64,000 nucleotides of DNA from Archivesica marissinica (lineage: Eukaryota > Mollusca > Bivalvia > Venerida > Vesicomyidae). Positions 1 to 64,000 of this stretch are shown piece by piece. Location of the stretch: NCBI GenBank assembly GCA_014843695.1, contig CM026403.1, positions 4,402,150 through 4,466,149 on the forward strand. Reading direction: 5' to 3'. Position 1 is the first letter of the stretch; each line of letters starts with the position of its first letter. A program made the translations under genes and the position numbers. Under the pieces are notes generated by a model, which was not told where the DNA came from, ran no database searches, and saw only the letters and a list, made by a program, of their open reading frames with translations.

Positions 1-125
1 GGCAAGCATGTCTCTAAATGGGTCATTATATTGACTTCAATCTCAATAAAAATGAAACAACAACAGTGGTTATATGGAAAGTTGATCACCTTTAGGTATT
101 TGAGGTTTTTTTGCGAGGTTGGGGG

Positions 126-318
126 TTTACGTTTATTTATCGTCGCTACTGGTTTTGCCCATATGAGCGACGCCTCCTGAAGAGATTAGTCATTTTTGGA
201 GGATAATGCAGTGATACAGACAGAGACCCATTCCAGAGTCTCCTCTGGTTCTTTTACGTGCACGGTGTAAAGCACCGACACAAGACCTCGGTTTAACGTC
301 CCATCTGAAAGACTGGGG
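126..318 (-). mobile_element. SINE-E, body and 3' tail, head missing
   Basis: Read on the minus strand this is the SINE-E body (CCGAGGTCTTGTGTCGGTGC, then GCACGTAAAAGAACCAGAGG) followed by the tail GGCGTCGCTCATATGGG and AAATAAACGT. The same body and tail are at 58842-59066 on the plus strand. The tRNA-like head is absent, so the copy is 5'-truncated. It lies in what is probably an intron of the gene whose exon is at 1319-2536. Confidence 0.75.
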
Positions 319-360
319 GTGGGGGATTATATTTAACAATATTTAAATTATTGTACAGTA

Positions 361-770
361 AAATTAAGGAATGTAGACACACTATGCAATATGCATAATG
401 ATCATTCAATAAATTAAGGAATGTAGACACACTAAGCAATATGCATATGGATCATTCAATAAATTAAGGAATGTAGACACACTAAGCAATATGCATATGG
501 ATCATTCAATAAATTAAGGAATGTAGACACACTATGCAATATGCATATGGATCATTCAATAAATTAAGGAATGTAGACACACTATGCAATATGCATATGG
601 ATCATTCAATAAATTAAGGAATGTAGACACACTATGCAATATGCATAATGATCATTCAATAAATTAAGGAATGTAGACACACTAAGCAATATGCATATGG
701 ATCATTCAATAAATTAAGGAATGTAGACACACTATGCAATATGCATATTGATCATTCAATAAATTAAGAG
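361..770. repeat. 50 bp minisatellite, about 8 copies
   Basis: The unit starts AAATTAAGGAATGTAGACAC and ends GATCATTCAAT, with a fixed 50 bp period. Copies differ only at a few sites (ACTATGCAAT or ACTAAGCAAT; GCATAATG or GCATATGG). A partial ninth unit fades out at about 778. Confidence 0.95.
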
Positions 771-1010
771 AATGACCATTGCAAATAAGCATTAAAGAAG
801 CTTACAGATTTTCACCATTTTTTGCTAGATTTTGTCAGGATTTGTTTAAAAGCATATGTTGTATGTAACTCCGGTATAGAGTCTGAGTAACATTGCATGT
901 TTTGTTCCCTAATTTAATATATCAGTTTCAAAACTACATATTCTGAAAGAATTTATTTGGTTCCCATTCGCTAAATCAACAGTTTTCTTGGTAACAACAT
1001 TAACGTTATT

Positions 1011-1254
1011 TAAGTTTATTTAACGTCGCTACCAGTTTCCCATTTGAGCGACGGGCAGTTTACCTAACAACACCTTTCCTGGGCAGGCTCCAGCGGTTAA
1101 CCAGTACTTGGTGCACCAACCTCCGTAAGAAACTGCCAACTTTTTCATATAAATGAGACACGGTCTGAGCGGGGCTCGAACCCATAACAATCAGAGATGA
1201 TAGGTTACAGTGGTATACAAGTCAGCGACCGTAACTACTCGACCACGGAGGTGG
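1011..1254 (-). mobile_element. SINE-A with Ser/Leu-like tRNA head, complete, perfect target-site duplication
   Basis: On the minus strand the element starts CCACCTCCGTGGTCGAGTAG. The A box lies in TGGTCGAGTAGTTACGG, as in class II (Ser/Leu) tRNAs, and the B box is GGGTTCGAGCCCC. The body includes GGAGGTTGGTGCACCAAG, and the tail is TCGCTCAAATGGG with AAATAAACTT. Flanks 988-1010 and 1255-1277 are an identical 23 bp direct repeat, so the insertion is young. It sits about 40 bp downstream of the splice donor of the 1319-2536 exon, in the antisense-coding strand's intron and in the same orientation as the gene. Confidence 0.92.
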
Positions 1255-1318
1255 TTGGTAACAACATTAACGTTATTACTGTTATGAAGAATGTATGTAT
1301 GTCGTGTAATTGGCTTAC

Positions 1319-2536
1319 CAAATGTTTCACGATAACGGCTCTCTTTGTCAGTCGTCTATGTATCCTTGGTTTTACTACTGGTATTTCACTTTCACCTCGA
1401 CCCGGTGTTTCACAACCATGACCTGGTGATCGTGACCCTTGATATTCACTTTGGTATGGTGACAACTTCTCATTACAGTCGCCAGTCTTTATATGCTCAC
1501 CAACAGCACCAGTATCAGTACTTTTGAACATTCCGACAGTACTAGGTTTACTAATTGAACTTTTAGCCCCCTGTTGCCATGATGACTGTTCAGATAGCGG
1601 AGACAGCTGTGATTGGTTAATGTTTTGCTTCCTAAGACTTTTTGTCCTTGCTGGTCTTTGTGGTGTAGTTGCAGACTTGTCCTTATTAGAAATATAACCT
1701 GATTGTGAGTAACTACCCAATGTCTCTGACACATCCTGTGACCGTGACCCAATCATGTTGGTACTGAGCAAGTCCACATTTGTTTCAATTCTTGGGGAGT
1801 GGTACTCGGACTCGATGCCTGGTAAATGTGGTGAGCTTACATCCAAATGGTTACAATGACTACCATCCACTCTGTCCTTGACCTTTGGAGCATCAGCATC
1901 TTCCTCATCTTGTTCAAGGTCATAATTTTCTATCTTTGGTATGCTAGAGTATGATGAATCAATGTCTGTATTAGGAGATGAACCTAGTTTGTTATTAGAG
2001 ATCTCAATCTCCGGCTTCTGTGGCTTCTGTCTCACATAATCAACTGTTCCATATTTTCTGTCTTTTTCGGCTCTAACTGCAACGTCTGAAGCATCTCCCA
2101 AATGTATGTTAGTTGACTGACTTCTGTGAACACTCGATACAGACATTACCTTATCATTCTTGGACAATTGCGTTGCAGATAAGTTTTTTCGTAGGGATGC
2201 TTGACTGTTTTGATTTATATCTGCATCCGTTTTTATTGGATTGGTAATATCCAATTTGACATTAGCTCCTGACGTAACATTTGAAGCACTTGAATTTTTC
2301 TGACTCAGTATACTAAGTCTACTATATCCGCTGGTATATCGATCGGAATTTGTCCGGTGGGCACCGAGAGATGATCCGGAAATTATCATACGATTTGGAG
2401 TTGACAGTGGTATAATTTCTCTAGGCTGTGCAGGATCTCGGAGTCCAGCGCGGCTGAAACTAGTGCTCGTTAATCCAACTCCTTTAGTACGCGTCAGAGA
2501 ACACCGGGAGTCACTGTTACCTGTATTTTTGCTCAT
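1319..2536 (-). CDS. Probable first coding exon of an unrecognised Ser-rich protein
   Basis: A single open frame of 406 codons from an ATG at 2536 (A at -3) to an excellent splice donor, TTG|GTAAGC, whose last exon base is 1319 (phase 0). Beyond the donor the frame runs into SINE flank and stops, which supports splicing there. The product is hydrophilic and low in complexity: rich in Ser, Asn and Lys, an acidic patch near the middle (LEQDEEDADAPK), a basic stretch TPQRPARTKSLRKQ, and a basic end RRLTKRAVIVKHL. There is no signal peptide, membrane segment or fold I recognise; it looks like a long disordered N-terminal region. It is not repeat-derived, and its composition is unlike the arrays around it. 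The next exon would lie below position 1 or in 1-1318, where I find none. The identity is unknown. It could also be an internal exon if the ATG is not the start. Confidence 0.6.
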
Positions 2537-3320
2537 ATTCAAAATCTATTTTAAATCCTATTTCTCAACTTTTTTTGACAAGCTTTCTCCGCCTTATTCT
2601 GCATAATATACTGAATCATTCACAGCAGTATATAAATCCACTCCACTGACTCTGTGTTCATTTGTATCTTTATTCAGTCAATCTGTCATATAACCATCAA
2701 AGCTGCGCATGAGGATGGGTGAAAAACACTAAATAAATCATAAACTATACAAACTATATATGCTGCAGAAATAACCCAAACCCATCATTTGTTAGACTAT
2801 CATTAGCTTACCAATTTTCACCAATTTACATCAACTAAAATAAGTTATCCTAATCGAGAAAATCAAATATATATCGAGGAAGAATATTTGTTTAAATAAT
2901 TATTATATTATATTATATGTTACAAATGAGCACCAGAGGCAGAACAAAATTGACCCATATATAGGTTTTTTAATATCGTAAACAAGTAAATTATACATCA
3001 AACACTTTATTCACCCATCAATAGCTAATTATATTAACCATTATGATTGAGTTACCACAGATTTCATAGTTTATTATACAAGGTAATTTGATAAATTACT
3101 GCATCATGAAACTTGAACCCAGCCATGTAAGAATATTTTGAAGCAACATTTTGAAGCAACATTTTGTTGATTTTATTTGAATATTTATATCCATATCTGT
3201 ATAATGTATACATGTATGAAATTACATTATTTAACTTGCCTCTTATCTCCTCTGCGTATATACAGAGTACTTTGAAGCGGAACAACTCAACCTATATTAT
3301 ACTGTTTGTATTTGTCAGAA
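2537..3320. other. Upstream flank of the probable exon, no other feature
   Basis: AT-rich sequence. A TTTATATA stretch on the minus strand near 2630, about 95 bp upstream of the ATG, could serve as a TATA element for the gene at 1319-2536, but such strings are common here. A short open frame at 3064-3285 on the minus strand has no coding character. The sequence next to 3300 grades into the following minisatellite. Confidence 0.3.
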
Positions 3321-4825
3321 ACGCCTTAAGTCAATGCTAGGGAATGTCAGGAACTGTTTTAGGTCAGAAATATGGAATGTCAGGAACTGTTTAAGTCAGA
3401 AATATGGAATGTCAGGAACTGTTTAAGTCAGAAATATGGAATGTCAGGAACTGTTTAAGTCAGAAATATGGAATGTCAGGAACTGTTTAAGTCAGTGCTA
3501 GGGAATGTAAGAAACTGTTTAAGTCAGTGCTAGGAAATGTCAGAAACTGTTTAAGTCAGTGCTAGGAAATGTCAGAAACTGTTTAAGTCAGTGCTAGGAA
3601 ATGTCAGAAACTGTTTAAGTCAGTGCTAGGGAATGTAAGAAACTGTTTAAGTCAGTGCTAGGGAATGTAAGTAACAGCTTAAGTCAGTGCTAGGGAATGT
3701 AAGTAACAGTTTAAGTCAGTGCTAGGGAATGTAAGTAACAGTTTAAGTCAGTGCTAGGAAATGTAAGTAACAGTTTAAATCAGTGCTAGGAAATGTAAGG
3801 AACAGTTTAAATCAGTGCTAGGAAATGTAAGGAACAGTTTAAATCAGTGCTAGGAAATGTAAGAACCTGTTTAAATCAGTGCTAGGAAATGTAAGTAACA
3901 GTTTAAATCAGTGTTAGGGAATGTAAGAAACAGTTTAAATCAGTGCTAGGAAATGTAAGTAACAGTTTAAATCAGTGCTAAGAAATGTAAGAAAGTGTTT
4001 AAATCAGTGTAAGGAAATGTAAGTAACAGTTTAAGTCAGTGCTAAGAAATGTAAGAAAGTGTTTAAATCAGTGTAAGGAAATGTAAGTAACAGTTTAAAT
4101 CAGTGTTAGGAAAGGTAAGTAACAGTTTAAGTCAGTGCTAGGAAATGTAAGGAACAGTTTAAGTCAGTGCTAGGAAAGGTAAGTAACAGTTTAAGTCAGT
4201 GCTATGAAATGTAAGTAACAGTTTAAGTCAGTGCTAGGAAATGTAAGGAACAGTTTAAGTCAGTGCTATGAAATGTAAGTAACAGTTTAAATCAGTGCTA
4301 GGGAATGTAAGGAACAGTTTAAATCAGTGCTAGGGAATGTAAGGAACAGCTTAAGTCAGTGCTAGGAAATGTAAGTAACAGTTTAAATCAGTGCTAGGGA
4401 ATGTAAGGAACAGTTTAAATCAGTGCTAGGGAATGTAAGGAACAGTTTAAGTCAGTGCTAGGAAATGTAAGTAACAGTTTAAATCAGTGCTAGGGAATGT
4501 AAGGAACAGTTTAAATCAGTGCTAGGGAATGTAAGGAACTGTTTAAATCAGTGCTAGGGAATGTAAGGAACTGTTTAAATCAGTGCTAGGGAATGTAAGG
4601 AACTGTTTAAATCAGTGCTAGGGAATGTAAGGAACTGTTTAAATCAGTGCTAGGGAATGTAAGGAACAGTTTAAATCAGTGCTAGGGAAACAGTTTAAAT
4701 CAGTGCTAGGGAATGTAAGGAACAGTTTAAATCAGTGCTAGGGAATGTAAGGAACAGTTTAAATCAGTGCTAGGGAATGTAAGGAACTGTTTAAATCAGT
4801 GCTAGGAAAGGTAAGAAACTGTTTT
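3321..4825. repeat. 32 bp minisatellite, about 46 copies with a variant left end
   Basis: The main unit is TTTAAATCAGTGCTAGGGAA plus TGTAAGGAACAG. The left end (3350-3490) carries a variant with GTCAGAAATATGGAATGTCAGG. Subtypes (AATCAG or AGTCAG, GGAATG or GAAATG, AACAG or AACTG) change gradually from left to right, as expected for local amplification. Confidence 0.95.
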
Positions 4826-5869
4826 ACAGTGAGGTTGATTCACAAAACCATGACGACCTCACCAAATATCCATCCTCACTAAAATACACTTATTATTTTA
4901 TAATTATGCATTAATTATGTCATTCCAAACATTTGTAATTTCACTACAACAAATCCAGCATCCATTTTATACATAAAACATCTTTAATCCAAGAATGTGA
5001 GCATTTACTGTGTGGTAACTTAAATTTACACCAAAAAGACCAAAATCCAAACCAAAGGACAGAATCAATCACAAAATAGGTATGTGTATAACTGACTGGT
5101 ACAACATCGCCTGTCAGACACAGGTAACCGTGTACCTGGGCAATTAGTAAAACATCTCATGATTTTAGGTAGATAGATAGATACATAATAATGATATGGT
5201 CTGAATAACTGCCCCCCGGGCACGACTGGGGTTCAACAATACCTGACCTTATATGGACAGCAATATAATGACCACATCATAATTTATTTATATTACCCGG
5301 CCGATTACCTCTTTCCACAATAAATGTAATACCATCTTAACCAGCATGATATGTCTTACACACAAAACACCCATCAGAATCACAGACACTTGTAGTCTGG
5401 ACAATTGGTTTCGGGTTCAAACCCATACTTTTTTTTTATAAGACTATTATAATATACCATAGGCTTGACATTATACATACAAATTGCTTAGGCCATATTC
5501 AAGCATGTTTAAAAACGACACCCCTTCATTATCTACATAGATATTCTGATAGTGACAGGGTGTAATTTTTAAACAGGTAGAGTTTCTTGAACATTGGCTG
5601 ATCAGTTCTGAAAAAAAGACATAATGCAATCTCTCATAAAAAGTTGACCTTTCGACCTTTCGACGGAGTGATCAAATTGTACTGGACCGATCGATCGCCT
5701 CATTGAAACCTTCGATTTTATATATGACATGACCTTATTTGCTCAAAAATAAAATTTGACCTCTACTTAACCTCCCGGGCAACGTCCATTTTTAATCTCG
5801 TGGTCACCATTTTAACTATTTTAAAAGAGCATCGATCATTCATACTAAGATTCGGCAACATGCGGCCGG
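4826..5869. other. Non-repetitive AT-rich stretch, nothing recognised
   Basis: No open frame of note and no transposon ends found. A short run of GATA-like repeats lies at 5170-5190 and an A/T run at 5430-5440. Confidence 0.3.
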
Positions 5870-6106
5870 CTTCGTTCGTGTGAAGAAGATTTGTTAAGAA
5901 TTTATGCTACTATTAGACAGCGGCCATCTTGGATTACGTAATGACTTCATTTTAACAATTTTGTATTCCCCACCTACCCAAGTATCATGACCATAAATGG
6001 TGGCTGTAAACCCAATGGTCAGTGAGGAGAAGATGTTTGACGACGGACAGACACATTGTGTTAACAATACCTCACATGAGCGAGAATTTGCTCGGGTGAG
6101 CTAAAA
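5870..6106 (+). mobile_element. Probable 3' part of an interspersed repeat ending GGTGAGCTAAAAA
   Basis: The stretch ends GACGACGGACAGACACA ... CTCGGGTGAGCTAAAAA. From general knowledge, this ending (a GACGGACGGAC-type run followed by AGGTGAGCTAAAAA) is common at the 3' ends of interspersed repeats in bivalve genomes. Only one copy is present here and the left boundary is a guess. Confidence 0.4.
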
Positions 6107-6195
6107 AAACAACTGGGACACTCACATACAGTATAATATCACCTTTATGAACAGGAATGCAAAACAGAATGAATTCATTAATCTAAATCAAGGGT

Positions 6196-6440
6196 GGAAG
6201 TCGTGATAGCGCAGTGGATGCGCGTTCGCTTCAGGTGTGAAAGGTCCAGAGTTTGAGCCCCGCTGGAGCCGTTATGTTTGTGCCCTTAGGCAAGGCATTT
6301 AAATTCCACGTTGCCTCTTCTCTCTCCCTCGTGGCGATGGATTCCATCAGGAATGAGGTCTCGAGAGTGATTAATATAAGTTATCAGAACTTGTTTCGCA
6401 ATCAAGCTAAAATAAATTTGTATAAACTAAGGGTATTAAA
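6196..6440 (+). mobile_element. SINE-C, tRNA-headed, near full length
   Basis: The head GTCGTGATAGCGCAGTGGAT contains an A box and is followed by a B-box-like GAGTTTGAGCCCC. The body has GTGCCCTTAGGCAAGGCA, GTTGCCTCTTCTCTCTCCC and AATGAGGTCTCGAGAGTG, and the tail is AACTTGTTTCGCAATC with AAAATAAATTTGTATAAAC. Related copies lie at 9403-9641 (minus), 59376-59576 (plus) and 19437-19500 (tail only). No clear target-site duplication was found here. Confidence 0.9.
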
Positions 6441-6767
6441 GGGAACAGGAGTATTTAAGGGGTTCATTTCACTTTAAGCGGATAATTCCTATGCTATGAC
6501 CTTAAACTGACCCAGACAAGCTTCAGGTTTTCCTGGATTCAACCCTGACAGTTAAATTGCACAACCTCACCTCCTGGATCCCTTGTACCTGTACAATTGT
6601 GCAGCTACCATGAATTACAAAGGGTTTATAGACCATAAGTTGTATTTGTATAGTCATTTTAACACCTCATCCCAAATGGTTTTTAACATCCCAAAAAATG
6701 CCAATAAATATATTAAGGAATTATAAAATCAATGTCTTGATACTTTAAACTATATGGCAAATTATTA

Positions 6768-8028
6768 AATCATGTTTCATTGATTGAACAAACAGGGTTA
6801 ATCATGTTTCATTGATTGAACAAACAGGGTTAATCATGTTCCATTGATTGAACAAACAGGGTTAGCCATGTTTCATTGATTGAACAAACAGGGTTAATCA
6901 TGTTTCATTGATTGAACAAACAGGGTTAATCATGTTTCATTGATTGAACAAACAGGGTTAGCCATGTTTCATTGATTGAACAAACAGGGTTAATCATGTT
7001 TCATTGATTGAACAAACAGGGTTAATCATGTTTCATTAATTGAACAAACAGGGTTAATCATGTTTCATTGATTGAACAAACAGGGTTAGCCATGTTTCAT
7101 TGATTGAACAAACAGGGTTAATCATGTTTCATTGATTGAACAAACAGGGTTAATCATGTTTCATTGATTGAACAAACAGGGTTAGCCATGTTTCATTAAT
7201 TGAACAAACAGGGTTAATCATGTTTCATTGATTGAACAAACAGGGTTAATCATGTTTCATTAATTGAACAAACAGGGTTAATCATGTTTCATTGATTGAA
7301 CAAACAGGGTTAGCCATGTTTCATTGATTGAACAAACAGGGTTAATCGTGTTTCATTGATTGAACAAACAGGGTTAATCATGTTTCATTGATTGAACAAA
7401 CAGGGTTAATCATGATTCATTGATTGAACAAACAGGGTTAATCATGTTTCATTGATTGAACAAACAGGGTTAATCATGTTTCATTGATTGAACAAACAGG
7501 GTTAATCATGTTTCATTGATTGAACAAACAGGGTTAATCATGTTTCATTGATTGAACAAACAGGGTTAGCCATGTTTCATTGATTGAACAAACAGGGTTA
7601 ATCGTGTTTCATTGATTGAACAAACAGGGTTAATCATGTTCCATTGATTGAACAAACAGGGTTAATCATGTTCCATTGATTGAACAAACAGGGTTAATCA
7701 TGTTTCATTGATTGAACAAACAGGGTTAATCATGTTCCATTGATTGAACAAACAGGGTTAATCATGTTCCATTGATTGAACAAACAGGGTTAATCATGTT
7801 TCATTGATTGAACAAACAGGGTTAATCATGTTTCATTGATTGAACAAACAGGGTTAATCATGTTCCATTGATTGAACAAACAGGGTTAATCATGTTTCAT
7901 TGATTGAACAAACAGGGTTAATCATGTTCCATTGATTGAACAAACAGGGTTAATCATGTTTCATTGATTGAACAAACAGGGTTAATCATGTTTCATTGAT
8001 TGAACAAACAGGGTTAATCATGTTTCAT
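6768..8028. repeat. 32 bp minisatellite, about 39 copies
   Basis: The unit is AATCATGTTTCATTGATTGA plus ACAAACAGGGTT. It is very homogeneous, with a few scattered variants (AGCCATG, TTCCATTG, TTAATTG, ATCGTG). Each unit contains one GGGTTA, but the period is 32 bp, so this is not telomeric repeat. Confidence 0.97.
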
Positions 8029-8054
8029 TCTCCAAGGAGGTTATACTTCCGTCT

Positions 8055-8208
8055 TTTATTTATTTGTTTGTTTGTTTGTTTGTTTATTTATTTGTTTGTT
8101 TATTTGTTTATTTGTTTATTTGTTTGTTTGTTTGTTTATCTGTTTGTTTATTTGTTTGTTTTGTTTATTTTATTTGTTTATTTGTTTGTTTATTTGTTTG
8201 ATTATCTG
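8055..8208. repeat. TTTG/TTTA tetranucleotide microsatellite
   Basis: A run of TTTG and TTTA tetramers in mixed order, with occasional TC interruptions. The Phe/Leu/Cys-rich open frame here (7996-8286) is a translation of it. Confidence 0.95.
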
Positions 8209-8330
8209 TTAGCAGGATTATGCAACAAGTCACGGATGTGGAAGGGTGGTCCTCAGGTCATATACAAACTCATTAGATTTTGGTGATTGCACAGATCCGG
8301 ATCTGGATTTATACACACTGAGAAAAAATA

Positions 8331-8705
8331 CAGAAATATATAGGGAGATCACAAAATATATAGGGAGATTACAAAATATATAGGGAGTTTACAAAATATA
8401 TAGGGAGTTTACAAAATATATAGGGAGTTTACAAAATATATAGGGAGATTACAAAATATATAGGGAGATTACAAAATATATAGGGAGATTACAAAATATA
8501 TAGGGAGATTACAAAATATATAGGGAGTTTACAAAATATATAGGGAGATTACAAAATATATAGGGAGTTTACAAAATATATAGGGAGTTTACAAAATATA
8601 TAGGGAGATTACAAAATATATAGGGAGTTTACAAAATATATAGGGAGATTACAAAATATATAGGGAGATTACAAAATATATAGGGAGATTACAAAATATA
8701 TAATG
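8331..8705. repeat. 20 bp minisatellite, about 18 copies
   Basis: The unit is ACAAAATATATAGGGAGATT, alternating with a variant ending AGTTT. The period is strict at 20 bp. Confidence 0.97.
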
Positions 8706-8751
8706 AGATAATAAAGTAAACATGGTTTTTAAATCAATCAACATTTTTATA

Positions 8752-8975
8752 TATGTTAGCGAGCTCACTTCTCACCAATGTAACTTGGTTCGATCCTTGG
8801 ACCGGGATGTATGTGAGATGGTACAGTGGTCGCCAGATCGGACAGGTGGGTTTTCTCCGGGTACTCCGGTTTCCTCCCACATGAATGACCACAATTACGC
8901 TTTCATCCGCGCTAACGAGAGTGATTACTATAAGTTGTTAGAACTTGCTTCACAATTGTTGTAAAATAAATAAAG
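8752..8975 (+). mobile_element. SINE-D, tRNA-headed, degraded head
   Basis: The head is partly eroded (GTTAGCGAGCTCACTTCTCA, B box GGTTCGATCCTTGG). The central motif GGTGGGTTTTCTCCGGGTAC plus TCCGGTTTCCTCCCAC is intact, followed by TTTCATCCGCGCTAACGAGA and a tail ending AAATAAATAAAGC. The better-preserved partner is at 53230-53466 on the minus strand. Confidence 0.88.
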
Positions 8976-9391
8976 CTTAAAAAAAAAAGGGGGAGATAAT
9001 ATTTTTGAGAGGGCACTATCCTGTAGATTCATGACAGATTATATTCTACCTTGTCCCATAAAATATTCAGCCATCCTATTCATCTGTTCATCTTTCATTC
9101 ATGACTTCAAGCAAAGTTAAATGACCATGATATATGAGTCATAAAACTGTAATCAATTGGTGATAAACATGAGACTGTGTTACAAGATGTTCACATCATT
9201 AAAACACACATCATTAATCAAGCTAGAACTGTAACACTGAAAGCACAAATATGCACTTACCGTATTTGGCAATGTATAATGCGCACTGCAGTCTTGGCAT
9301 TAAAACCGGGGAGGGGGTGGTTTGTTCTGAGTTATTACTAAACTGTGACCTTTATTTACCAATACTGGATTAACCCATAACAATGTAATAA
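8976..9391. other. No feature recognised
   Basis: Short unique stretch between two SINEs. It includes an A-run with GGGGGAGATAA just after the SINE-D tail. No open frame of interest. Confidence 0.3.
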
Positions 9392-9402
9392 GGAATTGGG
9401 AT

Positions 9403-9641
9403 AGTTTATACAAATTTATTTTAGCTCGATTGCGAAACAAGTTTTTACAACTTATATTAATCACTCTCGAGACCTCATTCCTGATGGAATCCATCACCAC
9501 GAGGGAGAGAGAAGAGGCAACGTTGAATTTAAATGCCTTGCCTAAGGGCACAATCGTAATGGCTCTAGCGGGGCTCGAACTCCAGACCTTTCGCACCTGA
9601 AGCGAATGCGCATCCACTGCACTATCATGACTTCAATTGAG
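9403..9641 (-). mobile_element. SINE-C, full length, with 11 bp target-site duplication
   Basis: Minus-strand copy of the element at 6196-6440: A-box region ATAGTGCAGTGGATGCGC, B-box region GGAGTTCGAGCCCC, body with TGCCCTTAGGCAAGGCA, tail AAACTTGTTTCGCAATCGAG. Flanks 9392-9402 and 9642-9652 are both GGAATTGGGAT. Confidence 0.92.
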
Positions 9642-9699
9642 GGAATTGGGATGGACATAGTATACGACCTATATCTAATATCGCAAATATCAGAAGCAA

Positions 9700-9775
9700 G
9701 TAGCTACGTGGTCTAGTGGATAAACATGTGCGTTGTAATATTGCGGTCCTGGATCGAATCCTGGACGATGCGCAA
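9700..9775 (+). mobile_element. tRNA-like unit (pseudo-tRNA or SINE head)
   Basis: GTGGTCTAGTGGATAAAC matches an A box/D arm and CCTGGATCGAATCCTGG matches a T arm with the B box GGATCGAATCC. A T-rich run follows at once (TTTTTTATTTTT), which could act as a pol III stop. The acceptor stem does not close and the T stem has a mismatch, so a functional tRNA gene is unlikely. Confidence 0.5.
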
Positions 9776-10004
9776 TTTTTTATTTTTGACAAACAATTTT
9801 TCTTTACTTGGAGAAGGAATACACAGGTAAATATATTTGTAACATGATTTTCTCATGCACTAATATTGAGTATTTAGTGACCACTTTCAAAAGATATTAG
9901 AAATTGGTGTCATATCAGAATAGATATAGAATCTAGTAACATCGTAAAAATTAAAATGAATAAGGAAAATTCTTGCAATGAGAATGAAACGAAAATTCTG
10001 ATGG

Positions 10005-10250
10005 TTAACCCTTTCCCGCATAGAAGCACCTCTTGACGCCATTACCAATATGACATACATTGACAATGTAGTAAGTAGCCAAACCAATGTTCATAATAAA
10101 GGCCAGAATCTCATGTAGTCCCAGTAATATCTATAGAGGTGGGATTGATATGGCCACTACTTATCCACTGTATGATATAGCTAAATGGCTGTCGTTTGTA
10201 TGGAGATATAATAGTATATTAACCTAAATCTCTATGAAGGAAAGGGTTAA
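10005..10250. mobile_element. MITE-1, TTAA-flanked, single unexpanded copy
   Basis: A 246 bp element bounded by TTAA on both sides. The ends are imperfect inverted repeats: CCCTTTCCCGCATAGA on the left and TCTATGAAGGAAAGGG on the right. It has no coding capacity. A TTAA target and short terminal repeats are the hallmark of piggyBac-type transposition. The left 90 bp (GAAGCACCTCTTGACGCC ... CCAATGTTCATA) is the same sequence as the 85 bp repeat unit at 32-43 kb, here in one copy. The right half (AATAAAGGCCAGAATC ... TAACCTAAATC) is the same as the sequence that follows that array. Confidence 0.88.
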
Positions 10251-10444
10251 AAACATTATGTAGGTTAATAATTATAATGTTATGTTTAAACAGATCAGCA
10301 GGATGACTACTCAGATACTGACAGTGCATTTTGATGAACATTTGTCATGACATGTACACATACCGGTATATAAAAAAGATGAAAAAGAAATATATCTAAA
10401 TAAATAAATAAAACAAACAAAACAAATGTTATTTGAAAAGTTTG

Positions 10445-10935
10445 ATTCAACCTACACCACACAAAGACAATAAGATTGCAAGTCGGATAAACTATACACT
10501 AGAACATGAACCTACACCACACAAAAACATAAGATTGCAAGTCGGATAAACTATCCACTAGAAAAGTTTGATTGAACCTACACCACACAAAGACAATAAG
10601 ATTGCAAGTCGGATAAACTATACACTAGACCATGAACCTACACCACACAAAGACAATAAGATTGCAAGTCGGATAAACTATACACTAGACCATGAACCTA
10701 CACCACACAAAACATAAGATTGCAAGTCGGATAAACTATCACTAGACAATGAACCTACACCACACAAAGACAATAAGATTGCAAGTCGGATAAACTATAC
10801 ACTAGACAAGATGAACCTACACCACACAAAAACAATAAGATTGCAAGTCGGATAAACTATCCACTAGAAAAGTTTGATGAACCTACACCACACAAAAACA
10901 ATAAGATTGCAAGTCGGATAAACTATCCACTAGAC
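10445..10935. repeat. 60 bp minisatellite, about 8 copies
   Basis: The unit is GAACCTACACCACACAAAGA, then CAATAAGATTGCAAGTCGGA, then TAAACTATACACTAGACAAT. Copies vary in length by a few bases, and some carry AAAAGTTTGATT before the next unit. Confidence 0.93.
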
Positions 10936-11014
10936 TACAAATCAGTTACAAAATAAGTCAATGCATTTAAATTTAAGAATACGAAAATATACAAATTAAG
11001 GTCAATTATTGGAT

Positions 11015-12212
11015 AATATTCCTGATTTACCTGTATTTGGATATGATTTACCTGTATTTGGATATGATTTACTGTATTTGGATATGATTTACCTGTATTT
11101 GGATATGATTTACCTGTATTTGGATATGATTTACCTGTATTTGGATATTTGGATATGATTTACCTGTATTTGGATATGATTTACTGTATTTGGATATGAT
11201 TTACATGTATTTGGATATTTGGATATGATTTACTATATTTGGATATTTGGATATGATTTACCTGTATTTGGATATGATTTACTGTATTTGGATATGATTT
11301 ACTATATTTGGATATTTGGATATGATTTACTGTATTTGGATATGATTTACATGTATTTGGATATTTGGATATGATTTACCTGTATTTGAATATGATTTAC
11401 ATGTATTTGGATATGATTTACTATATTTGGATATGATTTACTGTATTTGGATATGATTTACTATATTTGGATATGATTTACTATATTTGGATATGATTTA
11501 CTGTATTTGGATATGATTTACTATATTTGGATATGATTTACTATATTTGGATATGATTTACTGTATTTGGATATGATTTACTATATTTGGATATGATTTA
11601 CTATATTTGGATATGATTTACTGTATTTGGATATGATTTACTATATTTGGATATGATTTACTATATTTGGATATGATTTACTGTATTTGGATATGATTTA
11701 CTATATTTGGATATGATTTACTATATTTGGATATGATTTACTGTATTTGGATATGATTTACTATATTTGGATATGATTTACTATATTTGGATATGATTTA
11801 CTGTATTTGGATATTTGTATATGATTTACTGTATTTGGATATGATTTACCTGTATTTGGATATGATTGACCTGTATTTGGATATGATTTACCTGTATTTG
11901 GATATGATTTACCTGTATTTGAATATGATTGACCTGTATTTGGATATGATTTACTGTATTTGGATATTTGTATATGATTTACTGTATTTGGATATGATTT
12001 ACCTGTATTTGGATATGATTGACCTGTATTTGGATATGATTTACCTGTATTTGGATATGATTTACCTGTATTTGGATATGATTTACTGTATTTGGATATT
12101 TGTATATGATTTACTGTATTTGGATATGATTTACCTGTATTTGGATATGATTGACCTGTATTTGGATATGATTTACCTGTATTTGGATATGATTTACCTG
12201 TATTTGGATATT
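11015..12212. repeat. 20-21 bp minisatellite with higher-order periods
   Basis: The basic unit is TTTGGATATGATTTACCTGT or a 20 bp form with TACTGTA or TACTATA. From about 11430 to 11800 three units form an exact 60 bp trimer repeated at least five times. From about 11800 to 12210 a larger block that includes ATATTTGTATATGATT recurs three times. The Tyr/Leu/Asp-rich open frame at 11787-12227 is a by-product. Confidence 0.96.
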
Positions 12213-12215
12213 ACC

Positions 12216-12960
12216 AGGTACCCTTAAAATAAAATTATCCTGAATTTTTAATACTCAAGATCAGAAGATTACTTACTGCCTTATCTTCTATTTGTAAATA
12301 TTGACTTATTCATTGAAAACTACTGTCTTTGGTTTTGTGCCAAGCTATTTTTGGGGAACAACATTGTCCGTTTACCGTTATAATGGTGGCCTATGGAGAT
12401 TTCAATAGCATGTCTGATCATGAACAAACTAGAGGATAACATTCAGATAGATGCAAACCATGTACTAGTGTATTTGCCACCGGAACAAATGCATGATTTC
12501 ACAGGCAGACGCAGACAAATCAATAGCACTCCCCCCCCCCCGCCCCGCCCCCCCTCTCCTCCCCCATTCCTAGCGAAGGTAGTTAAACATAGATATTACT
12601 TGCATGCTGCACTGTAGAATTCTAATTAAGCAAATGTACTTACTAAATCCTTAGCAGCAAATTAGTTTAAAAGAATCAAACTGCACTCACGATAATTGGG
12701 GGAAACATCCTTCATGCAGAGTTGAAATATATCTAAACACTGGAGGAAGTTTGTTTCCAAACAGAGCAAACAGAGCAACAATGCTTCAGTTTTGTTTATG
12801 AACCAAGGTAATAATGCTATAGCACATTGTTTCTGTCAAAAATACACTACCATATTTTTCATAATAAACTTATATATTTGAATTATGCTGAAATGTTTAC
12901 ACAGCTCTATAATCATTTGTTTGTTTGAATGCTATAAGTTGACTGCTACTACAAGGTTCC
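12216..12960. other. Mostly unique stretch with a C-rich tract
   Basis: No gene or element recognised. A pyrimidine-rich run of C with a few G and T lies at 12529-12566. The Pro-rich open frame at 12393-12617 comes from this tract. Confidence 0.35.
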
Positions 12961-12964
12961 TTCA

Positions 12965-13595
12965 TTCCTTCAGACCTTTCCATCCACACACGGAGGCGGA
13001 CCATCAGTGATGATAGGTTACAGTGGTATACAAGTCAGCTACCTTCAGACCTCTCCACCCACACACGGAGGCGGACCATCAGTGATGATAGGTTACAGTG
13101 GTATACAAGTCAGCTACCTTCAGACCTCTCCACCCACACACGGAGGCGGACCATCAGTGATGATAGGTTACAGTGGTATACAAGTCAGCTACCTTCAGAC
13201 CTCTCCACCCACACACGGAGGCGGACCATCAGTGATGATAGGTTACAGTGGTATACAAGTCAGCTACCTTCAGACCTCTCCACCCACACACGGAGGCGGA
13301 CCATCAGTGATGATAGGTTACAGTGGTATACAAGTCAGCTACCTTCAGACCTCTCCACCCACACACGGAGGCGGACCATCAGTGATGATAGGTTACAGTG
13401 GTATACAAGTCAGCTACCTTCAGACCTCTCCACCCACACACGGAGGCGGACCATCAGTGATGATAGGTTACAGTGGTATACAAGTCAGCTACCTTCAGAC
13501 CTCTCCACCCACACACGGAGGCGGACCATCAGTGATGATAGGTTACAGTGGTATACAAGTCAGCGACCTTCAGACCTCTCCATCCACACACATTG
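12965..13595 (-). repeat. 75 bp array derived from the SINE-A tRNA head, 8 copies
   Basis: The unit contains CGGAGGCGGACCATCAGTGA, TGATAGGTTACAGTGGTATA and CAAGTCAGCTACCTTCAGAC. Most of it is the minus-strand head of SINE-A (compare 51681-51750), and the rest is CTCTCCACCCACACA. The inner copies are nearly identical. Because 75 is a multiple of 3 the array reads as a 199-residue open frame of 25-residue repeats. Orientation is given as that of the SINE head. Confidence 0.93.
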
Positions 13596-13659
13596 ATTTG
13601 AAATAAGTCAACAGTATGAAATACAACAAGCTTATACACAACTGTGTCTGTAGAAGATC

Positions 13660-14649
13660 TTAAAGTGACATTACATCGCAAAAATGAAAACCAATATATG
13701 TGTTCACATATAAATTCTAAGCATAATGTTACTGCACATTCTTCTGAAATAATTCATTTTCATCAGTAATCAAAGTTATGCGAGCTACAAACTCGCAAAA
13801 ATAAAAGTATGAATTTCTCTTTCCCTCAAGTTCCTCTTTTATTTCACTCATTCACTCTCCCTCCAAACTCTTTCCCTCATGTAATTATATATTTATGAAC
13901 ACATTTGTAAAACATAATGTATAAACATGTATATACCCCAAACTATGTATACCGGTAATCAGTGTATGTTTTTGTTTTGTGTGTTTATATGTATAATTAA
14001 ACGAAAATAAAAGGAATATATAAAAAAATTGTTTTTAAAAAGGGCTAACATGACCCGGAAGTGGCATTTGTTAACCCATTTCATTCTGGATACCGTTCAA
14101 ACAGTATTTGCAAAGAACATAGAGCCAGATCAACGGCCACAGAACATGCCATCTGATCAGGCTCTATGCTGTTTGCTATTCACATGATCTTGCTAAGACA
14201 CTTGGCTATGTAGCAAACAACATAGATCCTGATCAGCATGCAACGTCACGCTGCGGCTGATCTGGATCTATGTTGTTTGCAAAAGCCTTTAAATGTATCC
14301 AGAATGAAATGGGTTAATATTACTCAATCCTACTAAATAGGGGAGGTAATCACATGATACTACTGATTAGATGTAGGTCAATTTAGATTACTCCGAAAAT
14401 AATTGAGTGTGAGACTAAACGGTAAATGAGCATGAAACATCTTTGTGATCATTGATAGCACAACTTTATTCATGATACAACATGCTGACTATCACGCATT
14501 ATTTTAGAGCTTCTTTAGAAAAATTTGTTATATCAACAAGTTTGTTTATTAGTTGAAATACTTCTGTGGCAAATATTGAGGTGGACAGTAGAATAGGAAA
14601 TTACATTCTATAGACATTTTCATTTTTCACCGATTTAGTGTCGCTTTAA
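13660..14649. mobile_element. MITE-3, long or composite copy, TTAA-flanked, interrupted by MITE-2
   Basis: The left end is TTAAAGTGACATTACATCGC and the right end, reversed, is TTAAAGCGACACTAAATC. These match the termini of the MITE-3 copies at 21440-22004 and 60783-61123. The inner part next to the right end also matches them (TAGTTGAAATACTTC, ATTTCCTATT reversed). The copy contains the MITE-2 insertion at 14071-14317. The outer limits rest on the termini, so this could also be two partial copies. Confidence 0.6.
14071..14317. mobile_element. MITE-2, TTAA-flanked, hairpin-rich
   Basis: A 247 bp element with TTAA at both ends and inverted termini: CCCATTTCATTCTGGATAC on the left and GTATCCAGAATGAAATGGG on the right. 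Inside are two further inverted pairs, CATAGAGCCAGATCA with TGATCAGGCTCTATG and CATAGATCCTGATCAG with CTGATCTGGATCTATG, so a strand could fold into two arms. It is non-coding. A second copy of the same length is at 30553-30799. Confidence 0.9.
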
Positions 14650-15027
14650 CACTGAAACATTTTGAGTGTCGCTTTAACATTGAAACATTTTGAGTGTCGC
14701 TTTAACATTGAAACATTTTGAGTGTCGCTTTAACATTGAAACATTTTGAGTGTCGCTTTAACATTGAAACATTTTGAGTGTCGCTTTAACATTGAAACAT
14801 TTTGAGTGTCGCTTTAACATTGAAACATTTTGCGTGTCGCTTTAACATTGAAACATTTTGCGTGTCGCTTTAACATTGAAACATTTTGCATGTCACTTTA
14901 ACATTGAAACATTTTGCATGTCACTTTAACATTGAAACATTTTGCATGTCACTTTAACATTGAAACATTTTGCATGTCACTTTAACATTGAAACATTTTG
15001 CGTGTTGCTTTAACATTGAAACATTTC
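14639..15027. repeat. 28 bp minisatellite growing from a MITE-3 terminus, about 14 copies
   Basis: The unit is TGTCGCTTTAACATTGAAAC plus ATTTTGAG. Its GTGTCGCTTTAA is the terminal repeat and TTAA target of the MITE-3 copy that ends at 14649, so the first unit overlaps the transposon end. Variants (GCGTGTCGC, GCATGTCAC) cluster to the right. Confidence 0.93.
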
Positions 15028-15232
15028 CGCGGTGTTCATTATTTAGGCCTATTTAACCATATACAATGTGTGCATTCAATCCAGTCTGATTAAACTCATC
15101 TTCTCATAAGCCGGTTCCCTAATGGGGACTGAAACATTGTTCGATATTGACGTCTCACACCAGCGTGGGTAACGTCAGACCGTTTGATGACATTTCCGCT
15201 AGCCAATAATAGGCTGGCTTAATCTAACCCGT
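15028..15232. other. Spacer between two arrays, nothing recognised
   Basis: Unique sequence. It ends AATCTAACCCGTGACC, which leads into the first unit of the next array. Confidence 0.3.
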
Positions 15233-16132
15233 GACCATCAGTGATGATAGGTTACAGTGGTATACAAGTCAGCGACCGTAACCACTCGACCACGGAGGCG
15301 GACCATCAGTGATGATAGGTTACAGTGGTATACAAGTCAGCGACCGTAACCACTCGACCACGGAGGCGGACCATCAGTGATGATAGGTTACAGTGGTATA
15401 CAAGTCAGCGACCTTAACCACTCGACCACGGAGGCGGACCCGTGACCATCAGTGATGATAGGTTACAGTGGTATACAAGTCAGCGACCGTAACCACTCGA
15501 CCACGGAGGCGGACCATCAGTGATGATAGGTTACAGTGGTATACAAGTCAGCGACCGTAACCACTCGACCACGGAGGCGGACCATCAGTGATGATAGGTT
15601 ACAGTGGTATACAAGTCAGCGACCTAACCACTCGACCACGGAGGCGGACCATCAGTGATGATAGGTTACAGTGGTATACAAGTCAGCGACCGTAACCACT
15701 CGACCACGGAGGCGGACCATCAGTGATGATAGGTTACAGTGGTATACAAGTCAGCGACCTTATCCACTCGACCACGGAGGCGGACCCGTGACCATCAGTG
15801 ATGATAGGTTACAGTGGTATACAAGTCAGCGACCGTATCCACTCGACCACGGAGGCGGACCATCAGTGATGATAGGTTACAGTGGTATACAAGTCAGCGA
15901 CCTTATCCACTCGACCACGGAGGCGGACCATCAGTGATGATAGGTTACAGTGGTATACAAGTCAGCGACCTTATCCACTCGACCACGGAGGTGGACCATC
16001 AGTGATGATAGGTTACAGTGGTATACAAGTCAGCGACCTTATCCACTCGACCACGGAGGTGGACCATCAGTGATGATAGGTTACAGTGGTATACAAGTCA
16101 GCGACCTTATCCACTCGACCACGGAGGTGGAC
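15233..16132 (-). repeat. 68 bp array of SINE-A tRNA heads, about 13 copies
   Basis: The plus-strand unit is ACCATCAGTGATGATAGGTT, ACAGTGGTATACAAGTCAGC, GACCGTAACCACTCGACCAC, GGAGGCGG. Reversed, it is the 5' part of SINE-A: the A-box region TGGTCGAGTGGTTACGG and the anticodon-arm region GCTGACTTGTATACCAC. The B box is missing from most units. Three units carry an extra ACCCGTG, the edge of the B-box side. Copies differ mainly at GTAACC, CTTAACC or CTTATCC. Confidence 0.95.
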
Positions 16133-16135
16133 CCT

Positions 16136-16895
16136 AAGAGAACAAAGATTCTCAGTATTATCTCCCAATGATAATGAACTTTTTAAATTCTCTGTAAGCT
16201 AGTGGTGAAATTAGAAATTAACAGTCAAATATGTCACGGAATTATACACAACGAAAAACAATTCTAAGAAAATTCCAGGACATATATCCGGAGTTTTTAA
16301 AAGCTACAAATAAGAAAACGATTTAAAGAAGTGTCATCTGCTATAATTATTTGAACAATTAATACCCATTATTTTACCCATCATGCAAAGAGTTATGGTG
16401 CATCTTCTGCATGAACTATGGTAGCAAAAACTAAACTAAAACTGTAATCACAAAACAAGGGCAGCACTTGATTATAATTGTTTCCACACAGCAAGCACAT
16501 GCCAGATAATTAGTTTCAAATGACCCATCACACATGGAATAGCTTTTGTTCCCCCCCCAAACACTGGCAAGCAGTATCTCTCAACCAGTACTGACAATTT
16601 ATTCTGCTATATACAAATATATTGGAAAAGAAGCTGTTCTACTTTATTTTCTCCCACGGATGTATAACAACCCTTAAACACTGTCGTGATGTCATACCTT
16701 TGCCCTTGCAGTCCATTATTATTAATATTGGACGGCTGTCAAAATGCGTATTGTATTAAATCCCATGCGTAAATGGACGAAATTAACAATTTTAATTAGT
16801 GGGATCTTGTTGTATAAGCGTGTGTTTTAAGTAAGATATACGCCTCAAACGGATCCAATATGTAAAATATTGGTACTGTCTTCGGCGCTACGCAC
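16136..16895. other. No feature recognised
   Basis: Unique AT-rich stretch. GGATCCAATATG and CCAATATTATACATATTGGA near 16850-16925 resemble the unit of the array that follows and may be its seed. Confidence 0.35.
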
Positions 16896-16899
16896 CTCA

Positions 16900-17282
16900 A
16901 ACAGTCCAATATTATACATATTGGATCATTTTCAGCTTATATCCTACACATATTGGATGGTTTTTTGGCTTATATCCTATACATATTGGATCATTTTCGG
17001 CTTATATCCTATACATATTGGATCATTTTCGGCTTATATCCTATACATATTGGATGGTTTTTTGGCTTATATCCTATACATATTGGATCATTTTTGGCTT
17101 ATATCCTATACATATTGGATCATTTTCGGCTTATATCCTCCTATACATATTGGATCATTTTTGGCTTATATCCTATACATATTGGATCATTTTCGGCTTA
17201 TATCCTATACATATTGGATAGTTTTTTGGCTTATATCCTATACATATTGGATCTTTTTCGGCTTATATCCTATATATATAAT
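16900..17282. repeat. 32 bp minisatellite, about 12 copies
   Basis: The unit is ATTGGATCATTTTCGGCTTA plus TATCCTATACAT, with variants GGATGGTTTTTTGG and ATTTTTGG. It is open in several frames (16870-17351) as hydrophobic Ile/Leu/Tyr repeats, which are not genes. Confidence 0.95.
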
Positions 17283-17307
17283 GTATGTGTAACAGCACAT
17301 ACTGTCC

Positions 17308-18966
17308 CTCATATATTGAATAATGGACAACGTCCCTCAGATATTGAATAATGGACAACGTCCCTCAGATATTGAATAATGGACAACGTTCCTCAGATAT
17401 TGAATAATTGACAACCTTCCTCAGATATTGAATAATGGACAACGTTCCTCAGATATTGAATAATGGACAACGTCCCTCAGATATTGAATAATGGACAACG
17501 TTCCTCAGATATTGAATAATGGACAACATCCCTCAGATATTGAATAATGGACAACGTTCCTCATATATTGAATAATGGACAACATCCCTCAGATATTGAA
17601 TAATGGACAACGTCCCTTAGATATTGAATAATGGACAATGTTCCTCAGATATTGAATAATGGACAACGTTCCTCAGATATTGAATAATGGACAATGTTCC
17701 TCAGATATTGAATAATGGACAACGTCCCTCAGATATTGAATAATGGACAACATCCCTCAGATATTGAATAATTGACAACGTTCCTCAGATATTGAATAAT
17801 GGACAACATCCCTCAGATATTGAATAATTGACAACGTTCCTCAGATATTGAATAATGGACAACATCCCTCAGATATTGAATAATGGACAACGTCCCTTAG
17901 ATATTGAATAATGGACAACGTCCCTTAGATATTGAATAATGGACAACTTCCCTCAGATATTGAATAATGGACAACGTCCCTTAGATATTGAATAATGGAC
18001 AACTTCCCTCAGATATTGAATAATGGACAACGTTCCTCAGATATTGAATAATGGACAATGTTCCTCAGATATTGAATAATGGACAACGTCCCTCAGATAT
18101 TGAATAATGGACAACGTTCCTCAGATATTGAATAATGGACAACGTCCCTCAGATATTGAATAATGGACAACGTTCCTCAGATATTGAATAATGGACAACG
18201 TCCCTCAGATATTGAATAATGGACAACGTTCCTCAGATATTGAATAATGGACAACATCCCTCAGATATTGAATAATTGACAACGTTCCTCAGATATTGAA
18301 TAATTGACAACATTCCTCAGATATTGAATAATGGACAACGTTCCTCAGATATTGAATAATGGACAACGTTCCTCAGATATTGAATAATGGACAATGTTCC
18401 TCAGATATTGAATAATTGACAACATTCCTCAGATATTGAATAATGGACAACGTCCCTCAGATATTGAATAATGGACAACATCCCTCAGATATTGAATAAT
18501 TGACAACGTTCCTCAGATATTGAATAATTGACAACGTTCCTCGGATATTGAATAATGGACAACGTTCCTCAGATATTGAATAATGGACAACGTCCCTCAT
18601 ATATTGAATAATGGACAACGTTCCTCAGATATTGAATAATGGATAACGTTCCTCAGATATTGAATAATGGACAACGTTCCTCAGATATTGAATAATGGAC
18701 AATGTTCCTCAGACATTGAATAATCGACAACATCCCTCAGATATTGAATAATTGACAACGTTCCTCAGATATTGAATAATTGACAACATTCCTCAGATAT
18801 TGAATAATGGACAACGTCCCTCAGATATTGAACAATGGACAACGTTGCTCAGATATTGAACAATGGACAACGTCCCTCAGATATTGAACAATGGACAATG
18901 TTCCTCAGATATTGAACAATGGACAACGTCCCTCAGATATTGAACAATGGACAACGTTCCTCAGAA
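17308..18966. repeat. 28 bp minisatellite, about 59 copies
   Basis: The unit is CCTCAGATATTGAATAATGG plus ACAACGTT. The third block alternates between ACGTT, ACGTC, ACATC, ATGTT and ACTTC, and ATAATTG replaces ATAATGG in some units. The last units have GAACAATGG. Confidence 0.97.
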
Positions 18967-19436
18967 ATTCAATAATAAAAGTGGAAACTGTGATAATGCA
19001 TCTAGCATAAACTATATACCAGCATTATATGATTGTAACCTAGCAGAAAAAACAGATGGACATGTATTGTGTTTTCTACACTTCATACATTCACAGACCT
19101 TCAGGCACCTGCTATACATACCTTTCTGGCCTGCATTGCTAATTAACTGTGAACTTCCTGGTACTCTCTGACCACTCAGCTGTTTAACTTAATTGTCTGC
19201 AATACTAATTGCCTTGCATGTGTCCTGAGTAAGGATTAGTTCTTCTTTCCATGCTTCACACAGGTTTCTTGTTGATACAAATTAATTTTGATCTTGATTG
19301 CAAACACTTAGTTCTGACATGTGTTCCATTATTTACCTCTTCTTTCCTGGTAAAACAATTGTTATTAATTATATTAATTATATTCTACAGTTCTTAACCC
19401 GGCTTTTCCAGATATCTGTGTTTTAGTTTAGACAAA
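18967..19436. other. No feature recognised
   Basis: Unique sequence between an array and a SINE tail. The open frame at 18947-19171 starts in the array and has no recognisable content. Confidence 0.3.
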
Positions 19437-19500
19437 TTTATTTAGCTCGATTGCGAAACAAATTCTTAGAACATATATTAATCACTCTCGAGACTTCATT
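19437..19500 (-). mobile_element. SINE-C tail fragment abutting an array
   Basis: Reversed, it matches the SINE-C 3' end: GAAGTCTCGAGAGTGATTAA, then TTTGTTTCGCAATCGAGCTA and AATAAATTTGTC. It is 5'-truncated exactly where the 17 bp array begins. Confidence 0.85.
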
Positions 19501-19516
19501 CAAAAGTTGCCTGCTG

Positions 19517-20553
19517 AAAAGATGCACACTGATATAAGATGCACACTGATATAGGCTGCATATTGATATAAGATGCACACTGATATAAGATGCACACTGA
19601 TATAAGATGCACACTGATATAGGCTGCATATTGATATAAGATGCACTGATATAAGATGCACACTGATATAAGATGCACACTGATATAGGCTGCATATTGA
19701 TATAAGATGCACTGATATAAGATGCACACTGATATAAGATGCACACTGATATAAGATACACACTGATATAAGCTGAATATTGATATAGGCTGCACACTGA
19801 TATAGGCTGCACACTGATATAGACTGCACACTGATATAAGGTGCACACTGATATAGACTGAATATTGATATAAGATGCACACTGATATAGACTGCACACT
19901 GATATAGGCTGCACACTGATATAGGCTGCACACTGATATAGACTGAATATTGATATAAGATGCACACTGATATAGACTGCACACTGATATAGGCTGCACA
20001 CTGATATAGACTGCACACTGATATAGGCTGCATACTGATATAGGCTGCACACTGATATAGACTGCACACTGATATAAGATGCACACTGATATAGACTGCA
20101 CACTGATATAGACTGCACACTGATATAAGATGCACACTGATATAGACTGCACACTGATATAGACTGCACACTGATATAAGATGCACACTGATATAGGCTG
20201 CACACTGTTATAAGATGCACACTGATATAGACTGCACACTGATATAGACTGCACACTGATATAGACTGCACACTGATATAAGATGCACACTGATATAGAC
20301 TGCACACTGATATGGACTGCACACTGATATAAGATGCACACTGATATAGACTGCACACTGATATAGACTGCACACTGATATAAGATGCACACTGATATAG
20401 GCTGCGCACTGATATAAGATGCACACTGATATAAGATGCACACTGATATAGACTGCACACTGATATAGACTGCACACTGATATAAGATGCACACTGATAT
20501 AGACTGCACACTGATATAAGATGCACACTGATATAGACTGCACACTGATATAG
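19517..20553. repeat. 17 bp minisatellite, about 61 copies
   Basis: The unit is GCACACTGATATAAGAT, with AGACT and AGGCT variants at the end and TATTGATATA in some units. The 17 bp period is coprime to 3, so all three frames of the minus strand stay open for 130 to 370 codons, giving Ser/Val/Tyr/Cys repeats. These are artefacts. Confidence 0.97.
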
Positions 20554-21198
20554 TGTGGTATATAGCACAATTCCGCAAAACCATTATTACATAATATATC
20601 CACACATTGATTTTCACTAAGTCCCCACTAGCTTAACTGTCAAATATTCCCAATTTAGATATAATCAATTTTGTTCCCTTATAAAGCATCCTTTTAATGT
20701 CCCGGTATATAAATAAACTCACTCATAAAATATCCGAAGAAATTCTTAATGATGAAACCAATTTCATGAATTGTTCCTGTTTCCGATACTTAGAGAATTG
20801 CCTCATATGGTTCTATAACCGTGTGTAAACACATTGATTTCCCCCTCATTGCAATCTACAATAATGCTACCACACTGCTTGTTCCTTTACTTTCCCTTCA
20901 CTGTCTGACATAATTGATTTTACAATTTTGCAAACATACCATTTCAGATCTATGCAAGGGCTAGCTATCATTACACTATGAGAGTGTGCCTCTTGCAGTG
21001 AGAAGTATATTATTCTAACTCATAGATAACACACTTTTAAAACTGACACAGAATTCTAATTGCTATTTGAAATCTCATTTATTTTGCAAAACGTCCACAG
21101 GGAAAATTCCATGAATTGTTTAGAGTTAAAGGGACATAACTCCAACAAATGTTTCAGCAAGACTGTCATAGTATCCTATAGGTCTACCTTTTTTTTTT
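20554..21198. other. No feature recognised
   Basis: Unique AT-rich sequence with no open frame of note. Confidence 0.3.
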
Positions 21199-21322
21199 AA
21201 AGTTTATTTAACATCGCTACCGGTTGCCCATTTGAGCGATGGGCAGTTTACCTAACAACACCTTTCCTGGCCGGGCTCCAGTGGTTAACCAGTATTTGGT
21301 GCACCAACCTTCGTAACAAACA
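21199..21322 (-). mobile_element. SINE-A, 3' half only
   Basis: Reversed, it reads GAAGGTTGGTGCACCAAATA, then CTGGTTAACCACTGGAGCC, CAGGAAAGGTGTTGTTAGGT, and the tail ATCGCTCAAATGGG with AAATAAACTTT. It is 5'-truncated. The poly-T before 21199 may be the insertion-side A tail. Confidence 0.88.
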
Positions 21323-21439
21323 TACCATCTAATATATGTGCTCCTTTATAATCCAAGTAACCCATTTATATAATAACTTCAAATTCTAATTTCCAATTTC
21401 TTCATAATATACAAGAGAGACATGAATGAATTTTAGTTC

Positions 21440-22004
21440 TTAAAGCGACACTACATCAGTGAAAACGCAAATTTATACAGAATGTAATTTCCTATTATAT
21501 GGTATAATTTGTTTCCAAATATTTGCCTCAAAAATTGAGTATTTCAACTAATAAGCAAACGTCGTATACGCGGTTTGTTGACATAACAAGATAATGTAAA
21601 CAGGATCGACATACATGCGTAATACAACCTGTGTATCCCGAATAACGAGATGGTACAAATTTACCGTTATATCTCACATCTGTACCTATGCATATTTATT
21701 TGCAGACTAATCTTAGATAAATTTATTATCTCTAAGCGACAGTATCAAGTGCTTAGTATTGACTACAATGACAACGAAATGTCAATTCAGGAGCGTGGAT
21801 GACCGGCATATGAAATCCTACATTCACTTTTGAAAGTTTGTAGACCACAAAAACACTGTTTATTGATTCAATGTGTTCGAATGTACTCGGAAGAATTTAT
21901 AGTAGCAATGCATTTATACGCTAACAATGCATTTATACGCTAACAATGCATTTATACGCTAACAATGCATTGTTTTGGCTTTTTGCGATGTAATGTGGCT
22001 TTAA
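21440..22004. mobile_element. MITE-3, 565 bp, TTAA-flanked
   Basis: Starts TTAAAGCGACACTACATC and ends GCGATGTAATGTGGCTTTAA, so the termini are inverted repeats flanked by TTAA. The inside includes GTCGTATACGCGGTTTG, GATCGACATACATGCGTAAT and GAAAGTTTGTAGACCAC, all shared with the shorter copy at 60783-61123. Near the right end a 20 bp piece (CAATGCATTTATACGCTAA) is present in three tandem copies at about 21907-21967. No coding capacity. Confidence 0.88.
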
Positions 22005-22432
22005 GTGAGAGTAGTTTGATTGTAATTAGTGCTATTGGTACAGTGCTATAAATCTGTTAGAAATGTAACCAATTTATTCTCCGGGATTGACATTTGTATA
22101 GATATGGGAAGTTAATGTTCCATGAAGTATTTAAAGGGATATTAACCATACTTTCGCTCTCCTAGGTCAAAAGAAATACATTCAAAATAAACCAACTATG
22201 TCGGTGTAAAATATTCTGTTACACAAGTATCTGTACACCAAACATGATTATTCAAAAATCTTGGAGATACTGAGTTTGTGAGAACATGTGAGGTATTTTT
22301 GGATTCATAGCAATAATAAATATCATGTCCTAATACTGTAAAATATGAATTGTCATTTGACACAACAACTTCCAACTATTTTTGGTACACACCAAATAAA
22401 TATTGATAAAGGGAGGTAATTGAAATATCTAT
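22005..22432. other. No feature recognised
   Basis: Unique sequence. An AAGGGATATTAACCATACTT stretch near 22135 has no partner elsewhere in the window. Confidence 0.3.
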
Positions 22433-22433
22433 C

Positions 22434-22541
22434 CTCCTCTAATATATACATACAGTAAGTTCCTCTAATATATACATACAGTAAGTTCCTCTAATATATA
22501 CATACAGTAAGTTCCTCTAATATATACATACAGTAAGTTCA
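22434..22541. repeat. 26 bp minisatellite, 4 copies
   Basis: The unit is TCCTCTAATATATACATACA plus GTAAGT, four nearly perfect copies. Confidence 0.93.
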
Positions 22542-22689
22542 CAAAAAGCAGTTTACTTGAGAGCAAATCTTCAAAATTTGAAACCTGAATAAAACACAAG
22601 AATCCCAGACAATCCCAGAGACATATAGGTTAGTGAATCCCACAAACTGTTAAGTTTTTATAATGCACAGATTGCAGCATCATCCATCA

Positions 22690-24755
22690 ATAACTGTCCC
22701 TATATAATCCTGTACCGTGGAAGATCAGTTCCTTTAACTACAATAACTGTCCCTATATAATCCTGTACCGTGGAAGATCAGTTCCTTTAACTACAATAAC
22801 TGTCCCTATATAATCCTGTACCATGGAAGATCAGTTCCTTTAACTACAATAACTGTCCCTATATAATCCTGTCTCGTGGAAGATCAGTTCCTTTAACTAC
22901 AATAACTGTCCCTATATAATCCTGTCCCATGGAAGATCAGTTCCTTTAGCTACAATAACTGTCCCTATATAATCCTGTCTCGTGGAAGATCAGTTCCTTT
23001 AGCTACAATAACTGTCCCTATATAATCCTGTCTCGTGGAAGATCAGTTCCTTTAACTACAATAACTGTCCCTATATAATCCTGTCTCGTGGAAGATCAGT
23101 TCCTTTAGCTACAATAACTGTCCCTATATAATCCTGTACCATGGACGATCAGTTCCTTTAACTGCAATAACTGTCCCTATATAATCCTGTCCCATGGAAG
23201 ACCAGTTCCTTTAACTGCAATAACTGTCCCTATATAATCCTGTACCATGGACGATCAGTTCCTTTAACTACAATAACTGTCCCTATATAATCCTGTACCA
23301 TGGAAGATCAGTTCCTTTAACTGCAATAACTGTCCCTATATAATCCTGTCTCGTGGAAGATCAGTTCCTTTAACTACAATAACTGTCCCTATATAATCCT
23401 GCACCGTGGAAGATCAGTTCCTTTAGCTACAATAACTGTCCCTATATAATCCTGTCTCGTGGAAGATCAGTTCCTTTAGCTACAATAACTGTCCCTATAT
23501 AATCCTGTCTCGTGGAAGATCAGTTCCTTTAGCTACAATAACTGTCCCTATATAATCCTGTCTCGTGGAAGATCAGTTCCTTTAACTACAATAACTGTCC
23601 CTATATAATCCTGTCTCGTGGAAGATCAGTTCCTTTAGCTACAATAACTGTCCCTATATAATCCTGTCTCGTGGAAGATCAGTTCCTTTAACTACAATAA
23701 CTATCCCTATATAATCCTGTCTCGTGGAAGATCAGTTCCTTTAGCTACAATAACTGTCCCTATATAATCCTGTACCATGGACGATCAGTTCCTTTAACTG
23801 CAATAACTGTCCCTATATAATCCTGTCCCATGGAAGACCAGTTCCTTTAACTGCAATAACTGTCCCTATATAATCCTGTACCATGGACGATCAGTTCCTT
23901 TAACTACAATAACTGTCCCTATATAATCCTGTACCATGGAAGATCAGTTCCTTTAACTGCAATAACTGTCCCTATATAATCCTGTCTCGTGGAAGATCAG
24001 TTCCTTTAACTGCAATAACTGTCCCTATATAATCCTGTACCATGGAAGATCAGTTCCTTTAGCTACAATAACTGTCCCTATATAATCCTGTCTCGTGGAA
24101 GATCAGTTCCTTTAACTACAATAACTGTCCCTATATAATTCTGTACCGTGGAAGATCAGTTCCTTTAACTACAATAACTGTCCCTATATAATCCTGCACC
24201 GTGGAAGATCAGTTCCTTTAACTGCAATAACTGTCCCTATATAATCCTGTACCATGGAAGACCAGTTCCTTTAACTACAATAACTGTCCCTATATAATCC
24301 TGTACCATGGAAGATCAGTTCCTTTAACTACAATAACTGTCCCTATATAATCCTGTACCATGGAAGATCAGTTCCTTTAACTACAATAACTGTCTCTATA
24401 TAATCCTGTACCATGGAAGACCAGTTCCTTTAACTGCAATAACTGTCCCTATATAATCCTGCACCGTGGAAGATCAGTTCCTTTAACTGCAATAACTGTC
24501 CCTATATAATCCTGTACCATGGAAGACCAGTTCCTTTAACTACAATAACTGTCCCTATATAATCCTGTACCATGGAAGATCAGTTCCTTTAACTACAATA
24601 ACTGTCCCTATATAATCCTGTACCATGGAAGATCAGTTCCTTTAACTACAATAACTGTCTCTATATAATCCTGTACCATGGAAGACCAGTTCCTTTAACT
24701 GCAATAACTGTCCCTATATAATCCTGCACCGTGGAAGATCAGTTCCTTTAACTGC
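22690..24755. repeat. 53 bp minisatellite, about 39 copies, with block duplications
   Basis: The unit is CAATAACTGTCCCTATATAA, TCCTGTACCGTGGAAGATCA, GTTCCTTTAACTA. Variants sit at TACCGTGG, TACCATGG, TCTCGTGG or CCCATGG, at GAAGATC, GACGATC or GAAGACC, and at TAACTAC, TAGCTAC or TAACTGC. Runs of variant types recur at spacings that are whole numbers of units (see findings). Confidence 0.97.
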
Positions 24756-24756
24756 A

Positions 24757-24905
24757 ACCACACAGCACCAGACTGAACACAGAACCAGACTGCACACAGC
24801 ACCAGACTGCACACAGCACCAGGCTACACACAGCACCAGACTGCACACAGAACCAGACTGCACACAGAACCAGGCTACACACAGCACCAGACTATACACA
24901 GCAAC
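24757..24905. repeat. About 17 bp minisatellite, 8 to 9 copies
   Basis: The unit is ACACAGCACCAGACTGC, with AGAACCAG and AGGCTAC variants. It directly follows the 53 bp array. Confidence 0.88.
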
Positions 24906-24929
24906 AGACTATGTAGATGACGAGCTTCT

Positions 24930-25026
24930 AACTTTTACTGTCCAACCACATGTTGCCTTTAGACCTACTAACAATAACATTTTACTGTCCAACCACATGT
25001 TGCCTTTAGACCTACTAACAATAACA
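24930..25026. repeat. About 48 bp direct duplication
   Basis: TTTTACTGTCCAACCACATG plus TTGCCTTTAGACCTACTAAC and AATAACA occur twice in tandem. Confidence 0.92.
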
Positions 25027-25166
25027 ATTATAGATTGATCATGTTAAGTAGCAGCCATAGACTAGGCTTCTGCTTACATAAGTTCATAATACTGTCAAGA
25101 ATGTTGCTCCAATCTGATTGGATAATCAACCATGTATATATTCTTTTATCTACCTTCTTGTTGGAC

Positions 25167-25275
25167 AGACGGATCTGTAGTCCAGTGGTAACACGCTGGA
25201 CTGGTAATCCAGGGATCGCAGTTTGATCCCCCGTCTTCGATGGGATGTTAAACCAAGGTCTCGTGTCGATCACAA
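25167..25275 (+). mobile_element. SINE-E, Thr-like tRNA head and first part of body
   Basis: The head GGATCTGTAGTCCAGTGGTA carries the A box, and the B box is AGTTTGATCC. The anticodon arm CTGGA/TCCAG encloses a 7 nt loop CTGGTAA, with T at position 33 and anticodon GGT, as in tRNA-Thr. The body continues GATGGGATGTTAAACCAAGG, TCTCGTGTCG, then gives way to the 36 bp array. The element is 3'-truncated or interrupted by the array. Confidence 0.85.
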
Positions 25276-28200
25276 TGTATTACAAGACTTAAAGTGTAGA
25301 TTGCCGGACCACAATGTATTACAAGTGTAGATTGCCTGATCACAATGTATTACAAGTGTAGATTGCCTGATCACAATGTATTACAAGTGTAGATTGCCTG
25401 ATCACAATGTATTACAAGTGTAGATTGCCTGGATATATAACAATGTATTACAAGTGTAGATTGCCTGGATATATAACAATGTATTACAAGTGTAGATTGC
25501 CTGGATATATAACAATGTATTACAAGTGTAGATTGCCTGGATATACCACACTGTGTTACAAGTGTAGATTGCCTGGATATATCACAATGTATTACAAGTG
25601 TAGATTGCCTGGATATATCACACTGTGTTACAAGTGTAGATTGCCTGGATATACCACACTGTATTACAAGTGTAGATTGCCTGGATATATAACAATGTAT
25701 TACAAGTGTAGATTGCCTGGATATATAACAATGTATTACAAGTGTAGATTGCCTGGATATATCACACTGTGTTACAAGTGTAGATTGCCTGGATATATCA
25801 CACTGTGTTACAAGTGTAGATTGCCTGATCACAATGTATTACAAGTGTAGATTGCCTGGATATATAACAATGTATTACAAGTGTAGATTGCCTGGATATA
25901 CCACAATGTATTACAAGTGTAGATTGCCTGATCACAATGTATTACAAGTGTAGATTGCCTGGATATATAACAATGTATTACAAGTGTAGATTGCCTGATC
26001 ACAATGTATTACAAGTGTAGATTGCCTGGATATATAACAATGTATTACAAGTGTAGATTGTCTGGATATACCACAATGTATTACACGTGTAGATTGCCTG
26101 GATATATAACAATGTATTACAAGTGTAGATTGCCTGGATATATCACAATGTATTACAAGTGTAGATTGCCTGATCACAATGTATTACAAGTGTAGATTGC
26201 CTGATCACAATGTATTACAAGTGTAGATTGCCTGGATATATCACAATGTATTACAAGTGTAGATTGCCTGATCACAATGTATTACAAGTGTAGATTGCCT
26301 GGATATATAACAATGTATTACAAGTGTAGATTGCCTGGATATATCACAATGTATTACAAGTGTAGATTGCCTGATCACAATGTATTACAAGTGCAGATTG
26401 CCTGGATATATCACAATGTATTACAAGTGTAGATTGCCTGGATATATCACAATGTATTACAAGTGTAGATTGCCTGGATATATCACAATGTATTACAAGT
26501 GTAGATTGCCTGGATATATCACAATGTATTACAAGTGTAGATTGCCTGGATATATCACAATGTATTACAAGTGTAGATTACCTGGATATATCACAATGTA
26601 TTACAAGTGTAGATTGCCTGGATATATCACAATGTATTACAAGTGTAGATTGCCTGGATATATCACAATGTATTACAAGTGTAGATTGCCTGGATATATC
26701 ACAATGTATTACAAGTGTAGATTGCCTGGGTATATCACAATGTATTACAAGTGTAGATTGCCTGGATATATAACAATGTATTACAAGTGTAGATTGCCGG
26801 GATATATCACAATGTACTACAAGTGTAGATTGCCTGGATATATCACAATGTACTACAAGTGTAGATTGCCTGGATATATCACAATGTATTACAAGTGTAG
26901 ATTGCCTGGATATATCACACTGTGTTACAAGTGTAGATTGCCTGGATATATCACAATGTACTACAAGTGTAGATTGCCTGGATATATTACAATGTACTAC
27001 AAGTGTAGATTGCCTGGATATATCACAATGTACTACAAGTGTAGATTGCCTGGATATATCACAATGTACTACAAGTGTAGATTGCCTGATCACAATGTAC
27101 TACAAGTGTAGATTGCCTGGATATATCACAATGTACTACAAGTGTAGATTGCCTGGATATATCACAATGTATTACAAGTGTAGATTGCCTGGATATATCA
27201 CAATGTATTACAAGTGTAGATTGCCTGGATATATAACAATGTATTACAAGTGTAGATTGCCTGGATATATCACAATGTATTACAAGTGTAGATTGCCTGG
27301 ATATATCACAATGTATTACAAGTGTAGATTGCCTGGATATATCACAATGTATTACAAGTGTAGATTGCCTGGATATATCACAATGTATTACAAGTGTAGA
27401 TTGCCTGATCACAATGTATTACAAGTGTAGATTGCCTGGATATATAACAATGTATTACAAGTGTAGATTGCCTGGATATACCACAATGTATTACAAGTGT
27501 AGATTGCCTGGATATACCACAATGTATTACAAGTGTAGATTGCCTGGATATACCACACTGTGTTACAAGTGTAGATTGCCTGGATATATAACAATGTATT
27601 ACAAGTGTAGATTGCCTGGATATATAACAATGTATTACAAGTGTAGATTGTCTGGATATACCACACTGTGTTACAAGTGTAGATTGCCTGGATATATAAC
27701 AATGTATTACAAGTGTAGATTGCTTGGATATATCACAATGTATTACAAGTGTAGATTGCCTGGATATATCACAATGTATTACAAGTGTAGATTGCCTGGA
27801 TATATCACAATGTATTACAAGTGTAGATTGCCTGGATATATCACAATGTATTACAAGTGTAGATTGCCTGGATATATAACAATGTATTACAAGTGTATAT
27901 TGCCTGGATATATCACAATGTATTACAAGTGTAGATTGCCTGGATATATCACACTGTGTTACAAGTGTAGATTGCCTGGATATACCACAATGTATTACAA
28001 GTGTAGATTGCCTGGATATACCACAATGTATTACAAGTGTAGATTGCCTGGATATACCACACTGTGTTACAAGTGTAGATTGCCTGGATATATAACAATG
28101 TATTACAAGTGTAGATTGCCTGGATATATCACACTGTGTTACAAGTGTAGATTGCCTGGATATATCACAATGTATTACAAGTGTAGATTACCTGGATATA

Positions 28201-28458
28201 CCACAATGTATTACAAGTGTAGATTGCCTGGATATATCACAATGTATTACAAGTGTAGATTGCCTGGATATATCACAATGTATTACAAGTGTAGATTACC
28301 TGGATATACCACAATGTATTACAAGTGTAGATTACCTGGATATACCACAATGTATTACAAGTGTAGATTACCTGGATATATCACAATGTATTACAAGTGT
28401 AGATTGTCTGGATATATAACAATGTATTACAAGTGTAGATTGCCTGGATATACATATT
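25276..28458. repeat. 36 bp minisatellite, about 90 copies
   Basis: The main unit is TATATCACAATGTATTACAA plus GTGTAGATTGCCTGGA. A 31 bp form (GCCTGATCACAATG) is scattered among the 36-mers, mostly before 27420. Other variants are TATAACAATG, CACTGTGTTAC and GTACTAC, the last clustered at 26810-27140. Both strands are open for up to 364 codons because 36 is a multiple of 3. There is no reason to treat these frames as genes. Confidence 0.97.
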
Positions 28459-28475
28459 GGCTAATACCTATACAA

Positions 28476-28716
28476 TTAACCCTTTCAACACCACAGACCT
28501 CTAAATAGGCTTACAAAAAGTGTAGATCCAGATGAGCCGGCTCATGACGAGCCGTCTCATCAGGATCTGCACTTTTTGCCAGTGATATGACTATTTTTAG
28601 ACATAATTACCCATTTTGATAAATGAACTTGTCCAAATGTGATTTTCTGATTCATTTATTGGTTTATGAATATCATGGACCAGTCCATGTGAGTTACTTG
28701 GTGTTGAATGGGTTAA
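28476..28716. mobile_element. MITE-4, TTAA-flanked, with a strong hairpin
   Basis: A 241 bp element between TTAA sites. Left end CCCTTTCAACACCA; right end, reversed, CCCATTCAACACCA. Near the left side AAAAAGTGTAGATCCAGATG plus AGCCGGCTCATGA is followed by CGAGCCGTCTCATCAGGATC plus TGCACTTTTT, forming a long imperfect hairpin. Non-coding. An inverted copy is at 30997-31238. Confidence 0.9.
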
Positions 28717-28744
28717 GAACCAATTATTTTATTACAAATTTTAT

Positions 28745-28965
28745 TTTGGCTATAGTGCAACACAACTTCTTTAAACCTCAAACTAATTCGGCTCTCGAAG
28801 CCTCGTTGGTGGAATCCTTCGTCTTTGGAGAGAAGAAGCACTGTGGATCTAAGTGCCGTGCATAAGTACACCATGCACCTCCACAGGTCTGACAGGACTT
28901 GTACTTACAACCTCTCAGCTATGAGACAGACACTGTAAACATTACACCATGGAGGCTACGCTTAT
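28745..28965 (-). mobile_element. SINE-C-like element, divergent
   Basis: On the minus strand there is a tRNA-like head (GTAGCCTCCATGGTGTAATG; B-box-like GAGGTTGTAAGTACAAGTCC). The body is similar to SINE-C in layout: CGGCACTTAGATCCACAGTG, CTTCTTCTCTCC, GGATTCCACCAACGAGGCTT and CGAGAGCCGAATTAG. It is older or a different subfamily. Confidence 0.65.
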
Positions 28966-29817
28966 GAACCAACCTGGCATCACATTTGCCAAATGATAGC
29001 AGATAAATGTCCTGATAACTGTGACTGACATGACAGTTATGGTTTTGGAATCTTGTAGTATCCCAATCAGACACTATAGATGCCCCCTACACATTCCTAC
29101 CTACCACAATGTGTTTGTATTATCCCACCTCTGAATCCTGCTTATTCTGCAATTCTTTGATAAACATTCTCTGGTTAGTCTAGTAACATTGTCTATTTAT
29201 TTAACAATCACACACTGAATCCATCAAGTTGTTTTGGTGGAAAAACGTTTTTGGTAAATCACAATTGATGGTTTAGTGGTGACCAAACAGTACTCCAGGC
29301 TCGTATGCAGTGGGCTTGCTATGGGTGCATATGCACCCCCTAAATCATCCCATTCTTGATGATAAATTAAATTAAATTTACAAATATTAAATTTCATAGA
29401 TCCACGTTATAAATATATATTACATACCGCGTAGTATTGCTACAAATTCAACCCACTATTGTCGCCAAGTTTTCTATCTATTTCAATAAGCACAATATAT
29501 ACTCAAGAAAATCAAAAGTGCCCTAGAGGCATTCAATAAGTGCTTAAAAAAGTCTTGGGGGGGGAAACCCCCTAACCCCACATCTACCCCTGAACAAAAT
29601 TACACACACCCCTATGAAAAATTGTGCGCATGGGCCTATATCTTGCTGAGAGTACAGGCCTGCAGTTCTGTCAACAATGTATAGTATATTACATGACTTA
29701 CCTCACCAGGAAAGCATGGCCTGTTGTCACTCATCCTGCCTGCAAATATAGAACAGCAGTATCATTGAAACCACCCGGAGACTGAACTGAGTTGCTGGAG
29801 ACATCAACCACAGCATG
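28966..29817. other. Unique stretch, possibly with one interspersed repeat
   Basis: Around 29285-29640 there is a G/C-run-containing segment (GGGTGCATATGCACCCCC, then GGGGGGGAAACCCCCTAACC and CACACCCCTATGAAAAATT). From general experience this looks like a repeat family present in many invertebrate genomes, but no second copy is in the window, so I leave it unclassified. Confidence 0.3.
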
Positions 29818-30453
29818 AACTACCCGAGTAACCACCGGTTAAACAGCACAGTGCAACGACTGCATGAGCTACCCCGAGTAACCGCCGGTTAAACAACGCA
29901 GTGCAACGACTGCATGAGCTACCCAGAGTAACCGCCGGTTAAACAACGCAATGCAACGACTGCATGAACTACCCAGAGTAACCGCCGGTTAAACAACGCA
30001 GTGCAACGACTGCATGAGCTACCCAGAGTAACCGCCGGTTAAACAACGCAGTGCAACGACTGCATGAACTACCCAGAGTAACCGCCGGTTAAACAACGCA
30101 GTGCAACGACTGCATGAGCTACCCAGAGTAACCGCCGGTTAAACAACGCAGTGCAACGACTGCATGAGCTACCCAGAGTAACCGCCGGTTAAACAACGCA
30201 GTGCAACGACTGCATGAACTACCCAGAGTAACCGCCGGTTAAACAACGCAGTGCAACGACTGCATGAGCTACCCAGAGTAACCGCCGGTTAAACAACGCA
30301 GTGCAACGACTGCATGAACTACCCAGAGTAACCGCCGGTTAAACAACGCAGTGCAACGACTGCATGAGCTACCCAGAGTAACCGCCGGTTAAACAACGCA
30401 GTGCAACGACTGCATGAGCTACCCAGAGTAACCGCCGGTTAAACAACGCAGTG
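29818..30453. repeat. 50 bp minisatellite, about 12.7 copies
   Basis: The unit is CTACCCAGAGTAACCGCCGG, TTAAACAACGCAGTGCAACG, ACTGCATGAG. Each unit has a small palindrome AACCGCCGGTT. The copies are nearly uniform apart from GAGCTACC or GAACTACC. Confidence 0.97.
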
Positions 30454-30552
30454 TTGATCAACTTGTTTTATTTTCAATGAATGTTACCAATTAATCCAAG
30501 AGCCAGAATGTAAGGGTTACTATATTTAAGTGACTCAGTTAAACAAAACAAA

Positions 30553-30799
30553 TTAACCCATTTCATTCTGGATACCATTCAAACAGTATTTGCAAAGAAC
30601 ATAGAGCCAGATCAGCTGCCATGGAACGTTCCGTCTGATCAGGCTCTATGCTGTTTGCTATTCAGATGATCTTGCTAAGACACTTGGCTATGTAGCAAAC
30701 AACATAGATCCTGATCAGCATGCAGCGTCACGCTGCGGCTGATCTGGATCTATGTTGTTTGCAAAAGCCTTTAAATGTATTCAGAATGAAATGGGTTAA
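30553..30799. mobile_element. MITE-2, second copy, TTAA-flanked
   Basis: Same length (247 bp) and ends as 14071-14317: TTAACCCATTTCATTCTGG on the left and CAGAATGAAATGGGTTAA on the right. The inner arms are conserved with a small number of substitutions. Non-coding. Confidence 0.92.
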
Positions 30800-30996
30800 C
30801 AGTCCCAGTTTCTTTGAAAGAGTGAACCCCTTCTTTGGGTCACATCAGACATAATAAATTAGACAAATATTCTTCATTTTGTTATTTGGTCAGTAATTTT
30901 TAGATCTCACGTGTTATATATAGGCCAATATATTTTATGGCCAATAAAAATAAATATATAAATTTTTGATTAAACAGAAAATGGTGTTTCATACCT

Positions 30997-31238
30997 TTAA
31001 CCCATTCAACACCAAGTAACTGACATAGACTGGTCCATGACATTTTTACACCAATTAAATTAATAAGAAAATTACATTTGGATCAGTTCATTTATCAAAA
31101 TGGGTAAATTATTTTCTAAAAATTGTAATATTACTTGCAAAAAGTGCAGATCCTGATGAGACGGCTCATCACGAGCCGGCTCATCTGGATCTACACTTTT
31201 TTGTAAGCCTATTTAGTCTGTGGTGTTGAAAGGGTTAA
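30997..31238. mobile_element. MITE-4, second copy, opposite orientation, TTAA-flanked
   Basis: Starts TTAACCCATTCAACACCA and ends GTGGTGTTGAAAGGGTTAA. It is the reverse of 28476-28716, with the same GATCCTGATGAGACGGCTCA / GAGCCGGCTCATCTGGATC hairpin now on the right. Non-coding. Confidence 0.92.
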
Positions 31239-32182
31239 TTGTCTCCATTTTGAAATGGATTAGGGTAAGTGGCCAAATATTAATGGTGGCCAGCGCTAGG
31301 TGACCAGAGAGAACCAGTTCCCTATATTTAGCATTCAATAATCGCTTACCGTTATACACTTGGACTGTGAAACTGCATCTGTTATTTTAGACAATTATTA
31401 CATCCCAACTCACTACAACATGCATAATCCGTCTAAGCTATCACAACTGTAAACAATGCTTTTCCAAAGTCTAATTGCATGTTGGCATTGTTAAAAAAAA
31501 CACATACAATGCAATAATCACAATGCAAGAATTTGTTCCACCAAAACAAACTGCTTTGGAATGTGCAAAGTTATTTTGTGGCTGTTACAATGAGAGGAAG
31601 TAGCAAACACAATCTCTATTGATTTCCTGCTGCTACTTGACAGCCCTATTATTCCCCCCAGACAAAAGTGCTTATAAAGGAGCTGAAAAGTCTGATGAAT
31701 GATTTAATGACAGCGCCGTAAGGAGAGATCTTATATATAGAATTATAATCTTAAGTTATTAAATATACTAATTGTTTTATATATTAAACATGCAAGGTCA
31801 TATGCAAGGTCACATGCAAGGTCAAAGAAAGAACATGCTGTTTCTGGTCCTCTGGCTAGTCCTAAATGTTTGGTCTGTCGGTTCCCAGCTGTGGAGGGGT
31901 TCAGGAATTAAGTTTATGTTTAGATTTATGTAGCTTCATATACTAATTTAATGCAATGACGAAATATTTTGGTGGTAACAGGATAAAGGAAAAAAATCAT
32001 TTAAGTTTCCTTGTGAAACCAGTAACTCCAAGAGTAGAAATATCTTGTGCTTTATAAACACTCTGCACACATAGTTCTGTAGGATTTAATTAAACCTTGA
32101 TAGGTAAGGTCAAGGGATTTACTGGTAATGTGTCTCCTGTCTACATTGTGGCTAAAACAATCAATTACCTGTAAATATCCCA
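31239..32182. other. No feature recognised
   Basis: About 940 bp of unique AT-rich sequence. A short triplication of ATGCAAGGTCA lies near 31790-31825. No convincing exon. Confidence 0.3.
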
Positions 32183-32235
32183 CCATAAGTCGACCTTTTC
32201 ACATCTAGAAATGTGATGAAAGTAATATCTCCACT
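32183..32235 (-). repeat. Left arm of an inverted repeat that encloses the 11 kb array
   Basis: 53 bp that match the reverse complement of 43394-43446 with 3 differences by my alignment. Key pieces are GTCGACC, CACATCTAGAAATGTGAT and AGTAATATCTCCACT. MITE-1 begins directly after it at its TTAA. Confidence 0.85.
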
Positions 32236-35200
32236 TAACCCTTTCCCTCATAGAAGCCAATACCAATACGACATTCATTGACAATGTAGTAGCCAAACCA
32301 ATGTTCATAAACCCTTTCCCTCATAGAAACACCTCTTGATGCTAATACCAATACGACATTCATTGACAATGTAGTAGCCAAACCAATGTTCATAAACCCT
32401 TTCTCTCATAGAAACACCTCTTGACGCCAATACCAATACGACATTCATTGACAATGTAGTAGCCAAACCAATGTTCATAAACCCTTTCTCTCATAGAAGC
32501 ACCTCTTGACGCCAATACCAATACGACATTCATTGACAATGTAGTAGCCACACCAATGTTCATAAACCCTTTCCCTCATAGAAGCACCTCTTGACGCCAA
32601 TACCAATACGACATTCATTGACAATGTAGTAGCCACACCAATGTTCATAAACCCTTTCCCTCATAGAAACACCTCTTGATGCCAATACCAATACCACATT
32701 CATTGACAATGTAGTAGTCAAACCAATGTTCATAAACCCTTTCTCTCATAGAAACACCTCTTGACGCCAATACCAATACGACATTCATTGACAATGTAGT
32801 AGTCAAACCAATGTTCATAAACCCTTTCTCTCATAGAAACACCTCTTGACGCCAATACCAATATGACATTCATTGACAATGTAGTAGTCAAACCAATGTT
32901 CATAAACCCTTTCTCTCATAGAAACACCTCTTGACGCCAATACCAATACGACATTCATTGACAATGTAGTAGTCAAACCAATGTTCATAAACCCTTTCTC
33001 TCATAGAAACACCTCTTGACGCCAATACCAATACGACATTCATTGACAATGTAGTAGTCAAACCAATGTTCATAAACCCTTTCTCTCATAGAAACACCTC
33101 TTGACGCCAATACCAATACGACATTCATTGACAATGTAGTAGCCAAACCAATGTTCATAAACCCTTTCTCTCATAGAAACACCTCTTGACACCAATACCA
33201 ATACGACATACATTGACAATGTAGTAGCCAAACCAATGTTCATAAACCCTTTCCCTCATAGAAGCACCTCTTGACGCCAATACCAATACGACATTCATTG
33301 ACAATGTAGTAGCCAAACCAATGTTCATAAACCCTTTCTCTCATAGAAACACCTCTTGACACCAATACCAATACAACATACATTGACAATGTAGTAGCCA
33401 AACCAATGTTCATAAACCCTTTCTCTCATAGAAACACCTCTTGACACCAATACCAATACGACATACATTGACAATGTAGTAGCCAAACCAATGTTCATAA
33501 ACCCTTTCCCTCATAGAAGCACCTCTTGACGCCAATACCAATACGACATTCATTGACAATGTAGTAGCCAAACAATGTTCATAAACCCTTTCTCTCATAG
33601 AAACACCTCTTGACGCCAATACCAATACGACATTCATTGACAATGTAGTAGCCAAACAATGTTCATAAACCCTTTCTCTCATAGAAACACCTCTTGACGC
33701 CAATACCAATACGACATACATTGACAATGTAGTAGCCAACCAATGTTCATAAACCCTTTCCCTCATAGAAGCACCTCTTGACGCCAATACCAATACGACA
33801 TACATTGACAATGTAGTAGCCACACCAATGTTCATAAACCCTTTCCCTCATAGAAGCACCTCTTGACGCCAATACCAATACGACATACATTGACAATGTA
33901 GTAGCCACACCAATGTTCATAAACCCTTTCCCTCATAGAAGCACCTCTTGACGCCAATACCAATACGACATACATTGACAATGTAGTAGCCAAACCAATG
34001 TTCATAAACCCTTTCCCTCATAGAAGCACCTCTTGACACCAATACCAATACGACATACATTGACAATGTAGTAGCCAAACCAATGTTCATAAACCCTTTC
34101 CCTCATAGAAGCACCTCTTGACACCAATACCAATACGACATTCATTGACAATGTAGTAGCCAAACCAATGTTCATAAACCCTTTCCCTCATAGAAGCACC
34201 TCTTGACACCAATACCAATACGACATACATTGACAATGTAGTAGCCAAACCAATGTTCATAAACCCTTTCCCTCATAGAAGCACCTCTTGACGCCAATAC
34301 CAATACGACATTCATTGACAATGTAGTAGCCAAACCAATGTTCATAAACCCTTTCCCTCATAGAAACACCTCTTGACACAACACCAATACGACATTCATT
34401 GACAATGTAGTAGCCAAACCAATGCTCATAACCCTTTCCCTCATAGAAGCACCTCTTGACACCAATACCAATACGACATTCATTGACAATGTAGTAGCCA
34501 AACCAATGTTCATAAACCCTTTCTCTCATAGAAACACCTCTTGACGCCAATACCAATACGACATTCATTGACAATGTAGTAGCCAAACCAATGTTCATAA
34601 ACCCTTTCCCTCATAGAAGCACCTCTTGACGCCAATACCAATACGACATTCATTGACAATGTAGTAGCCAAACCAATGTTCATAAACCCTTTCCCTCATA
34701 GAAGCACCTCTTGACGCCAATACCAATACGACATTCATTGACAATGTAGTAGCCACACCAATGTTCATAAACCCTTTCCCTCATAGAAGCACCTCTTGAC
34801 GCCAATACCAATACGACATTCATTGACAATGTAGTAGTCAAACCAATGTTCATAAACCCTTTCTCTCATAGAAACACCTCTTGACGCCAATACCAATACG
34901 ACATTCATTGACAATGTAGTAGTCAAACCAATGTTCATAAACCCTTTCCCTCATAGAAACACCTCTTGACGCCAATACCAATACGACATTCATTGACAAT
35001 GTAGTAGCCAAACCAATGTTCATAAACCCTTTCTCTCATAGAAACACCTCTTGACGCCAATACCAATACGACATTCATTGACAATGTAGTAGCCAAACCA
35101 ATGTTCATAAACCCTTTCTCTCATAGAAACACCTCTTGACGCCAATACCAATACGACATTCATTGACAATGTAGTAGCCAAACCAATGTTCATAAACCCT

Positions 35201-38200
35201 TTCTCTCATAGAAACACCTCTTGACGCCAATACCAATACGACATACATTGACAATGTAGTAGCCAAACCAATGTTCATAAACCCTTTCTCTCATAGAAAC
35301 ACCTCTTGACGCCAATACCAATACGACATTCATTGACAATGTAGTAGCCAAACAATGTTCATAAACCCTTTCCCTCATAGAAACACCTCTTGACGCCAAT
35401 ACCAATACGACATACATTGACAATGTAGTAGCCAAACAATGTTCATAAACCCTTTCTCTCATAGAAACACCTCTTGACGCCAATACCAATACGACATTCA
35501 TTGACAATGTAGTAGCCAAACAATGTTCATAAACCCTTTCTCTCATAGAAACACCTCTTGACGCCAATACCAATACGACATACATTGACAATGTAGTAGC
35601 CAAACAATGTTCATAAACCCTTTCTCTCATAGAAACACCTCTTGACGCCAATACCAATACGACATTCATTGACAATGTAGTAGCCAAACAATGTTCATAA
35701 ACCCTTTCTCTCATAGAAACACCTCTTGACGCCAATACCAATACGACATACATTGACAATGTAGTAGCCAAACAATGTTCATAAACCCTTTCTCTCATAG
35801 AAACACCTCTTGACGCCAATACCAATACGACATTCATTGACAATGTAGTAGCCAAACCAATGTTCATAAACCCTTTCCTCATAGAAACACCTCTTGACGC
35901 CAATACCAATACGACATTCATTGACAATGTAGTAGTCAAACCAATGTTCATAAACCCTTTCTCTCATAGAAACACCTCTTGACGCCAATACCAATACGAC
36001 ATTCATTGACAATGTAGTAGTCAAACCAATGTTCATAAACCCTTTCTCTCATAGAAACACCTCTTGACGCCAATACCAATACGACATTCATTGACAATGT
36101 AGTAGCCAAACCAATGTTCATAAACCCTTTCCCTCATAGAAACACCTCTTGACACCAATACCAATACGACATACATTGACAATGTAGTAGCCAAACCAAT
36201 GTTCATAAACCCTTTCCCTCATAGAAGCACCTCTTGACGCCAATACCAATACGACATTCATTGACAATGTAGTAGCCAAACCAATGTTCATAAACCCTTT
36301 CTCTCATAGAAACACCTCTTGACACCAATACCAATACGACATACATTGACAATGTAGTAGCCAAACCAATGTTCATAAACCATTTCTCTCATAGAAACAC
36401 CTCTTGACACCAATACCAATACGACATACATTGACAATGTAGTAGCCAAACCAATGTTCATAAACCCTTTCCCTCATAGAAGCACCTCTTGACGCCAATA
36501 CCAATACGACATTCATTGACAATGTAGTAGCCAAACCAATGTTCATAAACCCTTTCTCTCATAGAAACACCTCTTGACGCCAATACCAATACGACATTCA
36601 TTGACAATGTAGTAGCCAAACAATGTTCATAAACCCTTTCCTCATAGAAGCACCTCTTGACGCCAATACCAATACGACATACATTGACAATGTAGTAGCC
36701 AAACAATGTTCATAAACCCTTTCTCTCATAGAAACACCTCTTGACGCCAATACCAATACGACATTCATTGACAATGTAGTAGCCAAACAATGTTCATAAA
36801 CCCTTTCCCTCATAGAAGCACCTCTTGACACCAATACCAATACGACATACATTGACAATGTAGTAGCCACACCAATGTTCATAAACCCTTTCCCTCATAG
36901 AAGCACCTCTTGACACCAATACCAATACGACATACATTGACAATGTAGTAGCCACACCAATGTTCATAAACCCTTTCCCTCATAGAAGCACCTCTTGACG
37001 CCAATACCAATACGACATTCATTGACAATGTAGTAGCCAAACCAATGTTCATAAACCCTTTCCCTCATAGAAACACCTCTTGACGCCAATACCAATACGA
37101 CATTCATTGACAATGTAGTAGCCAAACCAATGTTCATAAACCCTTTCCCTCATAGAAGCACCTCTTGACACCAATACCAATACGACATTCATTGACAATG
37201 TAGTAGCCAAACCAATGTTCATAAACCCTTTCCCTCATAGAAGCACCTCTTGACACCAATACCAATACGACATTCATTGACAATGTAGTAGCCAAACCAA
37301 TGTTCATAAACCCTTTCCCTCATAGAAGCACCTCTTGACGCCAATACCAATACGACATTCATTGACAATGTAGTAGCCAAACCAATGTTCATAAACCCTT
37401 TCCCTCATAGAAGCACCTCTTGACACCATACCAATACGACATTCATTGACAATGTAGTAGCCAAACCAATGTTCATAAACCCTTTCCCTCATAGAAGCAC
37501 CTCTTGACACCAATACCAATACGACATTCATTGACAATGTAGTAGCCAAACCAATGTTCATAAACCCTTTCCCTCATAGAAGCACCTCTTGACACCAATA
37601 CCAATACGACATTCATTGACAATGTAGTAGCCAAACCAATGTTCATAAACCCTTTCCCTCATAGAAGCACCTCTTGACGCCAATACCAATACGACATTCA
37701 TTGACAATGTAGTAGCCACACCAATGTTCATAAACCCTTTCCCTCATAGAAGCACCTCTTGACGCCAATACCAATACGACATTCATTGACAATGTAGTAG
37801 CCAAACCAATGTTCATAAACCCTTTCCCTCATAGAACCTCTTGACGCCAATACCAATACGACATTCATTGACAATGTAGTAGCCAAACCAATGTTCATAA
37901 ACCCTTTCCCTCATAGAAGCACCTCTTGACGCCAATACCAATACGACATTCATTGACAATGTAGTAGCCAAACCAATGTTCATAAACCCTTTCCCTCATA
38001 GAAGCACCTCTTGACACCAATACCAATACGACATTCATTGACAATGTAGTAGCCAAACCAATGTTCATAAACCCTTTCCCTCATAGAAACACCTCTTGAC
38101 ACCAACACCAATACGACATTCATTGACAATGTAGTAGCCAAACCAATGTTCATAAACCCTTTCCCTCATAGAAGCACCTCTTGACGCCAATACCAATACG

Positions 38201-41200
38201 ACATTCATTGACAATGTAGTAGCCAAACCAATGTTCATAAACCCTTTCCCTCATAGAAGCACCTCTTGACGCCAATACCAATACGACATTCATTGACAAT
38301 GTAGTAGCCAAACCAATGTTCATAAACCCTTTCCCTCATAGAAGCACCTCTTGACACCAATACCAATACGACATTCATTGACAATGTAGTAGCCAAACCA
38401 ATGTTCATAAACCCTTTCCCTCATAGAAGCACCTCTTGACACCAATACCAATACGACATTCATTGACAATGTAGTAGCCAAACCAATGTTCATAAACCCT
38501 TTCCCTCATAGAAGCACCTCTTGACACCAATACCAATACGACATTCATTGACAATGTAGTAGCCAAACCAATGTTCATAAACCCTTTCCCTCATAGAAGC
38601 ACCTCTTGACACCAATACCAATACGACATTCATTGACAATGTAGTAGCCAAACCAATGTTCATAAACCCTTTCCCTCATAGAAACACCTCTTGACACCAA
38701 TACCAATACGACATTCATTGACAATGTAGTAGCCAAACCAATGTTCATAAACCCTTTCCCTCATAGAAGCACCTCTTGACGCCAATACCAATACGACATT
38801 CATTGACAATGTAGTAGCCAAACCAATGTTCATAAACCCTTTCCCTCATAGAAGCACCTCTTGACGCCAATACCAATACGACATTCATTGACAATGTAGT
38901 AGCCAAACCAATGTTCATAAACCCTTTCCCTCATAGAAGCACCTCTTGACACCAATACCAATACGACATTCATTGACAATGTAGTAGCCAAACCAATGTT
39001 CATAAACCCTTTCCCTCATAGAAGCACCTCTTGACACCAATACCAATACGACATTCATTGACAATGTAGTAGCCAAACCAATGTTCATAAACCCTTTCCC
39101 TCATAGAAACACTTCTTGACACCAATACCAATACGACATTCATTGACAATGTAGTAGCCACACCAATGTTCATAAACCCTTTCCCTCATAGAAGCACCTC
39201 TTGCCACCAATACCAATACGACATTCATTGTCAATGTAGTAGCCAAACCAATGTTCATAAACCCTTTCCCTCATAGAAACACCTCTTGACACCAATACCA
39301 ATACGACATTCATTGACAATGTAGTAGCCAAACCAATGTTCATAAACCCTTTCCCTCATAGAAGCACCTCTTGACACCAATACCAATACGACATTCATTG
39401 ACAATGTAGTAGCCAAACCAATGTTCATAAACCCTTTCCCTCATAGAAACACTTCTTGACACCAATACCAATACGACATTCATTGACAATGTAGTAGCCA
39501 CACCAATGTTCATAAACCCTTTCCCTCATAGAAGCACCTCTTGCCACCAATACCAATACGACATTCATTGTCAATGTAGTAGCCAAACCAATGTTCATAA
39601 ACCCTTTCCCTCATAGAAACACCTCTTGACACCAATACCAATACGACATTCATTGACAATGTAGTAGCCAAACCAATGTTCATAAACCCTTTCCCTCATA
39701 GAAGCACCTCTTGACGCCAATACCAATACGACATTCATTGACAATGTAGTAGCCAAACCAATGTTCATAAACCCTTTCCCTCATAGAAGCACCTCTTGAC
39801 ACCAATACCAATACGACATTCATTGACAATGTAGTAGCCAAACCAATGTTCATAAACCCTTTCCCTCATAGAAACACCTCTTGACACCAACACCAATACG
39901 ACATTCATTGACAATGTAGTAGCCAAACCAATGTTCATAAACCCTTTCCCTCATAGAAACACCTCTTGACGCCAATACCAATACGACATTCATTGACAAT
40001 GTAGTAGCCAAACCAATGTTCATAAACCCTTTCCCTCATAGAAGCACCTCTTGACGCTAATACCAATACGACATTCATTGACAATGTAGTAGCCAAACCA
40101 ATGTTCATAAACCCTTTCCCTCATAGAAACACCTCTTGACACCAATACCAATACGACATTCATTGACAATGTAGTAGCCAAACCAATGTTCATAAACCCT
40201 TTCCCTCATAGAAGCACCTCTTGACACCAATACCAATACGACATTCATTGACAATGTAGTAGCCAAACCAATGTTCATAAACCCTTTCCCTCATAGAAAC
40301 ACCTCTTGACACCAACACCAATACGACATTCATTGACAATGTAGTAGCCAAACCAATGTTCATAACCCTTTCCCTCATAGAAGCACCTCTTGACGCCAAT
40401 ACCAATACGACATTCATTGACAATGTAGTAGCCAAACCAATGTTCATAAACCCTTTCCCTCATAGAAGCACCTCTTGACGCCAATACCAATACGACATTC
40501 ATTGACAATGTAGTAGCCAAACCAATGTTCATAAACCCTTTCCCTCATAGAAGCACCTCTTGACACCAATACCAATACGACATTCATTGACAATGTAGTA
40601 GCCAAACCAATGTTCATAAACCCTTTCCCTCATAGAAGCACCTCTTGACGCCAATACCAATACGACATTCATTGACAATGTAGTAGCCAAACCAATGTTC
40701 ATAAACCCTTTCCCTCATAGAAGCACCTCTTGACGCCAATACCAATACGACATTCATTGACAATGTAGTAGCCAAACCAATGTTCATAAACCCTTTCCCT
40801 CATAGAAGCACCTCTTGACGCCAATACCAATACGACATTCATTGACAATGTAGTAGCCAAACCAATGTTCATAAACCCTTTCCCTCATAGAAACACCTCT
40901 TGACACCAATACCAATACGACATACATTGACAATGTAGTAGCCAAACCAATGTTCATAAACCCTTTCCCTCATAGAAGCACCTCTTGACGCCAATACCAA
41001 TACGACATACATTGACAATGTAGTAGCCAAACCAATGTTCATAAACCCTTTCCCTCATAGAACACCTCTTGACGCCAATATGACATACATTGACAATGTA
41101 GTAGCCAAACCAATGTTCATAAACCCTTTCCCTCATAGAAGCACCTCTTGACGCCATACCAATACGACATACATTGACAATGTAGTAGCCAAACCAATGT

Positions 41201-43389
41201 TCATAAACCCTTTCCCTCATAGAAGCACCTCTTGACCCATACCAATACGACATACATTGACAATGTAGTAGCCAAACCAATGTTCATAAACCCTTTCCCT
41301 CATAGAAGCACCTCTTGACGCCATACCAATACGACATACATTGACAATGTAGTAGCCAAACCAATGTTCATAAACCCTTTCCCTCATAGAAGCACCTCTT
41401 GACGCCAATACCAATACGACATACATTGACAATGTAGTAGCCAAACCAATGTTCATAAACCATTTCCCTCATAGAAGCACCTCTTGACGCCAATACCAAT
41501 ACGACATACATTGACAATGTAATAGCCAAACCAATGTTCATAAACCCTTTCCCTCATAGAAGCACCTCTTGACGCCAATACGACATACATTGACAATGTA
41601 GTAGCCAAACCAATGTTCATAAACCCTTTCCCTCATAGAAGCACCTCTTGACACCAATACGACATACATTGACAATGTAGTAGCCAAACCAATGTTCATA
41701 AACCCTTTCCCTCATAGAAGCACCTCTTGACGCCATTACCAATACGACATACATTGACAATGTAGTAGCCAAACCAATGTTCATAAACCCTTTCCCTCAT
41801 AGAAACACCTCTTGACGCAATACGACATTCATTGACAATGTAGTAGCCAAACCAATGTTCATAAACCCTTTCCCTCATAGAAGCACCTCTTGACACCAAT
41901 ACGACATACATTGACAATGTAGTAGCCAAACCAATGTTCATAAACCCTTTCCCTCATAGAAGCACCTCTTGACGCCATTACCAATACGACATACATTGAC
42001 AATGTAGTAGCCAAACCAATGTTCATAAACCCTTTCCCTCATAGAAGCACCTCTTGACACCAATACCAATACGACATTCATTGACAATGTAGTAGCCAAA
42101 CCAATGTTCATAAACCCTTTCCCTCATAGAAACACCTCTTGACACCAATACCAATACGACATACATTGACAATGTAGTAGCCAAACCAATGTTCATAAAC
42201 CCTTTCCCTCATAGAAGCACCTCTTGACGCCAATACCAATACGACATACATTGACAATGTAGTAGCCAAACCAATGTTCATAAACCCTTTCCCTCATAGA
42301 AGCACCTCTTGACGCCAATATGACATACATTGACAATGTAGTAGCCAAACCAATGTTCATAAACCCTTTCCCTCATAGAAACACCTCTTGACACCAATAC
42401 GACATACATTGACAATGTAGTAGCCAAACTAATGTTCATAAACCCTTTCCCTCATAGAGGCACCTCTTGACACCAATACGACATACATTGACAATGTAGT
42501 AGCCAAACCAATGTTCATAAACCCTTTCCCTCATAGAAGCACCTCTTGACGCAATACGACATACATTGACAATGTAGTAGCCAAACCAATGTTCATAAAC
42601 CCTTTCCCTCATAGAAGCACCTCTTGACGCCAATACCAATACGACATACATTGACAATGTAGTAGCCAAACCAATGTTCATAAACCATTTCCCTCATAGA
42701 CGCACCTCTTGACGCCAATACCAATACAACATACATTGACAATGTAATAGCCAAACCAATGTTCATAAACCCTTTCCCTCATAGAAGCACCTCTTGACGC
42801 CAATACGACATACATTGACAATGTAGTAGCCAAACCAATGTTCATAAACCCTTTCCCTCATAGAAGCACCTCTTGACACCAATACGACATACATTGACAA
42901 TGTAGTAGCCAAACCAATGTTCATAAACCCTTTCCCTCATAGAAGCACCTCTTGACGCCATTACCAATACGACATACATTGACAATGTAGTAGCCAAACC
43001 AATGTTCATAAACCCTTTCCCTCATAGAAACACCTCTTGACGCCAATACGACATTCATTGACAATGTAGTAGCCAAACCAATGTTCATAAACCCTTTCCC
43101 TCATAGAAGCACCTCTTGACACCAATACGACATACATTGACAATGTAGTAGCCAAACCAATGTTCATAAACCCTTTCCCTCATAGAAGCACCTCTTGACG
43201 CCATTACCAATACGACATACATTGACAATGTAGTAGCCAAACCAATGTTCATAAACCCTTTCCCTCATAATAAAGGCCAGAATCCCATGTAGTCCAAGCA
43301 ATATCCACTGCATGATAGCTAAATGGTTGTCGTTTGTATGGAGATATTATAGTATATTAACCTAAATCTCTATGAAGGAAATGGGTCAA
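32235..43389. mobile_element. MITE-1 copy expanded from about 0.25 to 11.2 kb by internal tandem amplification
   Basis: The left terminus TTAACCCTTTCCCTCATAGA is at 32235. The right part after the array (AATAAAGGCCAGAATCCCAT ... TATTAACCTAAATCTCTATG, AAGGAAATGGGTCAA) ends at 43389 and matches the right half of the 246 bp copy at 10005-10250. The right target site reads TCAA, one substitution from TTAA. Between the ends lie about 130 copies of the left 85 bp. The element therefore kept its boundaries while its inside grew by a factor of about 45. Confidence 0.88.
32237..43272. repeat. 85 bp minisatellite, about 130 copies
   Basis: The unit is AACCCTTTCCCTCATAGAAG, CACCTCTTGACGCCAATACC, AATACGACATTCATTGACAA, TGTAGTAGCCAAACCAATGT, TCATA. 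The first copy lacks the 12 bp CACCTCTTGACG. Variant blocks run along the array: TTCTCTC with AAACACC in the left third, ATACATTG (not ATTCATTG) on the right, and shortened units lacking an ACCAAT-type stretch from about 41060 onward. Because 85 is not a multiple of 3, the frames close after about three units, which explains the many 80-250 codon open frames on the minus strand. Confidence 0.98.
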
Positions 43390-43393
43390 AAAA

Positions 43394-43692
43394 AGTGGAG
43401 ATATTACTTCCATCACATTTCTAGATGTGAAACGGTCGACCTATGGTCGGATATATTTACATTATTTAAGTGGAGACATTACTTCCATCACATTTCTAGA
43501 TGTGAAACGGTCGACCTATGGGGATATATTTACATTATTTAAGTGGAGACATTACTTCCATCACATTTCTAGATGTGAAACGGTCGACCTATGGGGATAT
43601 ATTTACATTATTTAAGTGGAGATATTACTTCCATCACATTTCTAGATGTGAAACGGTCGACCTATGGTCGGATATATTTACATTTATTTAAT
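43394..43692. repeat. 73-75 bp repeat, 4 copies, made from the right arm of the inverted repeat
   Basis: The unit is AGTGGAGATATTACTTCCAT, CACATTTCTAGATGTGAAAC, GGTCGACCTATGG and GATATATTTACATTATTTA. The first copy is the inverted partner of 32183-32235; three more follow at spacings of 75, 73 and 73 bp. Each unit has an internal palindrome CACATTTCTAGATGTG. Confidence 0.93.
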
Positions 43693-44026
43693 CACCTGAC
43701 CTGTGCTAACAAACTTATGTATTTACCTGTACTTGAGCAGTAGGTTTTACAGAATACTGTGCAAATGTATTTAGGACAAATTGTGGTAATTCAATAAATT
43801 TATTAGATCATTTATTGGATAAATGATACAGGTCTACCATAACACGCTTATTAAATATTTATTTGACAATTATTTACATCATAGATCATAGAAACAGCTG
43901 ATACACAAACCTCATAAATCACTGCATTTTTACTGATTTATGATGGAATAAAGTCAGCTAGATATCTCAAATTGAGCCCAGTTTCTTTCAAAAATGAGAA
44001 AGTTATTGTCATAACAAACATCATAA
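43693..44026. other. No feature recognised
   Basis: Unique AT-rich spacer between two arrays. Confidence 0.3.
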
Positions 44027-44785
44027 GTCCACAAGGTATCCTCGACTTATGGAAGTCCACAAGGTACCCTCGACCTATGGAAGTCCACAAGGTACCCTCG
44101 ACCTATGGAAGTCCACAAGGTACCCTCGACTTATGGAAGTCCACAAGGTACCCTCGACCTATGGAAGTCCACAAGGTACCCTCGACTTATGGAAGTCCAC
44201 AAGGTACCCTCGACTTATGGAAGTCCACAAGGTACCCTCGACTTATGGAGGTCCACAAGGTACCCTCGACCTATGGAAGTCCACAAGGTACCCTCGACAA
44301 CTTATGGAAGTCCACAAGGTACCCTCGACTTATGGAAGTCCACAAGGTACCCTCGACTTATGTAAGTCCACAAGGTACCCTCGACTTATGGAAGTCCACA
44401 AGGTACCCTAGACTTATGGAAGTCCACAAGGTACCCTAGACCTATGGAAGTCCACAAGGTACCCTCGACCTATGGAAGTCCACAAGGTACCCTCGACCTA
44501 TGGAAGTCCACAAGGTACCCTCGACTTATGGAATCCACAAGTACCCTCGACTTATGGAAGTCCACAAGGTACCCTCGACCTATGGAAGTCCACAAGGTAC
44601 CCTCGACTTAGGGAAGTCCACAAGGTACCCTCAACTTATGGAAGTCCACAAGGTATCCTCGACTTATGGAAGTCCACAAGGTACCCTAGACTTATGGAAG
44701 TCCACAAGGTACCCTCGACTTATGGAAGTCCACAAGCTACCCTCGACTTATGGAAGTCCACAAGGTACCCTCGACTTATGGAAGG
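44027..44785. repeat. 28 bp minisatellite, about 27 copies
   Basis: The unit is TATGGAAGTCCACAAGGTAC plus CCTCGACT (or CC, or CTAGACT). It is open in all three plus frames for about 90-155 codons, an artefact of the 28 bp period. Confidence 0.97.
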
Positions 44786-44814
44786 ATCCAGCTTAAAATC
44801 AGCATTTCAAGCCA

Positions 44815-45170
44815 AAACTTGACCGGATTGACTTATGGCCGGATCGACTTATGGGCGGATCGACTTATGGCCGAAATCGACATATGGCTATGATAGACTT
44901 ATGCCTGAGATCAACTTATGGCTGAGATCAACTTATGTCTGAGATCAACTTATGGCTGAGATCAACTTATGGCCGAAATCGACATATGGCTAAGATCGAC
45001 TTATAGCTGAGATCAACTTATAGCTGAGATCAACTTATAGCTGAGATCAACTTATGGCTGAGATCAACTTATAGCTGAGATCAACTTATAGCTGAGATCA
45101 ACTTATAGCTGAGATCAACTTATGCCTGAGATCAACTTATGGCTGAGATCAACTTATGGTCGGGTATATA
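44815..45170. repeat. 17 bp minisatellite, about 20 copies, degenerate left end
   Basis: The unit is GAGATCAACTTATGGCT with AGCT and CCT variants. The left end reads CGGATCGACTTATGGCCGG. It shares the core TCGACTTATGG with the arrays to its left. Confidence 0.92.
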
Positions 45171-45244
45171 TGGTTTATCAATGATAATTTCGCAACTTTA
45201 AAAGGTTCAAAATTACATACAGTTGATATATAATAGTCAAAAAC

Positions 45245-46510
45245 TGTGTTGTCATGCAATAATCTGGTGCTAGTTACCTGTGTTGTCATGCAATAATCTG
45301 GTGCTAGTTACCTGTGTTGTCATGCAATAATCTGGTGCTAGTTACCTGTGTTGCCATGCAATAGTCTGGTGCTAGTTACCTGTGTTGCCATGCAATAGTC
45401 TGGTGCTAGTTACCTGTGTTGCCATGCAATAGTCTGGTGCTAGTTACCTGTGTTGCCATGCAATAGTCTGGTGCTAGTTACCTGTGTGTTGCCATGCATT
45501 AATCTGGTGCTAGTTACCTGTGTTGCCATGCAATAGTCTGGTGCTAGTTACCTGTGTTGCCATGCAATAGTCTGGTGCTAGTTACCTGTGTTGCCATGCA
45601 TTAATATGGTGCTAGTTACCTGTGTTGCCATGCAATAGTCTGGTGCTAGTTACCTGTGTTGCCATGCAATAGTCTGGTGCTAGTTACCTGTGTTGCCATG
45701 CAATAGCCTGGTCCTAGTTACCTGTGTTGCCATACAATAGTCTGGTGCTAGTTACCTGTGTTGCCATGCAATAGTCTGGTGCTAGTTACCTGTGTTGCCA
45801 TGCAATAGTCTGGTGTTAGTTACCTGTGTTGCCATGCATTGATCTGGTGCTAGTTACCTGTGTTGCCATGCAATAGTTTGGTGCTAGTTACCTGTGTTGC
45901 CATGCAATAGTCTGGTGCTAGTTACCTGTGTTGCCATGCAATAATATGGTGCTAGTTACCTGTGTTGCCATGTGCTAGTCTGGTGCTAGTTACCTGTGTT
46001 GCCATGCAATAACCTGGTGCTAGTTACCTGTGTTGCCATGCAATATCCTAGTGCTAGTTACCTGTGTTGCCATGCAATAGTCTGGTGCAAGTTACCTGTG
46101 TTGCCATGCATTAATCTGGTACTAGTTACCTGTGTTGCCATGCAATAGTCTGGTGCTAGTTACCTGTGTTGCCATGCAATAATCTGGTGCAAGTTACCTG
46201 TGTTGCCATGCAATAGCCTGGTGCTAGTTACCTGTGTTGCCATGCAATAGTCTGGTGCTAGTTACTTGTGTTGCCATGCAATAGCCTGGTGCTAGTTACC
46301 TGTGTTGCCATGCAATAGTCTGGTGCTAGTTACCTGTGTTGCCATGCATTAATCTGGTGCTAGTTACCTGTGTTGCCATGCAATAGTCTGGTGCTAGTTA
46401 CCTGTGTTGCCATGCAATAGTCTGGTGCTAGTTACCTGTATTGCCATGCATTAATCTGGTGCTAGTTACCTGTGTTGCCATGCAATAGCCTGGTGCTAGT
46501 TACCTGTGAT
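45245..46510. repeat. 34 bp minisatellite, about 37 copies
   Basis: The unit is TAGTTACCTGTGTTGCCATG plus CAATAGTCTGGTGC. The first three copies have TTGTCATG and AATAATC. It belongs to the same family as the two arrays to its right. Confidence 0.97.
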
Positions 46511-46570
46511 GGCAAGCAATAGTCCATAGCTAGTTACCTGTATTGGGATGCAATACTAGTAGTCTGATGC

Positions 46571-46664
46571 CCAGGAAAGGTGTTGTTAGGTAAACTGCCC
46601 GCCGGCGATATAGCCCAAAATGGTGCTGACGCAGGTGTAAAACCCCAAAATATAACATAACATA
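46571..46664 (+). mobile_element. 5'-truncated SINE-A tail inserted in an array, 16 bp target-site duplication
   Basis: CCAGGAAAGGTGTTGTTAGG, TAAACTGCCCGCCGGCGATA, TAGCCCAAAATGGTGCTGAC, then GTAAAACCCC and ATATAACATAACATA. This matches the 3' half of the SINE at 51681-51908. Identical 16 bp flanks (ACTAGTAGTCTGATGC) lie at 46555-46570 and 46665-46680. Confidence 0.92.
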
Positions 46665-46680
46665 ACTAGTAGTCTGATGC

Positions 46681-47255
46681 TAGTTACCTGTGGGGGCAGG
46701 CAATAGTTCATAGCTAGTTACATGTGGGGCAGGCAATAGTCCATAGCTAGTTACATATGGGGCAGGCAATAGTCCATAGCTAGTTACCTGTATGGGATGC
46801 AATAGTCCATAGCTAGTTACCTGTATGGGAGACAATAGTCCATAGCTAGTTACCTGTATGGGATGCAATAGTCTGATGTTTGTTACCTATGGGCGCAGGC
46901 AATAGTCCATAGCTAGTTACATGTGGGGCAGGCAATAGTCCATAGCTAGTTACATGTGGGGCAGGCAATAGTCCATAGCTAGTTACCTGTATGGGAGGCA
47001 ATAGTCCATAGCTAGTTACCTGTATGGGATACAATAGTCCATAGCTAATTACCTGTATGGGAGGCAATAGTCCATAGCTAGTTACCTGTATGGGATGCAA
47101 TAGTCCATAGCTAGTTACCTGTATGGGATGCAATAGTCTGATGTTAGTTACCTATGGGCGCAGGCAATAGTCCATAGCTAGTTACATGTGGGGCAGGCAA
47201 TAGTCCATAGCTAGCTACATGTGGGGCAGGCAATAGTACATAGCTAGTTACCTGT
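46681..47255. repeat. About 31-32 bp minisatellite, roughly 18 copies
   Basis: The unit is CAATAGTCCATAGCTAGTTA plus CCTGTATGGGATG, or CATGTGGGGCAGG. Several units with GGGCGCAGG mark a larger repeated block of about 280 bp (46870-47150 and on). Confidence 0.92.
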
Positions 47256-49434
47256 ATTGGGATGCAATAGTCTGGTGCTAGTCTAGTTACCTGTATTGGG
47301 ATGCAATAGTCTGGTGCTAGTCTAGTTACCTGTATTGGGATGCAATAGTCCATAGCTAGTTACCTGTATTGTGTATTGGGATGTAATAGTCTGGTGCTAG
47401 TCTAGTTACCTGTATTGGGATGCAATAGTCCGGTGCTAGTCTAGTTACCTGTATTGGGATGCAATAGTCTGGTGCTAGTCTAGTTACCTGTATTGGGATG
47501 CAATAGTCTGGTGCTAGTTTAGTTACCTGTATTGGGATGAAATAGTCTGATGCTAGTCTAGTTACCTGTATTGGGATGCAATAGTCCGGTGCTAGTCTAG
47601 TTACCTGTATTGGGATGCAATAGTCTGGTGCTAGTCTAGTTACCTGTATTGGGATGCAATAGTCTGGTGCTAGTCTAGTTACCTGTATTGGGATGCAATA
47701 GTCTGGTGCTAGTCTAGTTACCTGTATTGGGATGCAATAGTCTGGTGCTAGTCTAGTTACCTGTATTGGGATGCAATAGTATGGTGCTAGTCTAGTTACC
47801 TGTATTGGGATGCAATAGTCTGGTGCTAGTCTAGTTACCTGTATTGGGATGCAATAGTCTGGTGCTAGTCTAGTTACCTGTATTGGGATGCAATAGTCTG
47901 GTGCTAGTCTAGTTACCTGTATTGGGATGCAATAGTCCGGTGCTAGTCTAGTTACCTGTATTGGGATGCAATAGTCTGGTGCTAGTCTAGTTACCTGTAT
48001 TGGGATGCAATAGTCTGGTGCTAGTCTAGTTACCTGTATTGGGATGCAATAGTCTGGTGCTAGTCTAGTTACCTGTATTGGGATGCAATAGTCTGGTGCT
48101 AGTCTAGTTACCTGTATTGGGATGCAATAGTCCGGTGCTAGTCTAGTTACCTGTATTGGGATGCAATAGTCCGGTGCTAGTCTAGTTACCTGTATTGGGA
48201 TGCAATAGTCTGATGCTAGTCTAGTTACCTGTATTGGGATGCAATAGTCTGGTGCTAGTCTAGTTACCTGTATTGGGATGCAATAGTCTGATGCTAGTCT
48301 AGTTACCTGTATTGGGATGCAATAGTCTGGTGCTAGTCTAGTTACCTGTATTGGGATGCAATAGTCTGGTGCTAGTCTAGTTACCTGTATTGGGATGCAA
48401 TAGTCCATAGCTAGTTACCTGTATTTGGATGCAACAGTCTGGTGCTAGTCTAGTTACCTGTATTGGGATGCAATAGTCCATAGCTAGTTACCTGTATTGT
48501 GTATTGGGATGTAATAGTCTGGTGCTAGTCTAGTTACCTGTATTGGGATGCAATAGTCCGGTGCTAGTCTAGTTACCTGTATTGGGATGCAATAGTCAAT
48601 AGTCTGGTGCTAGTCTAGTTACCTGTATTGGGATGCAATAGTCTGGTGCTAGTCTAGTTACCTGTATTGGGATGCAATAGTATGGTGCTAGTCTAGTTAC
48701 CTGTATTGGGATGCAATAGTCTGATGCTAGTCTAGTTACCTGTATTGGGATGCAATAGTCCGGTGCTAGTCTAGTTACCTGTATTGGGATGCAATAGTCT
48801 GGTGCTAGTCTAGTTACCTGTATTGGGATGCAATAGTCCGGTGCTAGTCTAGTTACCTGTATTGGGATGCAATAGTCTGGTGCTAGTCTAGTTACCTGTA
48901 TTGGGATGCAATAGTCTGATGCTAGTCTAGTTACCTGTATTGGGATGCAATAGTCTGGTGCTAGTCTAGTTACCTGTATTGGGATGCAATAGTCTGATGC
49001 TAGTCTAGTTACCTGTATTGGGATGCAATAGTCTGGTGCTAGTCTAGTTACCTGTATTGGGATGCAATAGTCTGATGCTAGTCTAGTTACCTGTATTGGG
49101 ATGCAATAGTCTGGTGCTAGTCTAGTTACCTGTATTGGGATGCAATAGTCTGATGCTAGTCTAGTTACCTGTATTGGGATGCAATAGTCTGGTGCTAGTC
49201 TAGTTACCTGTATTGGGATGCAATAGTCTGATGCTAGTCTAGTTACCTGTATTGGGATGCAATAGTCTGGTGCTAGTCTAGTTACCTGTATTGGGATGCA
49301 ATAGTCTGATGCTAGTCTAGTTACCTGTATTGGGATGCAATAGTCTGGTGCTAGTCTAGTTACCTGTATTGGGATGCAATAGTCTGATGCTAGTCTAGTT
49401 ACCTGTATTGGGATGCAATAGTCTGGTGCTAGTT
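47256..49434. repeat. 39 bp minisatellite, about 55 copies, dimeric at the right end
   Basis: The unit is TAGTCTAGTTACCTGTATTG plus GGATGCAATAGTCTGGTGC. From about 48890 to 49430 GTCTGGTGC and GTCTGATGC alternate, giving a 78 bp dimer repeated about seven times. The 350-codon minus frame at 47356-48408 is a 13-residue repeat and not a gene. Confidence 0.97.
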
Positions 49435-49485
49435 CGCTCGCTCACATGGTTCGCCGGAGGCGAGGGTAAATAGGCTCAATCATCA
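49435..49485 (+). mobile_element. 51 bp SINE tail inserted at the end of the array
   Basis: CGCTCGCTCACATGGTTCGC, CGGAGGCGAGGGTAAATAGG, CTCAATCATCA. The same tail, reversed, lies at 59984-60034. The flanks 49422-49434 and 49486-49498 are both TCTGGTGCTAGTT, and the insert ends in an ATC-type tail. Since the host is itself repetitive, the duplication is slightly less certain than at 46571-46664. Confidence 0.75.
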
Positions 49486-49498
49486 TCTGGTGCTAGTT

Positions 49499-49688
49499 AC
49501 CTGTGGTGTACTGCATGCCAGTCCTGGGTGAGGCCAACCTGGCTGAGTTCATCCTACAATTGTGGAATGTTTTCTCGCTGTGTTCTGTACTCGCAATCTG
49601 ACGCTCAGCCTGGATAGAAATATGTAACAAAAAATAAGATAAACCGTCATCAACATTTAAAATGGTTAAATCCCACAATGCAGCTTAG
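49499..49688. other. Right flank of the array, nothing recognised
   Basis: Unique sequence leading into the next short array. Confidence 0.3.
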
Positions 49689-49890
49689 GATAGGTGGTCT
49701 GGGGTATCTCCCCCATATACACCATTAGGATAGGTGGTCCGGGGTATCTCCCCCATATACACCATTAGGATAGGTGGTCCGGGTATCTCCCCCATATACA
49801 CCATTAGGATAGGTGGTCCAGGTATCTCCCCCATATACACCATTAGGTTAGGTGGTCCAGGTATCTCCCCCATAGACACCATTAGGTTAC
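49689..49890. repeat. 39-40 bp minisatellite, 5 copies
   Basis: The unit is ATAGGTGGTCCGGGGTATCT plus CCCCCATATACACCATTAGG. Later units have GGTCCAGG and CATAGACACC. Confidence 0.94.
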
Positions 49891-50514
49891 TCTCATGGGC
49901 GGGTCTAGGATTTGCCATGGGGAGAGGAGGTGAAAACGAATTTGTTATGAAGAGAGGGGGGGGGGGTAGCACAAAAACTTCTATGTTAATGAGGGGAAAT
50001 GTAAACCAAAAACCGAATTAGGGGTTTAACCTTACACCACCATGACCCGCCACTGCATCTGCTTACTGCTGCAACTAGGGGTGATTCATTACACAGCCAA
50101 TTGAACTTTGAAACAGACAGTGGGACTGCCCCCCCCCCCATCATATAAATAATATATAATACAAAGCGACCGTCCGTCTTCGTCCATAACGTACATATGA
50201 CATACTGGTGATATTGGTGCAAGGCTGTTTATAAAATACATTTGTTACAAAATTAATACAATTTAAAATCAATTAAAAACTCACCTGGCGTTTGACATAC
50301 CATCAACAAAAATACACGCTCATTTGTGACTCATCGCTTTTGACACATATAATTGATCCAACGCGATGTTTGATTGGTTGGCGACATTATTAGCAGATTA
50401 TTGATTGGGTGATATTCACAGCAGCATCCCTTGTGAAGTCGTGTGCGATTAACATATTCCAGACGCAGAATAACATAATTAATCTCCTACCACCGACAGA
50501 GCCTGAGGGGTAAT
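49891..50514. other. No feature recognised apart from short G and C runs
   Basis: G runs at 49957-49970 and a C run at 50129-50140. No exon or transposon ends seen. Confidence 0.3.
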
Positions 50515-50830
50515 TGCGCGAGAGTTGGTGGATATCGACAGATCTGTGTGTCTGGGATAGCGGGTGGATGCGGTCATGTGAGTTTGGGAGAGCGGGTGGA
50601 TGAGGATAGGTGAGTCCGGGAGATCGGGCGAATGAGGACCGGTGAGTACGCCTGAGGGCGGATGGATGCGGGCAGGTGAGTGCAGGACAGTGGGTGTATG
50701 CCGACTTGTGAGAGCAGTAGGTAGGGCGGGTGGATCCGCACATATGAAAGTGGGAGGACATGTGTGGTCAGTTGATGGTGGGTGGATGCGGACCGGTCGG
50801 GGAGTGCGGGTGGATGCGATATCACTCGCT
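50515..50830. repeat. Degenerate GC-rich minisatellite (GCGGGTGGATGCGG core)
   Basis: Irregular repeats of about 35-40 bp around the core GCGGGTGGATGCGG with GTGAGTNNGGGAGA spacers. It is GC-rich and older than the other arrays. Pro/His/Ser-rich open frames on the minus strand are by-products. Confidence 0.8.
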
Positions 50831-50929
50831 ATATATGCCATAGCCTCCACCCCTAAGATCACGTGACCCAGTAACGCATCAAATGGCGCCGTCAATACAA
50901 GTAATACCCATGCATGTAAACGTAGACGA

Positions 50930-50942
50930 AAACACACACGCA

Positions 50943-51002
<60 letters not shown>
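50930..51002. repeat. CACG then CA microsatellite
   Basis: ACGCACGCACGC passes into a pure CA run up to 51002, right at the edge of MITE-5. Confidence 0.97.
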
Positions 51003-51005
<3 letters not shown>

Positions 51006-51486
51006 CCTGGGAACAGGCGTCGATATATGTTGCCTGGTCAGTCAAATAAATATATTTTAACACCGATACTATTAATTGGGCCGTATTGAGTTTCTGAACA
51101 GCCTGGGGAAACTGGCTGGGTTTCCCGTGGAAACTGGCTGGGTTTCCCGTGAAATTATTAATCATATTAATAGGCCTATTAGCACGTGACTTAAGTAATG
51201 ACGTACTTGAATCGAAAGCGAGGCACTGCAATGCTGATAAACTTTATAATTGGCCGCCATTGTTTATGGGCCAACGGAACGATAAATAGTTTTTAAAAGT
51301 ACAATGTGCGTCTGATTTGACATATTTACTCAATATTTAAGTCGTCCTTAGTTCAATTACGCCGAATCGATCCATTACCATCTAAATGTAATATTTAAAA
51401 TCCGCCATCTCGTCGATATAACACAGAAACGGGACATTTGGCTAGAAGTTAAAAAGTGAAAAATCGACAGACTGGAACCCAGGCTA
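51003..51486. mobile_element. MITE-5, 484 bp copy, TA-flanked
   Basis: Ends TAGCCTGGGAACAGGC on the left and GACTGGAACCCAGGCTA on the right are imperfect inverted repeats bounded by TA, as in Tc1/mariner-like transposition. The outer approximately 95 and 55 bp are the same as the short copy at 60422-60574, in opposite orientation. The inside is non-coding and includes a small duplication of GAAACTGGCTGGGTTTCCCG near 51110-51155. Microsatellites sit directly on both sides. Confidence 0.85.
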
Positions 51487-51489
51487 ACA

Positions 51490-51572
51490 CACAAACAAAT
51501 ACACGCACGTACGTACGTACGCACGCACGTACGTACGCACGCACGCACGCACGGCACGCACGCACACACATT
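51490..51572. repeat. ACGC/ACGT microsatellite
   Basis: Runs of ACGTACGT and GCACGCAC following the right end of MITE-5. Confidence 0.95.
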
Positions 51573-51680
51573 GTTATTAAATCAAAGATGCGTAAGTGTA
51601 AACTGATTTATTAATATCAATACATGTAAAACTTATAAGTGTGATAAGACAGTATGCCACTCAGACCCTCCCCGACAGTG

Positions 51681-51908
51681 GTCGAGTGGTTAAGGTCGCT
51701 GACTTGTATACCACTGTAACCTATCATCACTGATGGTCACGGGTTCATTTATATGAACAAGTTGGCAGTTTCTTACGGAGGTTGGTGCACCCAAGTACTG
51801 GTTAACCGCTGGAGCCCAGGAAAGGTGGTGTTAAGTAAACTGCCCGCCGGCGATATAGCCCGAAATGGTGCTGATGCAGGCGTAAAACCCGAAATATAAC
51901 ATAACAGA
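51681..51908 (+). mobile_element. SINE-A, full length, alternate tail, 16 bp target-site duplication
   Basis: Head GTCGAGTGGTTAAGGTCGCT (A box) and GACTTGTATACCACTG, then GGTCACGGGTTCAT (B box, slightly damaged). Body GGAGGTTGGTGCACCCAAGT. The tail is GCCGGCGATATAGCCCGAAA with GCGTAAAACCCGAAATATAA, not the tail used by the copy at 1011-1254. Flanks 51665-51680 and 51909-51924 are the identical 16 bp ACCCTCCCCGACAGTG. The first bases of the head may be shared with the duplication. Confidence 0.93.
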
Positions 51909-52019
51909 ACCCTCCCCGACAGTGTGGGTGTGAAAAGGGGGTATTTACGTACATTGTAGAAGTGTAAGCCTTTTCTACGCTTTATTTACTGAAGCTGTGA
52001 TACGGTCATTCCATTTACA

Positions 52020-52712
52020 GCATTCGGGCAGAAACTACCAAGGAGTTTGTAACTGTTTGCCGAGTGCAACAGAACATGGCCAAAGAAAATGTTAGGATGT
52101 CTTTGTTGAACAATTTTACGCGAGAACGGAATAGTTTCTGTTTTAGCGGTTGACTAAAACTAACCAGGAATTAGACCAATTACGGACACTGTAAGATCAA
52201 AGTTTAAACTAGGTTGCAGCAGCCAATGTATGACAACAATATAAATACTAGCGTCATCAACAAATAGTGTCGTAGATGTCGGAAACAATCGTTAATATTT
52301 ATATATAAAAAACAGCAAGGGGTCCATAATGGAACGCTGAGGCACACCGGCATTGGTAGAACACAAGTCAGGATATGTATTAGCGGAGACATAACATTGC
52401 TTACGAATAGAGAGGTAAGAACTGAACTATTGCAAAAATCTCCCACAAATACCAAATGAAGAGAGTTTAAACAAGAGACCTCTGTGCCAGACACGATTAA
52501 ATGATTTTGAGATGTCATAAACTACCCCCCCCCCCCCCTCCGGCACTACCCTGCCGTAATCAGTAGCCTTGCAATGGTCGTTGTATATCAACACAAGTTT
52601 GTTTGTCGAATCTCCTCGGATAAACCCAGATTAGTAGCTAGTAAGTAGGTTGTTTTCGACAATATCATTATAAAAGTAATTGTGTATGCAACGTTCCACC
52701 AATTCAAAAACA
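52020..52712 (-). pseudogene. Decayed LINE reverse transcriptase (CR1/L2-like), no open frame
   Basis: Reading the minus strand across frames gives the usual RT order: FELVERCIHNYFYN, SGFIRGDSTNK, then DISKSFNRVWHRGLLFKL (motif A region), AGVPQRSIMDPLLFFIY (motif B region), FVDDASIYIV (motif C with the catalytic DD), and TETIPFSRK further on. Several stops and frame changes and a C/G run at 52525-52541 break it. The DISKAFDRVWH / GVPQGSILGPLLF style is that of CR1/L2/Jockey-type non-LTR elements. Both the endonuclease and the 3' end are missing. Long inactive. Confidence 0.8.
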
Positions 52713-53219
52713 AATTAAGAGATAAGATGTTTCTGCTGCGGTAGGAATGCTAAGATGTGATGTATGTATACTTTATAATAGATTGTGAACAAAAATAAGA
52801 GTACACCTTTAAAAAGCACTATTATAATTATCATGTTCAAGTATGAATATTGACAATTTTCGAAAAATATGGCGGCCATCTTGGATTTATGCAAAACTGC
52901 GTGGAAGGATTCATCAGGACTCTTAGTGTGTTGTGTGAGATACTTCATTAAAATGTAGTGCTTTTTTCCTAATTGACTCTTACAGACTCACATATTTACT
53001 GGAGTATTAATATGCTAGCTTCATTGAGGCAAAATAATAGTAAAACTTAATATTACCAAACGCGTATGTCAAACAAATACTAAGTGTTCAATATATTCAT
53101 TATATAATTGCATGCGTATAACCTATACTGCGAATATTTTAACGGATTGCTCCCCCTTTGATCATCAAATTTGCATGCAGAAGAAATTTATATATTATTT
53201 CAACCATAAACAGTTTTAA
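52713..53219. other. No feature recognised
   Basis: AT-rich. AAATATGGCGGCCATCTTGG near 52864 resembles AAATGGCGGCCATCTTGAA near 53580, but the surrounding sequence is not shared. Confidence 0.3.
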
Positions 53220-53229
53220 TGGTTGTGTT

Positions 53230-53466
53230 GTTTTTTTTAAAAACTTTATTTATTTTATAACAATTGCGAAGCAAGTTTTAACAACTTATATTAATCACTC
53301 TCGTTGGCGCGGATGAAAGTGTAAATGTACCCGGAGTACCCGGAGAAAACCCACCTGTCTGATCTGGCGACCACCGTACCATCTCACATACTTCCCGGTC
53401 CTAGGATCGAAACCGGGTTGCATTGGTGAGAAGCAAGCGCGCTAACCACTGCGCTAATCGGACAGC
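53230..53466 (-). mobile_element. SINE-D, full length, 10 bp target-site duplication
   Basis: On the minus strand the head is TCCGATTAGCGCAGTGGTTA (A box) with CCCGGTTTCGATCCTAGG (B box). The central motif is GGTGGGTTTTCTCCGGGTAC, followed by ATCCGCGCCAACGAGAGTG. The tail AACTTGCTTCGCAATTG with AAATAAATAAAG is closely related to the SINE-C tail. TGGTTGTGTT flanks both sides (53220-53229 and 53467-53476). Confidence 0.9.
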
Positions 53467-53476
53467 TGGTTGTGTT

Positions 53477-54429
53477 TATGTGAGGTGAAACAATAATCAG
53501 CTGTCTTGCTTGTGTTATGCTTGCACTGTGTATTGTGTAAAACAGTCAAACATAACATGTCGTTTTGGTAGTATCTTTCAAAATGGCGGCCATCTTGAAT
53601 CATGGCCATTTTGAAAGTGTATGCATTGGTATTGAGGAGTTGTACTTTAAAACAGGCAGGCAAAGCATACATACTGATTTATTTAGATGCATTCCTGTTC
53701 GTTCAGTGGTTGGTAATTTATTGCCTGATGAAAGAATGAGTGTGCTCCCTGTACATTGTCCAACAGGCTGCAACGCGTGTTAATCGGGAAGAAAAGGTAT
53801 TTTATGTAATGTCAAACCATGCTGAGCAACTTTCTGATCTCTCAGATCTTGGTAAAACACCATGTCACCTCAAGCAAAATATTCAGCTGTTGTCTTTGTT
53901 GTGTTGCTATATGCTTCTAACCACTGCTCGTCTTTGAATACCTTGCGGAAAAAATAGTGTACTCGAACATTAATAATGTTATTCACTGTTAAAACTCTCC
54001 CGTCGAAGATTTTTGTTGTTGCTGACAGAACCCGTGTCCTAGTATGGAAATGTGACCTGCTATGGCCAATGTCTGTGGCAATTGTTTGCAAAGTATACAT
54101 GCACGCAGCTTAAAGTTGTGTTTTATTTGAAAAACAATATAAAGACTCGTGATAGGCGTTATATTTGGATAGATTTGTACAAAATTGTTTCAGATAGGGC
54201 CATTTTACTGATCGATGCGAAATCTGACATCCCACAGAGTAGAATCCCTGTACTTAAATATATATACTAGTACCCCCAAACGTGCCGAATCCCTGTGTAC
54301 AGATATACAAAACATGCAATCCTTGGACTAGAACAAAGTCTGTTTATATATGACTTAGCATCCGGATCTAATTACTGCCAATTTCTCTTTTTAACAGGCT
54401 AACAATTTTTCAACAAACGTGTGTGTTTC
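53477..54429. other. No feature recognised
   Basis: Unique stretch upstream of the LINE. Short open frames at 53565-53937 and 54052-54270 have no recognisable domain and overlap each other on both strands. Confidence 0.3.
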
Positions 54430-54473
54430 ACGTTTATTTATCGTCGCTACCGGTTACCCATTTGATCGACGCC
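54430..54473 (-). mobile_element. SINE tail fragment fused to the 5' end of the LINE
   Basis: Reversed: GGCGTCGATCAAATGGGTAA, CCGGTAGCGACGATAAATAA, ACG. This is the tail shared by SINE-A (1011-1254) and SINE-E. It ends where the truncated LINE sequence starts. Confidence 0.8.
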
Positions 54474-54475
54474 TC

Positions 54476-55246
54476 GTAATCTTTGGTAATCTACTTGTTG
54501 ATCTAATGATCAGAAATCAGTTGATCGCTTTAGACGGCTTAGATTTATGCACCGGTGCGCTTTACAGTAATGTACCGTATAACAGTACTCGAGAAACTCT
54601 CGTGGATCACATTTTAATATTTGAAAATGATGTAAACTATATTCAATCGTGTTCGATTCTAGACGATAATTGTCTAAATGTCTCAAATCATCGCCCGATT
54701 CTTTGTACGTTGACAATGCCACTGAGTGAAAGCATACAAGGTTTAAGTACTAATAGCATAATAAATTGGAAAAATGTTAAACCTTATTGCGTTGAAAAAT
54801 TCGCTCTACAATTAAATAATGACGATAGGTTAAAAGTGGGGCTATATATGGATATTTCCTTGACAAGCGATATCGATGAACTCTACTATATAATTGTAAA
54901 TGCTATACAGTCGGCGTCGGATCAATGCATTCCGAAATCTAAATTTAAACCGTACATCAAACCATATTGGAACAACGAACTGACTCATCTTCATAAAAAA
55001 ATGCAAACTAAAAGAATTAAGTGGTTATCTGAAAATCGTCCAAGAAATTCAGAATCATTAAGTTATACGGAATACAAACGATGTAAAGCATTATTTAGAA
55101 ACTGTCATCGAAATATAGTACAACAATTCATTGAGGGGCTAGAAAAAGAAATCGATACAGCCGCCGAAATAGACAGTAATGAATTTTGGCGCTTAGTTAA
55201 TAAAGGGAGAAAACAGCGTAATAAATCCGCAGTTTTCGAAAATGAA
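54476..55246 (+). pseudogene. LINE ORF2 part 1: endonuclease C-terminus and linker
   Basis: Encodes the last part of an APE endonuclease: an LIALDGLDLCTGAL stretch, VDHILIF at about 54600, and SNHRPIL at about 54680. In this family the last motif is normally SDH; here Asp is replaced by Asn beside the catalytic His. The linker includes KPYWNNELTHLHKKM and SNEFWRLVNKGRKQ, typical of the region before the RT fingers. The frame is lost near 55247 by a one-base change, and reading continues in the next frame. No start codon of its own. Confidence 0.82.
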
Positions 55247-56066
55247 TTTTGGCGGGAAAACGTACAACAATCCCGATGATATAAACCGTTGTTGGCGTGA
55301 TTATTTTGCAGATCTTTACACGCCAACGTGTAACGTCGAATTTGATGACGACTATTTGATAGGTCGCTCGGTTGACTTACAAACTATTAATTCGGATTCG
55401 TGTATACATAATTTTAATATTGTCCATATCGATGAATCAATCGTTCGAAAACAGCTACGCCATTGTAAAAATGGAAAAGCGTGCGGATATGATCGCGTTA
55501 ATTATGAACATGTTAAACATGGGGGAGATTTACTTATAAGTGTAATCACCAAACTTTTCCAGAAAATGTCCGAATTTTGCTATATACCGATTAATCTAAA
55601 AAAAGGTGTCATATCAACACTTTATAAAGGCGGTAAAAAGCGAAAGAATGATCCAAACAGTTATCGGGCATTATCTTTATGTTCAAATATTTTAAAGTTA
55701 TACGAAAAGGTCATATCGAATGCTATTGAAAGTAACAACAGTTTTCAAGTAAATGCCTTACAAGGTGGTTTCCAGAAAAAGATTAGTTGTACTATGACAT
55801 CATTTGTATTGCGTGAAAGCATTCATTTTGCAAAAGAAAATAACTCCAAATTATATTCATGTTTTTTGGACGTCCGTCAAGCATTTGACAGAGTTACCCA
55901 TGCTCTGCTTATGCTTAAACTTCACAAAATAGTAAATTATCAAATGTATAAAATAATATCCAACATGCTCAACAATGTACAGAGTTGTGTTAGGACTCGA
56001 GGAATTACATCCGAATGGTTCAATGTTGAGCAAGGAACACGACAAGGTCAATGTATCAGCCCATGG
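55247..56066 (+). pseudogene. LINE ORF2 part 2: reverse transcriptase fingers and palm
   Basis: Continues in a second frame: INRCWRDYFADLY, then KNGKACGYDRVNYEH (RT motif 1-like), LKKGVISTLYKGG, NSYRALSLCSNILKLYEKV (motif 2), and the palm motif A FLDVRQAFDRV at 55863-55895 with the first catalytic Asp. Motif B is EQGTRQGQCISPWL at about 56030-56066. A second one-base change at about 56068 (in CTTTTATTT) moves reading to the third frame. Confidence 0.88.
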
Positions 56067-57453
56067 CTTTTATTTAATTTTCGTCAATGATCTGATGAAC
56101 GAAATTGCTTCGTCGAAATACTGTTTGAATATACATGATACTTGTTACGGATGTCCAACTCATGCTGACGACATGGTGCTACTATCTTGCTCCAAATCTG
56201 GTCTAGAAAAATTAATTGATATATGCTATACAAATTCTACAAAAGAACGGTACATGTATAATGCTGGTAAATGTAGCGTAATTGTATTCAACGAGACAGA
56301 AGGTGATTTTAAAAATAGTTCTAGAAATTGGAAGTTAGGTAGTACATCAGTGGAGGAATCTGAATCTTATGTTCATTTAGGGGTAAATTGTAATAAGTAC
56401 TTGAATCTTGATGATAATATTAAGCAAGCCTGTTCAAAAATACGCAAACCATTCTTTAACATGGCCGACTTCGGTGTGCACAGAAATGGTTTACACCCGC
56501 TATCAATAAAACACCTATATCAATCAATTGTTCTATCAAAGGCATTGTTCGGGTGTGAACTATGGTGTAACATGTCTGAAGCTCAATTACAGTCCCTTGA
56601 AAGAGTGCATCGCCAATGTATTAAATTCATGCAATCAATGCCACGATGTACACGGACGGATATTGCGTTAGGTTGTATTGGTGCTCTCTCGCTTGAACAA
56701 GAGATCGATAAGCGGAAGCTCTTATTTTTCGGTCAATTATGTAATATGGATGTTAAAAAGAGTGCTAAAGTCTTATTTTTCACTCGACTTATGCAATTCA
56801 AAATTAAACCTAGTAAAACATTGGGATATATACAAGACCTATATCGTATTTTGGGGAAATATGGTCTAGGAAGTTATTTTTACAATTTTATAAACACTGC
56901 TATATTTCCAAGTGTTGTTACCTGGAAAACTATAGTCAACAAGTATGTATACAATTATGCAAACCTTCAATACAGGACACATTTAATTAGTGATGATACA
57001 TTACAAAGCTTTTTAAGTATACACGGTGAGCTGATCCCATGTAGTCTATGGCGTTTTAGCCAACTATATCGTAATTATTTACCATATTGTAGGACAGTTA
57101 TTTTGATGGCTAGTAAACTGTTTAGCAGACCATATGCAATGATATGTCCAAACTGTAAACTCGTAACGGACTCCATAGCAATCCATCTGGTATTGTTTTG
57201 TCGAGTAAACGACGCTACCAGACAAAATATGTGGAATAGTTTTCATAACTCTCTGGGACATGATACCTATACTAGCCTCACTAATATGTATTATAGAGAT
57301 CAAATTATTGAAATGTTATCCGGATTTTCAACTTTAATTATGAGTGAGTCACAGAGAGTGCAATGTTTCAAATTAATGTTAAGATATATGCATCATTTAG
57401 CAAAATGCTTGGAACTATTTATTAATGTAATATACCCTTACAAACTGGGTTGA
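56067..57453 (+). pseudogene. LINE ORF2 part 3: RT motif C, thumb and C-terminal zinc motif
   Basis: Begins with the residues after motif B (LIFVNDLMNEI), then HADDMVLLS at about 56160-56185 with the two catalytic Asp of motif C. The thumb region includes YNAGKCSVIVF and SESYVHLGVNC, followed by LYQSIVLSKALFGCELW. Near the end CPNC ... H ... C at 57148-57201 has the spacing C-X2-C-X9-H-X4-C, the zinc knuckle usual at the C-terminus of several LINE clades. It closes with a TGA at 57451-57453. No stop inside. Confidence 0.88.
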
Positions 57454-57744
57454 AAACAGTTAAAATTGTCCAATTCTGATTCCCTAATGCTTTCGTTTTC
57501 GTTTAGGGTTGCTACTTTGGACATGCTTTGGAATTAATTCGAGTCGGTCTTAGAAATAACAACGACTTTTCTGTAGTTGAAAAGACGAACCTTTTCCTAA
57601 GTAACGTACACATACTTCACGAAAGTATTCATGAATATAATGAATATACTGAATGTAATGAATACAAGATCTCAGATCTACAAAGATATGTATACATAGC
57701 TAATAAAATGGTTAATATAGTTCATATATTAATGTCAATGACAT

Positions 57745-57960
57745 ATCCAGTAGTCTGTATATCTGTGTATATGCATGTATATGCATGGGTGTATGTATGT
57801 ATATGTGTGTATATGTATATATGTATACATGTATATGTATATAAATATATGTATATATGTATATGTGTATATGCATGTAGGTAGGTATGTATGTATTGTG
57901 TATCTGTGTGTATGTGTGTGTTATGTGTGTAGATGTAGAAATATACACACATAATATATT
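57745..57960. repeat. TATG/TGTA microsatellite inside the LINE 3' UTR
   Basis: Imperfect purine-pyrimidine repeats (TGTATATGTATATATGTATA and similar). Long open frames on both strands here (57528-57969) come from it. Confidence 0.93.
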
Positions 57961-58115
57961 ATAGTGCATATATGTGTAAAAGTTCTATGTTCCATTTCAT
58001 CTGTTCATTTTGTTATCAATTGTCTGTGTTTATTATGTAAATGTATCTCATCATATGGTGGAATAAAAGATATCTATCTATCTATTTCGATATTTAGATG
58101 ATAGTGCCATAATGC

Positions 58116-58248
58116 GACACGAGACTTCGGTCACATCTGAAAGACTGTTAATATTATTAGGATGAGATCGACAGGGGCTGTTCGAACCTGCGATCCCTGG
58201 AATAGCAGTCCAATGTGTACTGCTGGACTACTAGCCCGTCAACAAACA
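58116..58248 (-). mobile_element. SINE-E, tRNA head and start of body
   Basis: On the minus strand: GGGCTAGTAGTCCAGCAGTA (A box), GACTGCTATTCC (7 nt loop with GCT at the anticodon), GCAGGTTCGAACAGCCC (B box), then CAGTCTTTCAGATGTGACCG and AAGTCTCGTGTCGC. It is 3'-truncated. Its head differs from the Thr-like head at 25167 but has the same layout. Confidence 0.82.
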
Positions 58249-58255
58249 TGTTTAC

Positions 58256-58346
58256 GGTTTATATATCGTCGATACCGGTAGACCCATATGAACGACGCTT
58301 TTTAGATTTGTTTAGGATAGTGCAATGATACAGATAGAGATCCATT
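58256..58346 (-). mobile_element. SINE-E tail fragment
   Basis: Reversed: ATGGATCTCTATCTGTATCA, TTGCACTATCC, then GCGTCGTTCATATGGGTCTA and CCGGTATCGACGATATATAA. It matches the end of 58842-59066 and is 5'-truncated. Confidence 0.78.
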
Positions 58347-58606
58347 ACATAGTTCAACTCGTCGATATCGATGTGTTTGACTTCCATTTGACACAAACTT
58401 GCGACTTTGGCAGCAAATGTGTTGACGTCTTCATTGTCATCGAAACGATTCTTCGCAGCACTAATGGTCGTCTTGTAGCAGGTTAAGATATCTCTCACAT
58501 GATGAAGAGCAATGCGATACTTTGGGTATTTAGGCAAACAATATGCACCTGTTATTTCTTCGAATTCGTTCCTGAGCGCACGTGCACGTCGTGCGTGTGA
58601 CTATTA
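58347..58606 (-). CDS. Possible coding fragment, unrecognised
   Basis: On the minus strand an open stretch of about 85 codons begins right after TTCTTACTATAATAG, which looks like a splice acceptor, and runs to ELNYVM, where TATGTAATGG could be a donor. The product is hydrophilic with mixed composition: ARALRNEFEEITGAYCLPKY, YRIALHHVRDILTCY, FDDNEDVNTFAAKVASLCQM. It is not repeat-derived, and its third-position pattern looks more coding than the surroundings. I do not recognise the family. It could be a captured exon, a fragment of a transposon protein, or chance. Confidence 0.3.
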
Positions 58607-58841
58607 TAGTAAGAATGATGTTTAGCATGAACATATATTATTTATTATGTGCACTCTTCTTCGAGAGATGCTTAACCCTTCCCCTCATCGAGACATGCTA
58701 CTATACCTCTAGTCATTATCAATCAATAATCAATATCCAAGCAAGTTTAAATATGACTCACCGTAACTATTACAGCCATTGAGAGGTCACGCAGCGTCAT
58801 TTTAAAACTTGCTTAGTTGAATGAACGCTTATGTTTATTAT
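58607..58841. other. No feature recognised
   Basis: Contains CTTAACCCTTCCCCTCATCG near 58674, which resembles one MITE-1 end, but no matching right end was found. Confidence 0.3.
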
Positions 58842-59066
58842 GCGTTCGATCCCCCGTCTGACCCTAATAAAATTAACAGTCTTTCAGATGGGACGTTAAA
58901 CCGAGGTCTCGTGTCGGTGCTTTACACCGTGCACGTAAAAGAACCAGAGGAGATTCTGTAATTGGTCTCTGTCTGTATCATGCACTATCCTCCAAAATCT
59001 AAAATAACTAATCTCTTTAGGAGGCGTCGCTCATATGGGCAACCGGTAGCGACGATAAATAAACGT
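58842..59066 (+). mobile_element. SINE-E, most of the element, head partly lost
   Basis: Starts within the B box (GCGTTCGATCCCCC), then TCTTTCAGATGGGACGTTAA, ACCGAGGTCTCGTGTCGGTG, CACGTAAAAGAACCAGAGG, GGCGTCGCTCATATGGGCAA and CCGGTAGCGACG with AAATAAACGT. Best reference copy of the body and tail in this window. Confidence 0.88.
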
Positions 59067-59070
59067 AAAA

Positions 59071-59192
59071 CACACAGTTTATTATGCAACATCAATGATA
59101 TAGAAGACGAATTACACTTCATATTATGTGATTACTGCCTTACGGCAAAAGTTAATCAAACGATTTTAAAATCCGTCCGAGTATGCATTAAC
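59071..59192 (+). pseudogene. LINE C-terminal fragment
   Basis: Encodes LCNINDIEDELHFILC, the zinc-motif region found at LINE C-termini (compare the minus-strand fragment near 62760, ECQMNEIGDEFHYMLIC). It directly follows the SINE tail. Confidence 0.6.
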
Positions 59193-59375
59193 TGATTTTG
59201 TTGTTTCAATCTACAAATTACAACGAACTACTAACTATTTGTAAATTATTCACGAGATTCTGTTATTACGCAATACTATTACGTAATCATCCAATAACTA
59301 TATGATAGACATGTATTAAGACATTTTTGTACAATTACCCTCATCTTTGTTCCATGTCAAATGTGTGGATACGAT

Positions 59376-59576
59376 GTCGTGATAGCTCAGTGGATGCGCG
59401 TTCGCTTTAGGTGCGAAAGGTCCGTAGTTCGAGCCCCACTGGAGCCGTTACGAGTGTGCCCTTAGGCAAGGCATTTAATTCCACGTTGCCTCTTCTCTCT
59501 CCCTCCTGGCGATGGATTCCACCAGGAATGAGGTCTCGAGAGTGATTAATATAAGTTGTAAGAACTTGTTTGTATA
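59376..59576 (+). mobile_element. SINE-C, nearly full length, tail truncated
   Basis: Head GTCGTGATAGCTCAGTGGAT (A box) and GTAGTTCGAGCCCC (B box). Body GTGTGCCCTTAGGCAAGGCA, TTGCCTCTTCTCTCTCCCTC and GAATGAGGTCTCGAGAGTG, ending AAGAACTTGTTTGTATAAAT with the CGCAATC part of the tail missing. Confidence 0.9.
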
Positions 59577-60421
59577 AATCCTTACGGTCATCCCCAGGTC
59601 ACCATCGCATCATTGTCGTTGTTATAGAATGGTATGTTTGTATATAACGAAACAATTGTACAATTTAGGTTATTAAAGCCTCCGTTTCTTCGTCTTCTTC
59701 TCATCTGTGCTGTATTATGTCAGTGTTGTGCGGTCTGAGTGGGGCGGAGGTGGAGTGGTTGGCGGGTACCTCGGAGAAGGGGCGTAGGATCGTCGTTTCG
59801 TTAAATGAAATGAGTTGGGGAGGTAATAACGAATAGTGCTGACACCTGTAGAGGTAAATAAATCACTATATCACCCTCCCCCTTGCTGCTGGAAATACCA
59901 GTTGAGTGCATGCTTAATACATTATGTCACCGGTTGTACTTACGAGTACTTCGGTGTTACCTGTATATAGCGATAACGATGATTGAGCTTATTTACCCTC
60001 GCTTCCGGCGAACCATGTGGGCGAGCGTAGCGGTAACGGTTTTTCCGTAATACATAAATACTTAATCTTCGCGCATGCGTTTATAGCCGTTCCTCTTCGT
60101 GTATCATCGTTCTTTGTGTAGTATGCCATGGTATTGAATCGGGGATACTCGGCAATCTACGTCGGAGACTAAGTGCCGATGTTTCCCGGGTCAATATTGT
60201 CGTGCACGCGTTTTGTCTCGTGAACACATGTCAATGTCTTGTTCTGTGTCCACTCGTTTTGTTTGTATGAATGAAAGATTGTATGAACGTGAATGAAAGC
60301 TCGGCATGCATTGGACTAATACATCTTCGTTGCACAATCATACCTCTACCCATGGTCAGAACCCAGGGAAAATATTATCGAACGAACCTACGCCAGAGTG
60401 GCTTATGTATATGAATGGCCC
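59577..60421. other. Mostly unique sequence with one SINE tail
   Basis: No gene recognised. 59984-60034 holds a SINE tail fragment, listed separately. The open frame at 60306-60539 runs into MITE-5 and is not a gene. Confidence 0.3.
59984..60034 (-). mobile_element. SINE tail fragment, same type as 49435-49485
   Basis: Reversed: CGCTCGCCCACATGGTTCGC, CGGAAGCGAGGGTAAATAAG, CTCAATCATCG. It is a cousin of the CGTCGCTCATATGGGCAACC tail of SINE-A and SINE-E. Confidence 0.7.
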
Positions 60422-60574
60422 TAGCCTGGGTTCCAGTCTGTCGATTTTTCACTTTTTAACTTCTGGCAAAATGATATCATCAGAAACTCAATACGGCCCA
60501 ATTAATAGTATCGGTGTTAAAATATATTTATTTGAGTGACTAGGCAACATATATCGCCGCCTGTTCCCAGGCTA
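60422..60574. mobile_element. MITE-5, 153 bp internally deleted copy, TA-flanked
   Basis: TAGCCTGGGTTCCAGTCTGT on the left and CGCCTGTTCCCAGGCTA on the right. Compared with 51003-51486 (reversed), the outer parts align closely and about 330 bp of the middle are missing, the join lying near AAAATGATATCATCAG. Confidence 0.85.
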
Positions 60575-60782
60575 GAATGACACTTGCCACAAATTACATG
60601 CTACAGTCAGGCTCAGTTACTAATTAAACCGACTATGGCAACGAATGACGTTATTTTGTGAAGATGAAAGATAATATTGTATCTATTCAAGACACCTTCA
60701 AAGAAGTATGACGATTACTATCACGAATGATTTGTATTACAACAGGCAATACATTATATATCGCAGAGTTTTTTTGGTGCAT

Positions 60783-61123
60783 TTAAAGCGACACTACATC
60801 AATGAAAATGCAAATTTCTGCAGAATTGTAATGTCCTATTATATGGTATAGTCGTATACGCGGTTTGTTTACATAACAAAATAATGTACATAGGGTCGAC
60901 ATCCATGCGTAATACATCGCGTGTATCCTGAATAACACGATATGTACAGATTTATCGTTATATGAAATCGTACTTTCAATTTTGAAAGTTTGTAGACCAC
61001 ACATACACTGTTTATTGATTCAATGTTAGCGTTCGAAAGTATTCGCAAGAATTTGTAGTAGCAATGCATTTACACGTGAAAAATGCATTTTTTTTGGCTT
61101 TTTGCGATGTAATGTGGCTTTAA
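60783..61123. mobile_element. MITE-3, 341 bp copy, TTAA-flanked
   Basis: Ends TTAAAGCGACACTACATCAA and GCGATGTAATGTGGCTTTAA. Relative to 21440-22004 it has lost parts of the middle but keeps GTATACGCGGTTTGTTTACA and GAAAGTTTGTAGACCACA. Non-coding. Confidence 0.88.
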
Positions 61124-61900
61124 CATAAACTAACCAAAGTACCTTATATTGTAGAAATCCCTTAATGGCTTGTATCTTAATATAGCAAGACATTAAACGT
61201 TTGGGTGACTAACTGGCTTATGGAACATATTTGTGCTCAAAAATGACGACGCCATCTCTACGAACGACAAGTTGTGATATTCGATATTGCATCACTACGA
61301 TTTCAAATTCACACGAATTCAAATTGAAATCGATAATTTGTGAACGTGAAATTGTGAATTCATGAAGTTGAATTCGAAGTTGAAAACGTGAATTTGTGTA
61401 ATAGAAATTATTAACTAGCGAATGTCCCCCGGGTCTTCGTACATTTTTCATTGTAATATACAAATGAGGGGAAATCACAATCACATGTACAGAATTAATT
61501 ACAAAAATAAAGTAGCTCTCATTTATGTGCACATCGTTTTGTTGAAATATTTGTTGATGCAATAACTAATGGAATATATTTAAAAATACAATATTATTTC
61601 AAAATAAATGTCACAATATATTGTGTATCTAGACAGTCTTTTCCCACCGAGCTTGCCCTGTCTCCTCGTTGTTTGATTCGCTACATCTATACCACTATTG
61701 TGACCATTTGACTTTTAAAAGAGACTAAAGATAATTCTATATTTGGTATATGCATTGAAAGCTGATCCAATCACATTCAGCCAAATCACACGATACCATG
61801 GCAACCATGGAAGTCAATATTCCTACTTCACTGCCAAAGTACAAATATAAGTATATGATTTTACTACTAATATAATTCAACCTGAAAGCGACCAGTGAGC
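61124..61900. other. Unique AT-rich stretch, putative promoter region at its end
   Basis: 61290-61400 has loose repeats of GAATTC/GTGAATT (AATTGTGAATTC, AAGTTGAATTCGAAGTTGAA), the source of the 114-codon minus frame at 61218-61562, which I do not regard as a gene. ACAAATATAAGTATATG near 61841 could hold a TATA box about 55 bp upstream of the ATG at 61901. Confidence 0.3.
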
Positions 61901-61964
61901 ATGGATATAACACTGCACTCCATGCTTCTAAGTCTGCTGGTTCGTGCTTCTGAACTTAGCCAAG
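61901..61964 (+). CDS. Possible signal-peptide exon of a secreted or membrane protein
   Basis: ATG at 61901, 21 codons, then a good donor CAAG|GTAACA (last exon base 61964, phase 1). The 21 residues are MDITLHSMLLSLLVRASELS followed by Q: a short N-terminus, a hydrophobic core (MLLSLLV) and small polar residues after it, as in a signal peptide. A phase 1 intron directly after the signal peptide is very common in animal genes. A TATA-like ATATAAG lies upstream. The rest of the gene would be to the right of 61965, but no continuing exon is recognised before the window ends. A short chance match is possible. Confidence 0.35.
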
Positions 61965-61974
61965 GTAACACATT

Positions 61975-61976
61975 AT

Positions 61977-62017
<41 letters not shown>
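61975..62017. repeat. CAA trinucleotide microsatellite
   Basis: About 14 copies of CAA directly after the putative splice donor region. Confidence 0.97.
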
Positions 62018-62018
<1 letters not shown>

Positions 62019-62157
62019 TTCTTTTATTAGTGTCAGTTACATATATAACAACATAGTTTTAAACATTTTGGAATATTTTTAGTTATTCAGTGTGTGATGT
62101 GATATATCTTTGATGGAATCCTTCGTATTTCGTTTTCATGTAATAATAACCATACAA

Positions 62158-62350
62158 TGTAGGTGTGAGTTTTCTATATCCTCTAGTATATAATGTAGGT
62201 GTGCGTGTGCGTTTTCTATATCCTCTAGTATATAATGTAGGTGTGCGTTTTCTATGCCCTCTAGTATGTAATGTAGGTGTGCGTTTTCTATGTCCTCTAG
62301 TATATAATGTAGGTGTGCGTTCTCTATGTCCTCTAGTATATATTAATGTA
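62158..62350. repeat. 36 bp minisatellite, 5 copies
   Basis: The unit is TGTAGGTGTGCGTTTTCTAT plus GTCCTCTAGTATATAA. The first copies have TGAGTTTTC and a duplicated GTGTGC. Confidence 0.93.
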
Positions 62351-62577
62351 GCGTTTGTATTTTGTATATTCATAATGCTGTGCACATATTCGGCTACTCC
62401 GAGAGCTGTTTAATCTTTCCTCACACTATTTAGGACTAACTGGTAGAGGCTTTTTTATACAGAACTTGGTTAGTAACAAGTATTAGTAACTTTATATATA
62501 TGGCGTACATTGATTTGCACTGGTAAGTAATATCATGTCATATCTACATATATATAATATTTAACAATTTTAGTAAA

Positions 62578-63182
62578 TCATCTGCGTGACTTAAAATGTT
62601 TGATCACAACTCTAGTAAGGTAAGTCATATTTATTAAAAGCGGTCGCGATTCGGACGAAAACAGTTCTTTAAATTTCATAACATTTGGTATATTATAGTA
62701 ATATCTTGAGATAAAGCGTTTGCTTGTGGGAACGAAGTAAGGGCAGATAAGCATATAATGAAATTCGTCCCCGATTTCGTTCATTTGACACTCTCTACAT
62801 TTACGCTTTTCATATGGGAGTTGAGAATTCCGCCATATTCCGGTTTCAACTGGGAGTCTATGATTACCTGTTCTAACATGGAAAAGGGATACATGCAGGT
62901 TTTGGGCTAAAATAGTTAAATACGTTCTAGACTAACCTTGCTTTTGAAAAGCCTATAATGTGTGCCCTTAGAAGAAGTCGTGTGGTGACTTTCCCATTTT
63001 TGGGAAGAATTTGTCAACACGTGTTCTATTAACAATTTTATGAACGTTATTGAGATTTAGAACTTTCTGTTGATTCCAGATATAAGTATTTCCTGTCTTA
63101 ATTAGAATATCTTTTATACATGTATTATGATTTGACCATTTATAGTTTTTATTAGAGTGAACATATTTTGCTAACATATTGG
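62578..63182 (-). pseudogene. LINE C-terminal fragment (3' part of an interrupted copy)
   Basis: The minus strand encodes HNTCIKDILIKTG and NTYIWNQQK, then, in another frame, RTGNHRLPVETGIWR, a zinc motif C-X2-C-X9-H-X4-C (CRECQMNEIGDEFHYMLIC) and KRFISRYYYNIPNVMKFKEL. This is the C-terminal region of a non-LTR element polyprotein. Frame changes show it is dead. It continues the fragment at 63301-63706, from which it is separated by an insertion. Confidence 0.82.
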
Positions 63183-63300
63183 AGATAATAATAATAATAA
63201 TAATACTAATACTAATAATAAAGACTTTATTTAACGAGAGTACTCATTTAACAAAAGTTAATCTACCATGAGGCCCTCAACATATATACAATCAAATGCA
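63183..63300 (-). mobile_element. 3' end of a second LINE inserted into the first, with ATT tail
   Basis: On the minus strand: TTGTATATATGTTGAGGGCC, TCATGGTAGATTAACTTTTG, TTAAATGAGTACTCTCGTTA, AATAAAGTC, then an ATT/AGT trinucleotide tail. This is a LINE 3' UTR and tail, 5'-truncated to about 75 bp plus tail. Confidence 0.7.
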
Positions 63301-63706
63301 ATCAAAAGATAGCACTATAAGTGAGAGTTGCACATTGGAATAATATAGTAATGTAAAAGCTGAAAAATAGAGAAACTATATTTAATATGTAATGTAATAT
63401 CTTTTTGTCGCTGTTAGTTTTTATCATTCTCCTTTTAATGGTAATTTCAATCGGGTGTCGTCCAAGTTCCCCATAAAGAATATGTGTAGTTTTTTGGCAT
63501 TTTGTAATTTTCCTAAGGAAATTTGTATGCATTTTTTCAATAATATATAGATTTTTTCATATTTTTGTATATAAGAACAGGCAGAATAGTTTGATCGAAC
63601 CGTTTTAATTGGATATCCATTGGTAAATCAATAGTATAGATTCTCGTGTACAGTATGTGCATTGTCTTATTAGCCTGGGTAGAAAGTAATGTTCTTGCGC
63701 TTAAAA
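63301..63706 (-). pseudogene. LINE RT C-terminal region (5' part of the interrupted copy)
   Basis: The minus strand encodes LSARTLLSTQANKTMHILYT, LPMDIQLKRFDQTILPVLIY and, after a frame change, HILYGELGRHPIEITIKRRM. This is the region after the RT palm in molluscan LINEs (the QLKLFDQTILPIL and ELGRYPL motifs). It is cut on the left by the insertion at 63183-63300. Confidence 0.8.
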
Positions 63707-63713
63707 AACTACT

Positions 63714-64000
63714 AGGTTTTCCCCTTGTCACCACCACACTGGCGCGGGACAGGTTTCCCCTTGTCTAACACCACACTGGCACGGGACAGGTTTTCCCCTT
63801 GTCTAACACCACACTGGCGCGGGACAGGTTTTCCCCTTGTCTAACACCACACTGGCGCGGGACAGGTTTCCCCTTGTCTAGCACCACACTGGCGCGGGAC
63901 AGGTTTTCCCCTTGTCTAACACCACACTGGCGCGGGACAGGTTTTCCCCTTGTCTAACACCACACTGGCGCGGGACAGGTTTTCCCCTTGTCTAACACCA
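63714..64000. repeat. 38 bp minisatellite, at least 7 copies, runs off the window
   Basis: The unit is TTTTCCCCTTGTCTAACACC plus ACACTGGCGCGGGACAGG. Some copies have one T fewer. It begins directly after the LINE fragment. Confidence 0.96.

Follow-up and report, generated by a model that had tools for sequence, protein, structure and literature searches.

An 11 kb tandem array within a TTAA-flanked MITE of Archivesica marissinica, probably grown in place

The window analysed here, 64,000 nucleotides of DNA from the bivalve Archivesica marissinica, contains a new, large and unusually readable case of the known route from transposon to satellite. The left tip and the right part of a single MITE (MITE-1) enclose a tandem array of 131 units, and we consider it likely that the array grew in place, once a copy of the MITE tip had made 16-bp direct repeats. 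Usually, the route from transposon to long array has to be reconstructed by combining many loci. In this case, both element ends, an unexpanded relative, a repeated junction, a closing repeat and older units at the right edge are present in one window. Hence, the order of events can be tested at one site across individuals or sister species.

Architecture of the expanded element

The array was delimited by Tandem Repeats Finder (85-bp unit, 130.8 copies at 32256-43269, 96% matches, 1% indels) and by wrap-around alignment, which resolves 131 units, mostly of 85 bp, starting at 32235, with a 17-bp stub at 43253-43269 (Table 1). The first unit lacks 12 bp, and the final piece is a partial unit that directly abuts the MITE right part. 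Only two copies of MITE-1 occur in the window: the expanded element and an unexpanded copy at 10005, hereafter M1, both ends of which consist of TTAA and inverted tips (TTAACCCTTTCC, 18/22 letters agreeing).

Table 1 Features of the expanded MITE-1 element, its flanks and its unexpanded relative (positions within the window).
Feature	Position	Strand	Remarks
Unexpanded MITE-1 copy M1	10005..10250	+	246 bp; TTAA on both sides; no internal r
Left flank arm	32170..32238	-	inverted relative to right flank arm
Expanded MITE-1 element	32235..43389	+	11,155 bp; TTAA at left limit, TCAA at right limit
85-bp array	32235..43269	+	131 units, then a 17-bp stub; overall form (rX)n r
Left terminus	32235..32252	+	TTAA and left tip; first 16-bp repeat r at 32237-32252
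Right 2.2 kb of array	41043..43252	+	units nearest to the unexpanded MITE; location of all 13 full units of the array that are 6-7 bp shorter
Closing r copy	43254..43269	+	joined at TCATA to MITE right part
MITE-1 unique right part and right inverted repeat	43270..43389	+	compared with M1, a 34-bp gap; inverted repeat with one extra base; TCAA for TTAA
Right flank arm	43393..43691	+	73-bp array, 4 units; internal repeat boundaries TTTAAG

With M1 as BLAST query, the units match in register, M1 positions 3-92 (twice 2-92) aligning to stretches of 79-87 bp. A single match of M1 3-243 to 43169-43386 (E 1.77e-39) extends across the last unit into the right part. The 131 units are thus enclosed by, and collinear with, one MITE, as the preliminary description had proposed. 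Its statement that the unit equals the left 85 bp of MITE-1 holds as homology only: whole units are 83.3-93.3% identical to the left part of M1, which differs from the array unit by a 4-bp insertion and several substitutions. The array does open at a TTAA (32235-32238) with the MITE left terminus. At the other end the MITE right part is present, as had been claimed, but the terminus is altered: 34 bp, plus a further 2 bp, of M1 are missing, the right inverted repeat carries one extra base, and TCAA (43386-43389) stands in place of TTAA. The unexpanded copy is confirmed, while its supposed identity of ends with the array element fails on the right. The right half is not a separate full MITE-1 copy, since one right part was found and the array body (32239-43268) contains no TTAA.

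The flanks form inverted arms (91.3% over 69 bp) that meet at the element and begin 3 bp from its right end. Comparable abutting arms were found at none of the 430 TTAA sites tested, the best control scoring 6 versus 48 for the real pair, which was taken as the best of 10 offsets with control sites given one offset each.

The terminal motifs of MITE-1 recur in the window. As a chance expectation for pairs of TTAACCC...GGGTTAA 60-800 bp apart, 200 sequences simulated with a first-order Markov model of the window without the array gave a mean of 0.155 and a maximum of 2. Six pairs were observed, five corresponding to MITE copies of 241-247 bp and one joining two different copies. Two families besides MITE-1 share this style of end, with four copies of 241-247 bp in the window. 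The GGGTTAA in the unit of the 6768-8029 array has no left partner in the form of a TTAACCCTGTTTGTTC-like site (≤3 substitutions). The ends of piggyBac transposons are short inverted repeats beginning CCC after TTAA, a pattern that the M1 ends fit. Furthermore, M1 has a TTAA target duplication on both sides, and the elements are short, non-coding and present in several copies. Judged by these sequence features, the TTAACCC-type MITE is probably piggyBac-like; Kolobok, which likewise uses TTAA, may be the class of MITE-1 instead. A Pfam scan of four reading frames revealed no piggyBac transposase.

Junctions, unit order and other arrays

Each limit of the array is marked by the same short repeat, r (AACCCTTTCCCTCATA), which is the MITE's own 16-bp tip, so that the array as a whole reads (rX)n r. 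The repeat is exact at 32237 and at 43254, and occurs with one mismatch at the left end of M1. A census of the 131 unit boundaries found GTTCATAAACCCTT at 126, a substitution inside r only at three, and the loss of one A at two. One junction form is thus common to 129/131 boundaries, which argues for one founding event. TCATA, which also occurs in the MITE interior, forms the end of the closing r, and the right part follows directly (TCATA/ATAAAGG in the array versus GTTCATAATAAAGG in M1). No r-X-r founder of the 85-bp array was seen in the window, where M1, the only other copy, has r once.

The units fall into 52 distinct types. Shuffling the units into 5,000 random orders never gave neighbours as similar as those observed, and there are four exact blocks of 3-4 units that recur, both being expected under local duplication. 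Mean substitutions relative to M1 amount to 2.0-3.0 per bin in the right 2.2 kb and 4.69-5.92 elsewhere, falling rightward with a Spearman coefficient of -0.48 (nominal p 8e-9, the units not being independent). The M1-like T at column 36 is retained by 4/131 units, all located right of 41,043. Unlike the right edge, the left edge does not preserve old unit forms.

Open frames within the array repeat a single frame, which 3 x 85 = 255 makes possible, and are regarded as by-products. There is no indication of a host function, and no Rfam match reached the gathering score in the window. A transposase-binding role for the repeated tips, in line with the extra sites discussed in part of the Tetris paper (PMC4079207), was considered and found no support here. 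The element is most likely selfish or neutral DNA in transition from transposon to satellite.

A comparison of array flanks covered 32 arrays, 31 of which had flanks, and took in the seven best hits of each query. The 85-bp unit starts at a MITE terminus and the 73-bp unit (43393-43691) at the TTAA adjoining the MITE. For the 68-bp unit (15233-16134), the start coincides with the 5' end of a SINE-like element. A relation of the 73-bp unit to the 28-bp and 17-bp arrays at 44025-45159 is not claimed, only 11-12 letters being common.

Proposed origin and alternatives

In the sections of the review PMC6947457 drawn on here, minisatellites arise from short flanking repeats, followed by slippage or unequal exchange (Haber-Louis model). 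The window offers a parallel in two copies of one dispersed element: one has an 8-bp r (AATGCATT) two times (61063-61089), the other four times (21907-21971), i.e. an r-X-r form beside a grown form (19-bp array). For the 85-bp array, we infer that the 16-bp repeat pair was created by copying the MITE left tip into the interior. In this scenario, a TTAA flanked by the two inverted arms would have been the MITE's insertion site. A strand copying the interior, in replication or repair, would then have reached TTCATA, jumped to the MITE terminus, copied 16 bp there and re-entered the interior at the shared 5-bp TCATA, yielding r-X-r. Slippage or unequal exchange, initially between the r copies and later between whole units, could have raised the number to 131, with repeated local duplications spreading derived unit types and the right 2.2 kb retaining older forms. 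Subsequent decay of the right terminus would leave the element probably fixed in place.

The proposed switch into the terminus involves only ~1 bp of shared sequence, which is a weak basis for template switching. Alternatively, the (rX)n r end could have arisen if the entire left part was duplicated in tandem and 69 bp between the two TCATA words of the last unit were then deleted, an order that needs two events, as does template switching. Slippage between two TCATA words as the sole origin was rejected, because such a unit would measure ~69 bp rather than 85 and would lack the additional 16-bp tip counted in the consensus. We put forward only tentatively, and as rather unlikely, the idea that transposon ends serve as seeds in a general route to arrays in this genome, a free or stalled terminus being copied into the element's own interior to give r-X-r.

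Present mobility of the expanded element appears unlikely, because damage affects both its right TTAA and its right inverted repeat. It may have moved earlier in an already expanded state, and the decayed right terminus fits equally well with a single transposition of the expanded element that preceded the decay. It is, however, improbable that the MITE expanded elsewhere and inserted here with its long array, as a mobile ready-made satellite whose right end decayed later. Inverted arms that meet at the element ends do point to a precise insertion, but would do so whatever the element size, and all five unexpanded TTAACCC MITE copies in the window measure 241-247 bp. In addition, BLAST with M1 detects no second 85-bp array in the window, unit types are locally clustered as under growth at one place, and the relevant part of PMC7492417, citing a Xenopus model, describes repeat number as inversely related to mobility.

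A single junction form and a long array would likewise be produced if an extrachromosomal array (circular DNA or rolling circle) had recombined into a resident MITE-1 copy, and the rolling-circle route figures among the satellite mechanisms covered in a portion of the review PMC12628747. Such an origin predicts fairly even units, whereas a left-right difference and local clustering are seen, and we regard it as quite improbable. Marginally less probable still is the insertion of two MITE-1 copies side by side at one TTAA, with deletion and unequal exchange generating the first tandem pair. Repeated insertion into one target site has been described (PMC12628747, in part) and the unit does begin at a transposon terminus, but both a second right part and a TTAA in the array body are absent, and the closing r requires an additional event. 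Long, near-identical arrays are hard to assemble and the unit number may be off; given 52 unit types in non-random order and two clear edges, an assembly artefact or wrong copy number is a very improbable account of the array. Growth in place, the amplification of part of the MITE within its own outer boundaries that was originally suggested, is supported by the collinearity, the one junction, the ancestral letters at the right edge and the flank arms.

Relation to known transposon-borne arrays

Arrays born from MITEs and from terminal inverted repeats are already known (PMC12628747, PMC9659126 and PMC4079207, in the parts considered here). Searches with the array unit gave 0 matches in viral_contigs and 0 in genome_contigs, which means little because these collections are viral and prokaryote. 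As in miDNA4 and Tetris, the array lies between both element ends. Tetris/TIR-220, a non-autonomous foldback DNA transposon of Drosophila virilis, has tandem units inside its terminal inverted repeats, as here, thought to derive from a duplicated inverted-repeat piece. Fibre-FISH showed long Tetris arrays flanked by element ends, and satellite-like arrays reach 66 copies. It differs in transposon type and in its ~220-bp unit, while here 131 units in one element and both its ends are readable at base level (PMC4079207, in part).

The Xenopus MITE miDNA4 contains an internal array of variable length, with short direct repeats around the satellite, and later loss of the MITE ends has been proposed. 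It is a Tc1/mariner element with proposed capture of a pre-existing repeat, whereas the present unit is a terminal segment of the MITE itself. Xstir arrays, also from Xenopus, are MITE-derived and include MITE-array composites, but stem from another MITE family (Xmix) through a proposed hybrid of two nearby elements (both systems as treated in portions of PMC12628747 and PMC9659126, the latter listing the Xstir source as TIR).

The bivalve Pearl-type elements, DTC84 and CvA resemble the present case in being non-autonomous with internal tandem repeats, although their satellite-like repeats are of other origin (PMC5139131, in part). BrickBuilt of Porphyromonas gingivalis is similarly a minisatellite within a MITE with inverted ends, but is bacterial, with a 23-nucleotide unit and 19 occurrences in one strain (excerpts of PMC4596501). 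Among 14,591 Pacific oyster arrays with monomers of 100-500 bp, a size range outside which the 85-bp unit falls, the longest has 29.3 monomers (PMC7492417, in part). The MITE-1 array provides a base-level example whose unit count greatly exceeds that reported for the short, transposon-borne oyster arrays.

An 85-bp array within MITE-1

The preliminary description had proposed that an 85-bp minisatellite grew inside a TTAA-flanked MITE, and the array in MITE-1 is indeed real and well bounded. Tandem Repeats Finder reports 130.8 copies of the 85-bp unit (32256-43269), and wrap-around alignment resolves 131 units from 32235 on, the first 12 bp short, ending in a closing stub of 17 bp (43253-43269). 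Array units lie in register with M1, the unexpanded MITE-1 copy, and a single M1 match (43169-43386) extends across the last unit and on into the right part, i.e. the unique right portion and right inverted repeat that close the array. The core observation of an array inside MITE boundaries is thus borne out. The unit was said to equal the left 85 bp of the MITE; it is homologous but not equal, whole units being 83.3-93.3% identical to M1. Similarly, the outer boundaries described as preserved are both present, but the right end is not intact, with a TCAA target site and an extra base in the inverted repeat. The right part furthermore lacks 34 bp of M1. The array probably grew in place, and the expanded element is probably immobile now.

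Features of the window, with flanks and ends where reported
Feature	Position	Strand	Flanks	Ends or composition
M1, unexpanded MITE-1 copy	10005-10250		TTAA at each side	inverted tips TTAACCCTTTCC, 18/22 letters
TTAACCC-type MITE family, two copies	14071-14317, 30553-30799		TTAA both sides	end TTAACCCATTTCATTC
Another TTAACCC-type MITE family, two copies	28476-28716, 30997-31238		TTAA both sides	ends TTAACCCTTTCAACACC / TTAACCCATTCAACACC
Expanded MITE-1 element	32235-43389			11,155 bp
Right arm, 73-bp array	43393-43691			four units, internal boundaries TTTAAG
SINE-like element copy	1011-1254	reverse	exact 23-bp direct repeat both sides
32-bp array	6768-8029
75-bp array	12967-13591
68-bp array	15233-16134
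Dispersed element, short copy	61063-61089			AATGCATT twice around one 11-bp spacer
Dispersed element, long copy	21907-21971			AATGCATT four times
Open frame, 435 aa	1235-2542	minus
Broken reverse transcriptase frames	54419-57453			Pfam RVT_1 in 55242-56087

Probable founding event, insertion site and growth

The unit boundaries are nearly uniform, which points to a single founding event: GTTCATAAACCCTT is found at 126 of 131 boundaries (closing stub counted), with one substitution inside the repeat at three and one A missing at two. One copy of the 16-bp left-tip repeat r (AACCCTTTCCCTCATA) sits at the left terminus (32237) and another makes up the closing stub (43254), giving the array the form (rX)n r, where X is the rest of the unit. 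This closing r joins directly onto ATAAAGG of the right part where M1 reads GTTCATAATAAAGG, placing the array's closing point at TCATA, a word common to the MITE left tip and interior.

According to a review (PMC6947457), minisatellites start from short direct repeats on either side of what becomes the unit, which then multiplies by slippage or unequal exchange. Slippage on TCATA alone was rejected as the origin, as it predicts a unit of ~69 bp and the real unit has an extra 16-bp tip. A short templated event copying the MITE tip into the interior would account for both the TCATA closing point and the extra tip at once. In the alternative to a templated tip copy, a tandem duplication would have come first, and 69 bp would then have been deleted from the last unit.

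The left flank (32170-32238) is an inverted copy of the right flank (from 43393), with 91.3% identity over 69 bp, and hence the 11,155 bp are enclosed by two inverted arms. The right arm starts 3 bp past TCAA, within a run of A. The abutting-arm score is 48 at the expanded element compared to a best of 6 among 430 TTAA sites tested, the real pair being the best of 10 offsets and each control site having one. Arm copies outside this locus were not found in the window. Two histories would give this layout: insertion of the MITE at a TTAA in the middle of an existing palindrome, or subsequent copying of the flank, in inverted orientation, from one side of the MITE to the other.

Mean substitutions relative to M1, in 13-unit bins from left to right, are 5.69, 4.77, 5.23, 5.46, 4.69, 4.77, 5.92 and 4.69 for the first eight, then 2.54 and 3.0 for the final two, with 2 in the lone last unit; the p-value of this trend (8e-9) ignores the relatedness of the units and counts each as independent. 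At column 36, 4/131 units share the letter T with M1, and these four (41700, 41942, 42925 and 43168) fall within the right 2.2 kb; the 13 full units with a length reduced by 6-7 bp are likewise confined to 41043-43089. Adjacent units differ less from each other (0.033) than in every one of 5,000 random orders, among which the minimum was 0.043; in addition, four blocks of 3-4 units are repeated exactly. Such a pattern would be expected if derived units were repeatedly duplicated locally while older forms persisted at the right edge. Against this, no counterpart of the right edge is seen at the left one, and the substitution trend is a step without a smooth slope.

Other arrays and coding traces

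Tandem arrays, mostly with differing units, make up ~53% of the window (34,194/64,000 bp; 33 intervals, with the edges of the 85-bp array cut back). The copies of the dispersed element comprise an r-X-r form (short copy) beside an expanded form (long copy). The 68-bp unit derives from the 5' head of the SINE-like element, starting at the 5' end of the tabulated copy. A second copy (near 51660-51849) begins ~8 bp further in, so this 5' end is not uniform. tRNA-like box motifs can be recognised by eye in this element; ARAGORN found no tRNA. The 75-bp array lies 1.6 kb from the 68-bp array, and its unit contains the junction of the latter (GGTCCGCCTCCG) along with other sequence, which gives it the look of a second-generation array. 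A flank test took in 32 arrays, of which 31 had flanks. Among the best seven matches per query, copies elsewhere that span unit and flank in order were seen for the 19-bp and MITE arrays only, leaving a dispersed-element setting unsupported for most arrays of the window. Many units of the 32-bp array contain GGGTTAA, resembling the right MITE end with its TTAA; a matching left end was not found.

Within the broken reverse transcriptase frames, a fragment (55975-57453) is 41% identical to a Mya arenaria protein, the single match out of 17 listed with an organism name. The open frame has four relatives beyond the window's own (36-43% identity), with 43% identity over 72% to a Ruditapes philippinarum protein, the one relative of the four with a named organism, and is possibly a host gene exon. 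From these two protein matches, the host is probably a bivalve.

Transposon type and known systems

M1 and the four copies of the two other families are all 241-247 bp long with a similar end style. TTAA targets and ends starting with CCC are piggyBac features, and we infer that these MITEs probably belong to that superfamily; no transposase was found in the four reading frames scanned with Pfam. Simulated sequence contains a mean of 0.155 TTAACCC end pairs. Exact TTAACCC occurs at nine sites in the window, three of them partnerless (9370, 19394 and 58672), in a pair scan that would miss copies with decayed ends. Six TTAACCC elements were recognised across the window, one of them expanded.

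Among the titles listed in a literature search, related cases appeared but none on a comparable array inside a TTAA or piggyBac MITE, and the same holds for the titles of ten papers in which piggyBac, MITE and minisatellite occur together; this does not prove absence. The general kind is already known from Tetris/TIR-220 (PMC4079207), miDNA4 and Xstir (as told in reviews PMC12628747 and PMC9659126), pearl-type bivalve elements (PMC5139131), BrickBuilt (PMC4596501) and oyster arrays, the last with at most 29.3 monomers (PMC7492417). Alongside these, expanded MITE-1 represents a new, large case with an unusually readable founding event.
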